Below are positions 1-64,000 of a stretch of 64,000 bases of DNA, piece after piece. The DNA comes from Mucilaginibacter rigui (GTDB lineage: Bacteria; Bacteroidota; Bacteroidia; Sphingobacteriales; Sphingobacteriaceae): the NCBI RefSeq assembly GCF_014773275.1, contig NZ_JACWMW010000004.1, positions 248,001-312,000 of the forward strand. The letters are read 5' to 3'. The translations under genes were made by a program, and so were the position numbers. The notes beneath the pieces were generated by a model. That model was not told where the DNA came from. It saw nothing but the letters and a program-made list of their open reading frames with translations, and made no database searches. Each line of letters opens with the position of its first letter. Position 1 is the first letter of the stretch.

Positions 1-29
1 AATGACCTAATGACTCGATGACACAATGA
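1..29. repeat. Short tandem intergenic repeat
   Basis: The window opens with degenerate copies of an 8-9 base unit, aatgac(c/t)NN, repeated about four times directly after the yicC stop codon. Such short TGA-rich tandem repeats are non-coding filler. The left boundary is outside the window. Confidence 0.4.
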
Positions 30-905
30 TTATAATACGTTCAACAGTTGTTCTTTAATTTTTTCCAGCTCTTCTTTCATGCCCACCACCAGCTTTTGCA
101 TAGCGGCATCATTTGCTTTTGAGCCAAGGGTGTTTATTTCGCGCCCTATCTCCTGCGAGATAAAGCCTAACTTTTTGCCATTGGCATCAGCGTTTTTAAG
201 GGTTTCAATAAAGTAGTCGCAGTGGCTTTTTAACCTTATTTTTTCTTCGGTGATGTCAAGCTTGTCTATGTAGTATATCAGTTCCTGCTCAAAGCGGTTT
301 TTGTCTATGCTTTCGGCACCCACTGCTTCGCTTAAAAACTGGTTTAGGCGCTCACGTATAACCGGTACACGCTTTGGTTCTTCAATTTCAACCAGTTCCA
401 GATTTTTCAGGATGATTCCGATCCGCATTTTAACATCTGCCTCCAGAACATTCCCTTCATCGGTTCTGAACTGCTGAAAAGCAGCCATAGCCTGTTGAAA
501 GGTTTTTTCAACTAATTTCCATTCATCATCAGATACGGTGTCTTCTTCGTATTTAACAACTTCGGGTAAACCTAAGGCCAATTGCAACAGGTTGCCGCCT
601 GGTTCGTTAAGTTCTTCGCTTACGCTTTTTAGCTGGTTATAGTAATGTTTAAGCAATTCACGGTCGATACCGGCTGCTTTTACATTTGAGTTGGCCTGCT
701 CAACGTTGATAGATAGGTTAACTTTACCACGATCTATTTGCTTGCTGCAGTCATTACGCAATTGAAATTCTTTTTCAGAGAATATTCTGGGCAGGCGCAG
801 GGAGAGTTCAAGAAATTTACTGTTCAGAGATTTGATCTCGACGGTATATTTTGTTTTGCCGGAGTCATAGCTGGCAATTCCATACCCTGTCATGGATTTT
901 ATCAT
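30..905 (-). CDS. yicC: YicC/YloC family endoribonuclease
   Basis: A 291-residue protein of the YicC/YloC family, conserved bacterial proteins with reported endoribonuclease activity in RNA turnover. The N terminus MIKSMTGYG and the C-terminal stretch GKKLGFISQEIGREINTLGSKAND are hallmarks of the family (N-terminal YicC-like domain about residues 1-155, C-terminal DUF1732 about 205-291), and length matches the family norm. I chose the ATG at 905 because family members begin MIKSMTG; an ATG two codons upstream (911) is also possible. The gene is cytosolic, monocistronic here, and has simple repeats on both sides. Identification is firm; the substrate RNA is not evident. Confidence 0.93.
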   Translation of the reverse strand: MIKSMTGYGIASYDSGKTKYTVEIKSLNSKFLELSLRLPRIFSEKEFQLRNDCSKQIDRGKVNLSINVEQANSNVKAAGIDRELLKHYYNQLKSVSEELNEPGGNLLQLALGLPEVVKYEEDTVSDDEWKLVEKTFQQAMAAFQQFRTDEGNVLEADVKMRIGIILKNLELVEIEEPKRVPVIRERLNQFLSEAVGAESIDKNRFEQELIYYIDKLDITEEKIRLKSHCDYFIETLKNADANGKKLGFISQEIGREINTLGSKANDAAMQKLVVGMKEELEKIKEQLLNVL

Positions 906-911
906 GTGCAA

Positions 912-1050
912 AGATAATATTTAGATTATAGATTTGAGATATGTGATGTGAGATTAGTTCAGCGTTATAACTAATCTCCGATCACTAACCTCTAACCACT
1001 ATCATTTAACACATTTTCACACTTTAAGCCGTATACATTTTATAAGTTTA
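912..1050. repeat. AT-rich intergenic repeat (gattagag / ctaatctc type)
   Basis: This spacer contains alternating forms of GATTAGAG and its complement (agattatagatttgagat, gagattagttc, ctaatctccgatcactaacctctaac). Close relatives of the same words occur at 6523-6540 (gattagagattag) and 6719-6748 (caatcactaacctctaatctcacc), so this is a dispersed low-complexity family rather than a gene. It also must hold the promoter of the next gene, which I cannot place securely. Confidence 0.45.
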
Positions 1051-1065
1051 CTGCGTTAAATATAG

Positions 1066-1794
1066 ATGCCCTTGAAATTTATAATTGCCTGCTTACTAAA
1101 CCTGTTTTGTTTTACGTTTTTTGCGTCTGCGCAGCAGGTGATGATAAAAGGGGCTATTTATAAAAGGATCTCATCAGAAAGACTTTCCGAAGTATTTATT
1201 ACCAACCTGCATACCAAGGGTGTTGCCATTGGCGACCAACTTGGCGGCTTTAGCATTAATGCTGCCGTTGGCGATACTTTACTATTTACCAAAAAAGGGT
1301 ATACCCCGCAAAAGCAGCAGGCATCAAATTACGGTATGGTAGTTTATATGCAACCCGAAGTGCAATTGAGTGAGGTTCGTGTTTTAGGCCAAACAAAAAA
1401 GCAGGAACTGAACGAGATTATGGGTGATTACCGCAAACAAGGTACTTTTTATAACGGAAAACCGCCGGTTTTAGCTGCACTTGTATCGCCAATAACGGGG
1501 TTATATGAGTTATTCGGGAAAACACCGGGGCGAGCCAGGCGCTTTGCAGAATTTTCTAAACGTGAATTAGAAGCAACAGAAGTTGACAGGCGCTACAACA
1601 AATTTTTTATTATGCGCGTAACCGGTTTAACGGAAGCAGACAGCACCACTATAAAGAAATTCATGGGGTACTATAAGCCGTCGTACGAAGACCTAAAATT
1701 ATGGGCCGATTATGACCTGATCCAAAAAACCAAGGTACAATACGAATATTTTAAGAAGAACGGCGATCATCCTACTTTGCAGAAGTTGTATTGA
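1066..1794 (+). CDS. Secreted carboxypeptidase-like regulatory domain protein
   Basis: A 242-residue protein with a Sec signal peptide (residues about 1-22, ending FASAQQ) followed by a carboxypeptidase D regulatory-like beta-sandwich (about 24-105: VFITNLHTKGVAIGDQLGGFSI, then LLFTKKGY). This domain is shared with TonB-dependent receptors, but no barrel follows; the C-terminal half (110-242) is charged and of unknown fold. A paralog with the same layout lies at 12496-13203. It should act in the periplasm or at the outer membrane. The function is unknown; domain assignment rests on pattern similarity only. Confidence 0.75.
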   Translation: MPLKFIIACLLNLFCFTFFASAQQVMIKGAIYKRISSERLSEVFITNLHTKGVAIGDQLGGFSINAAVGDTLLFTKKGYTPQKQQASNYGMVVYMQPEVQLSEVRVLGQTKKQELNEIMGDYRKQGTFYNGKPPVLAALVSPITGLYELFGKTPGRARRFAEFSKRELEATEVDRRYNKFFIMRVTGLTEADSTTIKKFMGYYKPSYEDLKLWADYDLIQKTKVQYEYFKKNGDHPTLQKLY

Positions 1795-1830
1795 GGGTTG
1801 GTGAGTGGTTGCCTTCTCTCAGAGAAACAA

Positions 1831-2556
1831 CTAAATCCCTAGCGCGGTGCAGGCCTTTTCGGCGGCTAGTTTTTCGGCATTCTTTTTACTGAATTCTTTG
1901 CCAGATCCCATGATCTCGCCATCAATACTGGCTTGTATGGTAAACAGTTTTGCGCTTTCGCCTTCCTGGTTCTCTATCACATCAAAGCTAATATCCTTAC
2001 CGTGGCGCTGGCACCATTCAATAAGTTTACTCTTAAAGTTTGTTTCGGTTTGCTCAAGCGTGTGGATGTCGATGTGTGATTTGATGATATGGTTCACCAA
2101 AAAATTACGGGTAAAATCATACCCCTTATCCAGGTAAACAGCACCAATTAACGCTTCAAAAGCATCGCCAAGTAAGGAGCCCTGTCTGCCGGAGGTTAAT
2201 ATTTTAGTATCAAACTCTATCAGCTTGTCAAAACCAAGCTTGCGGCCAAGCTGGTTAAGGTTGTTACGGCTTACAATTTTTGAGCGTAATTCGGTTAAAA
2301 AACCTTCATCCTCGTAAGGGTATAGTTTAAAAAGCACTTCGGCCACTACGCTGCCCAATACGGCATCGCCCAAAAATTCAAGGCGCTCGTTACTGTTTTT
2401 TACACCCTTGCGAATGTTTTGCGCAACAGATTTATGCCTGAACGCCAACCGGTATAACGACAAATTGCCCGGTACAAAACCGAGCAAATTTTTTAAAACC
2501 TTAACGTATTTTCTATTGGGCGAAAGGTATAGCTTATAAAAGCGGCTAATTGGCAT
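1831..2556 (-). CDS. rnc: Ribonuclease III
   Basis: A 241-residue double-strand-specific endoribonuclease for rRNA and mRNA processing. The RNase III signature NERLEFLGDAVLG (residues 56-68) carries the acidic catalytic residues E60 and D64, and a second acidic patch is at GDAFEALIGAVYLDKG. A double-stranded RNA-binding domain follows at about 165-238, ending KKNAEKLAAEKACTALG. It is the last gene of an acpP-fabF-rnc operon, 9 bases after fabF, an order widespread in bacteria. Slightly longer at the N terminus than E. coli Rnc (226 residues), as is usual in Bacteroidota. Confidence 0.97.
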   Translation of the reverse strand: MPISRFYKLYLSPNRKYVKVLKNLLGFVPGNLSLYRLAFRHKSVAQNIRKGVKNSNERLEFLGDAVLGSVVAEVLFKLYPYEDEGFLTELRSKIVSRNNLNQLGRKLGFDKLIEFDTKILTSGRQGSLLGDAFEALIGAVYLDKGYDFTRNFLVNHIIKSHIDIHTLEQTETNFKSKLIEWCQRHGKDISFDVIENQEGESAKLFTIQASIDGEIMGSGKEFSKKNAEKLAAEKACTALGI

Positions 2557-2565
2557 CCAACGAGA

Positions 2566-3819
2566 TTATTGCTGGTACTTTTTAAATATAACTGAAGCAT
2601 TATGGCCACCAAAACCAAAGCCATTGCTTTGCGCTACATTAACTACGCGTTTTTGGGCCTTGTTAAATGTAAAGTTAATCCTTGGGTCAAACGCCGGGTC
2701 GTCAGTAAAATGGTTGATGGTTGGCGGGATGATATCATTCTGAATAGCCAGGATAGAGGCAATTGCTTCAACAGCACCGGCAGCACCAAGTAAATGGCCT
2801 GTCATTGATTTTGTTGAGCTGATGTTGATATCGTATACCCTGTCGCCAAAGGCATCAGTTATCGCTTTTACTTCCTGCGGGTCGCCAATTGGGGTTGATG
2901 TACCGTGAACGTTCACATAATCGATATCGGCAGGGGTTAAACCTGCGTCTTCTAATGCCGCTTTCATTACCAGCGATGCACCTAAACCATCAGGGTGAGG
3001 GGCAGTCATGTGGTAAGCATCGGCACTCATGCCACCGCCAACCATTTCAGCATAAATTTTAGCACCGCGTTTAAGGGCGTGGCCTAATTCTTCTAAAATA
3101 ATGGTTCCCGCGCCTTCACCGGCAACAAAACCATCCCTGTCCAGATCAAACGGACGTGAGGCAGTTGCAGGGTCATCGTTACGGGTTGATAGGGCATGCA
3201 TTGCGTTAAAACCGCCAATACCAGCTTCATTTATGATCGCTTCCGATCCGCCGGTAATAAACATGTTTGCTTTACCAAGGCGCAGATAATTAAAAGCATC
3301 AATAAGCGAGTTGTTTGATGATGCACATGCGGATACCGTAGTGAAATTTGGCCCGCGTAAACCATATTTAATAGAGATATGGCCCGGTGCAATGTCGGCT
3401 ATCATTTTTGGGATAAAGAACGGGTTAAACTTTGGTGTACCATCGCCTTTGGCAAAATTTACAACCTCGTCTAAAAACGTTTTTAAACCACCAATGCCCG
3501 ATCCCCAGATAACGCCAATGCGGCTGGTATCCAGTTTCTCGAAATCTAATCCGGCATCTTTAACAGCTTCCTCTGTTGAGAATAAGGCGTATTGAACAAA
3601 CGGGTCAAGTTTACGAGCCTCTTTCCGGCCCAAAAAACCTTCCGCGTCAAATCCCTTTACTTCACAGGCAAATTTAGTTTTGAATTTTTCAACATCAAAA
3701 CTCTTAATAAAGGCAGCGCCGCTTACCCCATTAATAAGGCTGTTCCAATACTCAGGTACAGTATTACCAATCGGAGTAAGCGCTCCAAGCCCGGTTACTA
3801 CAACTCTTTTAAACTCCAT
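2566..3819 (-). CDS. fabF: Beta-ketoacyl-ACP synthase II
   Basis: A 417-residue condensing enzyme that extends acyl-ACP with malonyl-ACP in type II fatty acid synthesis. The Cys-His-His triad is visible: C165 in SACASS, H305 in NVHGTSTPIGD and H342 in KSMTGHLLGAAGAVEA; the glycine-rich GFGFGGHN motif is near the C terminus. Length is typical of FabF. It follows acpP by 21 bases and precedes rnc by 9 bases on the same strand, so substrate carrier and enzyme are co-transcribed. Confidence 0.98.
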   Translation of the reverse strand: MEFKRVVVTGLGALTPIGNTVPEYWNSLINGVSGAAFIKSFDVEKFKTKFACEVKGFDAEGFLGRKEARKLDPFVQYALFSTEEAVKDAGLDFEKLDTSRIGVIWGSGIGGLKTFLDEVVNFAKGDGTPKFNPFFIPKMIADIAPGHISIKYGLRGPNFTTVSACASSNNSLIDAFNYLRLGKANMFITGGSEAIINEAGIGGFNAMHALSTRNDDPATASRPFDLDRDGFVAGEGAGTIILEELGHALKRGAKIYAEMVGGGMSADAYHMTAPHPDGLGASLVMKAALEDAGLTPADIDYVNVHGTSTPIGDPQEVKAITDAFGDRVYDINISSTKSMTGHLLGAAGAVEAIASILAIQNDIIPPTINHFTDDPAFDPRINFTFNKAQKRVVNVAQSNGFGFGGHNASVIFKKYQQ

Positions 3820-3840
3820 TTAACAGTTTTAGGGAGCTAA

Positions 3841-4080
3841 TTAAGCTTTAACGTTTTTTTCTAAGTAAGCAACAGCCTGGCCAACAGTACCAATGGTTTC
3901 TGCTTGGTCGTCAGGGATTGCAACGTTAAATTCTTTTTCAAACTCCATGATTAATTCCACGGTGTCTAAAGAGTCAGCACCAAGATCGTTGGTGAAGCTT
4001 GCTTCTGGTGTAACTTCACTTTCGTCAACACCCAGTTTTTCCACGATAATAGCTTTTACTCTTGAAGCGATATCAGACAT
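3841..4080 (-). CDS. acpP: Acyl carrier protein
   Basis: A 79-residue acidic helical protein that carries growing acyl chains on a 4'-phosphopantetheine arm. The attachment serine is S37 in the motif [13 protein letters not shown]. It is the first gene of the acpP-fabF-rnc operon. A Bacteroidota-type promoter can be placed just upstream. Confidence 0.98.
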
Positions 4081-4114
4081 AGTCTTTATAGTTTAATGAT
4101 TAATAAATTCAGTG

Positions 4115-4144
4115 CAAAGAAAAATAAATTATGTTAAATATCAA
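4115..4144 (-). promoter_or_regulatory. Candidate promoter of acpP-fabF-rnc
   Basis: Read on the minus strand, TTG (4144-4142) is followed after 19 bases by TTTCTTTG (4122-4115), close to the Bacteroidota primary sigma consensus TTG-N19-20-TAnnTTTG; only the A of TA is missing. It lies about 35 bases before the acpP start codon. Confidence 0.45.
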
Positions 4145-4373
4145 ATCTAAAAACTTTGACAATATTGTGTGAACAATTAATTGTGGCAAAAGGTTTCAGT
4201 ATGGATTTTTAACCGGCGTAAAAGTAATGATTTTGAGTAGAACTATTAAAGTTTAATATCTATTTTGAATTTATAGTAATAAAGTTACGTGATAAGGTTG
4301 TATCTGCTTAATTATTAAGTAAATATAAATTTAATTTATTGGGCTGGCGTAGGGGGATTATTGAAAAATGATG

Positions 4374-4452
4374 TCGCGCAAAGACGTAAAGACGCGAAAA
4401 TTTAATCGAAACTGACTTTGCACCTCAGCGTGTTTGCGTGAAAAACCTAAAC
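4374..4452. repeat. Dispersed intergenic repeat (aaagacgcgaa / tttgcgtgaaa type)
   Basis: The words gcgcaaagacgtaaagacgcgaaaa and, inverted, cagcgtgtttgcgtgaaaa form an imperfect inverted pair. Related sequence recurs at 21356-21390 (cttcgcgtctctgcgtgaaa) and 36107-36168. It appears to be a mobile or amplified non-coding repeat of this genome. Confidence 0.5.
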
Positions 4453-4593
4453 TCGCTGCTACATTATAATATAACATGTAACTCCTTATAAAATTTTCGG
4501 CAGTTTATATCATCAACCGTTTATTTTAAATGAGGCCAACAAAAATTTATGGTATTGATTGCGTTTTGTATTTTTACCACCTTATTAATGTAA

Positions 4594-5019
4594 ATGGTTT
4601 TGAACAGGAAAGTTTTAAAGTTTGAGATCGATCTGGATTTTGTATTGATAGCCATCACCACATCTTTAAAAGATTACCGGATATGCTACTATATAAACAA
4701 ATGTTTAAATTTTAATTTTACCCGGGTCGACGACCTTTCATTAGATACCAGTATTAACGGTGCCCCGCTGCTGTTTTCGCAGTACCGATATAGTTGGGAA
4801 ACAACCGAAACCGACTTTTATTTTATTGGAAATAAGGGAAGTGACGGCTATTTAGTGCCCGAAATGCGCGAGGTGGATTACTTTATCATGATAAAGAATT
4901 ATATTGATGATACAGACCTGGAAAACATGATTTCGGCTCTAAATAAGATACCGGAAATTGTTGCCGCGGTAAAGATTGACCCGAAAAAAATAAAATCACG
5001 CGAAAATCTATTATTTTAG
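4594..5019 (+). CDS. IPExxxVDY family protein
   Basis: A 141-residue protein belonging to a small family restricted to Bacteroidota and named for a C-terminal IPExxxVDY-like motif, here IPEIVAAVKID (residues about 116-126). No signal peptide or membrane segment is visible, so it is probably cytosolic. It lies 63 bases upstream of pyruvate kinase on the same strand, a neighbourhood I recall as common for the family. Function unknown. Confidence 0.85.
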   Translation: MVLNRKVLKFEIDLDFVLIAITTSLKDYRICYYINKCLNFNFTRVDDLSLDTSINGAPLLFSQYRYSWETTETDFYFIGNKGSDGYLVPEMREVDYFIMIKNYIDDTDLENMISALNKIPEIVAAVKIDPKKIKSRENLLF

Positions 5020-5082
5020 CGGAAATTTAGTTGTGTAATTAATACACAATACTGTAATATAGCCTGAATTTAACCTGAAAAT

Positions 5083-6519
5083 ATGAAATTTTACTATAAT
5101 CGTACTAAGATTGTTGCTACTATGGGCCCCGCCTCAGCAAAGAAAGAAGTGTTGCTGTCGATGATCAGGGCTGGATTAAATGTGTGCCGATTAAATTTTT
5201 CGCACGGTAAACCTGAGGATCACAAGAAATTTGTTGACCTGATCCGTGAGATAAATACTGAATATAAAACAAACGTGGGCATCCTTGCCGATTTGCAGGG
5301 GCCTAAAATTCGTATAGGCCTGGTAAAAGATGGCGGTATACACCTTATTAATGGTACCCGCATCAATATTACCACCCATGAGTGTATTGGCGACGACAGC
5401 CAGATATACATCACTTATGAAACCTTTCCGCAGGATGTACAGGCTAACGAGATCATCTTGTTAGATGATGGTAAACTGCAATTAAAAGTTATTGAAACTA
5501 ACCGTAAAGACACCGTTATTTGCGAAGTTGTACACGGTGGTATATTAACATCACGTAAAGGTGTTAACCTGCCAAATACAAAAGTATCTATCCCAAGCTT
5601 AACGCCCGAGGATCTTGAAAACCTTAAATATGCCTTAGAATGGGATGTTGATTGGGTAGGCCTTTCTTTTGTACGTACCGGTCAGGATATCATCGACCTT
5701 AAACGCATCATCCGCGAAAGCGGTAAAGCATCGCGTGTTATTGCCAAAGTTGAAAAACCAGAAGCTATCGATAACATCGATGAGATCATCGCTGCTACCG
5801 ATGCCGTGATGATTGCACGTGGCGACCTTGGTGTTGAGTGCCCGCTTGAAGAAGTGCCTTTGCTGCAAAAAATGATTGCACGTAAATGCCGCGACGCCTC
5901 AAAACCAGTTATTGTTGCTACGCAGATGCTCGAGTCAATGATAACCACCCCGCGCCCAACCCGCGCCGAGGTGAACGACGTAGCCAACTCTGTGTTGGAT
6001 GGCGCTGATGCGGTGATGCTGAGCGGTGAAACATCGGTAGGTGAGTTCCCGGTTATTGTTATCGAAACGATGGCTAAGATTGTTCGTAATGTTGAAGACC
6101 TTGGTTATCCGTTTAACGCGTCAAAATTAGAAAATACAGACCAGGCATCTGTTAATTACCTGAGCGATGCCCTTTGCGGTTCGGCAGTATATTTAGCCGA
6201 GCATACCAACGCGAAAGGTATTGTGAGCATGACGGTTAGCGGTTACACTGCGTTCGAAATTTCGAGTTACCGCCCTAAAGCAGGTACTTATATCTTTACA
6301 TCAAATAAGCAGTTACTTAACGCGCTTAGCCTTGTATGGGGTGTAAGGGCTTTCTACTACGATAAAGCCGAAAGCACCGACGAAACCATTGCCGATGTAA
6401 ACAACATCCTTAAAGAAGAGCAATTGCTTAATGCAGGCGATGTGGTTATTAATACTGCTGCCGTGCCAATTGTTAAAAAAGGTAAAACCAATATGCTTAA
6501 AGTAAGCGTTATTGAATAA
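5083..6519 (+). CDS. pyk: Pyruvate kinase
   Basis: A 478-residue glycolytic enzyme converting phosphoenolpyruvate and ADP to pyruvate and ATP. Visible motifs are TKIVATMGPAS at the N terminus, the LNFSHG loop, the active-site region VIAKVEKPEAIDNIDEII, the metal-binding MIARGDLGVECP, and MLSGETSVGEFP. The C-terminal allosteric domain (about 350-478) is complete. A strong intrinsic terminator follows 35 bases downstream. Confidence 0.98.
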   Translation: MKFYYNRTKIVATMGPASAKKEVLLSMIRAGLNVCRLNFSHGKPEDHKKFVDLIREINTEYKTNVGILADLQGPKIRIGLVKDGGIHLINGTRINITTHECIGDDSQIYITYETFPQDVQANEIILLDDGKLQLKVIETNRKDTVICEVVHGGILTSRKGVNLPNTKVSIPSLTPEDLENLKYALEWDVDWVGLSFVRTGQDIIDLKRIIRESGKASRVIAKVEKPEAIDNIDEIIAATDAVMIARGDLGVECPLEEVPLLQKMIARKCRDASKPVIVATQMLESMITTPRPTRAEVNDVANSVLDGADAVMLSGETSVGEFPVIVIETMAKIVRNVEDLGYPFNASKLENTDQASVNYLSDALCGSAVYLAEHTNAKGIVSMTVSGYTAFEISSYRPKAGTYIFTSNKQLLNALSLVWGVRAFYYDKAESTDETIADVNNILKEEQLLNAGDVVINTAAVPIVKKGKTNMLKVSVIE

Positions 6520-6553
6520 TATCGATTAGAGATTAGTTTCCGGTCGCTTATAA

Positions 6554-6598
6554 ATAAAAAGAGGGTTATGCTGATGCATAACCCTCTTTTTATTTACT
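6554..6598 (+). terminator. Intrinsic terminator of pyk
   Basis: Perfect inverted arms aaagagggttatg / cataaccctcttt around a short loop, followed by a T-run. The arms are A/T-flanked on both sides, so it could also act on the opposite strand. Confidence 0.85.
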
Positions 6599-6605
6599 TT
6601 TAATT

Positions 6606-6688
6606 CCCTTCCCCGGGAGGTAGGGAGGGGTTAATTAATATTCGGGTAAATTGTAAAACCTCTACCTCCTCCTTCCCCAAGGAAGGAA
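6606..6688. repeat. Imperfect inverted repeat, purine/pyrimidine arms
   Basis: The left arm cccttccccgggaggtagggaggggtt and the right arm aaacctctacctcctccttccccaaggaagg are imperfect reverse complements around a 25-base AT spacer. This resembles the gggaggg/ccctccc intergenic elements scattered in Sphingobacteriaceae genomes. No coding potential. Confidence 0.5.
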
Positions 6689-6749
6689 TCGCACAAGTCA
6701 TCGCTGCTTGACAGGGCCAATCAACCAATCACTAACCTCTAATCTCACC

Positions 6750-7268
6750 TTATTTAGCCTTTTCCTTCTCTACGTAACTTTTAGGATCAAGTGCCGCCGG
6801 TGCCCAACCCTGGAAAAACTCCATCACTTTGGCTTTGCTGTGGCCTTTACCTTCTTCCAGGTAACCCGAGTTTTGGGTATGCAGGCGGGTTCCTTTACCA
6901 TCAAGCACAACAAACACCGGGAAACCGAAACGCTGTGGGTAGCCCAGAGCGGCCAGTACTTTTTCGTTCTTGTTTTCGGGGCTCCAGTTTACGTGCAGCA
7001 CCACAAAATTATCGTTCATGTATTTGTTAAGTTCGGCATCTTTGGTTACAAGATCGTTAAACCTTAAGCACCATATACACCAGTTACCGCCAATTTGCAG
7101 CAGTACATTTTTATGCTGTGCCTGCGCGGTTTTAACAGCGGCTGTAATTTCTGCTTTAGCATCGGCAGCGGGGTTATATAACTTGGGAGTTTCGGGCTTT
7201 GCCGCCTCTTGTGCTTTCGCTGTAATCGAGAGTGCGATTATCGAGACTATAAAAAATAATTTCTTCAT
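6750..7268 (-). CDS. Secreted thioredoxin-family protein
   Basis: A 172-residue periplasmic thioredoxin-fold protein. Signal peptide residues 1-20 end in AKAQ; the redox motif WCIWC has C64 and C67 after NVLLQIGGN, and the cis-proline loop is GFPVFVVLDG. The fold is complete (about 38-160). The motif with tryptophan between cysteines and the NWSPEN stretch place it with thioredoxin-like/DUF255-type proteins that reduce envelope disulfides. Partners are not evident. It appears monocistronic and is preceded, on its strand, by a separate small membrane-protein gene. Confidence 0.88.
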   Translation of the reverse strand: MKKLFFIVSIIALSITAKAQEAAKPETPKLYNPAADAKAEITAAVKTAQAQHKNVLLQIGGNWCIWCLRFNDLVTKDAELNKYMNDNFVVLHVNWSPENKNEKVLAALGYPQRFGFPVFVVLDGKGTRLHTQNSGYLEEGKGHSKAKVMEFFQGWAPAALDPKSYVEKEKAK

Positions 7269-7341
7269 GGCTTATATTTTTTTTAAATATATAAATACTA
7301 TCAGTAAGCAACTGTAACAAAGGCGTAATATTTAGATACGC

Positions 7342-7372
7342 AAAAGCCCCCCGTGTTTTGGGGGCTTTTAAA
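7342..7372 (-). terminator. Terminator after the small membrane protein gene
   Basis: The arms aaaagcccccc and gggggctttt pair around a GTGTTT loop immediately downstream (leftward) of the gene ending at 7375. Flanking A/T runs allow bidirectional function. Confidence 0.8.
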
Positions 7373-7374
7373 CT

Positions 7375-7638
7375 TTATATTTCATCCGGTGTATTAACTC
7401 TATACGTTATTGTTTCTTTATCGGGCTTTGTTGAGTAATAGGGTATATTACTCATGTTGCCTGGGTTAGTAGTAGTTTTTGTTCTGTCTCTTAACAAACG
7501 GCGCCGGCGTTTTTTTAAACGGTAACGTTCTGTCCAATGGTCAAACGTGCCTGTAACTGCTAAAATGCCGCCTATTACAAAAACCACCATCATAAAAATA
7601 ACAAATAGGTGAAGCAGATCTTCAAGTAGGTGTCTCAT
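7375..7638 (-). CDS. Small membrane protein, unknown function
   Basis: An 87-residue protein with one predicted membrane helix (about residues 9-31, LFVIFMMVVFVIGGILAVTG) followed by a strongly basic segment (YRLKKRRRRLLRDR) and a polar tail, suggesting N-out/C-in topology. I do not recognise a family. A terminator directly downstream and an ATG start support a real gene. Confidence 0.65.
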   Translation of the reverse strand: MRHLLEDLLHLFVIFMMVVFVIGGILAVTGTFDHWTERYRLKKRRRRLLRDRTKTTTNPGNMSNIPYYSTKPDKETITYRVNTPDEI

Positions 7639-7848
7639 AAATTAATCAAAATAGTTCAACCGTTATAACACAATAGCCGTGCCTTAACACATTAATTTGA
7701 AACACGAAAGTGTAATAAGGAGATTTTTTGTTAGGTAGTGGGCCTGTTTTAAATAAACTCCTTTAACAGATGTTTAGTATATCCGCATAAGGCATATTTG
7801 TACACAATATGCTACAAGAGGGGCAGCCGCAAGGGGTAAAGATGGTGC

Positions 7849-8607
7849 TTAAAACCTTTTCAAATACTTCGCATCCACCAAGTCGCCATAAGGAATTTTG
7901 GCTACCTTATCTAAACTAAACCACGGCGAACTATTTTGCAATACCTGTATATTTTGGGCGGGCATAAAGCTTTGGGCAAGTAAAAACTGTTTTTTATGAG
8001 CGGCGTTCTCTGCTACAGCCATCACTATAAAACAATGGCCCGGCGAACCGCCTTTTATAAACACATCACCTGCTTTAATATCGGCCGGGTTGGTAACGGG
8101 CTGTAATTCTTTTTGCAGAGATAAGGTGCCCGCATACGAGAACACCAAGGTCATGTACCGTAAAAAGTTGGGGTACGAGTAATCCTTCTTTCCCTTTAAC
8201 ACCCAGCGCCCGTCAGCGTAGCGGTATCCATCGGCATAATGGATATAATCACATTTAAAACCGCTGGTAAAATTAAAGGCAATAGCTTTGTAGTTTTTTT
8301 GCTGATACAGGTATTCGGCACGCAGGCGTATCACGGCATCGGCACATTGTTGCAGGTCCTGGCTGCCAATGCTCATATCAATAACCGCAGCGGTGTATGG
8401 ATCGGTACGGGCAATGCTGCCGGTATAGGTTTTGGTACGGGTACCTGCGGGTAGCAATTGCAGGCCTTGCAGGTAAGCCCCGAAGCTTCCGGAAGCAACG
8501 GCAAGGTGTTTATACCCGGCCGATGGCTTAAAGCGACTGACAACGTTATCTGCGGGGGTGAAAGAAACCAGTGACAGCAACAGGATAAAGGTTAAAAGCT
8601 TTTTCAT
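7849..8607 (-). CDS. DUF4846 family secreted protein
   Basis: A 252-residue protein with a signal peptide (about 1-19) and a body matching DUF4846: RFKPSAGYKHLAVASGSFGAYLQGLQLLPAGT, then CADAVIRLRAEYLYQQKNYKAIAFNFTSGF, and IKGGSPGHCFIVM near the end with an invariant-looking GHC. The family is of unknown function in the envelope of many Gram-negatives. It overlaps the upstream M23 peptidase gene by four bases (ATGA), so the two are translationally coupled and probably work together on the cell wall. Confidence 0.88.
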   Translation of the reverse strand: MKKLLTFILLLSLVSFTPADNVVSRFKPSAGYKHLAVASGSFGAYLQGLQLLPAGTRTKTYTGSIARTDPYTAAVIDMSIGSQDLQQCADAVIRLRAEYLYQQKNYKAIAFNFTSGFKCDYIHYADGYRYADGRWVLKGKKDYSYPNFLRYMTLVFSYAGTLSLQKELQPVTNPADIKAGDVFIKGGSPGHCFIVMAVAENAAHKKQFLLAQSFMPAQNIQVLQNSSPWFSLDKVAKIPYGDLVDAKYLKRF

Positions 8608-9320
8608 TTGCCAGTACTAACGTTTTTAAGTTTAGGGAAAGGGTTCACAGGCTTCGGGATGCCATTATTAACATTAAACTCCGAAAAGTGTAAATGCGTG
8701 GGCGAGCGCTTTTTATAAGCGTTAAAACCGGTACGGCCAACTTCGGCAATTTTTTGCCCCTGCGTTATTCTATCTCCGGGTTTTACAAATATAGCGCGGT
8801 TATGGGCATAGTAAGTCAGCCCGTGGTAATCATCATACATCCAGATGTACTTACCGCCACGCAATGTACTGGTAGAGTCCCAGATGTTGCTGCAGGCAAT
8901 AACATAGCCATCACTTACCGCTAAAACATCAACCGGTTTATGGGTTTTATCATCAAGACCATCCTGGTTTTTATCATTTATAAAAATATCCTGCGCGGGG
9001 TGGGCGGTGTGTTTGTTTCCATCAAGGTAATTGTATCCTTTATCAGAGTAGCCGTTACCGTTTGTGCCGCCAACGGCACGATAGTTATATCCTTTTAGGG
9101 GGAATACCCAGTTGTTTGAAGTGCCGGGCACATTCCCTGCCTGCTTGTTTAGCTGCGTAATAAGCGTTTTAAATTGGTTGGTGGCGTCGGTCCTTTTTAT
9201 TGTGCCGTTTAATACAGCGGTGTTAAACTCGTTTATTTTTATACAGATAGCCCGTGCATCCTGCGCAAAAGCAGGGCGAATAAAAAACAGAGCGATAACC
9301 AACACAAGCAACTTTTTCAT
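8604..9320 (-). CDS. M23 family metallopeptidase
   Basis: A 238-residue secreted LytM/M23 peptidase-like protein. Signal peptide residues 1-19 (FIRPAFAQ); M23 domain about 75-225 with zinc-ligand candidates H and D in HTAHPAQDIFI and the HLHF motif near residue 213. The sequence around DGYVIACSNIWDS is typical of peptidoglycan endopeptidase folds. It is first in a two-gene unit with the DUF4846 gene. It probably cleaves peptidoglycan cross-links; activity is inferred from retained metal ligands. Confidence 0.87.
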   Translation of the reverse strand: MKKLLVLVIALFFIRPAFAQDARAICIKINEFNTAVLNGTIKRTDATNQFKTLITQLNKQAGNVPGTSNNWVFPLKGYNYRAVGGTNGNGYSDKGYNYLDGNKHTAHPAQDIFINDKNQDGLDDKTHKPVDVLAVSDGYVIACSNIWDSTSTLRGGKYIWMYDDYHGLTYYAHNRAIFVKPGDRITQGQKIAEVGRTGFNAYKKRSPTHLHFSEFNVNNGIPKPVNPFPKLKNVSTGK

Positions 9321-9480
9321 AATGGGTTCAATTTATAAAAAAGCAATTGGCCGCACAAGGCGCGTCGGCTATATTGTTTTTCCTTTACCAACAGTACCTC
9401 TATTTATTATTTTTATAATAAATTATAAAAGCCGCGCAAAACTGCATACTTTTAAATGTGAATTATACACTTATTTTTTT

Positions 9481-11019
9481 ATGAGAAAACTTTTCCTTTT
9501 GATGCTGATAGGTTTTAGGCTTGGCGCTTTTGCACAAAGTAATGGTAGTGTAACAGTAACCGGCGTATCTGACCATATAATCAGTAAGCATATTTACGGG
9601 CAGTTTGCCGAACATTTGGGCCGAGGTATATATGATGGTTTTTGGGTAGATAAAAACCTGCCTGTTAAAAAGCAAGACCGAATAAGGCTTGATGTTGTAG
9701 AGGCGTTAAAAAAGATAAAGATCCCTAACCTGCGCTGGCCCGGTGGCTGTTTTGCTGATGAGTACCATTGGCGCGATGGTATTGGCCCGCGTTTGCAAAG
9801 GCCTAAAATGGTTAATACCAATTGGGGCGGCATCACCGAGGATAACAGCTTTGGCACCCACGAGTTTTTAGCGCTTTGCAAGCTATTGAATACCGAGCCT
9901 TATATTGCCGGGAATGTAGGCAGCGGCACGGTAGAAGAAATGTCTAAATGGATAGAGTACCTAAACTCTAACAGTACCAGCACGGTTGCTAATATGCGTA
10001 AACAAAATGGCCACCCCGAGCCATACAAAGTAACCTTCTGGGGCGTGGGCAACGAAAGCTGGGGCTGCGGCGGCGAGATGACACCCGATTATTATGTAAA
10101 CCAGTTTAAGCGGTACGCATCCTTTGCTAAAAATTACCCCGGTGCAAGCTTAAAGAAGATTGCCAGCGGTGCCAACTCCGATGATTACAACTGGACAGAG
10201 GTGTGCATGAAAAACATTCCCAATAGTATGATGTGGGGCTTATCTATGCATTATTATACTATACCTACCGGTAACTGGAATAAAAAAGGCTCTGCAACCA
10301 GTTTCGACGAAAAGGAATACTTTAATACCATGGTTAACTGCTTTAAGATGGAAGAACTGGTTACCAAACATTCGGCCATTATGGATAAATATGACCCTGC
10401 AAAAAAGGTGGCCTTGGCGGTTGATGAGTGGGGGATATGGACCGACCCGGAGCCCGGTACAAACCCCGGCTTTTTATACCAGCAAAACAGCCTGCGCGAT
10501 GCGCTGATAGCCGCAAGCACCTTAAATATTTTTAACAACCACAGCGACCGTGTACGAATGGCCGAGCTTGCACAAACCGTAAATGTATTGCAGGCTTTAA
10601 TACTTACCGAAAAAACAAAAATGATATTAACGCCAACCTACCATGTATTTGATATGTATAAGGTGCACCAGAATGCTAAATATCTGAACATAGCGCTTAA
10701 CTCGCCAAATTATGAGGTGGATGGTAAGAGTTTAAAGGCTGTAAATGTTTCTGCTTCGCAGGATGCAGCGGGCAAGATCCATCTGTCGTTGGTAAATATT
10801 GATATGAATAAAACGGTAACCATCAGCACAGAATTAAAGGGCTTGCAATGGAAAACAGTTACCGGGCAAATACTTACATCAGCTAATATTACCGATGTGA
10901 ACACTTTTAGCCAGCCTTCAAAAATTACACTGCGTAATTTTACCGGTGCCAAACAAGAAAATGGCAAACTGGTGGTTACACTGCCGGCAAAATCAGTTGT
11001 TACGCTTGAGCTGAACTGA
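9481..11019 (+). CDS. Alpha-L-arabinofuranosidase, GH51
   Basis: A 512-residue glycoside hydrolase that removes terminal arabinofuranose from arabinan or arabinoxylan side chains. The start at 9481 gives a signal peptide (MRKLFLLMLIGFRLGAFAQ); longer readings overlap the divergent M23 gene and are unlikely. GH51 hallmarks are LRWPGGCFADEYHW, acid/base E192 in GVGNESWGCGG, and nucleophile E316 in VDEWGIW; a beta-sandwich closes the protein. It stands alone, not in a sugar-utilisation locus. Its stop abuts that of the convergent 52-codon gene. Exported, probably periplasmic. Confidence 0.94.
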   Translation: MRKLFLLMLIGFRLGAFAQSNGSVTVTGVSDHIISKHIYGQFAEHLGRGIYDGFWVDKNLPVKKQDRIRLDVVEALKKIKIPNLRWPGGCFADEYHWRDGIGPRLQRPKMVNTNWGGITEDNSFGTHEFLALCKLLNTEPYIAGNVGSGTVEEMSKWIEYLNSNSTSTVANMRKQNGHPEPYKVTFWGVGNESWGCGGEMTPDYYVNQFKRYASFAKNYPGASLKKIASGANSDDYNWTEVCMKNIPNSMMWGLSMHYYTIPTGNWNKKGSATSFDEKEYFNTMVNCFKMEELVTKHSAIMDKYDPAKKVALAVDEWGIWTDPEPGTNPGFLYQQNSLRDALIAASTLNIFNNHSDRVRMAELAQTVNVLQALILTEKTKMILTPTYHVFDMYKVHQNAKYLNIALNSPNYEVDGKSLKAVNVSASQDAAGKIHLSLVNIDMNKTVTISTELKGLQWKTVTGQILTSANITDVNTFSQPSKITLRNFTGAKQENGKLVVTLPAKSVVTLELN

Positions 11020-11178
11020 TCAGCTTTTTTTAGTGTTCTTGTTCGTCCGCTGCTCGGCTTTTTTTACTTCGTCTTTTTCGCTGAGCGGTATTTGGGTTTC
11101 CAGGTCCTTGTTTGCTGGCGGCGTTGATTTGTTTGCAGATTTTTTTGAAGTGCCTGCCCTGTTTTGTGAAGCTGTCAT
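11020..11178 (-). CDS. Small lysine-rich protein, unknown function
   Basis: A 52-codon gene on the minus strand starting ATGACAGCTTCACAAAACAG. It is preceded by a near-perfect Shine-Dalgarno AGGAGGT about 11 bases before the start, rare in this window and strong evidence for translation. The peptide is hydrophilic and rich in Lys, Ser and Thr with no signal peptide or cysteine (for example SKKSANKSTPPANKDLET, then KDEVKKAEQRTNK). It is convergent with the GH51 gene, the two stops adjoining (11019/11020). Probably intrinsically disordered and cytosolic; function unknown. Confidence 0.6.
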   Translation of the reverse strand: MTASQNRAGTSKKSANKSTPPANKDLETQIPLSEKDEVKKAEQRTNKNTKKS

Positions 11179-11303
11179 GATGTGCGTACCTCCTGTTTAT
11201 ACAACCTGTGGCGGTATAAAAGGTTTAAGAATAATGTAGTTTTAAACGCGTTTAAACATCAATTCAATCAGAGAATAGTATGAAAAAGTAAGGTTGCGGT
11301 TGT

Positions 11304-11801
11304 TTAGCGCTTTAATTGCTGCAATTCGGTTTTTATTTCTTTAAGCTGCTGTTGCGCCTGCCTGTTTTCCAGATAAAAGTAGATAGCAAAAGCAAGGAAT
11401 ATTTTTCCCAAAACAAACACCGCTGCAAATACCCATTTCCATAATTTATGCACCTTCATGTGGTTGCTTTCGGCTTCCACTTCTATGTATTGTGGGCCGG
11501 TATCGGGTTTGGTGAAGTTTTTATAGTTGTTATCCTCGCGTCCGGTAAACTGATCGGGGTTGCTGGTTTGGCGCAGTATCAGTTCATCAATAGTGTCAGC
11601 TATCCTGTTCCAGGTACGCTCGGGTGGGGTTATGGCCATTTGCTGTGCAATCAGCTCCATATCTTTTTCAAGCTCTTGCAAAGCAATGTTTACCTCAGGG
11701 TGATTGGCTTTCATGTATAGCAGTTCCCTTATCTCCTGCTCGGAGGCAGAACCTGTTACATAGGCTTCTAATATGCCGCTATTGATGTACTGCTGTATCA
11801 T
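11304..11801 (-). CDS. Anti-sigma factor-like membrane protein
   Basis: A 165-residue protein with an N-terminal cytosolic helical domain (about 1-70; YVTGSASEQEIRELLYMKANHPEVNIALQ is typical of the anti-sigma zinc-finger-like fold, without zinc-binding Cys) and one membrane helix (about 120-143, WKWVFAAVFVLGKIFLAFAIYFYL), then a short coiled-coil tail (QAQQQLKEIKTELQQLKR). Its start overlaps the end of the sigma-like gene by 23 bases, the usual layout of an ECF sigma/anti-sigma pair. It lacks the large periplasmic domain of RskA proteins. Confidence 0.72.
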   Translation of the reverse strand: MIQQYINSGILEAYVTGSASEQEIRELLYMKANHPEVNIALQELEKDMELIAQQMAITPPERTWNRIADTIDELILRQTSNPDQFTGREDNNYKNFTKPDTGPQYIEVEAESNHMKVHKLWKWVFAAVFVLGKIFLAFAIYFYLENRQAQQQLKEIKTELQQLKR

Positions 11802-12282
11802 TACGGTTATTCCTGATAATAGTAAACGATTCTCTTAGTAACAGCCTGATGGTATCCTCGGGTTTGTTTAATTCTGCAGCAAGTTTAGTAATAGTTTTGC
11901 CATGATAATGTACACTGCAAAAAACAAGTTGTTGTTCGGAGCTCATCAACTCAATAAACTTGTTGCCGGTTATAGCTTTTTTTGTTGCTATCTCGGCCTG
12001 GTCTGTACAATGTTCAACCGTAGTGATGAATGACGAAAGTTTTTTACGGGCTATTTGCTGTAAACGCAAAAAAGTGTTTACTCCGGCTGCCGTAACTTCA
12101 TTAATATCAGCAGTTTTTAATTCGTTAAAAAGTTCAATAAGGTATTGCTCAGCCATGGCTTGCTCTTTAACTACTTCTTTTATATAGCCTAAAAGCATAG
12201 GGGCATAATTAGTATATAAATTATGTTTGCTTTGCTTTAATGTGCGTAATGAAGCGTCAGTATATGTTAACTGTTGTCTCAA
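11779..12282 (-). CDS. ECF-type sigma factor-like protein
   Basis: A 167-residue protein resembling an extracytoplasmic-function sigma factor: region 2-like helices (LYTNYAPMLLGYIKEVVKEQAMAEQYLIELF, about 22-52) and a region 4-like HTH (LMSSEQQLVFCSVHYHGKTITKLAAELNKPEDTIRLLL, about 110-147). Region 2 is divergent, so promoter recognition is uncertain. No ATG precedes region 2 in this frame; the only standard candidate is TTG at 12282, since the first ATG (codon 29) would remove half of region 2. It overlaps the anti-sigma-like gene by 23 bases. Confidence 0.68.
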   Translation of the reverse strand: MRQQLTYTDASLRTLKQSKHNLYTNYAPMLLGYIKEVVKEQAMAEQYLIELFNELKTADINEVTAAGVNTFLRLQQIARKKLSSFITTVEHCTDQAEIATKKAITGNKFIELMSSEQQLVFCSVHYHGKTITKLAAELNKPEDTIRLLLRESFTIIRNNRNDTAVHQ

Positions 12283-12495
12283 GTAATCGAATATATTTAA
12301 GTAAGGGCTACCAAAAGTATTTATAATTGTTTCTGCATCTAAAGCTAATCAAAAAAACATATTCAGTTAAAAAAATTTCTTTGTTTGATTGTTTTTTTAA
12401 GTGCTAATAAGCTATAACGTGCCTTTATTGTGTTAATTAAAGTTAAATGTAGTGGCTGATCGCATAAAACCCACATGCTTTAAATATTTTTAACC

Positions 12496-13203
12496 ATGGT
12501 ACGTTACCTCCTTGTTATCTCATTATTGTTTTCATCAGCGGCTTTTGCCCAGGATGCTTTTAACGGGCGGGTACTTGAATTGAAAACCCGGATAGGCCTG
12601 GCAGGAATAAGGGTAGAGAACCTTAACAGCAAAAAAACAACTGTTACCAATAATACGGGTAACTTTTCTATCCCCGCTAAAAGCGGGGACCTGATTACTT
12701 TTAAAGGGTTTGCATATAGCGTTGATACACTGTTGGTAACCGAGCCGTGGGTTAAAGAAGTATTCCTTGAGCCGTTAAATAATGAATTGCGGCCGGTAAA
12801 TATTACCACTACCGAAACCAAGAATATGAGTACTTATTACGATCCGCGGTATCATGGGCAGTCGGTGGTTTACGCCAGAGATAAAAAGGGGTACCTTACG
12901 GGTGGGATTATATGGCGTGTTTGGTATTGGAAAAAAGATGCGAAGAAAAAAGCAAAACTAGAAGAAAAACAACGAAAGTATGATATCATGTATAACATAT
13001 CGCTGGTGTTTATACCCAAAACAATTGGCAAGTACGTACCATTAACCGGCGCGGAACTGGATAACTTTATAACCTTGTACACCCCAACACCGGCTGTTTA
13101 CACCTCAAATGATTTTAACCTGGTGAATTATTTGAACGAATGCTACAAAAAATACCAGGAGCTCCCGCCTGAAAAAAGGCAGCCACCAAAACTGGAAGAG
13201 TAA
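12496..13203 (+). CDS. Secreted carboxypeptidase-like regulatory domain protein
   Basis: A 235-residue paralog of the protein at 1066-1794: signal peptide (1-18, SSAAFAQ), carboxypeptidase regulatory-like domain (about 20-105; NGRVLELKTRIGLAGIRVENLNSKKTTVTNN), then a C-terminal region with a lysine-rich stretch (YWKKDAKKKAKLEEKQRK) and a conserved-looking FIPKTIGKYVPLTG. No TonB barrel follows. Location should be periplasmic or outer-membrane associated. Function unknown. Confidence 0.75.
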   Translation: MVRYLLVISLLFSSAAFAQDAFNGRVLELKTRIGLAGIRVENLNSKKTTVTNNTGNFSIPAKSGDLITFKGFAYSVDTLLVTEPWVKEVFLEPLNNELRPVNITTTETKNMSTYYDPRYHGQSVVYARDKKGYLTGGIIWRVWYWKKDAKKKAKLEEKQRKYDIMYNISLVFIPKTIGKYVPLTGAELDNFITLYTPTPAVYTSNDFNLVNYLNECYKKYQELPPEKRQPPKLEE

Positions 13204-13211
13204 TCACTGTT

Positions 13212-13679
13212 TTATAAGCTAACACCGCTGCTGTAAGTAAACGCATCACCGAAGGCGCTGGTGAGGTGTTTGGTAGCATCGGGTAATTTATCGGCATGTT
13301 TGCGCAGGTAAAAAGTGGCTACACTGGTTGCCAAGGCCGCAGCAGCGCCTATTACCATTCCCTGCAGTATACTTTGTTTGCTTTTCCTGAAAATTATAGC
13401 ACCTACAAAAGCACCTGATGCAATATTGTCGGCAAAGTCAGACAATACTAATGTATCGCTACTATGGTTTGCCCTTGCATGCTCGTTTTCGTTGGCACGG
13501 AATAGTTGGGTAGCCATAGTAGTAACCGGCGATCGCAAAAATATCATACCCGGGAACGACAGCGCGGGGTAAAACCCGGTGTTCATATGCCGTGCAATTG
13601 CAGGTGCAGCGCTTGCTCGTACCCCGGCTATTGCACCTAATCCTAAAGTTTGCCAAATGGGTGTCCTGTAATTGCGCAT
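13212..13679 (-). CDS. DUF4126 family membrane protein
   Basis: A 155-residue glycine/alanine-rich protein resembling DUF4126 (GLGAIAGVRASAAPAIARH; ASGAFVGAIIFRKSKQSILQGMVIGAAAALATSVATFYLRK), with two or three weak membrane segments. I chose the ATG at 13679 because AGGAATAAT stands directly before it; an upstream start at 13706 would add nine residues. Function unknown. It converges with the upstream plus-strand gene with 8 bases between stops. Confidence 0.75.
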   Translation of the reverse strand: MRNYRTPIWQTLGLGAIAGVRASAAPAIARHMNTGFYPALSFPGMIFLRSPVTTMATQLFRANENEHARANHSSDTLVLSDFADNIASGAFVGAIIFRKSKQSILQGMVIGAAAALATSVATFYLRKHADKLPDATKHLTSAFGDAFTYSSGVSL

Positions 13680-13769
13680 ATTATTCCTGTTGATATATAT
13701 AAGCAACAGGGTAGTGGGTGAATGGTTTGGATTTAACCTGGATTAAGTGGATTTTTAGAAATACCCTTT

Positions 13770-13845
13770 GCTCGCGCAAGATTAGCGGGGCGTATCTTGG
13801 TGGGTACAATGCAAGCTTTCAGCTTGCGTCAGCTGAAAGCTGACC
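13770..13845. repeat. Dispersed hairpin repeat, single copy
   Basis: gctcgcgcaagattagcg followed by cgtatctt, then gcaagctttcagcttgcgtcagctgaaagctgacc. It is the reverse complement, with few changes, of the pair of units at 58466-58620. The second half is itself palindromic (gcaagctttcagcttgc; tcagctgaaagctga). A non-coding REP-like family of this genome. Confidence 0.75.
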
Positions 13846-13899
13846 AGATGCGATGACACGAGCTGAAAGCTCGCGCCAGTAATAGAGACAAGACACAAA

Positions 13900-13927
13900 A
13901 AAAGCGATGATCAACATCGCTTTTTAA
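13900..13927 (-). terminator. Terminator of the Mla operon
   Basis: Arms aaaaagcgatg and catcgcttttt around atcaa directly downstream (leftward) of the MlaD gene, with a T-run on the minus strand. Confidence 0.8.
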
Positions 13928-13932
13928 ATTCT

Positions 13933-14922
13933 TTACATCGCTTTCTTTATACTATCCTGTTTGGCTTTTTCGCGTTTCTTAAAAAAACCTTTCAGTAAAA
14001 AGCTGTGCTGTACAGCTTCCAGGTCGTCATTTAGTTTAACCGAGCTTTGTTGCAGGTAGTCTAACGTAGTTTGTACTTTTACGGCTGCTTTAGGGTCATT
14101 AAGTAAAACACCCAGCGCATTATCAGTAGTGTTAAGCTTATTGCTGGCCTTGTTGAGATTGTCGGTTAATATAGTGGCGTTATCAGCAGCCTCTTTTAAA
14201 CGGCCAACCGATGCACGGATCCGGTTAAAGGTAACGGTATCGGTAAGCAGGTTGTCGGCAAAACCGCCTTTAGTATTCATTTTATTGCTAAAGCTGTTTA
14301 AACTTACCGCCATTTGCGCGGCACTTTGTGTAGCGGCTTGCAGGTTACGCATGGTTTGTTTTAACTGCAGGCCCATGGTGCTATCGGCAAGTAAAGTACC
14401 CACTGTACCTTTGCCCGCCAGGATTTGTTTGCTTAACTGCTTAAAATCACTAGTAATGGCCAGTAGGTTTTGGTTGTTTTGCTGCAAGGTTTTCATTACA
14501 TCATCGGTTGATAATAATTTCTCTGATTGTAAAACATCACCATCCTGTACAATAGGTGCCTGCGGCGAACCGCCATCAATCACGATGATCTTGTTACCTA
14601 TCAAACCATCGCTGCTAATACGTACACCCGCGTTGCGGTGAATGTATTGTTGGGTACTGGCATCAATGCTCATTACCACATCAACCTGACCCGGGCCGGT
14701 AAAAGTTAAGTTTTTGATGGTACCTACCTTTACACCAGAGAACCACACGTTGTTCCCTTTTTTCAAACCCGATACATCGTTAAATACCGAACTGATGTGT
14801 ATGCTTTTTACAAAGCTTTTTTGTTGGCCGCCAAGGGTAAGCACGCCTATTACAAACACGGCCACACCGAGCAGTACAAACACGCCTACAATTATTGAAT
14901 TTCTATTTTCTGATGCATCCAT
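13933..14922 (-). CDS. mlaD: MlaD/MCE domain lipid-transport protein
   Basis: A 329-residue substrate-binding subunit of an Mla-type phospholipid transporter. One N-terminal membrane anchor (about 10-30, IIVGVFVLLGVAVFVIGVLTLGG) leads into an MCE domain (about 37-115; VFNDVSGLKKGNNVWFSGVKVG, ISSDGLIGNKIIVI), followed by a long helical region (150-315) likely forming a coiled coil or tube. It is third in the operon after the permease and ATPase genes (18 bases after the latter). It ferries lipid between inner and outer membrane; direction is not deducible. Confidence 0.93.
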   Translation of the reverse strand: MDASENRNSIIVGVFVLLGVAVFVIGVLTLGGQQKSFVKSIHISSVFNDVSGLKKGNNVWFSGVKVGTIKNLTFTGPGQVDVVMSIDASTQQYIHRNAGVRISSDGLIGNKIIVIDGGSPQAPIVQDGDVLQSEKLLSTDDVMKTLQQNNQNLLAITSDFKQLSKQILAGKGTVGTLLADSTMGLQLKQTMRNLQAATQSAAQMAVSLNSFSNKMNTKGGFADNLLTDTVTFNRIRASVGRLKEAADNATILTDNLNKASNKLNTTDNALGVLLNDPKAAVKVQTTLDYLQQSSVKLNDDLEAVQHSFLLKGFFKKREKAKQDSIKKAM

Positions 14923-14940
14923 ATGATAGGGTACTAATAT

Positions 14941-15714
14941 CTATTGTATAAAATTATAATCGTAAAAAGGTTTAACGCGCGGGTCGGTGGTAGCAAATAC
15001 TTCATCGAAAGTGCCCACTCGCTGAAACTGTCCGTCTAAAAGCATCGCTATACGGTCGCCGGTCATTTTAGCACAGGTTAAATCGTGCGTTATAATGATA
15101 GACGAGGTATGGTAGCGTTGCTGCACCTCATTTATCAGGTCGTTTATTTCGATACAGGTAATGGGGTCAAGCCCTGCGGTCGGCTCATCATAAAGCATAA
15201 TTTCGGGGTTCAGTATCAGCGTACGGGCAATACCAATACGCTTGCGCTGCCCACCTGATAGCTCTGATGGCATTTGGTTAATGGTTTGCGAAAGGCCAAC
15301 AGCTTCCAATACCTCTTCCACATTTTTATTGATCTCGGCCCGGGTAAGGCTTTTGCGGTTGCGCACCAGCGGGAACTCCAGGTTCTTGCGCACGGTCATG
15401 CTATCATAAAGGGCGCTGTTCTGAAAAGAGAAGCCTATGCGGATGCGCAGATCCTCCAGTGCGCGCTGGCTAATATGGGTAACATCATTTCCCAAAACCT
15501 CTATAGTGCCTGCATCGGTGGTTAATAAGCCCGATATCAGCTTAATTAATACAGATTTACCCGTACCCGAACGGCCAAGCACCACCAGGTTCTCACCCTG
15601 GTAAAGGTCAAGGTCAATACCACGCAGTACATCATAATCAGCAAAAGATTTTTCAACCCCGCGGATCTTGATAACGGTGTTATTTTTATCGATATGTGCC
15701 TTTTGCTTTTCCAT
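14941..15714 (-). CDS. mlaF: Mla-type ABC transporter ATP-binding protein
   Basis: A 257-residue ATPase driving lipid transport. Walker A GRSGTGKSVL, signature LSGGQRKR, and Walker B IMLYDEPTAGLDP are intact. The C-terminal part (GTFDEVFATTDPRVKPFYDYNF) is typical of the MlaF/Ttg2A subfamily. It lies 6 bases after the permease gene and 18 before the MCE gene. Confidence 0.95.
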   Translation of the reverse strand: MEKQKAHIDKNNTVIKIRGVEKSFADYDVLRGIDLDLYQGENLVVLGRSGTGKSVLIKLISGLLTTDAGTIEVLGNDVTHISQRALEDLRIRIGFSFQNSALYDSMTVRKNLEFPLVRNRKSLTRAEINKNVEEVLEAVGLSQTINQMPSELSGGQRKRIGIARTLILNPEIMLYDEPTAGLDPITCIEINDLINEVQQRYHTSSIIITHDLTCAKMTGDRIAMLLDGQFQRVGTFDEVFATTDPRVKPFYDYNFIQ

Positions 15715-15720
15715 TTTATA

Positions 15721-16530
15721 TTAGCGGAACCATCCGGCTATCTGTACAATTAAAACTTCTTCAATAAACACCAAAAACATGGCTGTTACAACCGCGCCAT
15801 TGGCCGCTTTACCCACCCCCTCGGTGCCTTTGGTAGAGTTGTAGCCCTGGTAGCAGCCCACAATGCCAATGGTAAAACCAAACACAATAGCTTTGCTAAG
15901 TGATGCCCAAAAATCAATAAAGGTTAAGGGCTCAAACGCCTGCTCCATAAATACGCTGTAGCTGGTACCCTCGTTTTGGCTTACATTCAAGTATCCGCCT
16001 ATTAGAGCAATAAAAGCTGTATAGGTGGCCAATAAAGGTATAGTGATGGTTGTTGCAATAACCCGCGTACAAACCAAAAATTTAAAAGGCTTTGTGCCCG
16101 ATACTTCCATAGCATCAATTTGCTCAGTAACACGCATAGAGCCAAGTTCGGCACCTATGCTTGAGCCTACCTTACCCGCAGCAATAAGCGCGGTAACCAG
16201 TGGTGCAAGGGCTTTCATAATAGCGATGGAAACCAATGACGGTAGCCACGATGTAGCGCCAAAATCGGTAAGGGAAGGGCGGCTTTGCTTAGTGAAAATA
16301 ACACCTACAATAAAGCCTGTCAGCGTTATTAACGTAAACGAACGTACGCCTGTTTCATAGCATTGGCGTACTATCTCTTTAAACTCATAAGGAGGCAAAA
16401 ATACTTCCTTAAAAAAACGCAATACAAAGGCATAAACCCTGTATAGCATCAAAAAGAAATCCGCCACTTTATTCCGCGCTTTTTTTATACGCGATGGGGC
16501 AGGGTTGGTGGTATTATTTACGCTATCCAT
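15721..16530 (-). CDS. mlaE: MlaE family ABC transporter permease
   Basis: A 269-residue inner-membrane permease of the MlaE family: an amphipathic N terminus, then five to six membrane helices (FTLITLTGFIVGVIFTKQ; VTALIAAGKVGSSIGAELGSMRVTEQIDAMEV is the family signature; VVTAMFLVFIEEVLIVQIAG at the end). The ATG at 16530 (MDSVNNTT) is preferred; extension to 16557 needs a TTG start. First gene of the mlaEFD operon. Confidence 0.94.
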   Translation of the reverse strand: MDSVNNTTNPAPSRIKKARNKVADFFLMLYRVYAFVLRFFKEVFLPPYEFKEIVRQCYETGVRSFTLITLTGFIVGVIFTKQSRPSLTDFGATSWLPSLVSIAIMKALAPLVTALIAAGKVGSSIGAELGSMRVTEQIDAMEVSGTKPFKFLVCTRVIATTITIPLLATYTAFIALIGGYLNVSQNEGTSYSVFMEQAFEPLTFIDFWASLSKAIVFGFTIGIVGCYQGYNSTKGTEGVGKAANGAVVTAMFLVFIEEVLIVQIAGWFR

Positions 16531-16557
16531 TAATGTGGCAAAGGTATAACTTAACAA

Positions 16558-16896
16558 AGATATAGATAAGCAGATTGACCAAATTGTTTTAAAAGTTAAT
16601 CAGTAAAATGTAATAATTGCTTAAAACAAGCCGGTAACTTTTTAAAGCATAAGCCTGTGAAACTTAAATATAATGCCAATGTGAAATAAAAGTATCATGC
16701 CGGCATGATCTGTATTAACGTAATATCCTCAAAAATAGATTGATTAATAAATTTGCGTGGTTAAGTAACCATTAAGAAATGTAAAAATAGTATTATGCCT
16801 TACTTTTTAATTTGGTTATGTTTGATACACCAATTATAATTACAAAACTAATTTGATACCGGCTTATTCATTACAAGAAAAGCTATAAGTAAATTC
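16558..16896. other. 339-base divergent intergenic region with a 16-bp palindrome
   Basis: The spacer between mlaE (leftward) and the HTCS gene (rightward) is AT-rich and contains the perfect palindrome atcatgccggcatgat at 16694-16709, a candidate operator. I see no open frame. Promoters for both flanking genes should lie here but cannot be assigned securely. Confidence 0.55.
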
Positions 16897-19800
16897 ATGA
16901 GGGCGAAGGGGAAAATAGCTTATAAGGCATTTATATATGCATTTTTTGTACTGTTTACAGCGGCTATAGCTTCGGCGCAAAATAACGAGTTTCAATTTTC
17001 ACGCCTGGATATCTCTAACGGCTTATCGCACAACCAGGTAAATGCTATGCTGAAGGATAGCAAGGGTTTTATGTGGTTCGGTACACTATCCGGGCTTAAT
17101 AAGTATGACGGGTACAAGTTTAAGGTATATAAACACATTGAGGGCGATACTACCAGCCTCAACGATGATTTTATAGTAAGCATTGCCGAAGGCCCCGAAA
17201 ACAAGCTATGGATTGAAACCCGCAATGGCTATAATATTTATGACCCCGCCACCGAACGTTTTAGCCACGATGTATGGCGCTACCTTAAAAAAATCAATAT
17301 TCCGGATAAAGGGTTGTCTGCTGTTAAAAAAGATAAGTTTGGTAATTTTTGGTTCCTGAATATAAACTCGGGCATTTATAAGTACCAGGCAGCAACTAAA
17401 ACAACTATTCATATTAGTAATCAGCCGGGCTCTGCTACATCTATTTACAGCAATACCGTGGCCGATATTACGTCAGATTCAAAGGGGAATATCTGGCTGG
17501 TATATAACAAGGGCGTATTAGAGCGGATGGCCCCCCAAACCTACCAGGTTAATTATCGCAAACAGCTAAGCCCCTTACCCTGGGGCCTAAACACCGGCTA
17601 CCGCGTTTTTATTGACAGGCAGGACGATGTATGGGCTTTTGTGCCGACATATTCATCGGGCGTTTATTACATCAATTCAACCCAAACCGTTGTTAAGCAT
17701 ATAGATAAAGGCAGCAGCCCCGATGGCTTAAACACCAATGTAATATCGAACCTGATACAAGACGATAAAGACCGTATATGGATAGCAACCGACCACGGTG
17801 GTGTAAACCTGTTGGATAAGAAAGACTTTAAAATAAAGTACATCACCAACCGCGAGGATGATAACAAAACCATAGGCCAAAACAGCATTATTATGCTTTA
17901 CAAGGATGATACCGGCATTATTTGGGTGGGCACTTACAAGCGTGGCCTTAGTTATTACCACGAAAGTATTATCAAGTTCCCGCTTTACACGCACCATTTA
18001 TCAGATCCCGGCAGCCTGAGTTTTAGCGATGTAAATAAATTTATTGAAGATAAGTATGGTAACCTTTGGTTGGGGACCAATGGCGGCGGGCTGGTTTATT
18101 TTAACCGCAAGGATGGCAGTTTTAAAAAATACCTGCACGATGCTAACAACCCCAACAGCCTAACCAATAACGTAATTGTGAGTATGTTTCTTGATCATGA
18201 GCAGAAACTTTGGATAGGTACTTACTTTGGCGGGCTGGATTGTTTTGATGGTAAAACATTTAAGCATTACCGGCACAATGATGCCATACCGGGCAGCCTG
18301 TCGGAAGACCGGGTGTGGTCTATTATTGAGGATTCTGACAATAACCTTTGGGTGGGTACGCTTGCAGGTGGCCTAAACCTGCTCGATCGTAAAACAGATA
18401 CCTTTAGACATTACAAGCTGATACTCGGTAATCAGCAGTCGCTTTATTCCAACTACATATCAGCACTGTTAGAAGACAGGCATAAAAATCTTTGGATAGT
18501 TACCTCATTCGGCGTTGATGTAATGAACAGAAAAACAGGCCGCTTTAGTCATTATATTCATAATGAAAAGAACCCCAACAGCCTGGTAAACAACAATACC
18601 AACAGTATATTGGAAGATAGCAGCGGGTTGATATGGATAAGCACCCGCGAGGGCCTGAGCGTGCTTGACCCTATAAAAAATAAGTTTACTAATATTACCC
18701 GTGCCGATGGTTTGCCTGATAATACGGTGATAGAGATGCGCGAGGATGATAACCATAATATTTGGGCGAGTACACCAAACGGTCTATCTAATATTATTGT
18801 AACCCGGGGAAAGGATAAGATAAGGCTGCGTTTTGTGAACTATAACGAGCGTGACGGTTTGCAGGGTAGGGAATTCACCATGAACGCAGCTTACAAAACC
18901 CGCAGTGGCGAACTGATATTTGGTGGAGGCAATGGCTTTAATATTTTTAAGCCGGCCAGTTTGCGCACCAGTAAAAATAGCCCGGCGCTGGTTTTTACGG
19001 ATTTCCAGGTGTTTAACAAAAGTATTGCCGTTGGTGAAAAGTTGTACGGCAAGGTGATATTGTCGCAGGCTATTACCCAAACCAACTCGGTTGAACTAAA
19101 CCATAACGAAAATGTTTTTGGGATAGAATTTGCCGCCCTTAATTATTTTGATGCCGATAAGGTGAAGTTTGAATACATGATGCAGGGTTTTGATAAAACC
19201 TGGATCCAGGCAAATAACCTTACCCGCAAAGTGGTATACACTAATCTTGATGCCGGCGATTATATCTTTAAGGTGCGTGCATCAAACCCCGGTTTTTGGA
19301 ACAGCAAGGAGATAATGCTGCATGTTACCATCTTGCCCCCCTGGTGGAAAACCCCCTTTGCTTACATCTTATATGTATTAGCATTTGTGGGAGCCTTACT
19401 TTACCTGCGCCATAGAGGCATCCAAAAGATCCGCGCACAGTTTTTGATTGAGAAGGAACGCGAAGAAACCCAGCGCCTGCACGAACTTGACCTGATGAAG
19501 ATAAAATTCTTTACCAACGTAAGTCACGAGTTTCGCACGCCGCTATCGCTTATTATGGCGCCTGTGGATAGGATCATTAAACAAACGCAGGAACCCGAAA
19601 TACAAAAGCAGTTGTTGCTGGTTAACCGCAATGCCAAAAGGTTACTGAACCTGGTGAACCAATTGCTGGATTTTAGGAAGATGGAGCACCAGGAGCTTAA
19701 GCTGCATAATCATCCCGGGGATATTATTGGGTTTATCCGCGACCTGTCGTATTCGTTTACCGATGTAGCCGAGCAAAAAGGTATCGACTTTGTATTTGAT

Positions 19801-21054
19801 GCCGAATTGGATGAATTTAAAACCTGTTTTGACCAGGATAAGATAGAGCGTATCATTTTTAACCTGCTATCCAACGCTTATAAATTTACCCAAACAGGCG
19901 GGCACGTGAGTGTGCTGCTCTATTTTAAGGATGGCGCTGACCCGCAACACCGCCAGTTAGAAATTAAGGTGATGGATACCGGCATAGGCATTCAAAAGGA
20001 TAAGCTGGATAGGATTTTTGAACCGTTCTTCCAAAACGATATACCCGGCTCAATGCTGAACCAGGGTAGCGGGATCGGCCTGTCTATCACCAAAGAGTTT
20101 GTGCGCCTGCATGGTGGCGAAATAACGGTGGAGAGCGAGTTTAACCAGGGTAGTTGCTTTACAGTATTATTACCGTTGCAGCAAGCGGATATGCATTTGT
20201 TTACCGACACCCCTTTACTTTTAGAGCATGCAGAAGATGTGGTTTTTGATTTGAATACCAACCGCTCTGCACAGATCAGGGAACCCCGTGATGGTAAAAA
20301 ACCAACGGTTTTACTTGTAGAGGATAACGACGACTTCCGTTTTTATATAAAGGATAACCTGAAAGAGTCGTTTAATATTATTGAGGCCGAGAACGGCAAA
20401 AAAGGCTGGCAAAAAGCATTGGCGCAGCACCCAAACCTGGTAGTAAGCGATATTACCATGCCCGAAATGAACGGGATTGAACTTTGCCAAAAGATAAAAA
20501 ACGATACCCGCACATCACACATCCCGGTGATATTGCTTACCGCCATGGCCGGCGAGGAGCAACAGCTAAAAGGCCTGGGCACCGGTGCCAGCGATTACAT
20601 GACCAAACCGTTTAACTTCGAGATCCTGCTATCAAAAATAAAGAATATACTGAGCCAGCAGGAAAACATGCGCAAAACCTACCAGAAACAGGTGGAGGCC
20701 AAACCAACCGAAATGCATGTAGATTCGCCGGACGAGGTGTTTATTAAAAAGGTACTGGTACTAATAGATAATAATATCTCCAACCCCAACTTTTCGGTAG
20801 AGGAACTTAGCAGCGATATGTGCGTGAGCCGCTACACCCTTTACAAAAAAATACTGCAGATGACCGGCAAAACCCCTAACGAACTGGTGCGCCAGATGCG
20901 ACTGAAACGCGCCGCGCAACTGCTGGAAACCGGCCATCTCACCATTTCGCAGATCTGCCATAAGGTGGGATTCAAGAGCCAGAAATACTTTGTGCGCACC
21001 TTTAAGGCCGAGTTTAATACCATCCCGTCGCGCTATGTGGAGCTTAGTGAGTAG
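16897..21054 (+). CDS. Hybrid two-component system sensor (HTCS), mannan locus
   Basis: A 1385-residue one-polypeptide sensor, kinase and transcription factor. Order: signal/anchor (1-27); periplasmic two-bladed-propeller repeats (about 30-710, recurrent GxxWxGTxxGGL and DxxGNLW units); Y_Y_Y domain (about 725-810); membrane helix (about 822-842); HisKA with phospho-accepting His near 876 in SHEFRTP; HATPase (NLLSNAYKF); receiver domain from about 1136 with acceptor Asp near 1184 in VSDITMPEMNG; AraC-type HTH (about 1295-1385). HTCS proteins bind oligosaccharide in the periplasm and switch on adjacent sus genes; here that means the mannan locus downstream, by context. Confidence 0.95.
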   Translation: MRAKGKIAYKAFIYAFFVLFTAAIASAQNNEFQFSRLDISNGLSHNQVNAMLKDSKGFMWFGTLSGLNKYDGYKFKVYKHIEGDTTSLNDDFIVSIAEGPENKLWIETRNGYNIYDPATERFSHDVWRYLKKINIPDKGLSAVKKDKFGNFWFLNINSGIYKYQAATKTTIHISNQPGSATSIYSNTVADITSDSKGNIWLVYNKGVLERMAPQTYQVNYRKQLSPLPWGLNTGYRVFIDRQDDVWAFVPTYSSGVYYINSTQTVVKHIDKGSSPDGLNTNVISNLIQDDKDRIWIATDHGGVNLLDKKDFKIKYITNREDDNKTIGQNSIIMLYKDDTGIIWVGTYKRGLSYYHESIIKFPLYTHHLSDPGSLSFSDVNKFIEDKYGNLWLGTNGGGLVYFNRKDGSFKKYLHDANNPNSLTNNVIVSMFLDHEQKLWIGTYFGGLDCFDGKTFKHYRHNDAIPGSLSEDRVWSIIEDSDNNLWVGTLAGGLNLLDRKTDTFRHYKLILGNQQSLYSNYISALLEDRHKNLWIVTSFGVDVMNRKTGRFSHYIHNEKNPNSLVNNNTNSILEDSSGLIWISTREGLSVLDPIKNKFTNITRADGLPDNTVIEMREDDNHNIWASTPNGLSNIIVTRGKDKIRLRFVNYNERDGLQGREFTMNAAYKTRSGELIFGGGNGFNIFKPASLRTSKNSPALVFTDFQVFNKSIAVGEKLYGKVILSQAITQTNSVELNHNENVFGIEFAALNYFDADKVKFEYMMQGFDKTWIQANNLTRKVVYTNLDAGDYIFKVRASNPGFWNSKEIMLHVTILPPWWKTPFAYILYVLAFVGALLYLRHRGIQKIRAQFLIEKEREETQRLHELDLMKIKFFTNVSHEFRTPLSLIMAPVDRIIKQTQEPEIQKQLLLVNRNAKRLLNLVNQLLDFRKMEHQELKLHNHPGDIIGFIRDLSYSFTDVAEQKGIDFVFDAELDEFKTCFDQDKIERIIFNLLSNAYKFTQTGGHVSVLLYFKDGADPQHRQLEIKVMDTGIGIQKDKLDRIFEPFFQNDIPGSMLNQGSGIGLSITKEFVRLHGGEITVESEFNQGSCFTVLLPLQQADMHLFTDTPLLLEHAEDVVFDLNTNRSAQIREPRDGKKPTVLLVEDNDDFRFYIKDNLKESFNIIEAENGKKGWQKALAQHPNLVVSDITMPEMNGIELCQKIKNDTRTSHIPVILLTAMAGEEQQLKGLGTGASDYMTKPFNFEILLSKIKNILSQQENMRKTYQKQVEAKPTEMHVDSPDEVFIKKVLVLIDNNISNPNFSVEELSSDMCVSRYTLYKKILQMTGKTPNELVRQMRLKRAAQLLETGHLTISQICHKVGFKSQKYFVRTFKAEFNTIPSRYVELSE

Positions 21055-21837
21055 AGAGTTATTGAGTGGTGAGTAGTTGCCTGCAATTGTTCCGTATCTA
21101 CGGCACGGAGAATTACATTAGTCTTTTACCGGGCTGTTGCTCCTGACGGAGCACTTTGTAAGGTTGTATCCTATCCTGTTTCATCAAGTATATTCCATTA
21201 ACTCATTGCCGTTGGCTTCAGCTAACGGATGATAAAAGCATCAAATGGCTTTAGCCAAATCCAGCATCGTTATAACAGCGGCCTACCGGAGTTAAAGGCT
21301 GGTAGCATAACACCATGCCAAACCCCGCGTGCCGTAGGTACGCTACTTCACCATTTTTCTAATCTTCGCGTCTCTGCGTGAAATAACTCCTTTACAACTA
21401 ACGGCTATGCAAAATTTAACACCCACAGGCTTTAGCTTATAATACTATTTAAGCACTTTATAAAGTATCCGTATCTTAATTATGGGTGCACATTTGTAAC
21501 TAAATTACCCTAAAAATGCTCATTTAATATATTAAATATCTCATAATCAATGTATTAATACAGGTTGACATTTGTGCCCCTATTTATCCACAACAGGGCT
21601 TTTAATAGCATATAATTTTAACCCATGAATAATCAATAATGCGCCGGCAATAATTACCGGGTGCTGATTATATAAACCAATTAACCATTTTTTTAAAGTT
21701 ATTAAGCAATGCAGGGTAAGTAATTACACCTGGTACATGGGGATGCCGGTGCGCAATTGATGCATTTCCGGCCGGCTTTTGTAAACAAGTACACCAATTA
21801 AAATCAAATATAATCAACCAAAAACTAACAAATCATT
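21055..21837. other. 783-base intergenic region upstream of susC
   Basis: The first half (21055-21400) is a mosaic of repeat DNA: inverted copies cgtatctacggcac (21093-21106) and gtgccgtaggtacg (21329-21342), hairpins ccgttggc-ttca-gctaacgg (21208-21227) and tggctttagcca, and a cttcgcgtctctgcgtgaaa fragment. The second half is AT-rich and should contain the SusC promoter and HTCS-binding sites; the word acatttgt recurs at 21489 and about 21570. No coding potential seen. Confidence 0.55.
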
Positions 21838-24800
21838 ATGGGAAAAATTCTACGAATAGCATTGCTGTTTGCTTCCTTCTTTATTTGTGCCGCAGCTATG
21901 GCGCAAACAGGCGGCACAGTAATCAGGGGAACAGTTAAAGATAATACCGGCGCATTACCCGGTGTTACTGTATCTGTAAAAGATGGTACCGGCCTTGCCG
22001 TAACCGACGTAAATGGTAAATATTCCATTACGGTATCAGCAACAGCTAAAGTGCTTGTATTTAAATTTATCGGGTTGGAAACCGCCGAGGTTGCCATAGA
22101 TGGCCGTACCGTGGTTGATGCAACTTTGAAGTCATCAAACACTTCGCTGAACGAGGTGGTGGTAATTGGTTATGGCAGCATCCGTCGTGCCGAAATTACT
22201 TCATCCATTTCATCAGTTAGCGAAAAGGATATAAAAAACCTGCCCGTAGCCGGTGTTGACCAGGCCATACAGGGTAAGGTTGCCGGTGTTACAGTAATGA
22301 ACAACTCGGGCCAGCCGGGTGCAGGCGTTTCGGTACGTGTGCGTGGTATAACCAGCGCAACCGGTTCTAATGAGCCATTGTATGTAATAGATGGTGTGCA
22401 GTTTGGCGCCGAAGGCAACGTAAGCTTAAACCAGGATTTCCTGGGCGGGGGCTCGGGGCAAACAGGCCAAAGCGTTTTGGCTACCTTAAGCCCGTCTGAT
22501 ATTGAGTCTATCGACATCCTGAAAGATGCATCGGCTCAGGCTATTTACGGTTCGCGCGGAGCAAATGGTGTGGTTATTATCAATACCAAACGCGGCAAAG
22601 CGGGTACAAGTAAATTCAATTACGATGCTTATGTGGGTTTCTCAGAGATCCCTAAAAAACTAAAAGTGATGGACCTGCGCCAGTACGCGCAATACCGTAA
22701 CTCGTTAGTGAACGAGGTACGTGCAGTACCGGGTAGTGGTTTAGATAGCACGCTCGAATTCCGTGATCCATCTGTATTGGGCCATGGCACCGATTGGCAG
22801 GACGAGATCTACCAGCGTGGTGTGGTAAACAGCCACCAGCTATCAGTATCAGGCGGTACAGAAAAAACGCAATTTTACTTTAGTGGCGGTTATTTAAGCC
22901 AAACTGGTACATTAATAAAAACCGGGTTTGACAGGTATACCATCAGGGCCAGTGTTGATCACCAGGTGAATAACTGGTTAAAAATGGGGTTCACCACTAA
23001 CATGTCAAAAAGCAAACAGCAAATAGGCTTAAGCGATGGTTTTGACGCGGTAACCAGTACGGTGTTGTACAATACGCCGGTATCGCCTGTGCGCGATATC
23101 TATGGTAACTATATTACCAATGCCAATGTTGGCGGTTACCAGATAAACCTTACCAATAACCCGGTTACCTTAGCACAAAACCGCGATGTACGTACCGGTA
23201 ATACCAAAGCATTAGGTGCCATTTATGCTGAGGTGAAAATTATAAAAGGCCTTACTTTACGTAACGAAGCTAACTACAACTTTAATTTAGAAAGCGACCG
23301 CGCATTTCAGCCGTTTTTAGAGAACAGCGTTACCGGCGATGTGATCTTATCGCCAAGCCGCATCCGCGAGCAACGCACCCAAAGCTTGTACTGGGATGTT
23401 AAAAACTTCCTGAATTTTGACCGTTCATTTGGCAAACACAGCATCAGTGCTACCATAGGTCATGAGGTTCAACGATCTGATTATGATTATATAAACGCAA
23501 ACCGTAACGGTTTGGTAGCTAACCTGCCGTCGCTAAACGCAGGTTTAGCTGATCTGACCCAGGGCATTGGCGCGGGTGCCGGTACCTGGAGCATGGAATC
23601 GTACTTTGCACGTGCGGGCTATACCTTCAATAACAGGTATGCTATTTCAGGTACTATTCGTCGTGATGGTTCATCAAGCTTTGGCCCGGGCAAACGTTGG
23701 GGAACATTCCCCGCGGTTTCTGCATCGTGGACGGTGACTAACGAAGATTTTATGAAGGATCTGAAAAATCTAAGCTACTTAAAATTCCGCTTAGGTTATG
23801 GCGAGGTAGGCAATCAAAATACCAGTTCAAACGCTTTCGTATCCAATATACAGTTATTTGGCACCGCGCCTTTTGGCCCGGGTAGCTTACCATACAATGT
23901 TGCCAACCCCGACCTGGGCTGGGAATCTGTTAAAACTTACAACGCAGGTATCGACTTAACCACGCTGAACAGCAAAGCCGAAGTAACTATTGATGTGTAC
24001 AAAAAAACTACAACCAATATGCTTTTGGCCAGTCAGTTACCTTCATTTTCGGGCTTAGGAACTGCGTATAATGATATACAATCGCCAATAACCAATGCCG
24101 GCGAAATGACCAATACCGGTATCGATATTGGTATCACCACCTACAACGTAAGCAATAAAGATTTTAGCTGGAAAACCAACGTTGTGTTTAGCCATTACAA
24201 AAATAAACTGGTAAGGTTAAACAACCCAACCGCTACATTAAAAGGTATTTTTAACGAGTACGGTACCAGTAACCTGATATCATTAACCGCACCGGGCAGC
24301 CCAATTGGCAGCTATTACGGTTTTGTTACCGATGGGTTATTCCGCACGCAGGAAGATCTGGCTAAAGGCCCTATCCCAACAGGTTTAACTGTTGCGCCGG
24401 GTTCGTTATGGCTTGGCGATATACGCTATAAAGATTTGGATGGTAACGGTATTATTGACGATAAGGATGCTCGTGTAATTGGCGACCCTAACCCTAAATT
24501 CACTTACGGTTTTACCAACACGTTCAATTACAAAGGTATCGATCTGTCAATATTTCTTTATGGAAGCTACGGTGGCCAGATATTTAACTATACCCGCAGG
24601 CAAACCGAAGCCATGTCTAACTCAAATAATAACCAGTTGGTTACCGTGTTGAACAGGTTTACAGATTCAAATACAGGCTCAAATATGCCAAGGTATAACC
24701 AGTGGACAAACAACAACACCAGAATATCTGACAGGTACATCGAGAGTGGTTCATACCTGCGTATCCAGAATGTTGCCTTGGGCTACAACCTGCCAAAAAG

Positions 24801-24993
24801 CATCATGAGCAGGCTTAAAATAGCATCGGTAAGGGTTTACGCATCGGTACAAAACCTGTACACCTTTACCAAATACTCGGGCTACGACCCTGAGTTAGGT
24901 GCTATCAACAGCCAGGTAGGTTTCATGAATGTGGATAACGGTCACTATCCAATACCTCGCACATTCACGTTTGGTACCAATATTCAGTTTTAA
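21838..24993 (+). CDS. susC: SusC/RagA TonB-dependent outer-membrane transporter
   Basis: A 1051-residue barrel that imports oligosaccharides with its SusD lid. Signal peptide about 1-22 (AAAMAQ); carboxypeptidase-like domain about 26-105; plug beginning SISSVSEKDIKNLPVAGVDQ with SusC signatures LYVIDGVQFG and ILKDASAQAIYGSRGANGVVIINT; 22-strand barrel to the C-terminal FTFGTNIQF with aromatic end. No N-terminal STN signalling domain, consistent with HTCS rather than anti-sigma control. susD follows after 18 bases. Substrate inferred as mannan fragments from neighbours. Confidence 0.95.
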   Translation: MGKILRIALLFASFFICAAAMAQTGGTVIRGTVKDNTGALPGVTVSVKDGTGLAVTDVNGKYSITVSATAKVLVFKFIGLETAEVAIDGRTVVDATLKSSNTSLNEVVVIGYGSIRRAEITSSISSVSEKDIKNLPVAGVDQAIQGKVAGVTVMNNSGQPGAGVSVRVRGITSATGSNEPLYVIDGVQFGAEGNVSLNQDFLGGGSGQTGQSVLATLSPSDIESIDILKDASAQAIYGSRGANGVVIINTKRGKAGTSKFNYDAYVGFSEIPKKLKVMDLRQYAQYRNSLVNEVRAVPGSGLDSTLEFRDPSVLGHGTDWQDEIYQRGVVNSHQLSVSGGTEKTQFYFSGGYLSQTGTLIKTGFDRYTIRASVDHQVNNWLKMGFTTNMSKSKQQIGLSDGFDAVTSTVLYNTPVSPVRDIYGNYITNANVGGYQINLTNNPVTLAQNRDVRTGNTKALGAIYAEVKIIKGLTLRNEANYNFNLESDRAFQPFLENSVTGDVILSPSRIREQRTQSLYWDVKNFLNFDRSFGKHSISATIGHEVQRSDYDYINANRNGLVANLPSLNAGLADLTQGIGAGAGTWSMESYFARAGYTFNNRYAISGTIRRDGSSSFGPGKRWGTFPAVSASWTVTNEDFMKDLKNLSYLKFRLGYGEVGNQNTSSNAFVSNIQLFGTAPFGPGSLPYNVANPDLGWESVKTYNAGIDLTTLNSKAEVTIDVYKKTTTNMLLASQLPSFSGLGTAYNDIQSPITNAGEMTNTGIDIGITTYNVSNKDFSWKTNVVFSHYKNKLVRLNNPTATLKGIFNEYGTSNLISLTAPGSPIGSYYGFVTDGLFRTQEDLAKGPIPTGLTVAPGSLWLGDIRYKDLDGNGIIDDKDARVIGDPNPKFTYGFTNTFNYKGIDLSIFLYGSYGGQIFNYTRRQTEAMSNSNNNQLVTVLNRFTDSNTGSNMPRYNQWTNNNTRISDRYIESGSYLRIQNVALGYNLPKSIMSRLKIASVRVYASVQNLYTFTKYSGYDPELGAINSQVGFMNVDNGHYPIPRTFTFGTNIQF

Positions 24994-25011
24994 TCGAAAA
25001 AAATAAGCAAA

Positions 25012-26625
25012 ATGAAAAGAAATATAATATTCCTGATAGGTGCGTTGGTTTGCTTTAGTGTTGCATGTAAAAAGGATTTCCTTAACCATCCATCAACAAC
25101 CGGGCCCACTACAGATAATTACTATAATAATGCCGAGCAGGTGAATGGTGCCACCGGTATACTGTATAATAATGTATGGGGCGATTGGTTTGATAAGGCG
25201 TTCACATCAGTGGGCGATTTATTGGGCGGTACAGTTACAGGTACGCAGGGTAACGACCAATATAACTCGTTCTATAACTTTAACATTCAAAGTACCGATG
25301 GTTTGGTATCAAGTACCTGGAACTCCTGCTATAAAGCTGCAGGCCAGGCATCTGTACTGATACAAACCTTTAAGGATAAAAAAGCACTGCTTGGCGGTAC
25401 CAATACCGATTTTTTAGATAAGGGTATTGCCGAAGCCAGGTTTATACGCGGCTTTGCCTACTTTTATATAGGCCGTACATTTGGTGATGCACCTATAGTT
25501 GATAACCCTTTAGACCTGACCAAACCCGGCGCATACCTGGTGCCTAAATACCACCAGAAAGATGTATTACGTTTTGCCTTAGAAGACCTGCAGGCAGCTG
25601 CCGATGGATTGCCAGAAGTAGCCGCGCAGGATGGCCGGGTAACCAAATATGCTGCTATAGGCATGATGGCTAAAGTTTATCTGTACCTAAAAGATTACAC
25701 CAACGCAGCCGCAAAAGCTAAACTGGTAATTGATTATTCAAAAGGCGCAGGCAACGGTGTACTTGGCTTGAACGATGATTATAACGCTATGTTCACTTCA
25801 TCTGCAGCAGCTAATGTTAAAAACAAAGAAAACTTGTTCTCATTAAGATGGCTGTCATCAATGGGATGGAACGGTGGTAACCGTTTCTCTATCTACGCTG
25901 CGCCACAACCTTTGGTACACCCAAAACCAACAGGTGGTAACGGTTACTCGGCGGTAGTACCTTCTTTTGATATGCTAAACCCGGCAACCGGTTATGAAAC
26001 TGCCGATAAACGCCGCGGGTGGTCTGTAATGCAACAGGGTTTCCATAAAGATGCCTGGGTGAATGATAACTTCCCAACCGGATTTACTTATGATACAACC
26101 GGACGTGCTACAGACGACCACTTTATATTTACCGGCACGCGCTCAAACATCCAAAAGTATATTGTTGGCCCCAACCGCGCCGATGAACCGGTTACACCTG
26201 ATGGCCATACCAGTATGCCTACTTTTATTTTACGCTACGCGGATGTATTATTGATATATGCCGAAGCAGTTTTAGGCGATGCTGGATCTACCGCTGATGC
26301 CGGCGCGCTTGAGGCATTTAACAAAGTGCATAACAGGGCAGGTTTAACAAGTTTAACCACCCTAACTAAAAACGATATTTTACATGAACGTAAAGTAGAG
26401 TTTGCTTTTGAAGGCGATTACTGGTTTGATATTCAGCGCCAGGGGTTTGCAAAAGCACAGCAGATCATAGCGTCGCAAGAGCGGGGTACTTTAGATGGCA
26501 ATGGAAGGCTTACCAGTTTTAAAGCAACCTTAAACTCAGCAGCGCAGCTGTTTTTGCCTATACCACAGGCCGAAACCGCGCAAGACCCAAAACTGCTTGA
26601 ACCTGCTGTTGATTATTACAAATAA
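25012..26625 (+). CDS. susD: SusD/RagB surface glycan-binding lipoprotein
   Basis: A 537-residue lipoprotein lid of the SusC transporter. The lipobox Cys is C19 in CFSVACKKD, followed by FLNHPSTTG typical of SusD N termini. TPR-like helices (EARFIRGFAYFYIGRTFGDAPIV) and the C-terminal signature (LRYADVLLIYAEAVLGDAG; EFAFEGDYWFDIQRQG; FLPIPQAE) are intact. It binds glycan at the cell surface. The pair with the preceding susC is the core of the locus. Confidence 0.95.
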   Translation: MKRNIIFLIGALVCFSVACKKDFLNHPSTTGPTTDNYYNNAEQVNGATGILYNNVWGDWFDKAFTSVGDLLGGTVTGTQGNDQYNSFYNFNIQSTDGLVSSTWNSCYKAAGQASVLIQTFKDKKALLGGTNTDFLDKGIAEARFIRGFAYFYIGRTFGDAPIVDNPLDLTKPGAYLVPKYHQKDVLRFALEDLQAAADGLPEVAAQDGRVTKYAAIGMMAKVYLYLKDYTNAAAKAKLVIDYSKGAGNGVLGLNDDYNAMFTSSAAANVKNKENLFSLRWLSSMGWNGGNRFSIYAAPQPLVHPKPTGGNGYSAVVPSFDMLNPATGYETADKRRGWSVMQQGFHKDAWVNDNFPTGFTYDTTGRATDDHFIFTGTRSNIQKYIVGPNRADEPVTPDGHTSMPTFILRYADVLLIYAEAVLGDAGSTADAGALEAFNKVHNRAGLTSLTTLTKNDILHERKVEFAFEGDYWFDIQRQGFAKAQQIIASQERGTLDGNGRLTSFKATLNSAAQLFLPIPQAETAQDPKLLEPAVDYYK

Positions 26626-26656
26626 GCGATAACGTATTAAAAAATCATTATTGATC

Positions 26657-27733
26657 ATGAAAAATATATATAAATTAATGATTGTGATGTTTGCTTTTAT
26701 AGCAGGCGCATCTGTCATTACCTCTTGTACAAAAGAGAACCAAAAGCCGGCAGCGGCGTCATCAAGCCCCAGGGCCGATAAAATTCAGCCTGATTCTGCC
26801 AAAGGAGGTGATGTATTAACTCTTACCGGCAGCGGCCTTGGCGAGATCCAATCTGTAGTGTTTGAAAAAGGCAGCGTGCCTGCGCCATTCAATACGGTGT
26901 TTAATACCGATAATGCGCTTATTTTCCGTGTGCCGGATACGGCCAACGGGGGGAAGCAAAACATTATCATCACTAATAAAATTGGCAAACAGATAATGGT
27001 AAACTTTAATGTTATTGCGTTACCGGTAATATCAACGGTATCTAACTACAATTTTACTGGTAATACTCAAATAACCATCACCGGGAATAACCTTGCTGAT
27101 GTAACCTCCGTTAAGTTTAAAGGGTTTAATGATGCTATAACCATTGTATCGCAAACTAAAAAAGAGTTGGTTATTAAAATGCCCGCCAGCAGTACGGTAC
27201 CAGGCGCGCCATTAGAAATAACAAACGCCACGGGGCCAATAACCACCACGCAGGTATTTGAGAACCTGGATATGGCCTACCAGATATTTACTGATAATTA
27301 CGGCGCCGATGGATGGGCAAATAATTCATGGGGCCTGGCAACTATATCTACCACGGTATCAAAATCGGGTACGGCGTCTTTTGCGGCAACTTATGCAAAA
27401 GGTAACTGGTCGGCTGATGGTTTTTCCAACTGGTATCCGGGTCTGGCATCAAAACCTGAGTATAAATTCCTAAGCTTTTGGGTAAAAGGAGCTTCGCAGG
27501 ATTACACCTTATATCTTACTGCCGATAAGCGTGCTAAAGGATATGGTAATAACGATGATACCACACCGCTTACCATTCCTGCCAAAGTATGGACGTATTT
27601 TAAGATCCCGATCTCGACCGCCGGTATATTTAGTACGGGCAGTACAGCAAATACCATAGGTTTCTGGATAAAAGGCCCGAATGATCAGGACGAAACGTTC
27701 TATTTTGATGATGTTATTATTGTGAACCAATAA
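26657..27733 (+). CDS. IPT/TIG-domain surface glycan-binding lipoprotein
   Basis: A 358-residue lipoprotein (lipobox Cys C24 in VITSCTKE) with two IPT/TIG immunoglobulin-like domains (about 38-115 and 120-198; GDVLTLTGSGLGEIQSVVFEKG) and a C-terminal beta-rich carbohydrate-binding-like domain (about 205-358; aromatic FSNWYPGLASKPEYKFLSFWVKGASQDYTLYL). Such SGBPs sit after susD and capture polysaccharide. ATG at 26657 is the better start; a longer reading needs TTG at 26651. A hairpin terminator follows. Confidence 0.85.
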   Translation: MKNIYKLMIVMFAFIAGASVITSCTKENQKPAAASSSPRADKIQPDSAKGGDVLTLTGSGLGEIQSVVFEKGSVPAPFNTVFNTDNALIFRVPDTANGGKQNIIITNKIGKQIMVNFNVIALPVISTVSNYNFTGNTQITITGNNLADVTSVKFKGFNDAITIVSQTKKELVIKMPASSTVPGAPLEITNATGPITTTQVFENLDMAYQIFTDNYGADGWANNSWGLATISTTVSKSGTASFAATYAKGNWSADGFSNWYPGLASKPEYKFLSFWVKGASQDYTLYLTADKRAKGYGNNDDTTPLTIPAKVWTYFKIPISTAGIFSTGSTANTIGFWIKGPNDQDETFYFDDVIIVNQ

Positions 27734-27746
27734 TATATTTTAACTG

Positions 27747-27783
27747 CCCGGCTGGTGGCCCAACACCGGCCGGGTGGTTTTAA
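27747..27783 (+). terminator. Terminator after the susCD-SGBP unit
   Basis: Arms cccggctggtg and caccggccggg around a 6-base loop, then tggttttaat. It separates the surface-binding genes from the regulator and enzyme genes, implying at least two transcripts, or attenuation between them. Confidence 0.75.
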
Positions 27784-27908
27784 TATAATAGTTTAACCAA
27801 TTTAATTATTGATGTGTGGGTAGGATTTACTGCGATATAGATTAATATTACATAATAGGTGTTAAAATCGTATCAGTATTCACAGTCGAAAAACAATAAT
27901 TATTTATT

Positions 27909-28784
27909 ATGCCAAATAATGTTATGCGTGAGATAACACCGCTTACACCAAGCGATTGCTTCACTATTTTTTCGCGTGTAAAAAACAAGTTCGATTTCCC
28001 GCTTCACTACCATGAAGAGTATGAGCTGAACCTTATTATAAATGCCAATGGCGCCAAGCGTGTGGTAGGCGGCCATATAGAAGTGATTGATGATCTGGAG
28101 CTGGTGCTGGTAGGGCCAAACCTTTACCATGCCTGGTTTACCAACCAGTGTAAAAGCGAAGCGATAAATGAGGTTACTATACAGTTTCATAAGGATCTGT
28201 TTGACGAGAAGTTTTTGCGCCGTAACCAGATGAGCTTTGTAAAAAGCATGCTGGAGCGTTCGCAGCGCGGCATAGCCTACTCGCCCGAAACTATTCTTGC
28301 GCTCAAAGACAGGCTATTATCACTTGATAAAAAGAACGGCTTCGATTCGGTGCTCGAGCTGTTATCCATATTGCATGATCTGTCGATATCGCGCAACATG
28401 AAAACGCTTTCAGATCCAAGCTTTACCAATGAGAAGTTTTACTACAATAGCCGACGTATAGAGAAGGTGTTTGAGTTTATGAACAATAACTACAATAAGC
28501 AGGTAAGCCTTGCCGAAGTTGCCCGAATAGCCAACATGCCCGAAGCCTCCTTTAGCCGCTTTATAAAAAAGCGTACCGGCAAAACCTTTATTGATAGCCT
28601 GAACGAAATAAGGCTTGGCCACGCATCGCGTATGCTGATAGACAGTACCACCACCGTGGCCGAGATAGCCTACAAATGCGGGTTCAATAATATCTCTAAT
28701 TTCAATCGCATCTTTAAACGTAAAAAATTCTGCATCCCTAAGGAGTTTAGGGAAACATACACCGGCAACCGCATATTTATCTAA
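27909..28784 (+). CDS. AraC family transcriptional regulator
   Basis: A 291-residue regulator with an N-terminal cupin-like sugar-sensing domain (about 10-150; FDFPLHYHEEYELNLIINANGAKRVVGGHI) and two C-terminal helix-turn-helix motifs (about 188-288; VSLAEVARIANMPEASFSRFIKKRTG and STTVAEIAYKCGFNNISNFNRIFKR). Cytosolic. It sits between the susCD unit and the symporter/enzyme genes, so it probably controls the downstream metabolic operon while the HTCS controls susC; this division is inference. Confidence 0.9.
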   Translation: MPNNVMREITPLTPSDCFTIFSRVKNKFDFPLHYHEEYELNLIINANGAKRVVGGHIEVIDDLELVLVGPNLYHAWFTNQCKSEAINEVTIQFHKDLFDEKFLRRNQMSFVKSMLERSQRGIAYSPETILALKDRLLSLDKKNGFDSVLELLSILHDLSISRNMKTLSDPSFTNEKFYYNSRRIEKVFEFMNNNYNKQVSLAEVARIANMPEASFSRFIKKRTGKTFIDSLNEIRLGHASRMLIDSTTTVAEIAYKCGFNNISNFNRIFKRKKFCIPKEFRETYTGNRIFI

Positions 28785-28897
28785 ATCTTAGTGTCGGTTT
28801 CGGGGGATTTAACAAATTTAAGGTTAAAATAGTATTACATACGGGGTAGTTAAATCATCTATTTTAGCAAGTGCCATTTATTACCAATTACTATTAA

Positions 28898-30745
28898 ATG
28901 AGGTTATCCCTTATAGATATTTCTATCATCGTATTGTACCTGCTCAGTACCATATTTATTGGTTTATGGTACCGAAAAAAAGCACGAGAAAATAACGAAA
29001 GTTACCTGCTTGGCGGTAAATCATTACCATGGTATAAGCTTGGTTTAAGCGATGCATCGGATATGTTCGATATCAGCGGTACCATGTGGATGGTGAGCCT
29101 GTGTTTTGTATACGGCATGAAAAGCATTTGGATCCCCTGGCTTTGGCCGGTATTTAACCAGGTGTTTCTAATGATGTACCTATCGCGCTGGCTGCGCCGT
29201 TCAAATGCCTCAACAGGGGCTGAATGGCTGGCTACAAGGTTTGGCAAAACAGGGGCGGGGGTAACCAGCTCGCATTTGGTTGTTATAGCCTTTGCCTTAT
29301 TAAGTTGCCTGGGTTTTATGGCTTACGGCTTTATAGGCCTTGGTAAATTCATCGAGATCTTTGTGCCTTGGGATCTGGTAAAAGGTTATATCCCCTTTGA
29401 TGTAGCGCCGCAATACGTACCGCATATTTACGGAATCATTTTTACCCTGTTTGCCATGTTCTATTCTATTTTAGGCGGTATGCACAGTATTGTACTGGGC
29501 GATATGGTAAAATACGGGGTAATGACGGTAGCCTGCGTTTGGATAGGCTTTATAGCCGCCGATCAGATAAGCAGTCACCATTTAAATGTGCCCAATGGCT
29601 GGTACACGCCATTTTTTGGCAAGCATTTAAACCTGAACTGGACGGGCATCATCACCGAAGTGAACCAAAAAATAAAAAGCGACGGCTACTCGCTATTCGC
29701 CTATTTCTTTATGATGATGACCTTCAAAGGGTTCTTCGCGGCGCTGGCCGGCCCTGCGCCAAATTACGATATGCAGAAGATCCTTTCAAGCCGCTCGCCC
29801 GAGGAGGCCAGTAAAATGAACGGTTTTGTAAGCGTAATTCTGCTGCCTATCCGCTATACGCTTATTATCAGCTTAACCGCATTGGGGCTGATCTATTATC
29901 GCCAAATGAACCTGACCGATGGCAACGGCGCGATAGATTTTGAACGCATCCTGCCAGCGGTTATCAATAACTTTTTACCTGTAGGCCTGGTAGGCTTGCT
30001 GCTTGCCGGTTTACTGGGTGCATTTATGAGCACCTTTAGCGGCACCATGAATGCCGCGCAGGCCTACATTGTAAATGATATCTATCTTAAATATGTAAAC
30101 CCAACAGCATCCAACAAAAAAACCATCACCATGAACTACCTGGTAGGTATTGTGGTAGTTGCAGTGGGGGTAATACTGGGCTTTTTTGTGCAGGATATTA
30201 ACAGCGTGCTGCAATGGATCGTATCGGCATTATACGGCGGGTACATTGCATCAAATGTGCTTAAATGGCATTGGTGGCGCTTTAATGCCAGCGGGTTTTT
30301 CTGGGGGATGCTTGCCGGTATCGTATCGGCTATGGTGTTCTCGCTGCTGGTAAAGTTCGGCTACATTCCCGAAGGGCAGTTGCTGTTTTGGTTCCCGGTG
30401 CTGTTCTTAGTATCGCTGGCGGGTTCGGTTATAGGCTCATATGCCACACCGCCAACAGATATGGCAGTACTGCAATCGTTTTACACCAATGTAAGGCCAT
30501 GGGGATTTTGGGAACCGGTTAAGCAAATAGCCATGGCGAACGATCCATCCTTTCAGCCCAATAAAAACTTTAAGCTAAATATGTTTAATGTGGTAGTGGG
30601 CACTATAGCCCAATGCTGCTTAACCATACTGCCCATGTACCTGGTGCTGTGGCAAAAAGCGCCATTATTAATTACCATAGCCATTTTGGCCGTAATGATG
30701 GTGATACTGAAACGTACCTGGTGGAACAAACTAAAAGAATACTAA
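28898..30745 (+). CDS. Sodium:solute symporter (SSS family), likely mannobiose importer
   Basis: A 615-residue inner-membrane transporter with about 14 hydrophobic helices. It begins LSLIDISIIVLYLLSTIFIGLWY and carries the SSS signature region GLLGAFMSTFSGTMNAAQAYIVNDIY. Location in the mannan locus before the cytosolic epimerase and GH130 genes indicates import of mannobiose or mannosyl-glucose; Bacteroides fragilis has a comparable symporter beside its mannanase, epimerase and phosphorylase genes. The substrate is inferred. The next gene starts 8 bases downstream. Confidence 0.9.
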   Translation: MRLSLIDISIIVLYLLSTIFIGLWYRKKARENNESYLLGGKSLPWYKLGLSDASDMFDISGTMWMVSLCFVYGMKSIWIPWLWPVFNQVFLMMYLSRWLRRSNASTGAEWLATRFGKTGAGVTSSHLVVIAFALLSCLGFMAYGFIGLGKFIEIFVPWDLVKGYIPFDVAPQYVPHIYGIIFTLFAMFYSILGGMHSIVLGDMVKYGVMTVACVWIGFIAADQISSHHLNVPNGWYTPFFGKHLNLNWTGIITEVNQKIKSDGYSLFAYFFMMMTFKGFFAALAGPAPNYDMQKILSSRSPEEASKMNGFVSVILLPIRYTLIISLTALGLIYYRQMNLTDGNGAIDFERILPAVINNFLPVGLVGLLLAGLLGAFMSTFSGTMNAAQAYIVNDIYLKYVNPTASNKKTITMNYLVGIVVVAVGVILGFFVQDINSVLQWIVSALYGGYIASNVLKWHWWRFNASGFFWGMLAGIVSAMVFSLLVKFGYIPEGQLLFWFPVLFLVSLAGSVIGSYATPPTDMAVLQSFYTNVRPWGFWEPVKQIAMANDPSFQPNKNFKLNMFNVVVGTIAQCCLTILPMYLVLWQKAPLLITIAILAVMMVILKRTWWNKLKEY

Positions 30746-30753
30746 GAACACAA

Positions 30754-31938
30754 ATGATACATCAATTTAAACAGAGATTAGCCGGATTAGAGCAAGCGTA
30801 CGAAAAGCTGATCGATATAAATAATGAGACAGATGGCTTGGGCAATGGCGTTTTTGACCGCTACAAACACCCCGTGCTTACTGCGCAGCATGCACCCATT
30901 GCCTGGAAATACGACCTTAACCCCGAAACCAACCCCTACCTGATGGAGCGTTTTGGGGTAAACGCGGCATTTAACGCTGGCGCTATCAAATTAAACGGCA
31001 AGTATATCATAGTAGTAAGGGTAGAAGGGGCCGATCGTAAATCGTTCTTCGCGGTAGCCGAAAGCCCTAACGGGATAGACCATTTTGAGTTTTGGGAATA
31101 CCCTATCACCATGCCCGAAACCAACGAGCCTGATACCAACCTGTACGATATGCGCCTAACTGCTCATGAGGATGGCTGGATCTACGGATTGTTCTGCACC
31201 GAAAGGCGCGACCCGGAAGCCCCTGCGCACGACCAAAGCATGGCCATAGCAGCTTGTGGTATAGCCCGCACAAAGGATTTGCTTACCTGGGAGCGCCTCG
31301 CCGACCTGAAAACAAACTCGCCACAGCAGCGCAACGTGGTTTTACACCCCGAGTTTGTAGATGGAAAATACGCCCTGTACACCCGCCCGCAGGATGGGTT
31401 CATCAGTGCCGGTAAAGGCGGCGGCATAGGTTTTGGCCTTTGCGATAACATGGAAAACGCGGTGGTTGATGAGGAGACCATCATTGATAATAAACAGTAC
31501 CATACCGTTTACGAAGCCAAGAACGGGCAGGGCCCGGCACCTATAAAAACGGATAAAGGCTGGCTGCACCTGGCACACGGTGTGCGTAATACAGCCGCAG
31601 GCTTACGTTACACACTGTATATGTTCATGACCGATCTGAACGACCTGACGAAAGTTACCCATAAGCCGGGCGGTTATTTTTTAGCCCCCGAAGGTATCGA
31701 GCGTATTGGTGATGTATCAAACGTAGCGTTCTGTAACGGTTGGATAGAGGATGAAGACGGCAGCGTGTTTATATACTATGCATCGTCGGACACGCGGATG
31801 CATGTGGCAACCACAACGGTTGATAAACTGGTGGATTATGTGATCAACACTCCGGCAGATGGCCTTCGTTCGGCAGCATCGGTTAATACCATAAATAGCA
31901 TCATCAATAAAAATAAAAGCCTTTTAGCGGTACAATAA
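30754..31938 (+). CDS. GH130 4-O-beta-D-mannosyl-D-glucose phosphorylase
   Basis: A 394-residue cytosolic enzyme (no signal peptide) that phosphorolyses beta-1,4-mannosyl-glucose to mannose-1-phosphate and glucose. The GH130 subfamily 1 pattern is clear (RYKHPVLTAQHAPIAWKYDLN; FGVNAAFNAGAIKLNGKY), with the catalytic acid Asp at D132 in NLYDMRL, matching D131 of the characterised B. fragilis enzyme. The ATG at 30754 is chosen because longer forms run into the symporter gene. Gene order symporter-GH130-epimerase with gaps of 8 and 3 bases marks one operon. Confidence 0.95.
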   Translation: MIHQFKQRLAGLEQAYEKLIDINNETDGLGNGVFDRYKHPVLTAQHAPIAWKYDLNPETNPYLMERFGVNAAFNAGAIKLNGKYIIVVRVEGADRKSFFAVAESPNGIDHFEFWEYPITMPETNEPDTNLYDMRLTAHEDGWIYGLFCTERRDPEAPAHDQSMAIAACGIARTKDLLTWERLADLKTNSPQQRNVVLHPEFVDGKYALYTRPQDGFISAGKGGGIGFGLCDNMENAVVDEETIIDNKQYHTVYEAKNGQGPAPIKTDKGWLHLAHGVRNTAAGLRYTLYMFMTDLNDLTKVTHKPGGYFLAPEGIERIGDVSNVAFCNGWIEDEDGSVFIYYASSDTRMHVATTTVDKLVDYVINTPADGLRSAASVNTINSIINKNKSLLAVQ

Positions 31939-31941
31939 TAC

Positions 31942-33162
31942 ATGGAAACAAAGGCGGAGCATACCAGAGAACACCAATTGCACACCTATAAGCAGGAGTT
32001 GACCGCCGAACTGGGCAACATCCTGAATTATTGGATGGATAACACTGTTGATGAGCAACATGGTGGTTTTTATGGTAAAATAGATAACGACAATCATGTT
32101 ATCCCGGCTTCGCCCAAAGGTTCAGTTTTAAATGCAAGGATCTTGTGGAGTTTCTCCGCAGCTTATAACCTGAACCCGGATAAGCAGTATGTGGCTATGG
32201 CCGATAGGGCTTACCGATACATCATCAACCATCTTATAGATGCCGAATTTGGCGGCGTGTATTGGTCGGTTGATTATTTGGGTAACCCGCTGGATACAAA
32301 AAAACAGGTTTACGCATCCGCCTTTACCCTTTACGCGCTGAGTGAATATTACAAGGCATCCGGTGTAGCCGAAGCAAAAAATCAAGCGGTTAACCTGTAC
32401 AAATTACTGGTTGATAAAAGCTACGATACTGAGCGCACCGGCTATCTGGAAGCTTTTACCAAAGAGTGGCAACCCATTGCCGACCTGCGCCTGAGCGCCA
32501 AGGATGCCAACGAAAAAAAGAGCATGAATACCCACCTGCATGTGCTGGAAGCCTATACTACGCTTTACAGCATTATGCCGCAGGAGGAGTTGAAGGAACA
32601 GATCATCAGCCTGATCAATAATTTCCTGGAGCATATCATTAACAGCGAAACCAACCATTTGGTGCTGTTTTTTGATGAGGACTGGAATGAAAAGTCGGGC
32701 ACGGTATCCTACGGACACGATATTGAGGCTACCTGGCTTTTGCTGGAAGCAGCCGAAGTAATTGGTCATCATGAGTTAATTGAAAAAGTAAAACATGTAT
32801 GTATCAAAATAACCGATGCAGCTAAACAAGGCTTAGATGCCGATGGCGGTTTATGGTACGAATATGAACCCGCCGCGCATCATTTAATAAAAGAAAAACA
32901 CTGGTGGGTACAGGCAGAAGCAATGGTAGGCTTCTACAATACCTGGAAACTGAATAATAAACAAGAATATCTTGATCTGTCGCTTCGAAATTGGGCTTTC
33001 GTTAAGCAACATTTATTGGATAAACAGAACGGCGAATGGTTTTGGGGCATTTACGCCAATGGCGATGTAATGCAAACCGAAGACAAGGCCGGGATCTGGA
33101 AATGCCCCTATCACAATAGCAGGGCATGTATCGAATTAATTAAACGAATAAGCAGACAGTAA
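31942..33162 (+). CDS. Cellobiose/mannobiose 2-epimerase
   Basis: A 406-residue cytosolic (alpha/alpha)6-barrel of the N-acylglucosamine 2-epimerase superfamily. It converts beta-1,4-mannobiose to mannosyl-glucose, the substrate of the neighbouring GH130. Catalytic histidine candidates fit the family: H198/H200 in NTHLHVLEAY, H259 in SYGHDIEATW, and H391 in KCPYHNSRACIEL. Starts 3 bases after the GH130 stop, so co-translated. Confidence 0.94.
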   Translation: METKAEHTREHQLHTYKQELTAELGNILNYWMDNTVDEQHGGFYGKIDNDNHVIPASPKGSVLNARILWSFSAAYNLNPDKQYVAMADRAYRYIINHLIDAEFGGVYWSVDYLGNPLDTKKQVYASAFTLYALSEYYKASGVAEAKNQAVNLYKLLVDKSYDTERTGYLEAFTKEWQPIADLRLSAKDANEKKSMNTHLHVLEAYTTLYSIMPQEELKEQIISLINNFLEHIINSETNHLVLFFDEDWNEKSGTVSYGHDIEATWLLLEAAEVIGHHELIEKVKHVCIKITDAAKQGLDADGGLWYEYEPAAHHLIKEKHWWVQAEAMVGFYNTWKLNNKQEYLDLSLRNWAFVKQHLLDKQNGEWFWGIYANGDVMQTEDKAGIWKCPYHNSRACIELIKRISRQ

Positions 33163-33168
33163 ACCCCA

Positions 33169-34929
33169 ATGAGAAAACATTTCCTGAAAACAGGCATGGT
33201 GGCTATAGCTACCATGGCCCTGCTGCAATCTTGTAAAAAGGACGGCAACACAAACACCAATGGCGGCGGTAATAATAATGGCGGCACAGGTGGCGGATCA
33301 ACCGTTATTACCCCACCCAATAACCCCGATATTGCAGCCACGCAAGGTTTTTTCCTTGATGGCTGGCAGGCCAAAGCATTCAGCACCCCGGTGGGATACA
33401 AAACGGTAGCAAAGCCGGTAGCAGGTACCGTTGTTGCCACGGTTGACCTAAGCAAGGTGATCACCAAGGTATCAAAAAACCTGTTTGGTAATAATACCAA
33501 CCCGTTTATGGGACAGTATGTAGACCAGCCGGTGTTGATGCAGCAATTGACAGATTTGTCACCAAATATCCTGCGTTTCCCGGGTGGCAGCTTGTCTGAT
33601 ATTTACTTTTGGAATGGCAGCAACAAAGCGCCCGACGACGCACCGGACCAGTTGTTAAATAATACAGGCGCTTCAAGCGCTGCAGGCTACTGGTATGGCA
33701 ACAACACCGCCGATTGGACATTCACCCTTGATAACTATTACAAAGTTTTACAGCAAACCAACAGCACCGGCCTTATCACTGTAAACTACGGTTACGCCCG
33801 TTATGGTACCAGCGACAACCCTGTTGAAACAGCCGCCAAATTGGCTGCCGATTGGGTACGTTACGATAATGGCCGCACTAAATACTGGGAAATTGGTAAC
33901 GAAAACTACGGCAACTGGGAGGCGGGCTACCGTATAAACCCCGCCGCCAATAAAGACGGGCAACCGGCTGTTTTAAGCGGTGCGCTTTATGGTCTGCATT
34001 TTAAGATCTTTGCCGATGCAATGCGTAAGGCAGCGGCCGAAGTTGGTAACGTCGGCATTAAAATAGGTATGGTTACAACGGAAGCCGACGAAAAGGACAA
34101 TACATCAACCATTATACAGGCCTGGAATGCCGATGCCATGACAACCTCGGGCAGCTCGCCTGATTTTTATGTGGTGCATAATTATTATACGCCGTATATG
34201 CAAAACTCATCACCAGAGGTTATACTGGGTACCCCTGCGGGTGTTACCTCCAATATGATGAACTGGGTAAAAAATTCTCTGCAAAAAGCAGGGCTGCAGC
34301 AAAAGCCCGTAGCACTTGATGAATGGAATATCTTCTCTACAGGTTCAAAACAAATGGTATCAAATGTAGCCGGTGTGCACGCTGTAATGGTACTTGGCGA
34401 ATTGATTAAGAACCAATACAGCATGGCCAGCCGTTGGGATCTGGCAAATGCATGGGATAACGGCAACGACCATGGCCTTTTCAGTAATAAAAGTGACGAA
34501 CCCGGCGCACCTGCCTGGAACGCCAGGCCTGCATTTTATTACATGTACTTTTTCCAAAAGTATTTTGGCGACCGCATGGTAACCTCAGAAGTAACAGGGA
34601 GCCCGGATATTCTTAGCTACGGCTCGTCATTTGAATCGGGCGATGCAGGTGTTGTGCTGGTAAACCGAAGCAATTTAGACAGGGCGGTTACCGTTAACCT
34701 TAAAAACTTTGCGGCAGGCACAAAATATTACTACTATACGCTAAATGGGGGCACGGATAACGCGCCGTTCTCGCGCAAAGTTTATGTAAATGGCATCGGC
34801 CCTGATGGCGATTCGGGCGGCCCGGCAACTTATAAAACAATAGCGGCCAACAGTGCAGCCATTTCAGGCGGAATTATTGTTACCGTTCCTGCCCGTGGAA
34901 CCGTATTTTTAGTTGCCGAAGGGAAATAA
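33169..34929 (+). CDS. GH51-like clan GH-A glycoside hydrolase lipoprotein
   Basis: A 586-residue lipoprotein (lipobox Cys C22 in LLQSCKKD) with a Gly/Asn-rich linker (about 25-45), a (beta/alpha)8 catalytic domain and a C-terminal beta-sandwich. Motifs resemble GH51: ILRFPGGSLSDIYFW, acid/base E245 in WEIGNENYG and nucleophile E385 in LDEWNIF. It differs clearly from the true GH51 at 9481 (for example NENYGNWEAG against GNESWGCGG), so the family and bond specificity are open: arabinofuranosidase, or a mannan-active enzyme by context. It lies 6 bases after the epimerase gene and may be outer-membrane anchored. Confidence 0.8.
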   Translation: MRKHFLKTGMVAIATMALLQSCKKDGNTNTNGGGNNNGGTGGGSTVITPPNNPDIAATQGFFLDGWQAKAFSTPVGYKTVAKPVAGTVVATVDLSKVITKVSKNLFGNNTNPFMGQYVDQPVLMQQLTDLSPNILRFPGGSLSDIYFWNGSNKAPDDAPDQLLNNTGASSAAGYWYGNNTADWTFTLDNYYKVLQQTNSTGLITVNYGYARYGTSDNPVETAAKLAADWVRYDNGRTKYWEIGNENYGNWEAGYRINPAANKDGQPAVLSGALYGLHFKIFADAMRKAAAEVGNVGIKIGMVTTEADEKDNTSTIIQAWNADAMTTSGSSPDFYVVHNYYTPYMQNSSPEVILGTPAGVTSNMMNWVKNSLQKAGLQQKPVALDEWNIFSTGSKQMVSNVAGVHAVMVLGELIKNQYSMASRWDLANAWDNGNDHGLFSNKSDEPGAPAWNARPAFYYMYFFQKYFGDRMVTSEVTGSPDILSYGSSFESGDAGVVLVNRSNLDRAVTVNLKNFAAGTKYYYYTLNGGTDNAPFSRKVYVNGIGPDGDSGGPATYKTIAANSAAISGGIIVTVPARGTVFLVAEGK

Positions 34930-34951
34930 TACTATAACATCAATATATCAA

Positions 34952-36082
34952 ATGAAAAATATCAATCGTTACGCTATTACTGCTGCTCTTTTGTTAACGA
35001 GCAGTATCCCCATTATGGCGCAGTTAAACAACCCCTGCGATAAGCAGGCCACATATGAAACCCGCCAACTGTTTTATAGTATGCAGCGTTTGGTTGATGC
35101 AGGTGCGATATTTGGCCACCATGATGATACGGCCTATGGTGTGGGCTGGTCTTATGAGGCTAATCGGTCGGATGTGAAAAGCGTTACCGGCTCATACCCG
35201 GCCATGTATGGCTGGGATCTGGCCAAAATTGAGCACGACAGCGAACGCGATATAAACGGTACGCCATTTAAATTACAAAAACAATTGGTGCGCGATGCAT
35301 ACCGCAGGGGTGGCATCAATACTTTTTGCTGGCACATGGATAACCCAGCCAACGGCAAAACAGCCTGGGATACCTCGATGCGTACGGTAAAAGAGTTGCT
35401 GCCCGGCGGCGCTTACCACGATGTTTATACCAAATGGCTTGATAAAGGCGCGGCTTATATGGCCAGCCTGAAAGGTGATGACGGCGAGCAGATCCCGTTG
35501 CTGTTCCGCCCGTTTCATGAGCTTACGGGCAATTGGTTTTGGTGGTGCGCCAATACCAGTACCCCCGAAGAATTTAAGCAACTTTGGCGTTTTACGGTTG
35601 ATTATATGCGTGTAACTAAAAAGCTGCATAACCTGCTTATTGTTTACTCCACAACTGATTTTAACAGCGAGGCCGATTTTATGCAACGCTATCCCGGCGA
35701 TGATTATACCGATTTTATTGGCTTTGACAGCTACTGCTTTAAAACCATACCCGATTACCAGCAAAAACTGGATATGCGACTGGGGATTTTAGATGCTATA
35801 GCCGCCAAAACCGGCAAACTGGCCTGCATCCCCGAAATTGGTTACGAGGGAATCCCGCAAGCCGACTGGTGGACAAAAGTATTAGCCCCCACACTTGCCA
35901 AACACAAAACGTCATACGTAGTGGCCTGGCGTAACGGCAACCCCAATCATTACTATGTACCGTACCCGGGCCAGGTAAGCGAGCAGGATTTTATCAGGTT
36001 TTTTAAGCAGCCCAAAGTGTTATTTGAGAACAGGCTTGCGCCGTTGGGTGTTTATGGCAAGCCCATCATGCCGTCAAAGTAG
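34952..36082 (+). CDS. GH26 beta-mannanase
   Basis: A 376-residue endo- or mannobiose-releasing beta-1,4-mannanase. Signal peptide about 1-23 (SSIPIMAQ), no lipobox. GH26 fold with acid/base E190 in FRPFHELTGNWFWW and nucleophile E295 in CIPEIGYEG; other GH26 marks are GHHDDTAYG and FCWHMDNP. ATG at 34952 chosen; the longer frame overlaps the preceding stop. Last gene of the locus; it supplies mannobiose to the importer. Confidence 0.95.
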   Translation: MKNINRYAITAALLLTSSIPIMAQLNNPCDKQATYETRQLFYSMQRLVDAGAIFGHHDDTAYGVGWSYEANRSDVKSVTGSYPAMYGWDLAKIEHDSERDINGTPFKLQKQLVRDAYRRGGINTFCWHMDNPANGKTAWDTSMRTVKELLPGGAYHDVYTKWLDKGAAYMASLKGDDGEQIPLLFRPFHELTGNWFWWCANTSTPEEFKQLWRFTVDYMRVTKKLHNLLIVYSTTDFNSEADFMQRYPGDDYTDFIGFDSYCFKTIPDYQQKLDMRLGILDAIAAKTGKLACIPEIGYEGIPQADWWTKVLAPTLAKHKTSYVVAWRNGNPNHYYVPYPGQVSEQDFIRFFKQPKVLFENRLAPLGVYGKPIMPSK

Positions 36083-36106
36083 CTGCAAATATTCTCGAAG
36101 AAAAGT

Positions 36107-36168
36107 CAAAGACGCGAAGTGTCGCGTCTCTACGCATGTCGTAATGTAGAGATGCGATACTTCGCGCC
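36107..36168. repeat. REP-like long stem-loop after the mannan locus
   Basis: Arms gacgcgaagtgtcgcgtctctac (36111-36133) and gtagagatgcgatacttcgcgcc (36146-36168) are near-perfect reverse complements around a 12-base loop. No T-run, so a REP-like repeat rather than a classical terminator, though it may protect mRNA 3' ends. Confidence 0.65.
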
Positions 36169-36260
36169 TGCTTTAAAAGAGATTTCTGCATAGCAGGCGT
36201 CCCTCCAGTTCTTTAAAACTTAATAACACCTCGCCTGTTCTATAAGCAAACTACAAACTT

Positions 36261-36533
36261 ATGAACGCGTATCAGCAAAAATGGTTGGATGTATTACAGG
36301 GTGCAAATCTAAAAGATTGGAAAATTGAAGCCCGTGGCGAAGATATTGCTATAGACATGCCCCATGTTACCGATCTGAAATTGATAAGGGATAACCTGCC
36401 TGCAACGTTAGGTGCAATATCGCTGGATATAAACCTGCCGCACGAACGGTTGAAATTTATTTTTCATAACGGGTACGAAAACTTCGAGTACGTTTTAAAC
36501 CCCAACGCTACCGACCTTAATAAGGGGGATTAA
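36261..36533 (+). CDS. Hypothetical protein, 90 residues
   Basis: A small soluble protein without signal peptide or Cys (MNAYQQKWLDVLQGANLKDW; then KLIRDNLPATLGAISLDINLPHERLKFIF). No family recognised. It converges with the MFS gene, the two stop codons overlapping within ttaa (36530-36533). Codon use and an ATG with a plausible A-rich leader suggest a real gene. Confidence 0.6.
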   Translation: MNAYQQKWLDVLQGANLKDWKIEARGEDIAIDMPHVTDLKLIRDNLPATLGAISLDINLPHERLKFIFHNGYENFEYVLNPNATDLNKGD

Positions 36534-37678
36534 ATTTTTGCCTTGGTTGCAAAAACAGTAACGCAAATACCCATCAAGGCTATCAGCGTAAACGACGCCC
36601 TTAGTGTGGCTATGCCCGCTACAAAACCTATTACAGGCGGGCCAAATAAAAAGCCCATAAAACCAATGGTTGATACCGCCGCAAGCGCTACCCCCGGCGA
36701 CATAGTTTTTGATTTGCCCGCGGCACTGTAAACCAGCGGTACTACTGATGATACGCCAAAGCCTACCAGCATAAAGCCAAATATGGCCGTATATAAATAG
36801 GGAAAAGCTACAGCGGTAAGCAAGCCCGTTGCGGTGAGCATACCGCTAACCTGCAGGGTGCGTTTTAGGCCAAAACGGTGTGCAAATTTATCAGCAATAA
36901 AGCGGCCGGTTGCCATGGTGAGCATAAAGCCTGTATAGCCTGCACCTATTGACGCGTTTTGGGCAAGCACTACTTTCTTAAAGTAAATAACACTCCAATC
37001 GAACATGGCGCCTTCACAGATCATGGAACAGAAAGCGATAATGCCCAGTTTAATGAGCGAGTTATCGGGCATTACAAATACCGGCCCGGCACTGGCTGGT
37101 TTGTCGTTTTTTAAATACCGGGTGGTAAATATTACGGTGATAATAACCAGCGCCATTATCATGCTAAAATGCTTAAAGGGGATAACGTGCTGCCCAATCA
37201 TGAAGGTGCCGATGGCAGCACCGGTAAAGCCGGCCAAACTCCATAAACCATGAAATGAGGATAGAATAGGGCGCTTATATAACTCTTCGGCGGCTACGGC
37301 CTGGGTGTTTACTGATATGTTTACCGCATTGCTTGAAAAACCGAACAACAGCAGGCAGGCTACCAACTGAACCGTATTTTGTGCTATGCCTAATGACACT
37401 AATGCCAGACTGTAAACTATTAATGCCGATACAAGTAATTTGCGGCTGCCTATACGGGTAATTACCCAGCCCGAGAAGGGGAGCGAACACATTAACCCTA
37501 CCGGCAGGGCAAACAATACGCCGCCAAGCCCGGCATCGCTCAGGTTAAGGTTTTGCTGTATAGTTGCTATACGCGATGCCCAGCTGGCAAAGCAAATACC
37601 GGCCATAAAAAACATAACCCCAACTGCTATACGCAGGGTAGTACGCGGAAAATTGTAGGATGGGGTTAATTGTTCCAA
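36530..37678 (-). CDS. MFS transporter (YbjJ/fucose-permease-like)
   Basis: A 382-residue inner-membrane transporter with about 12 helices (VGVMFFMAGICFASWASRIATIQ at the N terminus; SGWVITRIGSRKLL is the MFS loop motif). The start is unusual: TTG at 37678 is the only initiation codon before helix 1, and an in-frame ATG AAT AAC TAA lies just upstream and stops. The next ATG (codon 22) would cut into helix 1. Substrate unknown. Confidence 0.85.
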   Translation of the reverse strand: MEQLTPSYNFPRTTLRIAVGVMFFMAGICFASWASRIATIQQNLNLSDAGLGGVLFALPVGLMCSLPFSGWVITRIGSRKLLVSALIVYSLALVSLGIAQNTVQLVACLLLFGFSSNAVNISVNTQAVAAEELYKRPILSSFHGLWSLAGFTGAAIGTFMIGQHVIPFKHFSMIMALVIITVIFTTRYLKNDKPASAGPVFVMPDNSLIKLGIIAFCSMICEGAMFDWSVIYFKKVVLAQNASIGAGYTGFMLTMATGRFIADKFAHRFGLKRTLQVSGMLTATGLLTAVAFPYLYTAIFGFMLVGFGVSSVVPLVYSAAGKSKTMSPGVALAAVSTIGFMGFLFGPPVIGFVAGIATLRASFTLIALMGICVTVFATKAKI

Positions 37679-37768
37679 ATATTAGTTATTCATAGTGTTT
37701 AATGCACACTAAGGTATAAATATAATCTTAAATATAAGACAATGTTATTATACCAACCTAACTGTTGG

Positions 37769-38281
37769 TTACATTTTAATGCTGAATGAACCCGAAATAT
37801 TTTTGTCGGTCATTGTTGTGAAATCGGTTACCTTGCCCGAGAACGATCCTTTAACCGTACCTTTTAAGCCATTTCCGGTAGCGTTTATTTCGGTAAATGT
37901 TACCGTTCCGCTGCCAACAGAAGTTCCCACTGTAATTATATCTGCATCAAACGTGCCGGCAACGGCTGTTGATGATGTTAACGAAAAACCTGTTACCAGG
38001 TCAGAACCACCACCTATCTGCGTATTACCTGTTGGCGGGTTTTGTGATGGTGAAATTACCTGGAAAAATGCAGTTTTAAGCGTAGTGGTTTTACCATCAA
38101 TAGTATAAGTTATTGTACTGCCATTTGAGATGCCACCACCGGTACCTGCACCTGCGTTTCCGCTAAGGAAATCAGCGCTTGGAACTGTTCCTTCCGGGTA
38201 AATAGGGGCATCTACCTTGCAACCGGTAATAGCGAAAGCAAAAAGGAATACCACTAATAATTTTGCGTAGAGTTTATTCAT
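37769..38281 (-). CDS. Hypothetical lipoprotein, 170 residues
   Basis: A predicted lipoprotein (lipobox Cys C21 in AFAITGCKVD) with a Gly/Ser/Thr-rich, beta-strand-rich body (TITYTIDGKTTTLKTAFF; TGNGLKGTVKGSFSGKVTDF) suggesting a secreted beta-sandwich. No family named with confidence. Preceded (on its strand) by the divergent spacer to the MFS gene. Confidence 0.7.
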   Translation of the reverse strand: MNKLYAKLLVVFLFAFAITGCKVDAPIYPEGTVPSADFLSGNAGAGTGGGISNGSTITYTIDGKTTTLKTAFFQVISPSQNPPTGNTQIGGGSDLVTGFSLTSSTAVAGTFDADIITVGTSVGSGTVTFTEINATGNGLKGTVKGSFSGKVTDFTTMTDKNISGSFSIKM

Positions 38282-38403
38282 ATAGTTTTATTAATCAGGC
38301 TATAAAGATATATAATTTTTTTCGTGCCAATTAAATCAGGCTACGGTTATTTTACCCCTGTATACGACTGAGAACTATATAAGTTAACCTCATCTGCACA
38401 AAA

Positions 38404-39108
38404 TTAACAATCGCCATCGGGGCCGCAGGTTGGGTCTTCAATAACATCAAGCTTTGGCTTTGCCTGTTCAGCATTCCATTCGCCAAAAGCTTTCTCAATA
38501 GTTTGCGAAAACACGGGCACCGCCTGCGCGCCCGATACGCCATATTTGCCGTTCATTACAAAAAATGGTACACCTTTTATGCCCAGGTATTGCGCTTCGG
38601 CTACATCGTGTTTTACGGCATCGGCATATGTGTTGGCAGCAAGTGTTTGTTTTATTTCATTCGCATCAAGGCCAATTGCCGTGCCTAATTCAGCAAGGGT
38701 TTCGGTATCGTCGACGTTTTTGCCATCAGTAAAATATGCTTTAAAAAGTGCCTCTTCGGCGGCATCGCCAAGGCCATGTTTTTTGGCCAGATGGGTAAAC
38801 TGATGCGCGTTAAAGCTATTGGCCACAACGGCGGTATCCATGTGGTAGGTAAGGCCAACTTCGGCAGCCATTTCGGTTACATGGTTGTTCATTTGTTGGG
38901 CGTAATCAAGTGTCCAGCCTTTGGCATCGGCCAGGTATTGGTTAATATTGGTAGACGGGTCGGTCACCATATCGGGGTTAAGCTGAAAGCTTTTCCACTC
39001 TATTTCCACTTCGTCTTTATGTTTAAATTGCTGTAGGGCATCCTCAAACCTGCGTTTACCAATGTAGCAAAACGGGCACATCACATCGCTCCAGATCTCA
39101 ACTTTCAT
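38404..39108 (-). CDS. FrnE-like DsbA family oxidoreductase
   Basis: A 234-residue cytosolic thioredoxin-fold protein of the DsbA/FrnE group, with the redox motif C11-P-F-C14 in SDVMCPFCYIGKRRFE and a helical insertion (about 65-175). The cis-proline region is GIKGVPFFVMNGKYGVSGAQ. An added C-terminal Cys pair (DPTCGPDGDC) is notable. No signal peptide, so it acts in the cytosol, perhaps as an isomerase under oxidative stress. Confidence 0.92.
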   Translation of the reverse strand: MKVEIWSDVMCPFCYIGKRRFEDALQQFKHKDEVEIEWKSFQLNPDMVTDPSTNINQYLADAKGWTLDYAQQMNNHVTEMAAEVGLTYHMDTAVVANSFNAHQFTHLAKKHGLGDAAEEALFKAYFTDGKNVDDTETLAELGTAIGLDANEIKQTLAANTYADAVKHDVAEAQYLGIKGVPFFVMNGKYGVSGAQAVPVFSQTIEKAFGEWNAEQAKPKLDVIEDPTCGPDGDC

Positions 39109-39196
39109 ATCCTTATTGAATTTTTAATAAAGTTACGGCAAATGGGGTTGGTAAGCGTAAGGAGAAAGTAAAAAGATAGGTTTATTAACGGAATGC

Positions 39197-39230
39197 ACCA
39201 CCAGCCGTTAATACAATTACGGTTGGTGGT
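39197..39230. other. Strong stem-loop between frnE and the metal operon
   Basis: Arms accaccagccgt and acggttggtggt pair (one G-U) around taatacaatt. It lies just after the last gene of the leftward operon, but no T-run follows, so its role as terminator or mRNA stabiliser is uncertain. Confidence 0.5.
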
Positions 39231-39239
39231 ACATAGGTA

Positions 39240-39449
39240 CTACTTTCCGGTTGTATCTCGCTCCACCAAGTCCATGCCACATTTGCTGCAGGTCCCGGGT
39301 TTATCGGCGGTTACTTCGGGATGCATGGTGCAATAGTATTTACCTTTTGGTTTAGCGGTTTCTTTGGCATCTTTTTGTGCCGTGTTATTGCAGGCGCCCG
39401 CTCCGAAGAGCAGCCCTGCAAATACTAATATGACGAATGTTTTTTTCAT
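39240..39449 (-). CDS. Heavy-metal-binding domain lipoprotein
   Basis: A 69-residue predicted lipoprotein (GAGACNN lipobox, Cys about 20) with a heavy-metal-binding domain: YYCTMHPEVTADKPGTCSKCGMDLVE, the YCTMHP...CPxCGM pattern found in CusB-like and copper-handling proteins. It starts 2 bases after the PepSY gene and ends the operon. It probably binds Cu or Ag ions at the membrane. Confidence 0.88.
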   Translation of the reverse strand: MKKTFVILVFAGLLFGAGACNNTAQKDAKETAKPKGKYYCTMHPEVTADKPGTCSKCGMDLVERDTTGK

Positions 39450-39451
39450 AA

Positions 39452-40885
39452 CTATTTGTTTTTGATGAATGCGGCAAAGCCGAATAGCGATACCATCAGC
39501 ACACCCAATGCGGCCAGCATACTTACTATATCGCGCGCGTTTTTACCGGCCCAGCTCATGCCGAAGTACTTATGTAAAAATATAAAAGATAAGCCTTCGG
39601 CGCGGTCAATACCGGCAACTTTTGTGGCCAGTTGTGATGTGGTGGTTTCGATATACCAGTTTTCGCCGTTGGGATAGTTTACCTTTTGTACAGGCAGGCG
39701 CTTGTTGATGAACCCGTATTCGTTATCAAACTGGCGGATCTGACTGATGGTTGTTTTACCTTTTACCTGTGCTGCACCTGTGTGGTAAAACCCGCTCAGG
39801 TAACCGGCATATTGCATATCGCCATTAATTAATGCGGCACCTGTTAGGGTATTGAAATAACTTACGTTCTTCTTAATGTCGCTCAGCTGGTAATAGGTGC
39901 TATCATTAAACTTAACCACGTTTATGTTTTTAACCAGGCTGTCGGCAATGGGCAGGGCAAGGTTTGAAAAAGTAAGATCTTTACTGTTGATGTGTTGCGC
40001 GTAAACTTTCGGCGCCGGGCCATCATTATGTAGTTTTACGATGAGGTGGAAAGCCCCGCTGATGACGAACGTAAGCATCACAAATGATACGATCAGCCCC
40101 AGCTGCCGGTGAAAACGGTGTACAAAACGGGTGTCCTTGCGGTTATCAGCCCGGCGGTTTTGTGTAGCTGTTTTAAACTTTTTCCAAAACAAGCCGTAAA
40201 TAGTTAATCCGCTTAAAAGTGAAAAAAGCATTGCCACCACAACAAGCAGCATAACCACATTGCGGAACTGATTGCCGCCAATGGCTGCCAGAAAGTCCCA
40301 GGTATGCAGTTGCTCAAAAACAGTGAGCATAGCCTTACGGGTATTGTTATTGAATGTACCCATGCGGCTTTGGCCGGTTTCAATGTAAACATCCATCCCG
40401 TCGGGCCGGTCAAAAGCTACCTTCCAAACAGGCAACAAGTGGTTAATGGGCTGGTAATGCCCGTCGAAGGTTTTTTGCAGGCTGATGCTTTTTATTTTTG
40501 ATGTGCTATCCTGCGTAAAATACCGGGCCAGGTAAGTGGCGTAAAGCTTATCGCCGTGGGCCAATATCTTCCCGGTATTGGCCGAGTAATAATTGTACAC
40601 GCTATCTGTACTTAAAACCTGGTAATAAGTGTCGTTATTAAAACTTACCTGCCCAAAGTTTATCAAACTGCTGATGTTGTTTTGAGCAAGCACCTGCTGA
40701 ACAGATAATGCGGGTTTGGTTTTAGCAGGCACGGGTTTATATACCTCCAGCGCTATCACCGGCCTGAACCAGTTTGACATGAACGGATGCGACAGGCCGC
40801 TCAGCGTCCACATCATAACAGGGATAAGGGCTGTTAAGCCCAATATCCGATGCCATTTATAAAAATTTTGTTTTGCTGTTGCCAT
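39452..40885 (-). CDS. PepSY domain-containing inner-membrane protein
   Basis: A 477-residue protein of the PepSY-associated TM family, often reductase-like and linked to siderophore or metal uptake. Membrane helices at about 13-35, 205-235, 260-283 and 445-470; two PepSY-like periplasmic segments between (YYSANTGKILAHGDKLYATYLARYF; YFNTLTGAALINGDMQYAGYLSGFYH). It is 2 bases from genes on both sides, so co-translated with the TonB receptor and the metal-binding lipoprotein. Confidence 0.9.
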   Translation of the reverse strand: MATAKQNFYKWHRILGLTALIPVMMWTLSGLSHPFMSNWFRPVIALEVYKPVPAKTKPALSVQQVLAQNNISSLINFGQVSFNNDTYYQVLSTDSVYNYYSANTGKILAHGDKLYATYLARYFTQDSTSKIKSISLQKTFDGHYQPINHLLPVWKVAFDRPDGMDVYIETGQSRMGTFNNNTRKAMLTVFEQLHTWDFLAAIGGNQFRNVVMLLVVVAMLFSLLSGLTIYGLFWKKFKTATQNRRADNRKDTRFVHRFHRQLGLIVSFVMLTFVISGAFHLIVKLHNDGPAPKVYAQHINSKDLTFSNLALPIADSLVKNINVVKFNDSTYYQLSDIKKNVSYFNTLTGAALINGDMQYAGYLSGFYHTGAAQVKGKTTISQIRQFDNEYGFINKRLPVQKVNYPNGENWYIETTTSQLATKVAGIDRAEGLSFIFLHKYFGMSWAGKNARDIVSMLAALGVLMVSLFGFAAFIKNK

Positions 40886-40887
40886 GA

Positions 40888-43236
40888 TTAATGTTTTGCA
40901 AATGAATAACTGATACCCAATGTGTACACTCTTGGCGGCGCGGCGTTGTAGGTATCGCCGTATTGGTTGCTGATTACTGTGGTTGCGTAAAGCTTATTGG
41001 TTAAGTTAAGCACATTAAACCACATGCCTGCGCCTTGCAATGGCCCGTTTTTTACATCGAAGCCGGTACGCAGGTTAAAAATATCGTAGCCTGCATAGGT
41101 TTTGGTATTGGCCGGGTTTGTAAAATAGGAGGCGATGTGCTGCCATTCGCCCGCTATCCTGAAACCGTTGATGTACGCGGGTTTGTAGGTGATCTCGGAG
41201 TTGGCTATCCAGTTTGGTGCATTGTTCATGCGGTTGCCGTTATAAACTTTAACCGTGTTGGCGCCTGTGCTGTAGTTAGTTGTTACCTCGCTATAATCAA
41301 TATACGTATGCCTGGCGTTGGTGCCGCTAAACCTAAAGCTCAGTTCGTTTACCGGCGCGTAGGCTACCGAATATTCTACTCCGCGGTGGCGGGTTGCGCC
41401 TGCATTTTGGTTTTGGGTGGTATTATCGGGCAATAGCTGGTTAATGATCTCATTACGGCCTTCCAAATCGTAAAAGGTAATCTCTAAATACATCTTCTTG
41501 TTCATGGCGGTGAACCAGCCGCCGGCTTCGTAGTTGTTAAATGTTGCCTGTTTTAACGGGGTAAGCTGACGTGCGCTGTACAAGTCACCGGTTTCTGGCG
41601 GCTGGAAACCTACACTGTAATTGGCATATAAACCTTTGTTATTGCCAAAATTGTAGGTAAGCCCAAGCTTTGGCGCTACGATGTTAAAATCGTTGGTTTC
41701 CTGCTGTTTGTATTTGGTGCTGCCTGGGGCAATGCCATTGGTGAAATTGTAGTGGATACGATCGTAACGTAAGCCCATCACAATGCGCAGTGGCTCGGCA
41801 GGTTTGATCTCGTACTGCGCGTAAGCCGCGGTATTGAACAGCTTGATACGGTAGTTATCGATATAATTACCGGTAGGGGTGTAACCCGTATAAAAGTTAT
41901 TGGCTACATCCTTTTGTATATTCAAAAACTTGGCGTAATAGCTGCTGGGGCTGTTGTCGGCATAAACACCAACAATTAACCTAGAGTGCAGGAAATCCAG
42001 ATCCTGCCTGTGCTGTGCCAGTAAACCAAGGCTGTGGAAGCTCTGGTCGTTCTGCTGACCGTTAGAGCTAACATAGTTACCCGCATTATCCCTTACATCT
42101 GATATATAATAACTCGGTAACTGCGCGGTAGAGTTATTGCGATAAAATAGGGTAAGGAAAGTACTGCTTTGCGCGTTCCATGTATGCTCGAGCTTGGTAT
42201 TGGCCCTAAAGGCTTTTACCTTGCGGTAGGTAAAGCGCTGGTTTGCACCATAGGTGCGGCTGTAAAACTTCGCGCTGTCCAAACTTCCCGGTGTTTGGGT
42301 GTTCAGGTAATTATAGGCTACGGATGTGGTTAAACGCGTTGCGTTATCAAAATCGTAAGTGGTTTTAAAATTGCCCGAGTATTTATCAAAGTTGGTATAA
42401 TCCTGCCAGCCATCGCGTTGTTTGGCTATGTAGCCGCCAACATACAAGCCAAATTTGCCTGTGCTGAAACCTCCGTCGGCATCAACACGGCGATAGTGGT
42501 AGTTGTCGCCCTGTACAGATACATTGCCCGCGTAACCCGCAGGTGGCCCCTGTGTAATAAAGTTGATGGCCCCGCCAATAGCGTTGCTGCCGTAAAGTGA
42601 TGATGCCGGGCCTTTGATCACCTCGATATCGCGCACGCCGCTCATATTGATCTCATAAAGCGAATTGTGGTTAAAGATACCGGTAGGGCGAATGGGCAGG
42701 CCATCTTCCATATATAAATACAATGCGTTGTAAGTAATAGGCTGGCGGATAGCCATGGTGTGCTGCTCGTTCCCCAGATCCACCATGTACACGCCGGTTA
42801 CTTTGTTCAGCAATTGGTAAAGTGCGGTGGCTTTGGTGTCATGAATTTGGGTGGCGTTTATTTTACTGATAGCGATGGGTGCATCCTGCCTGGCCTGGCG
42901 TTCGCGGCTGGCCGATATAACTACCTGTTGGAGGTCGATGGTTGAGGGCTCCAGTGCTATGTCTACAGATTCGGTGCCGTTAAGGGTATAGATATTATCG
43001 GCAAAACCTATCATACTTAAACGGATGGTTTTAACATTGTTGGTTTGTATGGTGAACTTGCCTTTGGCATTTGTGGTAGTCAGCAATTTGCCATCGGCAG
43101 TGTTGCTGATCATTACACCAGCTACGGCTTCGTTTGTTCGGGCGTCGGTTACTGTGCCGCGCAGGCTGCTTTGGCCAAAGGCAATAGCAGGCGCAAAACA
43201 CAGTATTATATATAATATTAGTGTAGGTGTTTTCAT
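40888..43236 (-). CDS. TonB-dependent outer-membrane receptor, metal or siderophore type
   Basis: A 782-residue receptor. ATG at 43236 gives a good signal peptide (TLILYIILCFAPAIAFGQ). Then a carboxypeptidase-like domain (about 24-105), plug (IAISKINATQIHDTKATALYQLL; IEVIKGPASSLYGSNAIGGAINF) and beta-barrel ending in LGISYSFAKH. Unlike SusC it has no SusD partner; with PepSY and heavy-metal-binding neighbours, copper or ferric/siderophore uptake is likely. The leader contains two hairpins, gcccta-tgct-tagggc (43253-43268) and tatgc-aaaa-gcata (about 43285-43298). Confidence 0.9.
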   Translation of the reverse strand: MKTPTLILYIILCFAPAIAFGQSSLRGTVTDARTNEAVAGVMISNTADGKLLTTTNAKGKFTIQTNNVKTIRLSMIGFADNIYTLNGTESVDIALEPSTIDLQQVVISASRERQARQDAPIAISKINATQIHDTKATALYQLLNKVTGVYMVDLGNEQHTMAIRQPITYNALYLYMEDGLPIRPTGIFNHNSLYEINMSGVRDIEVIKGPASSLYGSNAIGGAINFITQGPPAGYAGNVSVQGDNYHYRRVDADGGFSTGKFGLYVGGYIAKQRDGWQDYTNFDKYSGNFKTTYDFDNATRLTTSVAYNYLNTQTPGSLDSAKFYSRTYGANQRFTYRKVKAFRANTKLEHTWNAQSSTFLTLFYRNNSTAQLPSYYISDVRDNAGNYVSSNGQQNDQSFHSLGLLAQHRQDLDFLHSRLIVGVYADNSPSSYYAKFLNIQKDVANNFYTGYTPTGNYIDNYRIKLFNTAAYAQYEIKPAEPLRIVMGLRYDRIHYNFTNGIAPGSTKYKQQETNDFNIVAPKLGLTYNFGNNKGLYANYSVGFQPPETGDLYSARQLTPLKQATFNNYEAGGWFTAMNKKMYLEITFYDLEGRNEIINQLLPDNTTQNQNAGATRHRGVEYSVAYAPVNELSFRFSGTNARHTYIDYSEVTTNYSTGANTVKVYNGNRMNNAPNWIANSEITYKPAYINGFRIAGEWQHIASYFTNPANTKTYAGYDIFNLRTGFDVKNGPLQGAGMWFNVLNLTNKLYATTVISNQYGDTYNAAPPRVYTLGISYSFAKH

Positions 43237-43357
43237 AAAAACGTATAAGCTTGCCCTATGCTTAGGGCATAAATAAATTACAGTTGTATGCAAAAGCATA
43301 GCAGATACAGGGCTTAGGCCGGCATCGAAAACTGTATTAAAAAAAAGAAGGGTGTTT

Positions 43358-43729
43358 TTATGAGAGCCGTGGCGGCTGGAAGATATTGCGGGATAGCTCC
43401 GGCAGTTGAATACGATAGTTCGGCACTTTGGTTACCGATAATAAAACCTGGTAGAACTTAACCTTAGCCGGCTGATTGTAGTTGGCCTCCTGGAACAGGT
43501 TTTTTTGTGCCTGCCGATCTTCGGTGTTCTGCTTGTCTTCGGCTTGTTTTACTTTTTTCATAAAGTAACACTTGCCATTGCAATGTAACTGGGGTTTATT
43601 ACGGTTTTCGCAAAGTTTTGTGGCGATGTAGTTGCGGTTCAGCTCGAACCCCGCGTAGATAAAAAAACGCGAGAAATTAGCCGATACAAGCGACACAATT
43701 AATAAATATGCGGTTAAACGTTGTAACAT
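43358..43729 (-). CDS. Small CxGKCY-motif protein of the metal operon
   Basis: A 123-residue protein with an N-terminal hydrophobic helix (about 5-25) and the cluster C40-ENRNKPQLH-C50-NGK-C54-YFMKKVKQ, then a charged Gln/Lys-rich helix. Similar short proteins stand before TonB receptors in other Bacteroidota, and the three cysteines suggest metal binding. ATG at 43729 chosen; a longer reading needs TTG. It lies 121 bases upstream of the receptor gene, probably first in the operon. Function unknown. Confidence 0.75.
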   Translation of the reverse strand: MLQRLTAYLLIVSLVSANFSRFFIYAGFELNRNYIATKLCENRNKPQLHCNGKCYFMKKVKQAEDKQNTEDRQAQKNLFQEANYNQPAKVKFYQVLLSVTKVPNYRIQLPELSRNIFQPPRLS

Positions 43730-43787
43730 GCGGCGCAAAGGTAAGCGTTGTTAATTATTATAACAACCGGTTATTCACAATACGTAT

Positions 43788-43820
43788 AAAAACCCCGCCG
43801 GGTTGGCAGGGCTTTTATTA
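43788..43820 (-). terminator. Terminator after GG-leader peptide gene 1
   Basis: On the minus strand aaaagccctgcc-aac-ccggcggggttttt forms an imperfect GC stem with a T-run, 20-50 bases after the peptide stop codon. Confidence 0.7.
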
Positions 43821-43838
43821 TTTTAGTATACAGGTTTA

Positions 43839-44087
43839 TTAAGCAAGGTTGGATGTGCATCCATAAATACCTGTATAGCCGTGTGATCTGCAATAGTTTT
43901 GCGAATCAACGAGTGAATTACAACAAACCCCATAGAATGATATAACATCACTTAATGGATCTGATGATACGCCACACGATACATAGTTTTCGCACAAAAT
44001 TGGCCCTGGTTGTGTTGGATCCGGCGGAAGGCCACCACCCAAAACGTGTTTCATCTCAACCCTGCTGAGTTTCATAAATTTCGACAT
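43839..44087 (-). CDS. GG-leader Cys-rich secreted peptide 1
   Basis: An 82-residue precursor. Residues 1-18 (MSKFMKLSRVEMKHVLGG) form a double-glycine leader of the bacteriocin/RiPP type, normally removed by a C39 peptidase during export. The 64-residue core has six Cys (CENYVSC, GVCC, NYC, YGC) and ends GCTSNLA. Two paralogs at 47387-47659 and 49856-50071 share the leader but not the core. Six Cys and an adjacent VKOR-thioredoxin gene suggest three disulfides. It follows that gene with a candidate structured RNA between. Role (bacteriocin, signal or toxin) unknown. Confidence 0.82.
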   Translation of the reverse strand: MSKFMKLSRVEMKHVLGGGLPPDPTQPGPILCENYVSCGVSSDPLSDVISFYGVCCNSLVDSQNYCRSHGYTGIYGCTSNLA

Positions 44088-44117
44088 AAAATAAAAATTT
44101 AATAATTAACTACCTTT

Positions 44118-44239
44118 GCCGTAACCACGCCCCGGCAATTAGGCTGCATATATGTTAAAGTGCATGCTCCTTTACTTTCGCGAGAAGTTTATTTTATTGC
44201 TATCCTTTTAAATATTCATAATTTTAAGGCAGGGCGTGG
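44118..44239 (-). ncRNA. Candidate structured RNA leader, copy 1
   Basis: Upstream of peptide 1, the transcript would contain CCACGCCC near its 5' end and GGGCGTGG near its 3' end (44231-44238 and 44125-44132 on the + strand), able to pair over about 100 nt, with internal GCAT...ATGC and CTTCTCGCGAAAG hairpins and a GCCG...CGGC stem whose loop contains the 3' pairing strand. The same layout occurs at 47690-47819 and 50100-50229. Sequence supports pairing; function is inferred. Confidence 0.5.
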
Positions 44240-44268
44240 CTTTTTGCACCCCTCCCTAAAAGTTTTTT

Positions 44269-45858
44269 TTATTGCTGCACCAGCAGGTATTTAATATCTT
44301 GTATGCGGTAAACATCCGGTAAACGATGCCCGTTAATTAGGAGGGTGGGAGTGGCCCTTACTTCGGCCAGGTTGCACCATTCCTGTTGCCTGTCAAGCTT
44401 GTAATATTTTGTTTCGTCGAGGGTTACAGGGTGTGCTTTGGCCCAGGCATCGTAATCTTTGTGTTTTTGATCGTACCAGTCGTTAAGGGCTTGTTTTACC
44501 TTGCTTTTATCAGCCAGTTCATTTAATGCCATCAGGTGCCTGGTTACGGGTGTTTTAAGATCGGCATCCGTGTTATTGGCCGTAAATACAAGCCGTACCT
44601 GTATATCGGGGTTACGGTTTAGCCATTCATCCAAAACATGGTGAGTTTTGGCACATGGCGGGCAGTAGGGGTTGCTTACCATAGTGATGATATTACCGGC
44701 TTCAACGTTGCCTAAAACAATACTCCAGTCTTCGGCCGGTACAGCATATTTGGGCTGCTCTTTTAGGGCGGTGTTAAACAAGTCGGTGTTATATTTAAAA
44801 TCGCGCAGCTGGCCTTTAAGCGTGTTTAATTGTTGTGATTTTAGCAGCAATGGCTTTAACAACAGCCACAGCCCAACAGGCAGGGTAAGGCAAATAAGCA
44901 ATCCGGCAAGTTCCGTAAGGTTTAAAAGCTGGAACGGCGCGTTTAAAAACCCCACCATAGGTATAAACTCCAGCCAAAGCAAGGCCTGCACGGTACAGCA
45001 TAAAACACACCATTGTTTGGCAACACGCGCCTGGTGATAGATAGAGTATACGGTATAAGGCAAACTAATAATATTGAGTATTGCCAAAGCCTGTAGCATG
45101 GCAGTATTTGTACCTGCAAACAGCAGGGCCAGCCAGGTACCTGTAAAGTAGAAAAAGCCCACCTCGCTCCAGCTAAGGCCATCAAAAACATTGGCGGCTT
45201 TGGATGCCAGGATGGCGTTACAATTGGTTTTACCGCCGCCGCCGCAAAGCGTTTGCACCAGCGGGTTGTTACGATCTATACTTTGTATAAGCAACAATAC
45301 CGAAACGGTAACCCCGCCGGTTTTAAACAACGCCGCCAGCATAGTTTGCCAGCTGCTAAATATTGGGGAGAAGGTTATGATTGATGCTAAAAGCGCAAAG
45401 GCCAGCAAACCTAATGCAAGGGTATAACGCAGCCCGGTGGTATTAAAACCACTGCTTTTTTTAACAGATGCGGTTTCGGGCATTTCTACAGCCAGCACCA
45501 CGCCGGTAAACGAATTGGCAAAATCATCAAAACTTAGGGTGTAGTTTTTGCGGCTTTGGTCGGTAGCGGTAACCTGCTTTGCGGATATGGCGGTGATGAG
45601 CAAAAACTCCGAACCCGACTTATTGGTGTGGGCAATAAAAGGTACGGGTACTTCGGGCAGTTCGTCCTTAGTGATGCGGTACGCGCCCGATTCGATGCCA
45701 AAATTGGTAAGCACATCATTTAGGGCCAGCAGGTTTGGGTAATCGGGGTGGATGTTTAGTTCGTCGGTTATTTGTTCGGCGGTAACTGATGGATCGATAA
45801 TTTTGACTAATTCAATGAGTACCGCGTCGGCATTTGGGCGTTTGTAAAAGATAGACAT
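44269..45858 (-). CDS. VKOR-thioredoxin fusion with C39-like N-terminal domain
   Basis: A 529-residue membrane protein. Residues 1-125 resemble a C39 peptidase (PDYPNLLALNDVLTNFGIES; PFIAHTNKSGSEFLLITAI; LSFDDFANSFTGVVLAVE) but the catalytic Cys region is NADAVLIELV and the His is absent, so it should be inactive. Residues 145-340 form a VKOR four-helix core with loop Cys C205/C213 and redox C284-V-L-C287. Residues 370-529 form a thioredoxin domain with C399-P-P-C402. It should create disulfides in the periplasm with quinone as acceptor. It sits directly upstream of GG-leader peptide 1, its likely client. Confidence 0.88.
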   Translation of the reverse strand: MSIFYKRPNADAVLIELVKIIDPSVTAEQITDELNIHPDYPNLLALNDVLTNFGIESGAYRITKDELPEVPVPFIAHTNKSGSEFLLITAISAKQVTATDQSRKNYTLSFDDFANSFTGVVLAVEMPETASVKKSSGFNTTGLRYTLALGLLAFALLASIITFSPIFSSWQTMLAALFKTGGVTVSVLLLIQSIDRNNPLVQTLCGGGGKTNCNAILASKAANVFDGLSWSEVGFFYFTGTWLALLFAGTNTAMLQALAILNIISLPYTVYSIYHQARVAKQWCVLCCTVQALLWLEFIPMVGFLNAPFQLLNLTELAGLLICLTLPVGLWLLLKPLLLKSQQLNTLKGQLRDFKYNTDLFNTALKEQPKYAVPAEDWSIVLGNVEAGNIITMVSNPYCPPCAKTHHVLDEWLNRNPDIQVRLVFTANNTDADLKTPVTRHLMALNELADKSKVKQALNDWYDQKHKDYDAWAKAHPVTLDETKYYKLDRQQEWCNLAEVRATPTLLINGHRLPDVYRIQDIKYLLVQQ

Positions 45859-45924
45859 AGGCTGTTTGCTTGGTTCAATAAACTTATTTATTTAAAAGCA
45901 ACAAACCAATAAGTATTTTAAAAT

Positions 45925-45940
45925 CACGTAGTTTTACGTG
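45925..45940. promoter_or_regulatory. Palindrome CACGTA-N4-TACGTG, copy 1
   Basis: A perfect 6+6 inverted repeat about 70 bases upstream of the VKOR start codon. Identical copies lie at the same distance from the VKOR relic starts at 48009-48024 and 50418-50433, so the spacing as well as the sequence is kept. Candidate operator or upstream terminator. Confidence 0.5.
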
Positions 45941-46091
45941 GTTTTTGAGGGGTATGTAATGTGTTTTTGACTTTAGTGAAAGTGAAATATTTTTTTACGC
46001 ATTAAATGGTATGTTTAAAGAAAATGTGCGAATTGCAGGCAACTTACTATAGGAAGAGCCCGGCTTGCCCGGCCTTGCGAAAAAAGCTATT

Positions 46092-46178
46092 TTATATTTT
46101 AAGCATGTTTTCCAGGTTGTCTAATTTAACGTTGCGGCCAATAAGTTGGCCCTTGTTATTTAGTAGATAACCTTTCTC
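46092..46178 (-). pseudogene. C-terminal relic of a TlpA-like gene (1)
   Basis: In a frame different from the intact gene next to it, 28 codons read EKGYLLNNKGQLIGRNVKLD then NLENMLKI and a stop, a typical C-terminal strand-helix end of a TlpA/thioredoxin protein (compare ILVDQQGNIVGRNIYGEQLE in the neighbour). No upstream part remains: the intact TlpA stop codon lies 8 bases before it. It looks like the leftover of a duplicated gene removed by internal deletion. Confidence 0.7.
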
Positions 46179-46185
46179 TATCCAA

Positions 46186-47331
46186 TTAATTGTTTGATTT
46201 TAAAAACTGCTCAAGTTGTTCGCCATAAATATTTCTTCCTACAATATTACCCTGTTGATCAACCAGTATATTTGCCGGAATTTCTTTTAGATTGAGAAAC
46301 TTTGCAAGCGGCGAATTAGTAGCTTTAAGATCAGAGTACTGTGGCCATCTTATTTTATCTTCCCTGATCGCTTTTTTCCATAATGAAACACCATTGTCTA
46401 AAGAGAACCCAATAATTTTCAACCCTTTTTTTGCATACTCATTCTCTTTACCGCGTAGTTCAATGTTTATCAACCTGCACGGGCCGCACCAACTTGCCCA
46501 AAGTTCAATCAGTGTAAAACGCTGCCTGGTATAAAATTTTTTGTTAAGTTGTTCAACTTTCCCAAGGGTATCAACAACATTTATTGAGGGGATGGCTTTC
46601 TGCTCATCGGCAGCCAACTTTAAATCGGTGGGGTTATCCAGATTTTTTAACAGTTTTAGTTTTTCAAAAAGTTCCTTACCATAGATACTGCTTTTTATTT
46701 TAAAAGAGAGCTCATTGTATGATGCTATATAGTTTTTATACGAAAAATCAGGCGCGGCTGGTAGTAAATAAGCTGTAGCCGGGTTATCGGGCGCATCTTT
46801 TGCGAGCTTTGTATAAGCGTTTCTGATCAGGGAATCTATACCCGCTGCCTTTTTTTTATACGCTAAAGCAGATGTTTCATTTATAGCCGAATCAGCTTTG
46901 TTCAGGTAATGCGCTTTCTGTTGATAAAGAGCTACCTGGTTATTTACAAAATTGTGCCATGTGTTATGGATGCGGGAATTAGTTTGGATAGCTGTTTCAT
47001 ATACATACCGGCCCGGACTAATTTCTTTTAGAATAAGTTGAGTATTATACACACTGCTATCCAAAAAAAACTTCAGCCCTGAGCCTTTAAATTCGAGCAT
47101 CCCGGCATCGGGCTCAATAATTTCGCCTTTTATATAAAAGGTGTTGTTTTTAATTACCGAATGAAACGTTTTTTTTTGTTTGCTTACTGCCAAAAAAATG
47201 GTGTCTCCATTATTTAAAGCACTGGTAATACCCGGTAGATTTTTTACTTCACCCTTTATTTCAAAAACAACCTGTGCCTGTATCGCTGATGAAAACAGAA
47301 TAAATACTAAAATTAATTTAAGATACTTCAT
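46186..47331 (-). CDS. TlpA-like thioredoxin with DUF4369-like N terminus
   Basis: A 381-residue secreted protein. Signal peptide 1-20 (SSAIQAQ); DUF4369-like beta domain (about 22-115; FEIKGEVKNLPG); helical middle (120-250); TlpA thioredoxin domain (about 255-381) with C282-G-P-C285 in LIELWASWCGPCRLI and a complete C terminus. It is periplasmic or lipid-side and likely keeps thiols reduced or acts as a disulfide exchange partner. Located between peptide genes 1 and 2, immediately downstream of peptide 2 on the same strand, so probably dedicated to the Cys-rich peptides. Confidence 0.87.
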   Translation of the reverse strand: MKYLKLILVFILFSSAIQAQVVFEIKGEVKNLPGITSALNNGDTIFLAVSKQKKTFHSVIKNNTFYIKGEIIEPDAGMLEFKGSGLKFFLDSSVYNTQLILKEISPGRYVYETAIQTNSRIHNTWHNFVNNQVALYQQKAHYLNKADSAINETSALAYKKKAAGIDSLIRNAYTKLAKDAPDNPATAYLLPAAPDFSYKNYIASYNELSFKIKSSIYGKELFEKLKLLKNLDNPTDLKLAADEQKAIPSINVVDTLGKVEQLNKKFYTRQRFTLIELWASWCGPCRLINIELRGKENEYAKKGLKIIGFSLDNGVSLWKKAIREDKIRWPQYSDLKATNSPLAKFLNLKEIPANILVDQQGNIVGRNIYGEQLEQFLKSNN

Positions 47332-47386
47332 AGATTTAAATTGATAACTATTGCATGCTAACCAGCATACAATAGCTATTTAAAAT

Positions 47387-47659
47387 TTATTGTGGGGTAC
47401 TCGATGCGTAAGTAGATGAATAGGCAGAACATAATGGTGCCCCATCACAGGCTGCTTTACAAGAGGATGAACAATCACCCTCACTAGCAGATGCGCTTGC
47501 CGGCAGGGGGTAATCCACTTTTACATTTTGTGCACCAGTTAATGTACACGAACATGATTTAGTGCCCGTTCCTCCTCCACAATTTGGATCGCCCGGCATA
47601 CATAATCCTCCTAATACATTTTTCATCTCAGCTCTGCTGAGTTTGTTAAATTTTGACAT
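47387..47659 (-). CDS. GG-leader Cys-rich secreted peptide 2
   Basis: A 90-residue precursor with leader MSKFNKLSRAEMKNVLGG and a 72-residue core containing eight Cys (LCMPGDPNC, KSCSC, GDCSSSCKAAC, PLC) and an Ala/Ser-rich C terminus. The longer reading to 47722 only adds residues from the conserved upstream element and is rejected, because all three paralogs share the MSKF start. The leader DNA is almost identical to peptide 3, while the core is unrelated. Upstream lies RNA element copy 2; a TlpA gene follows after 55 bases. Confidence 0.8.
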   Translation of the reverse strand: MSKFNKLSRAEMKNVLGGLCMPGDPNCGGGTGTKSCSCTLTGAQNVKVDYPLPASASASEGDCSSSCKAACDGAPLCSAYSSTYASSTPQ

Positions 47660-47689
47660 AAAAACAACGTTGTAATTTAGTTTTTCTTT

Positions 47690-47819
47690 GCCGTAACCAC
47701 GCCCCGGCAAATTTGGCTGCATGTATTTTTAAAGTGCATGCTTCTTTACTTTCGCGAGAAGTTTCTTTTATTGCTGTACCCTCAGGTATTTAATATATCA
47801 TTACAGGCAGGGCGTGGTT
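47690..47819 (-). ncRNA. Candidate structured RNA leader, copy 2
   Basis: Same architecture as copy 1: ACCACGCCC at 47811-47819 and GGGCGTGGT at 47696-47704 (minus-strand sense) can pair, enclosing GCATG...CATGC and CTTCTCGCGAAAG stems; GCCG...CGGC brackets the 3' strand. In this copy ACCACGC can also pair with an upstream GCGTGGTTT (hairpin at 47812-47833), giving two mutually exclusive folds, as in attenuators. It lies 31 bases before the peptide 2 start. Confidence 0.5.
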
Positions 47820-47943
47820 TTTATAAACCACGCTGTATCCTTTAAAAAATTCATTAATGTATTGCTGAACAATATTTGCCCGGCAGGTGTGGCCGGTGTT
47901 AAAGTGCCGAACGGGCACCAGGGAGTTTGCAAAAAGTTGACAT
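47770..47943 (-). pseudogene. Relic of a VKOR-type gene (copy A)
   Basis: At 47943 an ATG opens MSTFCKLPGARSAL then stop, matching the start of the intact protein (MSIFYKRPNADAVL) at M, S, F, K, P, A and L. Upstream sequence is collinear with the intact gene's promoter region. At 47770-47796, 24 of 27 bases match the 3' end of the intact VKOR gene (44271-44297). The 1.5 kb in between is gone. A decayed, internally deleted copy. Confidence 0.7.
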
Positions 47944-48008
47944 AGGCTGTTGCTTGGTTCAATAAACTTATTTATTTAAAAGCAACAAACCAATAAGTAT
48001 TTTAAAAT

Positions 48009-48024
48009 CACGTAGTTTTACGTG
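48009..48024. promoter_or_regulatory. Palindrome CACGTA-N4-TACGTG, copy 2
   Basis: Identical to the copy at 45925-45940, at the same distance from the start codon of the VKOR relic. It may now serve transcription of peptide 2. Confidence 0.5.
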
Positions 48025-48028
48025 GTTT

Positions 48029-48168
48029 TAAGCGAGATGTATAAATGGTTGTTATTTTTAACAAAATATATTTAATCTATGATTATAAAATATAATATTT
48101 AGGGAAATGTCATAAGGTTGCCGGTAATTAAAAGCAGTAGCGCCCGGATTGTCATGCCTTGAAAAAAC
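48029..48168. other. Intergenic remainder before TlpA relic 2
   Basis: AT-rich sequence between the long repeat and the TlpA relic. I see no gene in it. Together with the repeat it makes a 613-base gap between peptide 2 and the next TlpA gene. Confidence 0.5.
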
Positions 48169-48252
48169 CTATTTTACACTCTTTAGCATTTTTTCCAAGC
48201 CATTTAAATCAACATTGCGCCCAATGAGTTCGCCTTTAAGTAATAAATGCGT
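48169..48252 (-). pseudogene. C-terminal relic of a TlpA-like gene (2)
   Basis: 27 codons read THLLLKGELIGRNVDLNGLE then KMLKSVK and a stop. They match relic 1 (LIGRNVxLxxLExMLK) better than either intact TlpA C terminus, so both relics descend from one lost gene type. It lies 20 bases after the intact TlpA gene's stop codon. Confidence 0.68.
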
Positions 48253-48272
48253 CTATCAAGGTCTTGCTTAGT

Positions 48273-49781
48273 TTATTTTAATAATGAAGCTATCATCAAC
48301 TCCAACGTACGGCGGTTGCTATTATTGATACGAAAATTTCTGAAAACAATCTTTCCATCTTTATCTATCAGGAAATTTTCAGGCTCACTCTGCACATTGT
48401 AGTATTTAGCAGCAAAGTCTGTACTGCCGCGTAATGGGATGAAGGAATATTTATTGTTTTTCATAAAAGGCATCACATAAGCATCTTGACCGGGAAATAC
48501 ATTTATACCTAAGTACGAGACATTTTCGCCTTTGAATTTATCAATCACAACCTGGAAATGCGGAAACTCCTCCTTACAGGGCCCACAACCAGGAAACCAA
48601 AAAGTCAGCAATACTACTTTCCCTTTCAGGTTGTTCAAATTTAACTTGCTGTTACTGGTATAAAGGCCCAACTCAAATGGATAAGCAGGAACTGCTATAT
48701 TATTCCTAATATTCTGAATATCTTTATCCACTTGCTTTTTATCCTTTCCAATTTTCTTTCCATACAATTCAAGAGCCGCATAAAGCTCGTCAGTAGGTAA
48801 TTTTGCAAATTTTACAGCCAGGGTGTCATATGCAGTTTTAACGTAACCGGCTTTTTCCAACAGATGAGCTTTCTTTAACGCAATAAAATCATCAATGTAA
48901 TTAAACTTTGGAAGTTTTACTTGTTTAAGTTCCGTAAGGGCATCTTTGTAGTTTTGATTTTGCTCTGATTTATTAATCATTATTAATGATTCTGCCACTT
49001 GTTTTCTAATCTTCCAATCCTGGCTATCCCCCATCTCGTTTATTAAAGCTATAGCCTTTTCAGGTTTAGTTTGCAGATAAATATCGGCTAATGCTATCAT
49101 CCCCGACGATGACCAGTCAAATTTTTGAGGCGGATATAATTTGCGGAGATCTTCGAAATATTGTGTTCTTTCATCAAGATCAGTGGCATCTTCCCCCAAC
49201 CAATATAAAGCCTGGGCACCACGTTCATTTTCCGGGAAGCGTTTAACAAACTCAAAGACTTTCTGTTTATATTTTGAGGGATCGCTATCCTTAAAAGACG
49301 TAAGATAACCATACGCATAAAGGGCATTTGAAGAATCGGCGAGAGCGGCTTTTTTCATATATTCATTTGACAGATCGTTTTGTCCCCTCATGCCGGCATC
49401 CGCCGAAAGCATAAACCATACTTTAGCGTTTTTGGGTTCCATTGCGGCTGCCTTTAGCAAATACTCTTTTGCTTGCGGCATTTCGGCTCTATAATATACT
49501 GTACCAAAGGCCAACGGAATATTTATATTTTCTGGATATTTTTTTATCCATACTTTGTATTGGGATATAAGAAGAGGGTTATTTAATCCCATTGCGTATA
49601 TATAGGCTTTGTATGCGCTCTGACTATTCGGATCGGCCTCAACCGCTGTTTGGGCTTTTTTAATTTCTTCAGGGGATGCTGGCCCAGTTCGGACAGGTGC
49701 TTGGGCAAAAACCAACCCGGAAGAACATAGTGTAATTAATAAAACTACATATACCACATATTTCAATTTATTATTCATCAT
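48273..49781 (-). CDS. TlpA-like thioredoxin with helical-repeat N terminus
   Basis: A 502-residue secreted protein. Signal peptide about 1-27 (CSSGLVFAQ); TPR-like helical region (about 35-345; YLLKAAAMEPKNAKVWFMLSADAGM, ALYAYGYLTSF); TlpA thioredoxin domain (about 365-502) with CGPC near 397-400 in LTFWFPGCGPCKEEFPHF and the cis-Pro loop SEPENFLIDKDGKIV. It lies downstream of peptide 3 on the same strand and, like the TlpA at 46186, probably handles disulfides of exported peptides. The double ATG gives an alternative start one codon in. Confidence 0.87.
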   Translation of the reverse strand: MMNNKLKYVVYVVLLITLCSSGLVFAQAPVRTGPASPEEIKKAQTAVEADPNSQSAYKAYIYAMGLNNPLLISQYKVWIKKYPENINIPLAFGTVYYRAEMPQAKEYLLKAAAMEPKNAKVWFMLSADAGMRGQNDLSNEYMKKAALADSSNALYAYGYLTSFKDSDPSKYKQKVFEFVKRFPENERGAQALYWLGEDATDLDERTQYFEDLRKLYPPQKFDWSSSGMIALADIYLQTKPEKAIALINEMGDSQDWKIRKQVAESLIMINKSEQNQNYKDALTELKQVKLPKFNYIDDFIALKKAHLLEKAGYVKTAYDTLAVKFAKLPTDELYAALELYGKKIGKDKKQVDKDIQNIRNNIAVPAYPFELGLYTSNSKLNLNNLKGKVVLLTFWFPGCGPCKEEFPHFQVVIDKFKGENVSYLGINVFPGQDAYVMPFMKNNKYSFIPLRGSTDFAAKYYNVQSEPENFLIDKDGKIVFRNFRINNSNRRTLELMIASLLK

Positions 49782-49817
49782 TACGTTTGATTACAATCAT
49801 AAAAACAGAAACTTTAA

Positions 49818-49856
49818 TAAACAAGGCTGGCTGTTTAAGCCAGCCTTGTTTATTTT
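49818..49856 (-). terminator. Terminator after GG-leader peptide gene 3
   Basis: Perfect arms aaacaaggctggct and agccagccttgttt around gttta immediately downstream of the peptide stop, so transcription of the TlpA gene beyond it would depend on readthrough or its own promoter. Confidence 0.85.
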
Positions 49857-50071
49857 TATGCACAATAATTATAATAAAAATTGGCATCTTTTGGACACTT
49901 CTTCGAATAACAACTTTTTCCAACCGCACAGGTTCCTAAGGTTCCCCCACATTCATTATCAGGGCAATCCTCACCTCCGCCGCCATCACCTGGTTCAATA
50001 GGCCCACCACCATAAGTTCCACCTAAAACATCTCTCATCTCAGCTCTGCTGAGTTTGTTAAATTTAGACAT
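49856..50071 (-). CDS. GG-leader Cys-rich secreted peptide 3
   Basis: A 71-residue precursor with leader MSKFNKLSRAEMRDVLGG and a 53-residue core: a Gly/Pro/acidic stretch (TYGGGPIEPGDGGGGED) then six Cys (EDC, NEC, GTC, KSC, KKC, YC) ending NYCA. The C-terminal Cys-Ala end and even Cys count suit a compact disulfide fold. Upstream are RNA element copy 3 and a VKOR relic; a strong terminator follows. Confidence 0.82.
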   Translation of the reverse strand: MSKFNKLSRAEMRDVLGGTYGGGPIEPGDGGGGEDCPDNECGGTLGTCAVGKSCYSKKCPKDANFYYNYCA

Positions 50072-50099
50072 AAATAAAGTTTATAATTTAGTTTTCTTT

Positions 50100-50229
50100 G
50101 CCGTAACCACGCCTCGGCAATTTTGGCTGCATGTTTTTTAAAGTCCATGCTTCTTTACTTTCGCGAGAAGTTTCTTTTATTGCTGTACCCTCAGGTATTT
50201 AATATATCATTACAGGCAGGGCGTGGTTT
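50100..50229 (-). ncRNA. Candidate structured RNA leader, copy 3
   Basis: As copy 2, with GGCGTGG in place of GGGCGTGG (cctcgg change), which keeps seven pairs with CCACGCC, and GCATG...CATGC retained although the inner stem base differs (gtcc instead of gtgc). The competing GCGTGGTTT/AAACCACGC hairpin is also kept. Located 29 bases before the peptide 3 start. Confidence 0.5.
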
Positions 50230-50352
50230 TTATAAACCACGCTGTATCCTTTAAAAAATTCATTAATGTATTGCTGAACAATATTTGCCCGGCAGGTGTG
50301 GCCGGTGCTAAAGTGCCGAACGGGCACCAGGGAGTTTGCAAAAAGTTGACAT
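50180..50352 (-). pseudogene. Relic of a VKOR-type gene (copy B)
   Basis: ATG at 50352 opens the same short MSTFCKLPGARSAL frame, closed here by TAG instead of TAA, and the 27-base match to the VKOR 3' end is kept at about 50180-50206. Same deletion structure as copy A, so the deletion preceded the duplication. Confidence 0.68.
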
Positions 50353-50417
50353 AGGCTGTTGCTTGGTTCAATAAACTTATTTATTTAAAAGCAACAAACC
50401 AATAAATATTTTAAAAT

Positions 50418-50433
50418 CACGTAGTTTTACGTG
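50418..50433. promoter_or_regulatory. Palindrome CACGTA-N4-TACGTG, copy 3
   Basis: Third identical copy, at the right end of the long repeat. Confidence 0.5.
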
Positions 50434-50504
50434 GTTTTTGAGGGGTGAATTACGGAGTTGTTAATTTAAAAGAATTCTTATTTTGCCCTTGTGTTAAAAA
50501 TAAA

Positions 50505-50532
50505 AAAGCCCCGCGATATGCAGGGCTTTTAG
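50505..50532 (-). terminator. Terminator of the 119-residue protein gene
   Basis: Arms aaaagccc and gggctttt around an 11-base loop, 22 bases after the stop codon of the gene at 50554-50913. Flanked by A- and T-rich runs. Confidence 0.7.
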
Positions 50533-50553
50533 CAAGTATTTGTTTGCGGGTAA

Positions 50554-50913
50554 CTACTTATCGCGTTTAACAACAAAGTGCGAGCTGCTGCCGCCAAAAT
50601 CAATATCCATAGCGCACGAGTCGGCATAGGCTTTGCCCTTGTGCGGGTAATCGGTACCTGATACGTTTACGCTGAACGAAAACTCATCACCTTTAATTTT
50701 ACCGTTGTCAATGGGTACTTCGCCCATTTGCGATACTGCTGTACCGGTAAGTTTTTCGCCATCAACCTTAAAGGTGTAAGCTACATCAATGGCGTTACCA
50801 TCAGGGGTGGTAATGGCACCTTTCCATTTACCATTTAAATCGGCAAAAACAGCTGCCATACATATCATAAAGCAGCAGGATAACAGAGCTGTTGTAAAAA
50901 TCTTTCTTTTCAT
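50554..50913 (-). CDS. Small secreted beta-rich protein
   Basis: A 119-residue exported protein: signal peptide about 1-24 (CMAAVFAD) and a beta-sandwich-like body (LNGKWKGAITTPDGNAIDVAYTFKVDGEKLTGT) of a type common in Bacteroidota and sometimes auto-annotated as glycoside hydrolase without catalytic evidence. I see no catalytic residues. Probably a lipocalin-like or ligand-binding fold; function unknown. Confidence 0.8.
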   Translation of the reverse strand: MKRKIFTTALLSCCFMICMAAVFADLNGKWKGAITTPDGNAIDVAYTFKVDGEKLTGTAVSQMGEVPIDNGKIKGDEFSFSVNVSGTDYPHKGKAYADSCAMDIDFGGSSSHFVVKRDK

Positions 50914-50987
50914 ATTGGGTTTAATTTTGTAATTACTAAATGTAAATATTATTATTAAAAAAATGAAGCCCTATAAATTTAACTTCT

Positions 50988-51025
50988 CGCCATTGCCAAA
51001 AAGCAATGGCGATTTTGTTTCTTTG
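50988..51025 (+). promoter_or_regulatory. Hairpin and candidate promoter of the kinase-dehydrogenase pair
   Basis: A perfect inverted repeat cgccattgc-caaaaa-gcaatggcg (50988-51011) overlaps the expected -33 region of a promoter whose -7 element would be TTTCTTTG (51018-51025), the same form as at acpP. A repressor site is possible. Confidence 0.4.
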
Positions 51026-51045
51026 TAGCCCTCAAAATTTATAGC

Positions 51046-52044
51046 ATGCAAAATTTCCCTGTTATTAGTTCAATTCTTTCTGCAACACCCGTTGGTTTAT
51101 TTTTGCAGGATAAGTATCAGTTTAGCGTTAATGCAACCTGTAAGCTGCTAAAAACCGGCATTAACCATAGTTATTTAATAACTGATGGGGCTAGTAATTT
51201 TGTGTTCAGGCTTTATAGCTTAAACTGGCGCAACCAAACAGAAATAAGGGAAGAGATAAAGCTGTTGAATTTGCTGCGTGATAACAACATCCCGGTATCA
51301 TATCCCCTAAAAGATGCTGCCGGGGATTATATACAAACCTTAAATGCGCCCGAGGGAAACCGTTATGGCGTACTATTTTCATCCGAAGGCGAAAAGCAGC
51401 TTAACTTTTCTACAGATCTGCATCACAAAATTGGCGAAACCATGGCCCGTATTCACCATGTTACGCACAATTTGCAATTGCAGCGGGTAACTTATACTCC
51501 GCAGGTTTTATTGAAGGATTCGTTTGAGCGGTTAAAACAATTTCTGCCCGCTGATACTGACGAAATGCAATGGATGGCAGCAACACAAAAATATTTATTG
51601 GATGAATTGGCGATGGCCGATGCCGGTAAATTAAGGCAGGGTGTAGTACATATGGATATCTGGTTCGATAATCTGAACATCACTGAAGATGGCGAGGTCA
51701 CCATATTCGATTTTGATTTTTGCGGCAACGGTTGGCTGTGTTTGGACCTGGCTTATTACATTTTGCAACTGCACAGCACCGAAAAAGTTGAAGCCGAACG
51801 CGATGAAAAGTTAAAAAGCTTTTTGGCAGGATACGAGTCTATCGCAAAAATAAGCGACGAAGAAAAGCGACTGTTACCTATGCTTGGCGTAAGTATGTAT
51901 TTCTTTTACCTGGGGATAAAATGCCAAAGGTTTGATAATTGGGCGAACGTGTTTTTGAACGCGACATATTTGAAACGGTTTATTAATCTGCTGGTAAAAA
52001 AATACTTTGACGAAAACGTTGTTAAGGCTATAAACGTTAACTAG
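51046..52044 (+). CDS. Phosphotransferase (APH/choline kinase-like)
   Basis: A 332-residue cytosolic kinase-fold protein of the aminoglycoside phosphotransferase superfamily. The catalytic loop HMDIWFDNLNI and metal-binding DFDFCGNGW are intact; N-terminal lobe about 25-100 (GINHSYLITDGASNFVFRLYS). Such proteins phosphorylate small alcohols or amino sugars, for example choline or homoserine; resistance function cannot be inferred. It precedes the dehydrogenase gene by 3 bases and may share its pathway. Confidence 0.88.
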   Translation: MQNFPVISSILSATPVGLFLQDKYQFSVNATCKLLKTGINHSYLITDGASNFVFRLYSLNWRNQTEIREEIKLLNLLRDNNIPVSYPLKDAAGDYIQTLNAPEGNRYGVLFSSEGEKQLNFSTDLHHKIGETMARIHHVTHNLQLQRVTYTPQVLLKDSFERLKQFLPADTDEMQWMAATQKYLLDELAMADAGKLRQGVVHMDIWFDNLNITEDGEVTIFDFDFCGNGWLCLDLAYYILQLHSTEKVEAERDEKLKSFLAGYESIAKISDEEKRLLPMLGVSMYFFYLGIKCQRFDNWANVFLNATYLKRFINLLVKKYFDENVVKAINVN

Positions 52045-52047
52045 ATC

Positions 52048-52911
52048 ATGACAAACACAACAAAAATAGGCTGGATAGGCCTTGGCTTAATGGGGAACCC
52101 TATGTCGCAGCAATTGTTAAAGGCGGGTTACCCGGTAACGGTTTATAATCGCCACAAGGATAAAGAAGCTGAGTTGAAAGAGCAGGGCGCCACTACAGCA
52201 TCAACCCCAAAAGAACTGATTGAGAAAACCGATGTGGTGATCATTATGGTTACCGACGATAAGGCCATCCGCGAGATATTTGAGGGCGGGAATGGTTTGC
52301 TCAAGGCGGATGTAAGTAATAAGGTTATTATCAATATGAGCACGGTATCGCCGGCTATCAGTAAGGAGATGGCAGCGCTTTGTACATCAAAAAGCCTGCA
52401 ATACCTGGATGCCCCGGTATCGGGCAGTGTTAAACAAGCCGAAACCGCCCAACTGGTTATTATGGCCGGTGGCGATACTGATGCGTTTGAACGGGTAAAA
52501 CCTATACTTGAAAAGATAGGTAAACTGGTTATGAACGTTGGTGCTATTGGTTCAGGTAATGCTGCAAAACTGGCTATAAATACTTTACTAAGCTTTTACA
52601 CACAAGGCCTGGCCGAAGCACTTATCCTGGCAAAAAATAACGGTATTGAGCCGGAGGTTTTATTGAACCTTTTAAGTAACGCCGCCATTGCCAACCCATA
52701 CACTAAACTAAAGGGTGATGCTATTGTAAATGATAACTTTAAAGCAGCGTTCAGCCTTAAAAATATTGTGAAGGACCTTAAGCTCTCGCGGGATATAGGA
52801 TTGACAACGCCATTGGGTGAAGCCGCATTAAAAACGTTTGAAGCTGCCGTTCCCAAACATGGCGATGAAGACCTGATCGCTATCTATAAATATCTGGATA
52901 AAGGGGAGTAG
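52048..52911 (+). CDS. NAD(P)-dependent beta-hydroxyacid dehydrogenase
   Basis: A 287-residue enzyme of the 3-hydroxyisobutyrate/tartronate semialdehyde reductase family. Rossmann motif GLGLMGNPMSQQLLKAG, substrate-binding DAPVSGSVKQAE, and catalytic Lys about 172 in GSGNAAKLAINTLL are intact. It oxidises a beta-hydroxyacid or reduces the semialdehyde; exact substrate unclear. Translationally linked to the upstream kinase gene (3-base gap). Confidence 0.92.
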   Translation: MTNTTKIGWIGLGLMGNPMSQQLLKAGYPVTVYNRHKDKEAELKEQGATTASTPKELIEKTDVVIIMVTDDKAIREIFEGGNGLLKADVSNKVIINMSTVSPAISKEMAALCTSKSLQYLDAPVSGSVKQAETAQLVIMAGGDTDAFERVKPILEKIGKLVMNVGAIGSGNAAKLAINTLLSFYTQGLAEALILAKNNGIEPEVLLNLLSNAAIANPYTKLKGDAIVNDNFKAAFSLKNIVKDLKLSRDIGLTTPLGEAALKTFEAAVPKHGDEDLIAIYKYLDKGE

Positions 52912-52912
52912 G

Positions 52913-53737
52913 TTACTCCCTTTTGCGTTTTAATGAGTACGATGGCTTGTTAGATTTTACCTGTTCGGCGCTATCATATAAGCTCAGTGTTTTTTTATTA
53001 ATAATAAACGAGTAAGCTTTTTGCCCTTTGCCATTAAGGTTAAATATGATCTCGTCATGGCTGTGGTCCGGGTCGGCTATCATGTCGTTTTGTACGTAGT
53101 AGGTAGTTAAGCCGGGTAGGCCGCTTACTTTGCCATCGTCGGTAAATACAGCATATATCTTTTTGCCGGCTGCATCTGTGCCCTCATACTTACCCGATAG
53201 GATGGCCTTATTGATAGCCATGCTCATTCCTGCGGCCAGGCCGCCAGCCGGTTTATCAGGCATTATTTTAATGTACTGGGCGGTAGCAGTTTCTTTGGTT
53301 TGCGGGTTATAATGATAAATGATGAGCGTGGTGTCGCCGTTTTTAAGTTTATAACTCAGTTCATCATTACCAAATTCAATAGTAGTAGTGTTTTTACCCG
53401 GCTGAAAGTTTAGAGAAACATTGGCACCTTCGTGGTTATTTAAAACAACGGGTACCATAATGCTGTCGCCTTTAAGCTGGGCGGTATCAATATACATAAT
53501 GGTAACGCCGGTGCCATTATCAACCGCTTCTAAGGGCGATTTGCTCTTCTTTACCTTTTTAATGTAGTCTTTTTTTACCCACATGCCGTTTATCAGGGGT
53601 TTAAACTGATGCAGTAAAGCCTGGCTTTGATCCAGCGGTTTGCCGGTGCCGGTTGTATCCTGGTCGGTATCGGCGGTTTTGCTTTTGCACGATAGAAATA
53701 TACTGAGTATAAGCAGGGGGCAGATAATTCTTTTCAT
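52913..53737 (-). CDS. Hypothetical lipoprotein, 274 residues
   Basis: A predicted lipoprotein: lipobox Cys C17 in SIFLSCKSK, then a Thr/Asp-rich linker and a beta-rich body (GKYEGTDAAGKKIYAVFTDDGKVSGLPGLTTYYVQNDMIADPDHS). ATG at 53737 chosen over a longer frame because it gives the lipobox directly. No family recognised. It ends 2 bases from the convergent dehydrogenase stop. Confidence 0.75.
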   Translation of the reverse strand: MKRIICPLLILSIFLSCKSKTADTDQDTTGTGKPLDQSQALLHQFKPLINGMWVKKDYIKKVKKSKSPLEAVDNGTGVTIMYIDTAQLKGDSIMVPVVLNNHEGANVSLNFQPGKNTTTIEFGNDELSYKLKNGDTTLIIYHYNPQTKETATAQYIKIMPDKPAGGLAAGMSMAINKAILSGKYEGTDAAGKKIYAVFTDDGKVSGLPGLTTYYVQNDMIADPDHSHDEIIFNLNGKGQKAYSFIINKKTLSLYDSAEQVKSNKPSYSLKRKRE

Positions 53738-53906
53738 GTAAACGTATTGGTTAACCCCAAGGTAATGAATTATGGCGTTATACACAGTTTAAAACGGTTT
53801 TTATAGATAAAAGTTGTATGGTATTTTATGTAATACTGTTGTTTTACCAGCATGTATTTTAGTTTGTTCAGCATCAGTATTGAATTATGACAAGATAGCA
53901 ACGTTT

Positions 53907-53933
53907 TAACTTCAAACTTCTTTCGTATTTTTG
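53907..53933 (+). promoter_or_regulatory. Candidate promoter of ispG
   Basis: TATTTTTG (53926-53933) matches the Bacteroidota -7 consensus TAnnTTTG exactly, 25 bases before the ispG start. The -33 element is weak (gtttt around 53903-53907). Confidence 0.5.
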
Positions 53934-53958
53934 CATCTTATTAATTCCATCCCTGCAA

Positions 53959-55965
53959 ATGAATGCTGATGCTGTGAAAATGCTGCAAGGCCGTTACTGT
54001 AACTCATTAACCGATTATTCGCGTTTTGTGACCCGCGAGGTTGCCATCGGCGATGTGCCAATGGGCGGCAATAACCCTATCCGTATCCAAAGCATGACCA
54101 CAACCGACACCATGGATACCATAGGTACGGTTGAGCAAACCATCCGCATGGTTGATGCCGGTTGCGAGTATGTACGCATCACCGCACCCAGCATTAAAGA
54201 AGCAAACAACCTTGCCGAGATAAAAAAGCAACTGCGCCAGCGTGGTTACAATGTACCGCTGGTTGCCGATATACATTTTACCCCCAATGCGGCCGAGGTA
54301 GCCGCCCGTATTGTTGAAAAGGTACGCGTAAACCCCGGCAACTACGCCGATAAAAAGAAATTTGACCAAATAGAATATACCGACCTGGAATACCAGGGCG
54401 AGCTTGACCGTATCTTTCAGAAATTTACCCCGCTGGTAAACATCTGTAAAGAATATGGTACTGCCATGCGTATTGGCACCAACCATGGTTCGTTGAGCGA
54501 CCGTATTATGAGCCGCTACGGCGATACCCCGCAGGGCATGGTAGAGAGCGCTATGGAGTTTATCCGCATGTGCGAAACATTGGGGTATTATAGCCTGGTG
54601 GTGAGCATGAAGAGCAGTAACCCGCAGGTAATGGTACAGGCCTACCGCCTGCTGGTGCAAACCATGGTGGCCGAAGGGATGAACTACCCGCTGCACCTGG
54701 GCGTAACCGAAGCCGGCGACGGCGAGGATGGCCGCATCAAATCTGCCGTGGGCATAGGTACTTTACTGGAAGATGGCCTGGGCGATACCGTACGGGTTTC
54801 CCTTACCGAAGAACCCGAAGCCGAGGCCCCGGTGGCCATTGCATTGGTGAAGAGATATACGGAGAGAAGTCAAAAGTCAAAAGTCGAAAGTCAAAAACCG
54901 GCTCAAGACTTAGAGCTTCAGACTTCAAACTTAAAATACTCTCCTTACGAATACAAAAAACGCGACACCTACGAGGCTAACGCCTTTATAGGCGGGCACA
55001 TGGTGCCCAGGGTGGTGGTTGATCTGTCGCAAGCTAATTTAAAAGACCCTGCAGTGATGAATGATGCAGGCTACCTGTATTCGGCCCTGCTTGATAAATA
55101 TAACATGGCCGAGCAATCGGTAGATTTTGTTTACCTGGGCGATAGCCTGCCATCGTTTACCTTACCGGGTAACCTTAAGCAGCTTTATCATTACCCAACC
55201 TGGCAAAAACTGGTTAATAAAACCCTTTGCCACCCGGTGTTCGCCCTGGATGAATATATACAGGCCGGTACCGACCGTACATCAGCGTTGAACCTGGTCC
55301 GCATAAAAAATGCCGATCTGGAATCAGAAGCATTCGGGTTGATCCCGCTTGATAGATCGCTGGTTTTTGTGCTGGAGACTGACGAACTGCATGGTATGGC
55401 CGACCAGCGCGCTTTTTTCCTGAAACTACAGGAAATGGAGCTGGATGTGCCGGTTATTGTTAAACGCGGATACTCTTTTGATACTGAGGACTTAGAGCTT
55501 AATACTCAAGACTTACAACTATTTGCAGGTACCGATCTCGGCGCTTTATTGGTTGATGGTTTTGGCGACGGCATCTGGATAGATGCGCCACAGGTACCAA
55601 CCTGTGTTATTACGTCAACCGCTTTTGGCATACTGCAGGCAACCCGTTCGCGTATCTCAAAAACAGAATATATATCCTGCCCAAGTTGCGGGCGCACACT
55701 GTTCGACCTCATGATAACTACGCAGATGATCCGCAGCCGTACAAGTCACCTTAAAGGGCTTAAGATCGGCATCATGGGCTGCATTGTAAATGGCCCCGGC
55801 GAAATGGCCGATGCTGATTATGGCTACGTTGGCTCGGGTACGGATAAGGTAACCTTATACCGCGGGCAGCAGGCTGTTAAGAAGAATATCAGTTCGGCCA
55901 ATGCGTTAGATGAACTCATCGGCATCATCAAAGGCGATGGTAACTGGATAGAACCTGCCGAATAA
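53959..55965 (+). CDS. ispG: 4-hydroxy-3-methylbut-2-enyl diphosphate synthase
   Basis: A 668-residue enzyme of the MEP isoprenoid pathway, in the long three-domain form of Bacteroidota and plants. N-terminal TIM barrel (about 20-300; RIQSMTTTDTMDT, VPLVADIHF), insert domain (about 330-540), C-terminal iron-sulfur domain with cluster ligands C574, C577 (ISCPSCGRTL), C608 and E615 (GCIVNGPGE). The junction at residues 303-328 (RSQKSKVESQKPAQDLEL) is encoded by intergenic-type repeat DNA, and a related stretch is at about 510-521. All catalytic residues remain, so the enzyme should be active. Confidence 0.96.
   Translation: MNADAVKMLQGRYCNSLTDYSRFVTREVAIGDVPMGGNNPIRIQSMTTTDTMDTIGTVEQTIRMVDAGCEYVRITAPSIKEANNLAEIKKQLRQRGYNVPLVADIHFTPNAAEVAARIVEKVRVNPGNYADKKKFDQIEYTDLEYQGELDRIFQKFTPLVNICKEYGTAMRIGTNHGSLSDRIMSRYGDTPQGMVESAMEFIRMCETLGYYSLVVSMKSSNPQVMVQAYRLLVQTMVAEGMNYPLHLGVTEAGDGEDGRIKSAVGIGTLLEDGLGDTVRVSLTEEPEAEAPVAIALVKRYTERSQKSKVESQKPAQDLELQTSNLKYSPYEYKKRDTYEANAFIGGHMVPRVVVDLSQANLKDPAVMNDAGYLYSALLDKYNMAEQSVDFVYLGDSLPSFTLPGNLKQLYHYPTWQKLVNKTLCHPVFALDEYIQAGTDRTSALNLVRIKNADLESEAFGLIPLDRSLVFVLETDELHGMADQRAFFLKLQEMELDVPVIVKRGYSFDTEDLELNTQDLQLFAGTDLGALLVDGFGDGIWIDAPQVPTCVITSTAFGILQATRSRISKTEYISCPSCGRTLFDLMITTQMIRSRTSHLKGLKIGIMGCIVNGPGEMADADYGYVGSGTDKVTLYRGQQAVKKNISSANALDELIGIIKGDGNWIEPAE
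54866..54945. repeat. Intergenic-type repeat DNA within ispG
   Basis: agaagtcaaaagtcaaaagtcgaaagtcaaaa is a tandem (A)AAGTC repeat followed by ctcaagacttagagcttcagacttcaaactt. The word gacttagagctt recurs inside the same gene at 55489-55500. Both stay in frame with no stop. Confidence 0.75.
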
Positions 55966-55970
55966 AAATA

Positions 55971-56000
55971 AGAGAGCCTGCCTCGCGCCGGCTCTCTCTT
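55971..56000. terminator. Bidirectional terminator of ispG and the 103-residue gene
   Basis: Arms agagagcc and ggctctct around a GC-rich 11-base loop with flanking A and T runs, between the convergent genes. Confidence 0.8.
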
Positions 56001-56029
56001 CACTTAACTGTTTTTCAAAAAAAACTTCT

Positions 56030-56341
56030 TTATTGTTTTATGCTTAATGCCAGGCCTAACAGGTTGGCATTTTTTATATCACTGCGCTGTGCATAAAGTT
56101 TTTCGCAGGCAAGGTTAAGTGCCTCACGTACGTATTTCTTTTTTACATCAAGTTTGCCGTAAATGGTTTCCTGGTAAATAAGCTGTGATTTATTATCATA
56201 AAACTTTACCGTGTTAATTTTAGGCTGATAAACAGTGCTTTCTACCACCCACGAAACAGGTTGTGGTACCGATGGCGTTTGGGCATAAGTATTAGTGGCA
56301 TATATCGCAATAGCGGTTAATGTTATCATGAGTTTTTTCAT
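56030..56341 (-). CDS. Small secreted protein, 103 residues
   Basis: Exported protein with signal peptide about 1-20 (ATNTYAQ) and a mixed alpha/beta body (VVESTVYQPKINTVKFYDNKSQLIYQETIYGKLD). No cysteine. No family recognised. Convergent with ispG. Confidence 0.7.
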   Translation of the reverse strand: MKKLMITLTAIAIYATNTYAQTPSVPQPVSWVVESTVYQPKINTVKFYDNKSQLIYQETIYGKLDVKKKYVREALNLACEKLYAQRSDIKNANLLGLALSIKQ

Positions 56342-56581
56342 ACTGTTTGTTTTAAAATGATGAAACTAAAATATCAGTGTATCAAACCATTAAAAAGGCA
56401 AAGCGATATAAACCGGCTAATTGCCTACAAACGGTAACTTATTGGATATGATAAGCGTCTGTATAGTAAATACTAACACAAGGGTTAATAACGATGCAGT
56501 CTGTCTTTAATAACGTGCCGTTTGTCGATTTTAGGGGATACCCCGTTATATTTTGGATGCAATAGCTGTAATTTAGTGACT

Positions 56582-57706
56582 ATGAACGCGGCGAGTTTTA
56601 AACCAGGAGATCTGCATATACCCCGGGTGTTGCAGCATATTATTTTTTGGGTGCTTGTTATGCTTGCATTAACGGTTATATATTCTGTGCAGGTTAGTAT
56701 GGCAGTTTCTTTCAGGAACAATCTTTTTTATGCGCCTGTACAAATTGCCTATTACTATGTAATTGCCTATTGGGTAGTGCCCGCGTATTTGTTTAAGGGG
56801 AAATACATTAAGTTTATTGTGTTATCGGTGGTTGTTGCTGTGGTATCAATGTTGCTTAGCCGTTCAAGCGGGCTAATATTTGTTATCCCCTACATGATAA
56901 AAACACAACATATCACCGACCCTGATTACCTGAGCATCAACAATAGGCCGTTTTTTCAATCGTTATTTAATACGGTAGGGCTTGTAAACGCATTTAAAGG
57001 CACCAACCTAATTATAGGTTTTGTGCTGGCCGTTAAGCTTTTTAAAATGTGGTATGAGCGTAAACAGGCTGCTTTAGAGGCCGAACTTGGTGCATTAAAA
57101 GCACAGGTACACCCTCATTTTTTGTTTAATACACTCAATAACCTTTACGCGCTAAGTTTAAACAATTCACCAAAATCGCCTGAGCTGATCCTGGGGTTGT
57201 CGGGCATATTGCGCTATATGCTTTATGAGTGCAGCACGGATGAAGTACCCTTAGAGAAAGAGGTGTTTATGATGCAGCAATATGTTAACCTTGAAAAATT
57301 GCGCTACGAAGACAGGATAGACATCAACTTTAATATCAGCGGAAACTTAAAGAATAAGCAGATAGCGCCTTTAATTATTTTGCCTTTTATTGAAAATGCC
57401 TTTAAGCATGGCGCAAGCGAAACTACCGGGCAGGTATGGGTTAATGTTGATATTGCCGTGAGGGATAACTGGGTTAAACTTAAGGTAGCAAATAATAACC
57501 CGCCTAAAAACACCCCCGGCGATATGGGGGCGGGGATTGGCTTAAGTAATGTTATTAAACGGCTAAACCTGCTTTACCCCGGTACGCATTATTTAAAAAT
57601 TATGGATGAGGAAGATACCTTCCTGATTGTGCTGGATGTTGAAATGTCGCCGGTAGTGCAGCCCGCCAAACAAGCCCAATTATCAAAGCAATTAGTACCC
57701 GCATGA
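56582..57706 (+). CDS. LytS-type sensor histidine kinase
   Basis: A 374-residue membrane kinase: four hydrophobic helices (about 15-150), then a His_kinase domain with phospho-accepting His about 178 in AQVHPHFLFNTLNNLYAL and an HATPase domain ending DMGAGIGLSNVIKRLNLLYPG. ATG at 56582 chosen; an earlier start (56522) would add an unlikely extension. The stop overlaps the response regulator start (ATGA, 57703-57706), so they form a coupled pair. Confidence 0.92.
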   Translation: MNAASFKPGDLHIPRVLQHIIFWVLVMLALTVIYSVQVSMAVSFRNNLFYAPVQIAYYYVIAYWVVPAYLFKGKYIKFIVLSVVVAVVSMLLSRSSGLIFVIPYMIKTQHITDPDYLSINNRPFFQSLFNTVGLVNAFKGTNLIIGFVLAVKLFKMWYERKQAALEAELGALKAQVHPHFLFNTLNNLYALSLNNSPKSPELILGLSGILRYMLYECSTDEVPLEKEVFMMQQYVNLEKLRYEDRIDINFNISGNLKNKQIAPLIILPFIENAFKHGASETTGQVWVNVDIAVRDNWVKLKVANNNPPKNTPGDMGAGIGLSNVIKRLNLLYPGTHYLKIMDEEDTFLIVLDVEMSPVVQPAKQAQLSKQLVPA

Positions 57707-58434
57707 AAACACGTGTACTGATTGTTGATGACGAGCCTTATGCTATCGAGATCATAGAAGGCTATCTTGCTAAATTCAGCGAGATGGAACTGGTTGGCAA
57801 ATACGGCGATGCCATACAAGCTTTCCAGCTATTGCAGCAAAAACCGGTAGACCTGATGTTTTTAGATATCCAGATGCCGGGCATAAAAGGTACCGACCTG
57901 CTAAGGAGCCTTAAAAACCCGCCCAAGGTTATATTTACCACCGCTTATAGCGAATATGCTTTGGAGGGCTTTGAGCTGAACGCCATAGATTACCTGTTAA
58001 AGCCCATATCGTTTGAGCGCTTTATGCGCGCTATAGATAAGGTTTACCAATTACAGGATAACAGGGCCAAAACCATGGTTGCCCATGAAGTACCGGTTGG
58101 CGACCATGAAGCCTTTATTTACCTGAAAGTTGAACGTAAAACCGTAAAGGTAAATATTAACGATATTTTATGGGTAGAAAGCCTGCGCGATTATGTGAAG
58201 GTAATTACCAAAGAGCAAACCTACATTAGCAAGCAAAAGATAAGCCTGCTGGAAGAAATGCTGCCCGAGAGTAAGTTTATACGCATCCACCGGTCGTTTT
58301 TAATAGCACTGGATAAGATAGATTCTTTTTACTCCTACCGCCTGGATATTAACGGGCATGAGTTGCCGATAGGCCGCAATTACAAGCAGGAAGTACAAAA
58401 AAGGCTAAAAGCCGGGCAGTTTCAGTTTAGTTGA
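57703..58434 (+). CDS. LytTR family response regulator
   Basis: A 243-residue DNA-binding regulator: receiver domain (1-115) with acceptor D55 in LMFLDIQMPG and conserved T/K (TTAYSEYA, LLKPIS), linker, and LytTR domain (about 140-240; VNINDILWVESLRDYVKVIT, LPIGRNYKQEVQKRL). Cognate of the kinase overlapping its start. Target genes not evident. Confidence 0.94.
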   Translation: MKTRVLIVDDEPYAIEIIEGYLAKFSEMELVGKYGDAIQAFQLLQQKPVDLMFLDIQMPGIKGTDLLRSLKNPPKVIFTTAYSEYALEGFELNAIDYLLKPISFERFMRAIDKVYQLQDNRAKTMVAHEVPVGDHEAFIYLKVERKTVKVNINDILWVESLRDYVKVITKEQTYISKQKISLLEEMLPESKFIRIHRSFLIALDKIDSFYSYRLDINGHELPIGRNYKQEVQKRLKAGQFQFS

Positions 58435-58465
58435 TATTCTTCGTTTGCTTTGCATCTATCGGTGT

Positions 58466-58527
58466 CGCAAGCTGAAAGCTTGCATTATGCTTTCACACAA
58501 GATACGCTGCGCTAATCTTGCGCGAGC
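58466..58527. repeat. Dispersed hairpin repeat, unit A
   Basis: 62-bp unit cgcaagctgaaagcttgcat...taatcttgcgcgagc. Differs from unit B at one position; inverted homolog at 13770-13845. Confidence 0.8.
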
Positions 58528-58558
58528 GGGGGTTATCATAAGGTCAGCTTTCAACTGA

Positions 58559-58620
58559 CGCAAGCTGAAAGTTTGCATTATGCTTTCACACAAGATACGC
58601 TGCGCTAATCTTGCGCGAGC
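58559..58620. repeat. Dispersed hairpin repeat, unit B
   Basis: Second 62-bp unit, same orientation as unit A, separated by 31 bases containing aggtcagctttcaactga, which also has its counterpart in the copy at 13829-13845. So the repeat unit is really about 93 bp. Confidence 0.8.
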
Positions 58621-58728
58621 AGGGTTTACTAAGTCTCAAAAGCCTCTTAAAATCCTGCCAACATGTCACCGAAAAGTAACCATGGCTGACTGTTTGGATA
58701 TTAACTGACATATGCGATATATTTTTTC

Positions 58729-58762
58729 TGCCAAATGCATATTGGCACAGGCATTGATAAAT
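58729..58762 (+). promoter_or_regulatory. dnaK upstream inverted repeat and sigma-54-like site
   Basis: The inverted repeat tgccaa-atgcata-ttggca (58729-58747) overlaps ttggcac-aggca-ttgat, close to the -24/-12 consensus TTGGCAC-N5-TTGCW (last C replaced by A). About 45-75 bases before the dnaK start. No HrcA/CIRCE element is seen. Confidence 0.35.
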
Positions 58763-58805
58763 AGGTGTAATAGCACTTAATTATTAAAAAAAATCAAATC
58801 ATAAT

Positions 58806-60713
58806 ATGTCTAAAATAATTGGAATTGACTTAGGAACAACAAACTCCTGCGTAGCTGTAATGGAAGGTAACGAACCTGTAGTTATTGCTAACAGCGAGGG
58901 AAAACGTACTACGCCTTCTGTTGTGGCTTTTGTTAACGATGGTGAGCGTAAGGTTGGTGACCCTGCAAAACGCCAGGCCATTACAAACCCAACAAAAACT
59001 ATTTATTCTATAAAGCGCTTTATGGGCAACAACTTTAACGAAGTTACCCAGGAAGTTGGCCGTGTACCATACAAAGTAGTTAAAGGCGACAACAACACCC
59101 CGCGTGTTGAAATTGGCGACCGTAAATATACCCCGCAAGAGATCTCTGCAATGATCCTTCAGAAAATGAAGAAAACTGCTGAGGACTTTTTGGGCCATGA
59201 AGTTACCGAAGCGGTTATTACCGTACCGGCTTATTTTAACGATGCTCAACGCCAGGCAACTAAAGAAGCCGGTGAAATTGCAGGTTTAAAGGTTCGCCGT
59301 ATCATTAACGAGCCTACTGCTGCTGCCCTTGCCTACGGTTTGGATAAAGCACACAAGGATATGAAAATTGCTGTGTTTGACTGTGGTGGTGGTACGCATG
59401 ACGTATCTGTACTGGAGTTGGGTGATGGCGTTTTCGAAGTAAAATCAACCGATGGTGATACTCACTTAGGCGGTGACGACTTTGACCAGGTTATTATTGA
59501 CTGGATGGCAGATGAATTTAAAAGCGACGAAGGTGTTGACCTGCGTAAAGACCCAATGGCTTTGCAACGTTTAAAAGAATCTGCCGAGAAAGCTAAGATT
59601 GAATTATCAAGCTCGACTCAAACAGAGATCAACTTACCATACATTACTGCCGGTGCCGAAGGCCCTAAACACCTGGTTAAAACCTTAACCCGTGCAAAAT
59701 TCGAGCAACTGGCCGATAGCCTGATCAAACGTACTATTGAGCCTTGTAAAACTGCTTTGAAAAACGCAGGTTACAGCACTTCAGATATCGACGAAGTTAT
59801 CTTGGTAGGTGGTTCAACCCGTATCCCTGCTATACAGGAAGCGGTACAAAAATTCTTTGGTAAAGCGCCGTCAAAAGGTGTTAACCCTGATGAAGTTGTT
59901 GCTATTGGTGCAGCTATACAGGGTGGTGTATTAACCGGCGAGGTTAAAGATGTGTTGTTGTTAGATGTTACCCCTTTATCATTGGGTATCGAAACTATGG
60001 GTGGTGTGATGACCAAACTGATCGAATCGAACACAACTATCCCAACCAAAAAATCAGAAACATTCTCTACAGCGTCTGATAGCCAGCCATCTGTTGAGAT
60101 CCACATATTACAGGGCGAGCGCCCAATGGCATCGGGTAACCGTACCATAGGCCGTTTCCACCTGGATGGTATACCACCGGCACCTCGCGGTGTTCCACAA
60201 ATTGAAGTAACCTTCGATATTGATGCAAACGGTATATTACATGTATCTGCAAAAGATAAAGCTACCGGTAAAGAGCAAAAGATCCGTATCGAAGCATCAT
60301 CAGGTTTAACCGATGCCGAGATCAAAAAGATGAAGGACGAAGCTGAAGCTAACGCCGACGCGGATCAAAAAGCGAAAGAAGAAGTTGAAAAACTGAACTC
60401 AGCTGATGCCCTGATCTTCTCTACCGAGAAACAATTGAAAGAGTACGGTGATAAGATCCCTGCCGATAAAAAAGGCGCTATCGAAGCCGGACTTGAGAAA
60501 TTAAAAACAGCTTATGCTGCTAAAGACCTGGCTGCTATTGAGCCTGCACAGGAAGAACTGAACGCTGCATGGACTGCTGCATCTGAAGATATGTACAAAG
60601 CATCTGCCGATGGCGGTGCGCAACCGGGTGCTGACGCAGGTCAGGCTGCCGGTGGCCAACCCGAAGGTGGTGCTGACAATGTAACAGATGTTGATTTTGA
60701 AGAGGTAAAATAA
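58806..60713 (+). CDS. dnaK: Chaperone DnaK (Hsp70)
   Basis: A 635-residue Hsp70 that folds and protects proteins with DnaJ and GrpE, which are not in this window. Signatures: [35 protein letters not shown] (His replacing the usual Phe) and [17 protein letters not shown]; substrate-binding domain from about 385 ([14 protein letters not shown]) and helical lid to a Gly/Ala-rich tail ending DVDFEEVK. Full length. Encoded alone, with its own terminator. Confidence 0.98.
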
Positions 60714-61020
60714 TTACCCCAACATATAGTAAAAAGGCTCCGAGCGATCGGGGCCTTTTTTTTTAATTTTATTCTGCGTTTATAATGGGCTTACTTTAAA
60801 GGGGAAATGATAATTCAAACCCTGTATGCTGCCAATGTTGGCGCGTTATTGCAATATTAAATAATAGGAAACTGCTGGTTATTAGGTTGTTAGCGGTGTT
60901 TGAGGGCGTTCACAGCAGTGAACGTGAACACTTATGATATTTTAGGGCGTTTTGGGGCGTTTAAAGAGCGTTTTTAGGCGATTGATTGTAGTTAAACACC
61001 CTCCCTATTAAAGTAGAATA
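60714..61020. other. 307-base intergenic region between dnaK and the receiver gene
   Basis: After the dnaK terminator, 60901-60985 contains a perfect inverted repeat cgttcac-agca-gtgaacg (60907-60924) and four to five degenerate copies of gggcgttt spaced 10-40 bases. No open frame seen. Confidence 0.5.
60731..60764 (+). terminator. Terminator of dnaK
   Basis: aaaaaggctccga-gcga-tcggggcctttttttt: GC stem (with one mismatch) and a long T-run 18 bases after the stop. Confidence 0.85.
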
Positions 61021-61380
61021 TTATGATATCAAATTATTCACCTTCTCCACCAATTCGTTCAAATCAAACGGTTTGTTGATGATCGCATCGCAGCCGTAAG
61101 CCCAAAGGTCGGCCTCGTGACTAATATAAGCCGAAAATATGATAACGGGTACATTGCTAAATTTGGGATGTGCTTTAATAGACTGGCAAAGTTCGCCGCC
61201 ATTAAGGCCGGCTACACGGTAATCAAGTATTACCAGGTCGGGTTCAAACGATTCAAGCAGGGGCATTACATTTTCGCTTTCGCCTGTGCTTTTTACCTCA
61301 AAGTTTTCGTAGGTGAGGGTTTCGTGCACAATCGCAAGAATGTCCTGGTTGTCGTCTAATACTAAAATACGCTTTACCAT
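61021..61380 (-). CDS. Single-domain response regulator
   Basis: A 119-residue CheY-like receiver with no output domain: acidic pair D9-D10 in LVLDDNQD, acceptor D53 in LVILDYRVAG, T/S in IIFSAY and Lys in INKPFDLNEL. It would relay phosphate to a partner encoded elsewhere. No kinase adjacent. Confidence 0.92.
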   Translation of the reverse strand: MVKRILVLDDNQDILAIVHETLTYENFEVKSTGESENVMPLLESFEPDLVILDYRVAGLNGGELCQSIKAHPKFSNVPVIIFSAYISHEADLWAYGCDAIINKPFDLNELVEKVNNLIS

Positions 61381-61578
61381 GTTCAGTAGCTAAAAATCAA
61401 AAAAGTATATAAAGGTATCTAAGTAAGATGAAAAATATATGATACTTAGATATGTTGGGGACGGGCTGAAAAATAGAGATATATAATTATCTGATCGGCT
61501 TGCAGTCAAATGTAATGCAAAGATACATATAAGAATGTATTTTTTTGATATTGATGAGAGGAAGCATTATAAAACAAA

Positions 61579-61603
61579 AAACCCGCTTTTGGCGGGTTTT
61601 AAT
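61579..61603 (-). terminator. Terminator of the glycine-zipper gene
   Basis: aaacccgc-ttttg-gcgggttt just downstream (leftward) of the gene, with a T-run on the minus strand. Confidence 0.8.
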
Positions 61604-61608
61604 ATTAA

Positions 61609-61929
61609 TTAATATGGGTAGGCTTTACCCGGATGTGCACGTTTCCAGGCGCGGCGGCGTTCCAGCCATGCGGCATGTTTTCTTTTTTCTTCGCGTTTTC
61701 GGGCTTCATTACCAATAATGTAACCACCACCTGCACCAATGGCACCACCAATTACGGCACCACCAACGCTTTTACCTATTAAAGCACCCGCAACAGCACC
61801 ACCGGCACCTCCAATTATAGCGCCTTTACCTTGTTTACTTATTCCTTTTTTTTCCTGGGCCTGGGCATTTATGCTAACGGTAGACGTTAATGCCAATAGC
61901 AGGCTGCCTAACACGAATATCTTTTTCAT
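61609..61929 (-). CDS. Glycine-zipper domain envelope protein
   Basis: A 106-residue secreted protein: signal peptide about 1-24 (SINAQAQ), glycine-zipper repeats (about 33-78: GAIIGGAGGAVAGALIGKSVGGAVIGGAIGAGGGYIIG) and a basic C terminus (KRKHAAWLERRRAWKRAHPGKAYPY). Glycine zippers pack as membrane-associated hairpins, as in YMGG and SlyB-like proteins. ATG at 61929 chosen for the signal peptide. Function unknown. Confidence 0.82.
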   Translation of the reverse strand: MKKIFVLGSLLLALTSTVSINAQAQEKKGISKQGKGAIIGGAGGAVAGALIGKSVGGAVIGGAIGAGGGYIIGNEARKREEKRKHAAWLERRRAWKRAHPGKAYPY

Positions 61930-62025
61930 AATCATTGTACTTAAATAATAATTAACCATTGCAAATAGCAAGCCATATTGCTTACATAGTAATGGAGTAC
62001 TTAAAACGTGAATAGTTTAATACTC

Positions 62026-62817
62026 TTATTTAAGAAAATTAAGGATAGCGGTAGAAAACTGTATAGTATTACCTGCACTGTTATGGTCGCCGGGTACTGT
62101 AACTATGGTTGCAGTGGGGATAAGTTTTTGCAGATCATGTACATCGCCATTGGTGAGATCTTCTGTTCCGTCTATCAGCAAAACGGGTATTTTAACCCTG
62201 GCCAGTTCCTGTTTACTGGTGCTTGGCTGGTGCTTTTGCTGGTATGCCAGTGCAAGGTTATCAAAGTTGTTTTTGCGGATCCAAACCATCATGTCGTCTA
62301 CATCATGTAGGGTGGTATCGCCCATCAGGGCTTTGTAAGCGTGGATACGCCTCGGCCATTCGGGGTTAGTATAATCAGCACCCATGCCGCCCATTACGGC
62401 TTTGGTAATACATTTATCAAGCACCATTAACCGCGAGGTAATGATAGAGCCACGCGAATAGCCCACCACCGCGTATTTTTTAAAGCCCAGGTTGCTTGCA
62501 AGCCCCATAATATCTTTAGCCTCGGCGTCGTTGGCATAAGCGGCATCGGTGTGGGGTTTATCTGATCGTCCGTTGCCGCGCATATCTAATATAATTACTT
62601 TATAACCCGCGGTGAGCAGGGCGGGATATAAGCTGCCATGTTTCCATCCCTGGCTTGTACCCGTAAAGCCATGTACCAGTATTATGGGAGAGCCTTCGCC
62701 TTTTACCTCGTAGTATATCCTGGAGCCATCAAACGATGTAAAGAATTTACCGGCATCCTGCGCAAAGCAGGTAGCGCAAATTAACGAGATAATAATTGCT
62801 GATAATACCTTTTTCAT
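62026..62817 (-). CDS. Secreted alpha/beta hydrolase
   Basis: A 263-residue hydrolase: signal peptide about 1-20 (CATCFAQ); oxyanion region VHGFTGTSQGW; nucleophile S121 in VGYSRGSI; acid D about 213 (LLIDGTEDLTNG); His about 244 (VPGDHNSAGN). Full fold. Periplasmic esterase or lactonase; substrate unknown. It starts 3 bases after the gluconate transporter stop, so a gluconolactone-like substrate is possible by context only. Confidence 0.88.
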   Translation of the reverse strand: MKKVLSAIIISLICATCFAQDAGKFFTSFDGSRIYYEVKGEGSPIILVHGFTGTSQGWKHGSLYPALLTAGYKVIILDMRGNGRSDKPHTDAAYANDAEAKDIMGLASNLGFKKYAVVGYSRGSIITSRLMVLDKCITKAVMGGMGADYTNPEWPRRIHAYKALMGDTTLHDVDDMMVWIRKNNFDNLALAYQQKHQPSTSKQELARVKIPVLLIDGTEDLTNGDVHDLQKLIPTATIVTVPGDHNSAGNTIQFSTAILNFLK

Positions 62818-62820
62818 ACC

Positions 62821-64000
62821 CTATACAAATAAGTTTATGATGAGTACCCCCACCAGCCCAATAACCGATACCAGACTTTCCATTACCGACCATGATTTAA
62901 AGGTATCCTTTATACTGAGATTAAAATACTCTTTAAATAGCCAAAAGCCAGAATCGTTTACGTGCGAAAAAGCAAGGCTACCCGCACCGATGGATAGTAC
63001 CATCAGGTTAGGGTTTACATGCTCGGTAACCACCAGGCTGGCTACAATCCCGGCAGCAGTTAATCCCGCAACCGTTGCCGAACCTAAACTGATACGGATA
63101 ATAGCCGCTATAACCCAGCCCAAAACAAGCGGTGGCATATTAAAACTTTTAAGGTTATCGGCAATCTCGTTACTTACACCGCTGGTGGTAAGCACTTCTT
63201 TAAATGCGCCAGATCCGGCTATAATAAGCAGTATCAGCGAAATGTCTTTAACTGCATCGGTAAAATTAACAGCGATGGTACTCATGCTGCGGCCTTGTTT
63301 TATACCAAGCGTGTAAGTAGCCACAATGAGGGCTATCAGCATTACAATGGAAGGATCACCCAAAAAGGCCATTACTTTTAATGCGGTTGCGTTTTTGATG
63401 CCCAGGTATGGGAAAAATGCAGTTAACATTAAAAGCAGCACAGGTAATAAAGCGGTAAAAAAACTGAGAAAGCCGCTTGGCAGTTTATCGGCAGGCATTT
63501 CTTCGGCGCGGAAGGTAGCCAGTGGTTCTGATGGGATCTTCTTTAAAAACTGCGCAAATACCGGCCCCGCAAGTATAATGGCAGGGACGGCTATCATCAA
63601 CCCATAAACAAATGTGGTAGCCATATTGGCATGAAATAATACCACCAACGCAGATGGCGACGGGTGTGGCGGTAAAAAGCCATGTGTAACCGATAAAGAA
63701 GCGATCATGGGCAGGCCAATAAACACAGCAGGCAACTTGTATTTATACACTACCGAAAATATAAGGGGTACCATAAGTACAAAACCAATCCCGTAAAATA
63801 GGGGGATGCCTATTATAAACCCGGCAGCAACTAACGCCCATTGGATATATTTTTGCCCAACTGCGTTTACCAGTACTTCGGCAATTTTTTGGGCGGCGCC
63901 GCTTGCGGCAACCAATTTACCCAGCATAGCCCCAAGGCAGATTATAATAAGCAACCCGCCTAAAATATCGGCCATGCCTTTTTGTACCGCGCCGGTAACT
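62821..64000 (-). CDS. GntP family gluconate:H+ symporter (partial, cut by window edge)
   Basis: C-terminal part (at least 384 residues) of a permease of the GntP family; the frame remains open to the window edge (VTGAVQKGMADILGG), and the family length of about 440 shows the start lies outside. Helices throughout; signature stretch GLPMIASLSVTHGFLPPHPSPSALVVLFHANMATTFVYG, plus SLGSATVAGLTAAGIVASL. Imports gluconate or related sugar acids across the inner membrane. First member seen of an operon with the hydrolase. Confidence 0.9.
   Translation of the reverse strand, partial: VTGAVQKGMADILGGLLIIICLGAMLGKLVAASGAAQKIAEVLVNAVGQKYIQWALVAAGFIIGIPLFYGIGFVLMVPLIFSVVYKYKLPAVFIGLPMIASLSVTHGFLPPHPSPSALVVLFHANMATTFVYGLMIAVPAIILAGPVFAQFLKKIPSEPLATFRAEEMPADKLPSGFLSFFTALLPVLLLMLTAFFPYLGIKNATALKVMAFLGDPSIVMLIALIVATYTLGIKQGRSMSTIAVNFTDAVKDISLILLIIAGSGAFKEVLTTSGVSNEIADNLKSFNMPPLVLGWVIAAIIRISLGSATVAGLTAAGIVASLVVTEHVNPNLMVLSIGAGSLAFSHVNDSGFWLFKEYFNLSIKDTFKSWSVMESLVSVIGLVGVLIINLFV

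What the first reader, a model, noticed from the sequence alone, without database searches (positions are those of the whole stretch)
43839..50071. Cassette-built locus of GG-leader Cys-rich peptides with dedicated disulfide machinery
Seen: three short genes share an almost identical 18-residue double-glycine leader but have unrelated cores with 6, 8 and 6 cysteines, all even. The same strand carries a VKOR-thioredoxin protein and two secreted TlpA-like thioredoxins and nothing else. Known: GG leaders are cut by C39 peptidases during export; VKOR and thioredoxin domains make and exchange disulfides. Inference: a system for secreting diversified disulfide-bonded peptides (bacteriocin, toxin or signal), with oxidase and exchange factors encoded beside their substrates. 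No C39 ABC exporter or lanthionine/rSAM enzyme is in the window, so export must use a protein encoded elsewhere.
Basis: partly seen in the sequence, partly recalled or inferred. Interest (0 to 1): 0.85.

Follow-up and report, generated by a model that had tools for sequence, protein, structure and literature searches.

The report
Dispersed disulfide-peptide factory in soil bacteria
A soil bacterium (Mucilaginibacter) carries a dozen or so scattered genes for small, very variable, cysteine-rich peptides that seem to share one membrane enzyme, which appears to grip their common tag and tie their disulfide bonds, perhaps still inside the cell, before one exporter cuts off the tag and secretes them.

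Summary
Three GG-leader peptides with 6, 8 and 6 cysteines share a leader (80-91% DNA identity) but their cores are no more alike than shuffled DNA; they sit with a VKOR-thioredoxin protein and two TlpA proteins. New: (1) The VKOR protein starts with a C39-like domain whose protease residues are lost (Cys 0 of 59, His 0 of 59; 42 of 42 in exporters); its model resembles the LahT protease solved with a leader. (2) The exporter (PCAT, HlyD) lies about 167 kb away behind the same promoter motif; in relatives VKOR, peptides, PCAT and HlyD are usually neighbours. (3) 101 of 132 VKOR loci have such a peptide on the same strand, 1 on the other, 0 after shuffling; 146 of 149 peptides have an even cysteine count. 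(4) This genome has 13 leader hits (10 outside the window), one such VKOR, no DsbB found. (5) Loop charges are reversed against ordinary VKORs (145 of 145), so the oxidase probably faces the cytoplasm. Best reading: a leader-docked disulfide oxidase serving a dispersed, hypervariable peptide repertoire, probably bacteriocin-like. Bacteroidetocins have a similar gene order and need their thiol oxidoreductase.

The parts
43839..44087 (-). Precursor peptide 1 (P0001): GG leader plus 64-aa core, 6 Cys
44269..45858 (-). CLD-VKOR-Trx (P0004, 529 aa): dead C39-like domain (about 5-129), extra helix 141-163, VKOR core 165-308 (Cys205/213, CXXC 284/287), DsbA/ScsC-like thioredoxin domain 369-529 (CPPC 399-402)
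   Evidence: Pfam; AlphaFold model; PDB matches; conserved Cys 59 of 59
46186..47331 (-). TlpA-like thioredoxin protein (P0005, 381 aa), signal peptide by eye, WCGPC
47387..47659 (-). Precursor peptide 2 (P0002): GG leader plus 72-aa core, 8 Cys
48273..49781 (-). TlpA-like thioredoxin protein (P0006, 502 aa), weak TPR-like N-terminal part, signal peptide by eye, GCGPC
49856..50071 (-). Precursor peptide 3 (P0003): GG leader plus 53-aa core, 6 Cys
45920..45941 (-). Motif CCACGTAAAACTACGTGATTTT upstream of VKOR
   Evidence: exact match, (C9:293920-293941)
48004..48025 (-). Same motif upstream of unit 2
   Evidence: exact match
50413..50434 (-). Same motif upstream of unit 3
   Evidence: exact match
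47726..48025 (-). 300-nt block upstream of peptide 2, 99% identical to 50135-50434
50135..50434 (-). 300-nt block upstream of peptide 3, copy of 47726-48025
47899..47943 (-). Remnant of the VKOR gene 5' end in unit 2 (65% identity over 49 columns)
47768..47796 (-). Remnant of the VKOR gene 3' end in unit 2 (26 of 29 bases)
50308..50352 (-). Remnant of the VKOR gene 5' end in unit 3 (65% identity over 49 columns)
50177..50205 (-). Remnant of the VKOR gene 3' end in unit 3 (26 of 29 bases)
46083..46169 (-). Remnant of the 3' end of a second TlpA gene, 81-83% identical to the 3' ends of two TlpA genes at C8 (L104)
48165..48237 (-). Second TlpA 3'-end remnant, 82-84% identical to the same C8 genes

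Best explanation
This is the hub of a system that makes and secretes diversified disulfide-rich peptides. Step 1 (inferred): precursors with a leader like L-S-R-x-E-M-K-N-V-x-G-G are bound in the cytoplasm by the protease-dead C39-like domain of the membrane protein CLD-VKOR-Trx. Step 2 (inferred): the thioredoxin domain of the same protein oxidises the tethered core's cysteines; electrons pass through the VKOR cysteine pairs to a membrane quinone. The loop charges suggest that all these parts face the cytoplasm, so the disulfides would be made before export. Step 3 (inferred from family knowledge): the active C39 domain of the single PCAT exporter, encoded about 167 kb away behind the same promoter motif, cuts after GG and exports the peptide with HlyD. 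Step 4 (inferred): periplasmic TlpA proteins, present at some loci, reshuffle or reduce wrong disulfides. The leader is kept while the cores differ, so new peptides can be plugged in anywhere in the genome. The locus grew by copying a promoter-VKOR-peptide-TlpA unit and losing most of the extra VKOR and TlpA copies. The products are most likely antagonistic (bacteriocin-like); that last point is not shown.
For: Computed, not measured. Domain fold: C39 fold Z 15.7 to LahT protease with leader (6mpz), Z 13.7 to the C39-like domain 3zua, VKOR about Z 14, ScsC/DsbA-like up to Z 18. Catalytic residues: the Cys position is Asn in 54 of 59 VKORs and never Cys, His 0 of 59, Asp kept in 25 of 59, while 42 of 42 PCATs keep Cys, His and Asp; the six redox Cys are in 59 of 59. 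Linkage: 101 of 132 VKOR loci have a same-strand GG peptide with 4 or more core Cys within 3 kb, 1 of 132 on the opposite strand, 0 of 132 in flanks shuffled once each; a PCAT hit anywhere in the fetched stretch in 97 of 132, HlyD 89, TlpA 61. Even Cys counts in 146 of 149 distinct peptides with 4 or more. Co-occurrence in 100 genus genomes, the window's own included: PCAT (E up to 1e-100) in 53 of 56 VKOR genomes and 12 of 44 others (p 5e-13); leader in 29 of 56 and 1 of 44, or 16 of 43 and 1 of 44 without the genomes that gave leaders to the profile. Leaders: L at -12 in 139 of 148, E/Q at -8 in 140, M/L at -7 in 136, as in the C39 consensus Leu(-12)xxxGlu(-8)Leu(-7) quoted in PMC6363468; the peptides had been picked by a looser form of the same pattern, so only the narrowing counts. 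Own genome: 13 leader hits at E up to 0.005 (4 of them are in the profile), all 13 with an even Cys count: 6 in ten, 8 in two, 2 in one; of the 9 not in the profile, 6 in seven, 8 in one, 2 in one. One VKOR, no DsbB match. Charge pattern: 145 of 145 CLD-VKORs score positive, 23 of 25 VKORs without the domain negative.
Against: 31 of 132 VKOR loci have no peptide found within 3 kb. Three Bacteroidales proteins with a diverged C39-like domain and VKOR, but no thioredoxin domain, have no PCAT or plausible GG peptide in the fetched stretches, so the domain is not always tied to such peptides. Ten genus genomes have a PCAT relative of over 600 bits without a strong match to this VKOR, and 27 of 56 VKOR genomes have no leader hit at E 1e-4. 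Human VKORC1 itself breaks the positive-inside rule (PMC11208910 passage), so charge bias is no proof of topology. The extra helix 141-163 has low confidence (pLDDT about 48-60). TlpA proteins have signal peptides, so part of the redox work is periplasmic. Leader binding, oxidation, export and bioactivity were not tested.
Confidence: 0.72

Rival explanations
1. Periplasm-facing version: the VKOR and thioredoxin parts face the periplasm as in ordinary VKORs, and peptides are oxidised after PCAT has cut and exported them. The C39-like domain is a relic, or tethers the PCAT rather than the leader.
For: Ordinary bacterial VKORs act outside the cytoplasm (general knowledge); TlpA proteins here have signal peptides by eye; human VKORC1 breaks the positive-inside rule.
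Against: Loop charges are the mirror image of VKORs without the domain in the same phylum (145 of 145 against 23 of 25 opposite). With the extra helix, the C39-like domain is on the same side as the redox sites, and a leader is available only in the cytoplasm. In 2 of 3 Bacteroidales loci without a thioredoxin domain a small thioredoxin gene without signal peptide (by eye) lies next to the VKOR gene.
Confidence: 0.27
2. The peptides are metal-binding or stress peptides whose even cysteines coordinate metal; VKOR and TlpA act on other envelope proteins.
For: Next to the window locus are a TonB receptor, a PepSY-TM protein and a small Cys protein, the kind of genes seen with metal uptake.
Against: Those flanking genes stay in place in Mucilaginibacter sp. 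L294, where all three peptide units are missing, so they are not part of the units. Across 132 loci the commonest partners are this oxidase and a GG-leader exporter. Near-strict evenness fits disulfide pairing.
Confidence: 0.08
3. Lanthipeptide- or radical-SAM-type RiPP precursors whose modifying enzyme lies elsewhere.
For: Leaders give weak, below-cut-off matches to TIGR04149 (rSAM-modified) and a lanthipeptide leader model; a cluster of proteins near five related loci has a LanC-like representative.
Against: No such match reaches its cut-off; the recurrent partner is the VKOR; lanthionine chemistry does not require an even Cys count. The genome was not searched for LanB/LanM or rSAM enzymes.
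Confidence: 0.05

Closest known systems
Bacteroidetocins (class IIf; Coyne et al. 2019, PMC6671954, passages read)
   Same: GG-leader, Cys-containing peptide; order TM protein, peptide, thiol oxidoreductase, C39-ABC exporter; deletion of the TM protein or thiol oxidoreductase gene lowers toxin activity; no immunity gene recognised
   Different: There 4 Cys in A and B (at least two in the others), 15-16 aa leaders and 42-aa products; its five-TM protein is called unknown and could not be compared here. Here 6-8 Cys, an 18-aa leader, unrelated cores, dispersed precursors, VKOR fused to a dead C39 domain and a DsbA-like domain
C39-like domains of HlyB-type exporters (PMC6363468 passages; PDB 3zua)
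   Same: Protease-dead C39 fold used to hold a substrate on the cytoplasmic side
   Different: Here fused to a disulfide oxidase, not to an ABC exporter
Bacterial VKOR-thioredoxin fusions (e.g. Synechococcus VKOR, PDB 4nv5)
   Same: VKOR core with two Cys pairs plus C-terminal thioredoxin-fold domain
   Different: Extra N-terminal C39-like domain and helix; reversed loop charges
Inverted VKOR/DsbB used for cytoplasmic disulfides (Hatahet and Ruddock 2013, seen only as cited in PMC5471842 and PMC4460558)
   Same: A VKOR can be made to work facing the cytoplasm
   Different: There a laboratory tool; here, if right, natural and guided by a leader. Natural inverted VKORs of archaea are recalled, not read
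NCBIfam NF047798 leader_Chryseo / TIGR04149 leaders
   Same: Similar GG leader motif, hits at E 3e-4 to 0.22
   Different: All hits below the curated cut-offs
Prochlorosins (recalled, not tested)
   Same: One promiscuous leader-guided enzyme, many dispersed precursors with hypervariable cores
   Different: Lanthionine chemistry there, disulfides here

Membership tests
C39-like domain (protease-dead C39) | C39 fold | tested here: met
   PF03412 E 1.9e-13; Z 15.7, rmsd 2.8, 123 aligned to 6mpz
C39-like domain (protease-dead C39) | Loss of catalytic Cys/His | tested here: met
   Cys 0 of 59, His 0 of 59 in VKORs; 42 of 42 both in PCATs
C39-like domain (protease-dead C39) | Binds leader or substrate | not testable with these tools
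   needs a binding assay
VKOR family (PF07884) | Four-helix core with CXXC and loop Cys pair | tested here: met
   E 1.9e-12, over cut-off; Cys205, 213, 284, 287 in 59 of 59; Z 13-14 to VKOR structures
VKOR family (PF07884) | Periplasm-facing active site of ordinary bacterial VKORs | tested here: inconclusive
   charge pattern points the other way in 145 of 145; no experiment
Bacteroidetocin (class IIf) | Gene order TM protein, GG peptide, thiol oxidoreductase, C39-ABC | tested here: inconclusive
   a matching order with VKOR as TM protein is seen in relatives, e.g. L045, L037, L038; in the window genome the PCAT is separate; identity of the TM protein untested
Bacteroidetocin (class IIf) | 15-16 aa leader and 42-aa mature peptide | tested here: not met
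   18-aa leader, cores of 53-72 aa; bacteroidetocin sequences were not at hand for alignment
Bacteroidetocin (class IIf) | Its TM protein is a CLD-VKOR | not tested
   no identified bacteroidetocin locus could be fetched; CLD-VKORs without thioredoxin domain exist in Bacteroidales
PCAT-exported GG-leader peptides | Leader L(-12)xxxE(-8)[L/M](-7)...GG | tested here: met
   all three window leaders fit by eye; consensus from PMC6363468 passage; tally of 148 leaders picked with a looser pattern
PCAT-exported GG-leader peptides | C39-ABC exporter in genome | tested here: met
   725-aa PCAT with C39, ABC_membrane and ABC_tran domains
TIGR04149 rSAM-modified RiPP / class I lanthipeptide leader | Score over curated cut-off | tested here: not met
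   best 18.4 of 25 and 12.7 of 27 bits

The most novel reading that the evidence does not exclude
A natural, cytoplasm-facing VKOR with a protease-dead C39 domain is a leader-guided 'disulfide synthetase': it installs disulfides in precursor peptides before export, in the reducing cytoplasm, and one such enzyme and one exporter serve a genome-wide scatter of hypervariable peptide genes. This would make enzymatic disulfide formation a leader-directed RiPP-type modification.
Probability: 0.55. Interest if true: 0.88.

Novelty: new variant of a known kind. Interest (0 to 1): 0.76.

Why it matters
It predicts a widespread class of disulfide-rich secreted peptides in Bacteroidota (the VKOR is in 40 of 395 sampled phylum genomes and 12 of 171 genera) that can be found by leader plus CLD-VKOR. 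It suggests how a Gram-negative bacterium in which no DsbB was found could oxidise peptides with 6-8 cysteines, gives a testable case of a natural inverted VKOR, and could explain the required but unexplained TM protein of bacteroidetocins. A fixed leader with free cores and cytoplasmic oxidation would also be a useful platform for making disulfide-rich peptides.

Tried and rejected
Rejected: chance leaders (0 of 132 shuffled flanks); metal-uptake genes as part of the system (they stay when the units are gone in L294); lanthipeptide/rSAM filing (below cut-off); the promoter motif as an exclusive operator (of 10 genome sites with up to 3 mismatches, 6 are at system loci and 4 are not, the latter partly hairpin-like); the motif as ancient: an ACGTA-N4-TACGT core with at most 1 mismatch lay within 400 nt upstream of only 2 (L037, L038) of 58 VKOR genes in L036-L093.

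Led nowhere or weak: a knottin-like peptide of L060 hits spider knottins in the PDB only at E 0.03 or worse, and its best hit is unrelated, so the resemblance is in Cys spacing only. Paper searches for a VKOR with C39 domain or GG-leader disulfide systems listed no paper that I recognised as describing this fusion; three lists were cut (20 of 26, 15 of 46, 15 of 127), I looked into only a few of the papers, and the library is open-access only. The archaeal inverted VKORs are recalled, not read; of Hatahet and Ruddock 2013 only the citation was seen. No immunity gene was recognised; recurrent neighbours were a large protein that looks like an outer-membrane receptor by eye (12 loci), a glycosyltransferase 61 family (7 loci) and a LanC-like family (5 loci), the last two by one representative each.

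Limits of the controls: of 30 VKOR control loci (those fetched, the best-scoring of the PF07884 hits), 2 had the C39-like domain and 3 lacked an aligned CXXC (in one of these my script had picked a wrong frame) and were dropped; of the 25 left, several from the same genera, 2 scored like CLD-VKORs. One (L310) is the C-terminal piece of a frameshifted CLD-VKOR; the other (L307) is a true exception. The 134 VKOR loci were made distinct only by an exact 100-residue stretch, so near relatives remain and p-values ignore kinship; 2 of 134 were dropped for short flanks. Peptides were counted only with 4 or more core Cys. Beyond E 0.005 the own-genome leader search also lists two short frames with 4 and 5 Cys (E 0.7, 1.35), a piece of a long frame and the broken C8 copy; these were left out.
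Full report
Where it is. The window is G000:C9:248001-312000 of a 4.71 Mb genome in 14 contigs. It belongs to the genus Mucilaginibacter: the same-genus genome G099 has a VKOR contig of the same length (595,054 bases) as Mucilaginibacter aurantiaciroseus in the named collection, and the nearest named VKOR is in Mucilaginibacter sp. L294, 91% identical.

What is in the window. Three GG-leader peptides (6, 8, 6 Cys), one VKOR-type membrane protein and two TlpA-like proteins lie on one strand between 43839 and 50071. Leaders are 80-91% identical in DNA and the 120 nt before them 81-89%, but cores are at shuffled level (DNA 46-49%; protein alignment scores reached by 54, 171 and 44 of 200 shuffles). 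So either the cores are swapped in or they change so fast that no trace is left.

How the locus was built. An 88-nt block with the motif CCACGTAAAACTACGTGATTTT lies upstream of VKOR, unit 2 and unit 3; blocks of 300 nt in units 2 and 3 are 99% identical. Between that motif and the peptide, units 2 and 3 still hold about 45 nt resembling the VKOR gene's start (65%) and its last 29 nt (26 of 29), and behind each TlpA gene is the 3' end of another TlpA gene, matching two TlpA genes at C8. The simplest history is copying of a promoter-VKOR-peptide-TlpA unit followed by loss of most of the extra VKOR and TlpA genes. Mucilaginibacter sp. L294 has the VKOR between the same outer genes but none of the three peptide units there: the units come and go while the VKOR stays.

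The rest of the system in this genome. The motif (up to 3 mismatches) occurs 10 times and its reversed control 0 times. Six sites are at system loci: VKOR, units 2 and 3, the PCAT exporter, a lone GG peptide at C7:598141, and a C8 locus with a frameshifted GG-peptide copy and four TlpA-like genes, two of which were checked by Pfam. Four sites are elsewhere, one beside a LuxR-type response regulator and histidine kinase. The PCAT (725 aa, C39 with DCGPTC, ABC_membrane, ABC_tran) and HlyD are at C9:121.75-125.28 kb, about 167 kb from the VKOR. The leader profile finds 13 places at E up to 0.005: three in the window and ten on contigs C6, C7, C9, C10, C11 and C12; 13 of 13 have an even Cys count (6 in ten, 8 in two, 2 in one). 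Four of the 13 leaders are in the profile itself; the other nine have 6 (seven), 8 (one) and 2 (one) Cys. One VKOR and no DsbB were found. So one oxidase and one exporter appear to serve a scattered repertoire.

The enzyme. Pfam finds Peptidase_C39, VKOR and Thioredoxin_4 in P0004. The AlphaFold model (mean pLDDT 82, pTM 0.53) matches the LahT C39 protease with leader (Z 15.7), PCAT1 and ComA peptidase domains, the C39-like domain 3zua (Z 13.7), VKORs (about Z 14) and ScsC/BdbD/DsbA-like proteins (Z up to 18) in three separate stretches. In 59 relatives the protease Cys is Asn in 54 and never Cys, and the His is never His (Asp kept in 25); in 42 PCATs Cys, His and Asp are all kept. The six redox Cys are in 59 of 59.

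Orientation. In the model one helix (141-163, low confidence) precedes the VKOR core, so the C39-like domain, the loop Cys pair, the CXXC and the thioredoxin domain would be on one side. In 145 relatives this side carries 12.6 Lys+Arg on average in the stretches counted and the other side 0.9, though it also has longer loops. In the loops that can be compared, CLD-VKORs have means of 3.92 (Cys loop), 0.20 (TM2-3), 1.98 (before CXXC) and 0.62 (TM4-5); 25 VKORs without the domain have 1.60, 2.32, 0.24 and 3.24. The sign of the difference is positive in 145 of 145 and negative in 23 of 25; one of the two others is a piece of a frameshifted CLD-VKOR, the other a true exception. By the positive-inside rule the redox side of CLD-VKOR is cytoplasmic. 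This agrees with where a leader can be met. It is inference: human VKORC1 breaks the rule (PMC11208910, passages read). Inverted VKOR has been used as a tool for cytoplasmic disulfides (PMC5471842, passage read).

Linkage across relatives. In 100 genus genomes (own included), 58 match the VKOR, 56 of them strongly (E below 1e-60). Of these 56, 53 have a PCAT at E up to 1e-100; of the other 44, 12 (p 5e-13). The leader profile hits 29 of 56 and 1 of 44 (p 1.2e-8); without the 13 genomes whose leaders went into the profile, 16 of 43 and 1 of 44 (p 2.6e-5). In 132 distinct VKOR loci from the genus, Pedobacter and other families, 101 have a same-strand GG peptide with at least 4 core Cys within 3 kb; opposite strand 1, shuffled 0; somewhere in the fetched stretch a PCAT in 97, HlyD in 89, a TlpA-type hit in 61. 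149 distinct peptides: 146 even (20 with 4, 95 with 6, 28 with 8, 2 with 10, 1 with 12), 3 with 7. In the phylum 40 of 395 genomes and 12 of 171 genera have the VKOR. Of 20 stretches taken from that sample, 15 show VKOR, a GG peptide and a PCAT by my count of the listing, and several Bacteroidales stretches do too. Against the reading: 31 of 132 loci show no peptide; three Bacteroidales VKORs with a diverged C39-like domain and no thioredoxin domain have no exporter or peptide nearby.

Known relatives. Bacteroidetocin loci have the order five-TM protein, GG peptide, thiol oxidoreductase, C39-ABC exporter; removing the TM protein, peptide or thiol oxidoreductase gene lowers toxin activity (PMC6671954, passages read). 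That is the best experimental support for this kind of system, and it lowers the novelty of the general idea. What looks new here is the fusion of a dead C39 domain to a probably inverted VKOR, and the dispersed, hypervariable precursor set. The listings of eight literature searches showed no description of this fusion.

Verdict. The finding is real, bigger than the window and mechanistically pointed. Supported by computation: fold, lost protease residues, linkage, parity, charge reversal. Inferred: leader docking, cytoplasmic oxidation, export path, TlpA role, biological purpose.

Noticed in passing
L104 (G000:C8:345500-365400) 9523-15170: Same promoter block followed by a VKOR remnant, a frameshifted GG-peptide copy and four TlpA-like genes in a row (two checked by Pfam): a decayed unit with an expanded TlpA array.
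   Followed up: partly
L106 (G000:C6) 9493-10979: The motif lies 2 nt behind a LuxR-type response regulator gene that follows a histidine kinase gene, inside a palindrome; possible regulator of the system, or just a terminator-like element.
   Followed up: partly
L107 (G000:C8) 9518-9561: Two back-to-back copies of the motif form a 44-nt near-palindrome between genes with no visible link to the system.
   Followed up: no
L060 9690-10548: Three tandem GG peptides with knottin-like Cys spacing (C-C-CC-C-C) between VKOR and PCAT.
   Followed up: partly
L274 8283-9596, L275 9124-10197, L276 9098-10479: Bacteroidales proteins with a diverged C39-like domain and VKOR but no thioredoxin domain; two have an adjacent small thioredoxin gene without signal peptide by eye; no exporter or peptide nearby. 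A possible general cytoplasmic oxidase.
   Followed up: partly
L278 8386-10044: A 552-aa protein with a strong C39 domain (E 2e-29) fused to VKOR; whether its protease residues are intact was not checked.
   Followed up: no
L035 8910-10349: A 479-aa protein in the window's genome with a C39 domain that keeps a Cys (SCGMAC) and no ABC part.
   Followed up: no
L240 13931-15031 and four other loci: A protein family near CLD-VKOR loci whose representative is LanC-like.
   Followed up: no
L180 10001-11951 (Mucilaginibacter sp. L294): A second CLD-VKOR in L294 with a GG peptide right behind it that counts 7 Cys, one of the rare odd ones.
   Followed up: no
window 39455-43738 (-): PepSY-TM protein, TonB receptor and small Cys-containing protein downstream of the locus, conserved in Mucilaginibacter sp. 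L294; looks like a metal uptake operon.
   Followed up: partly
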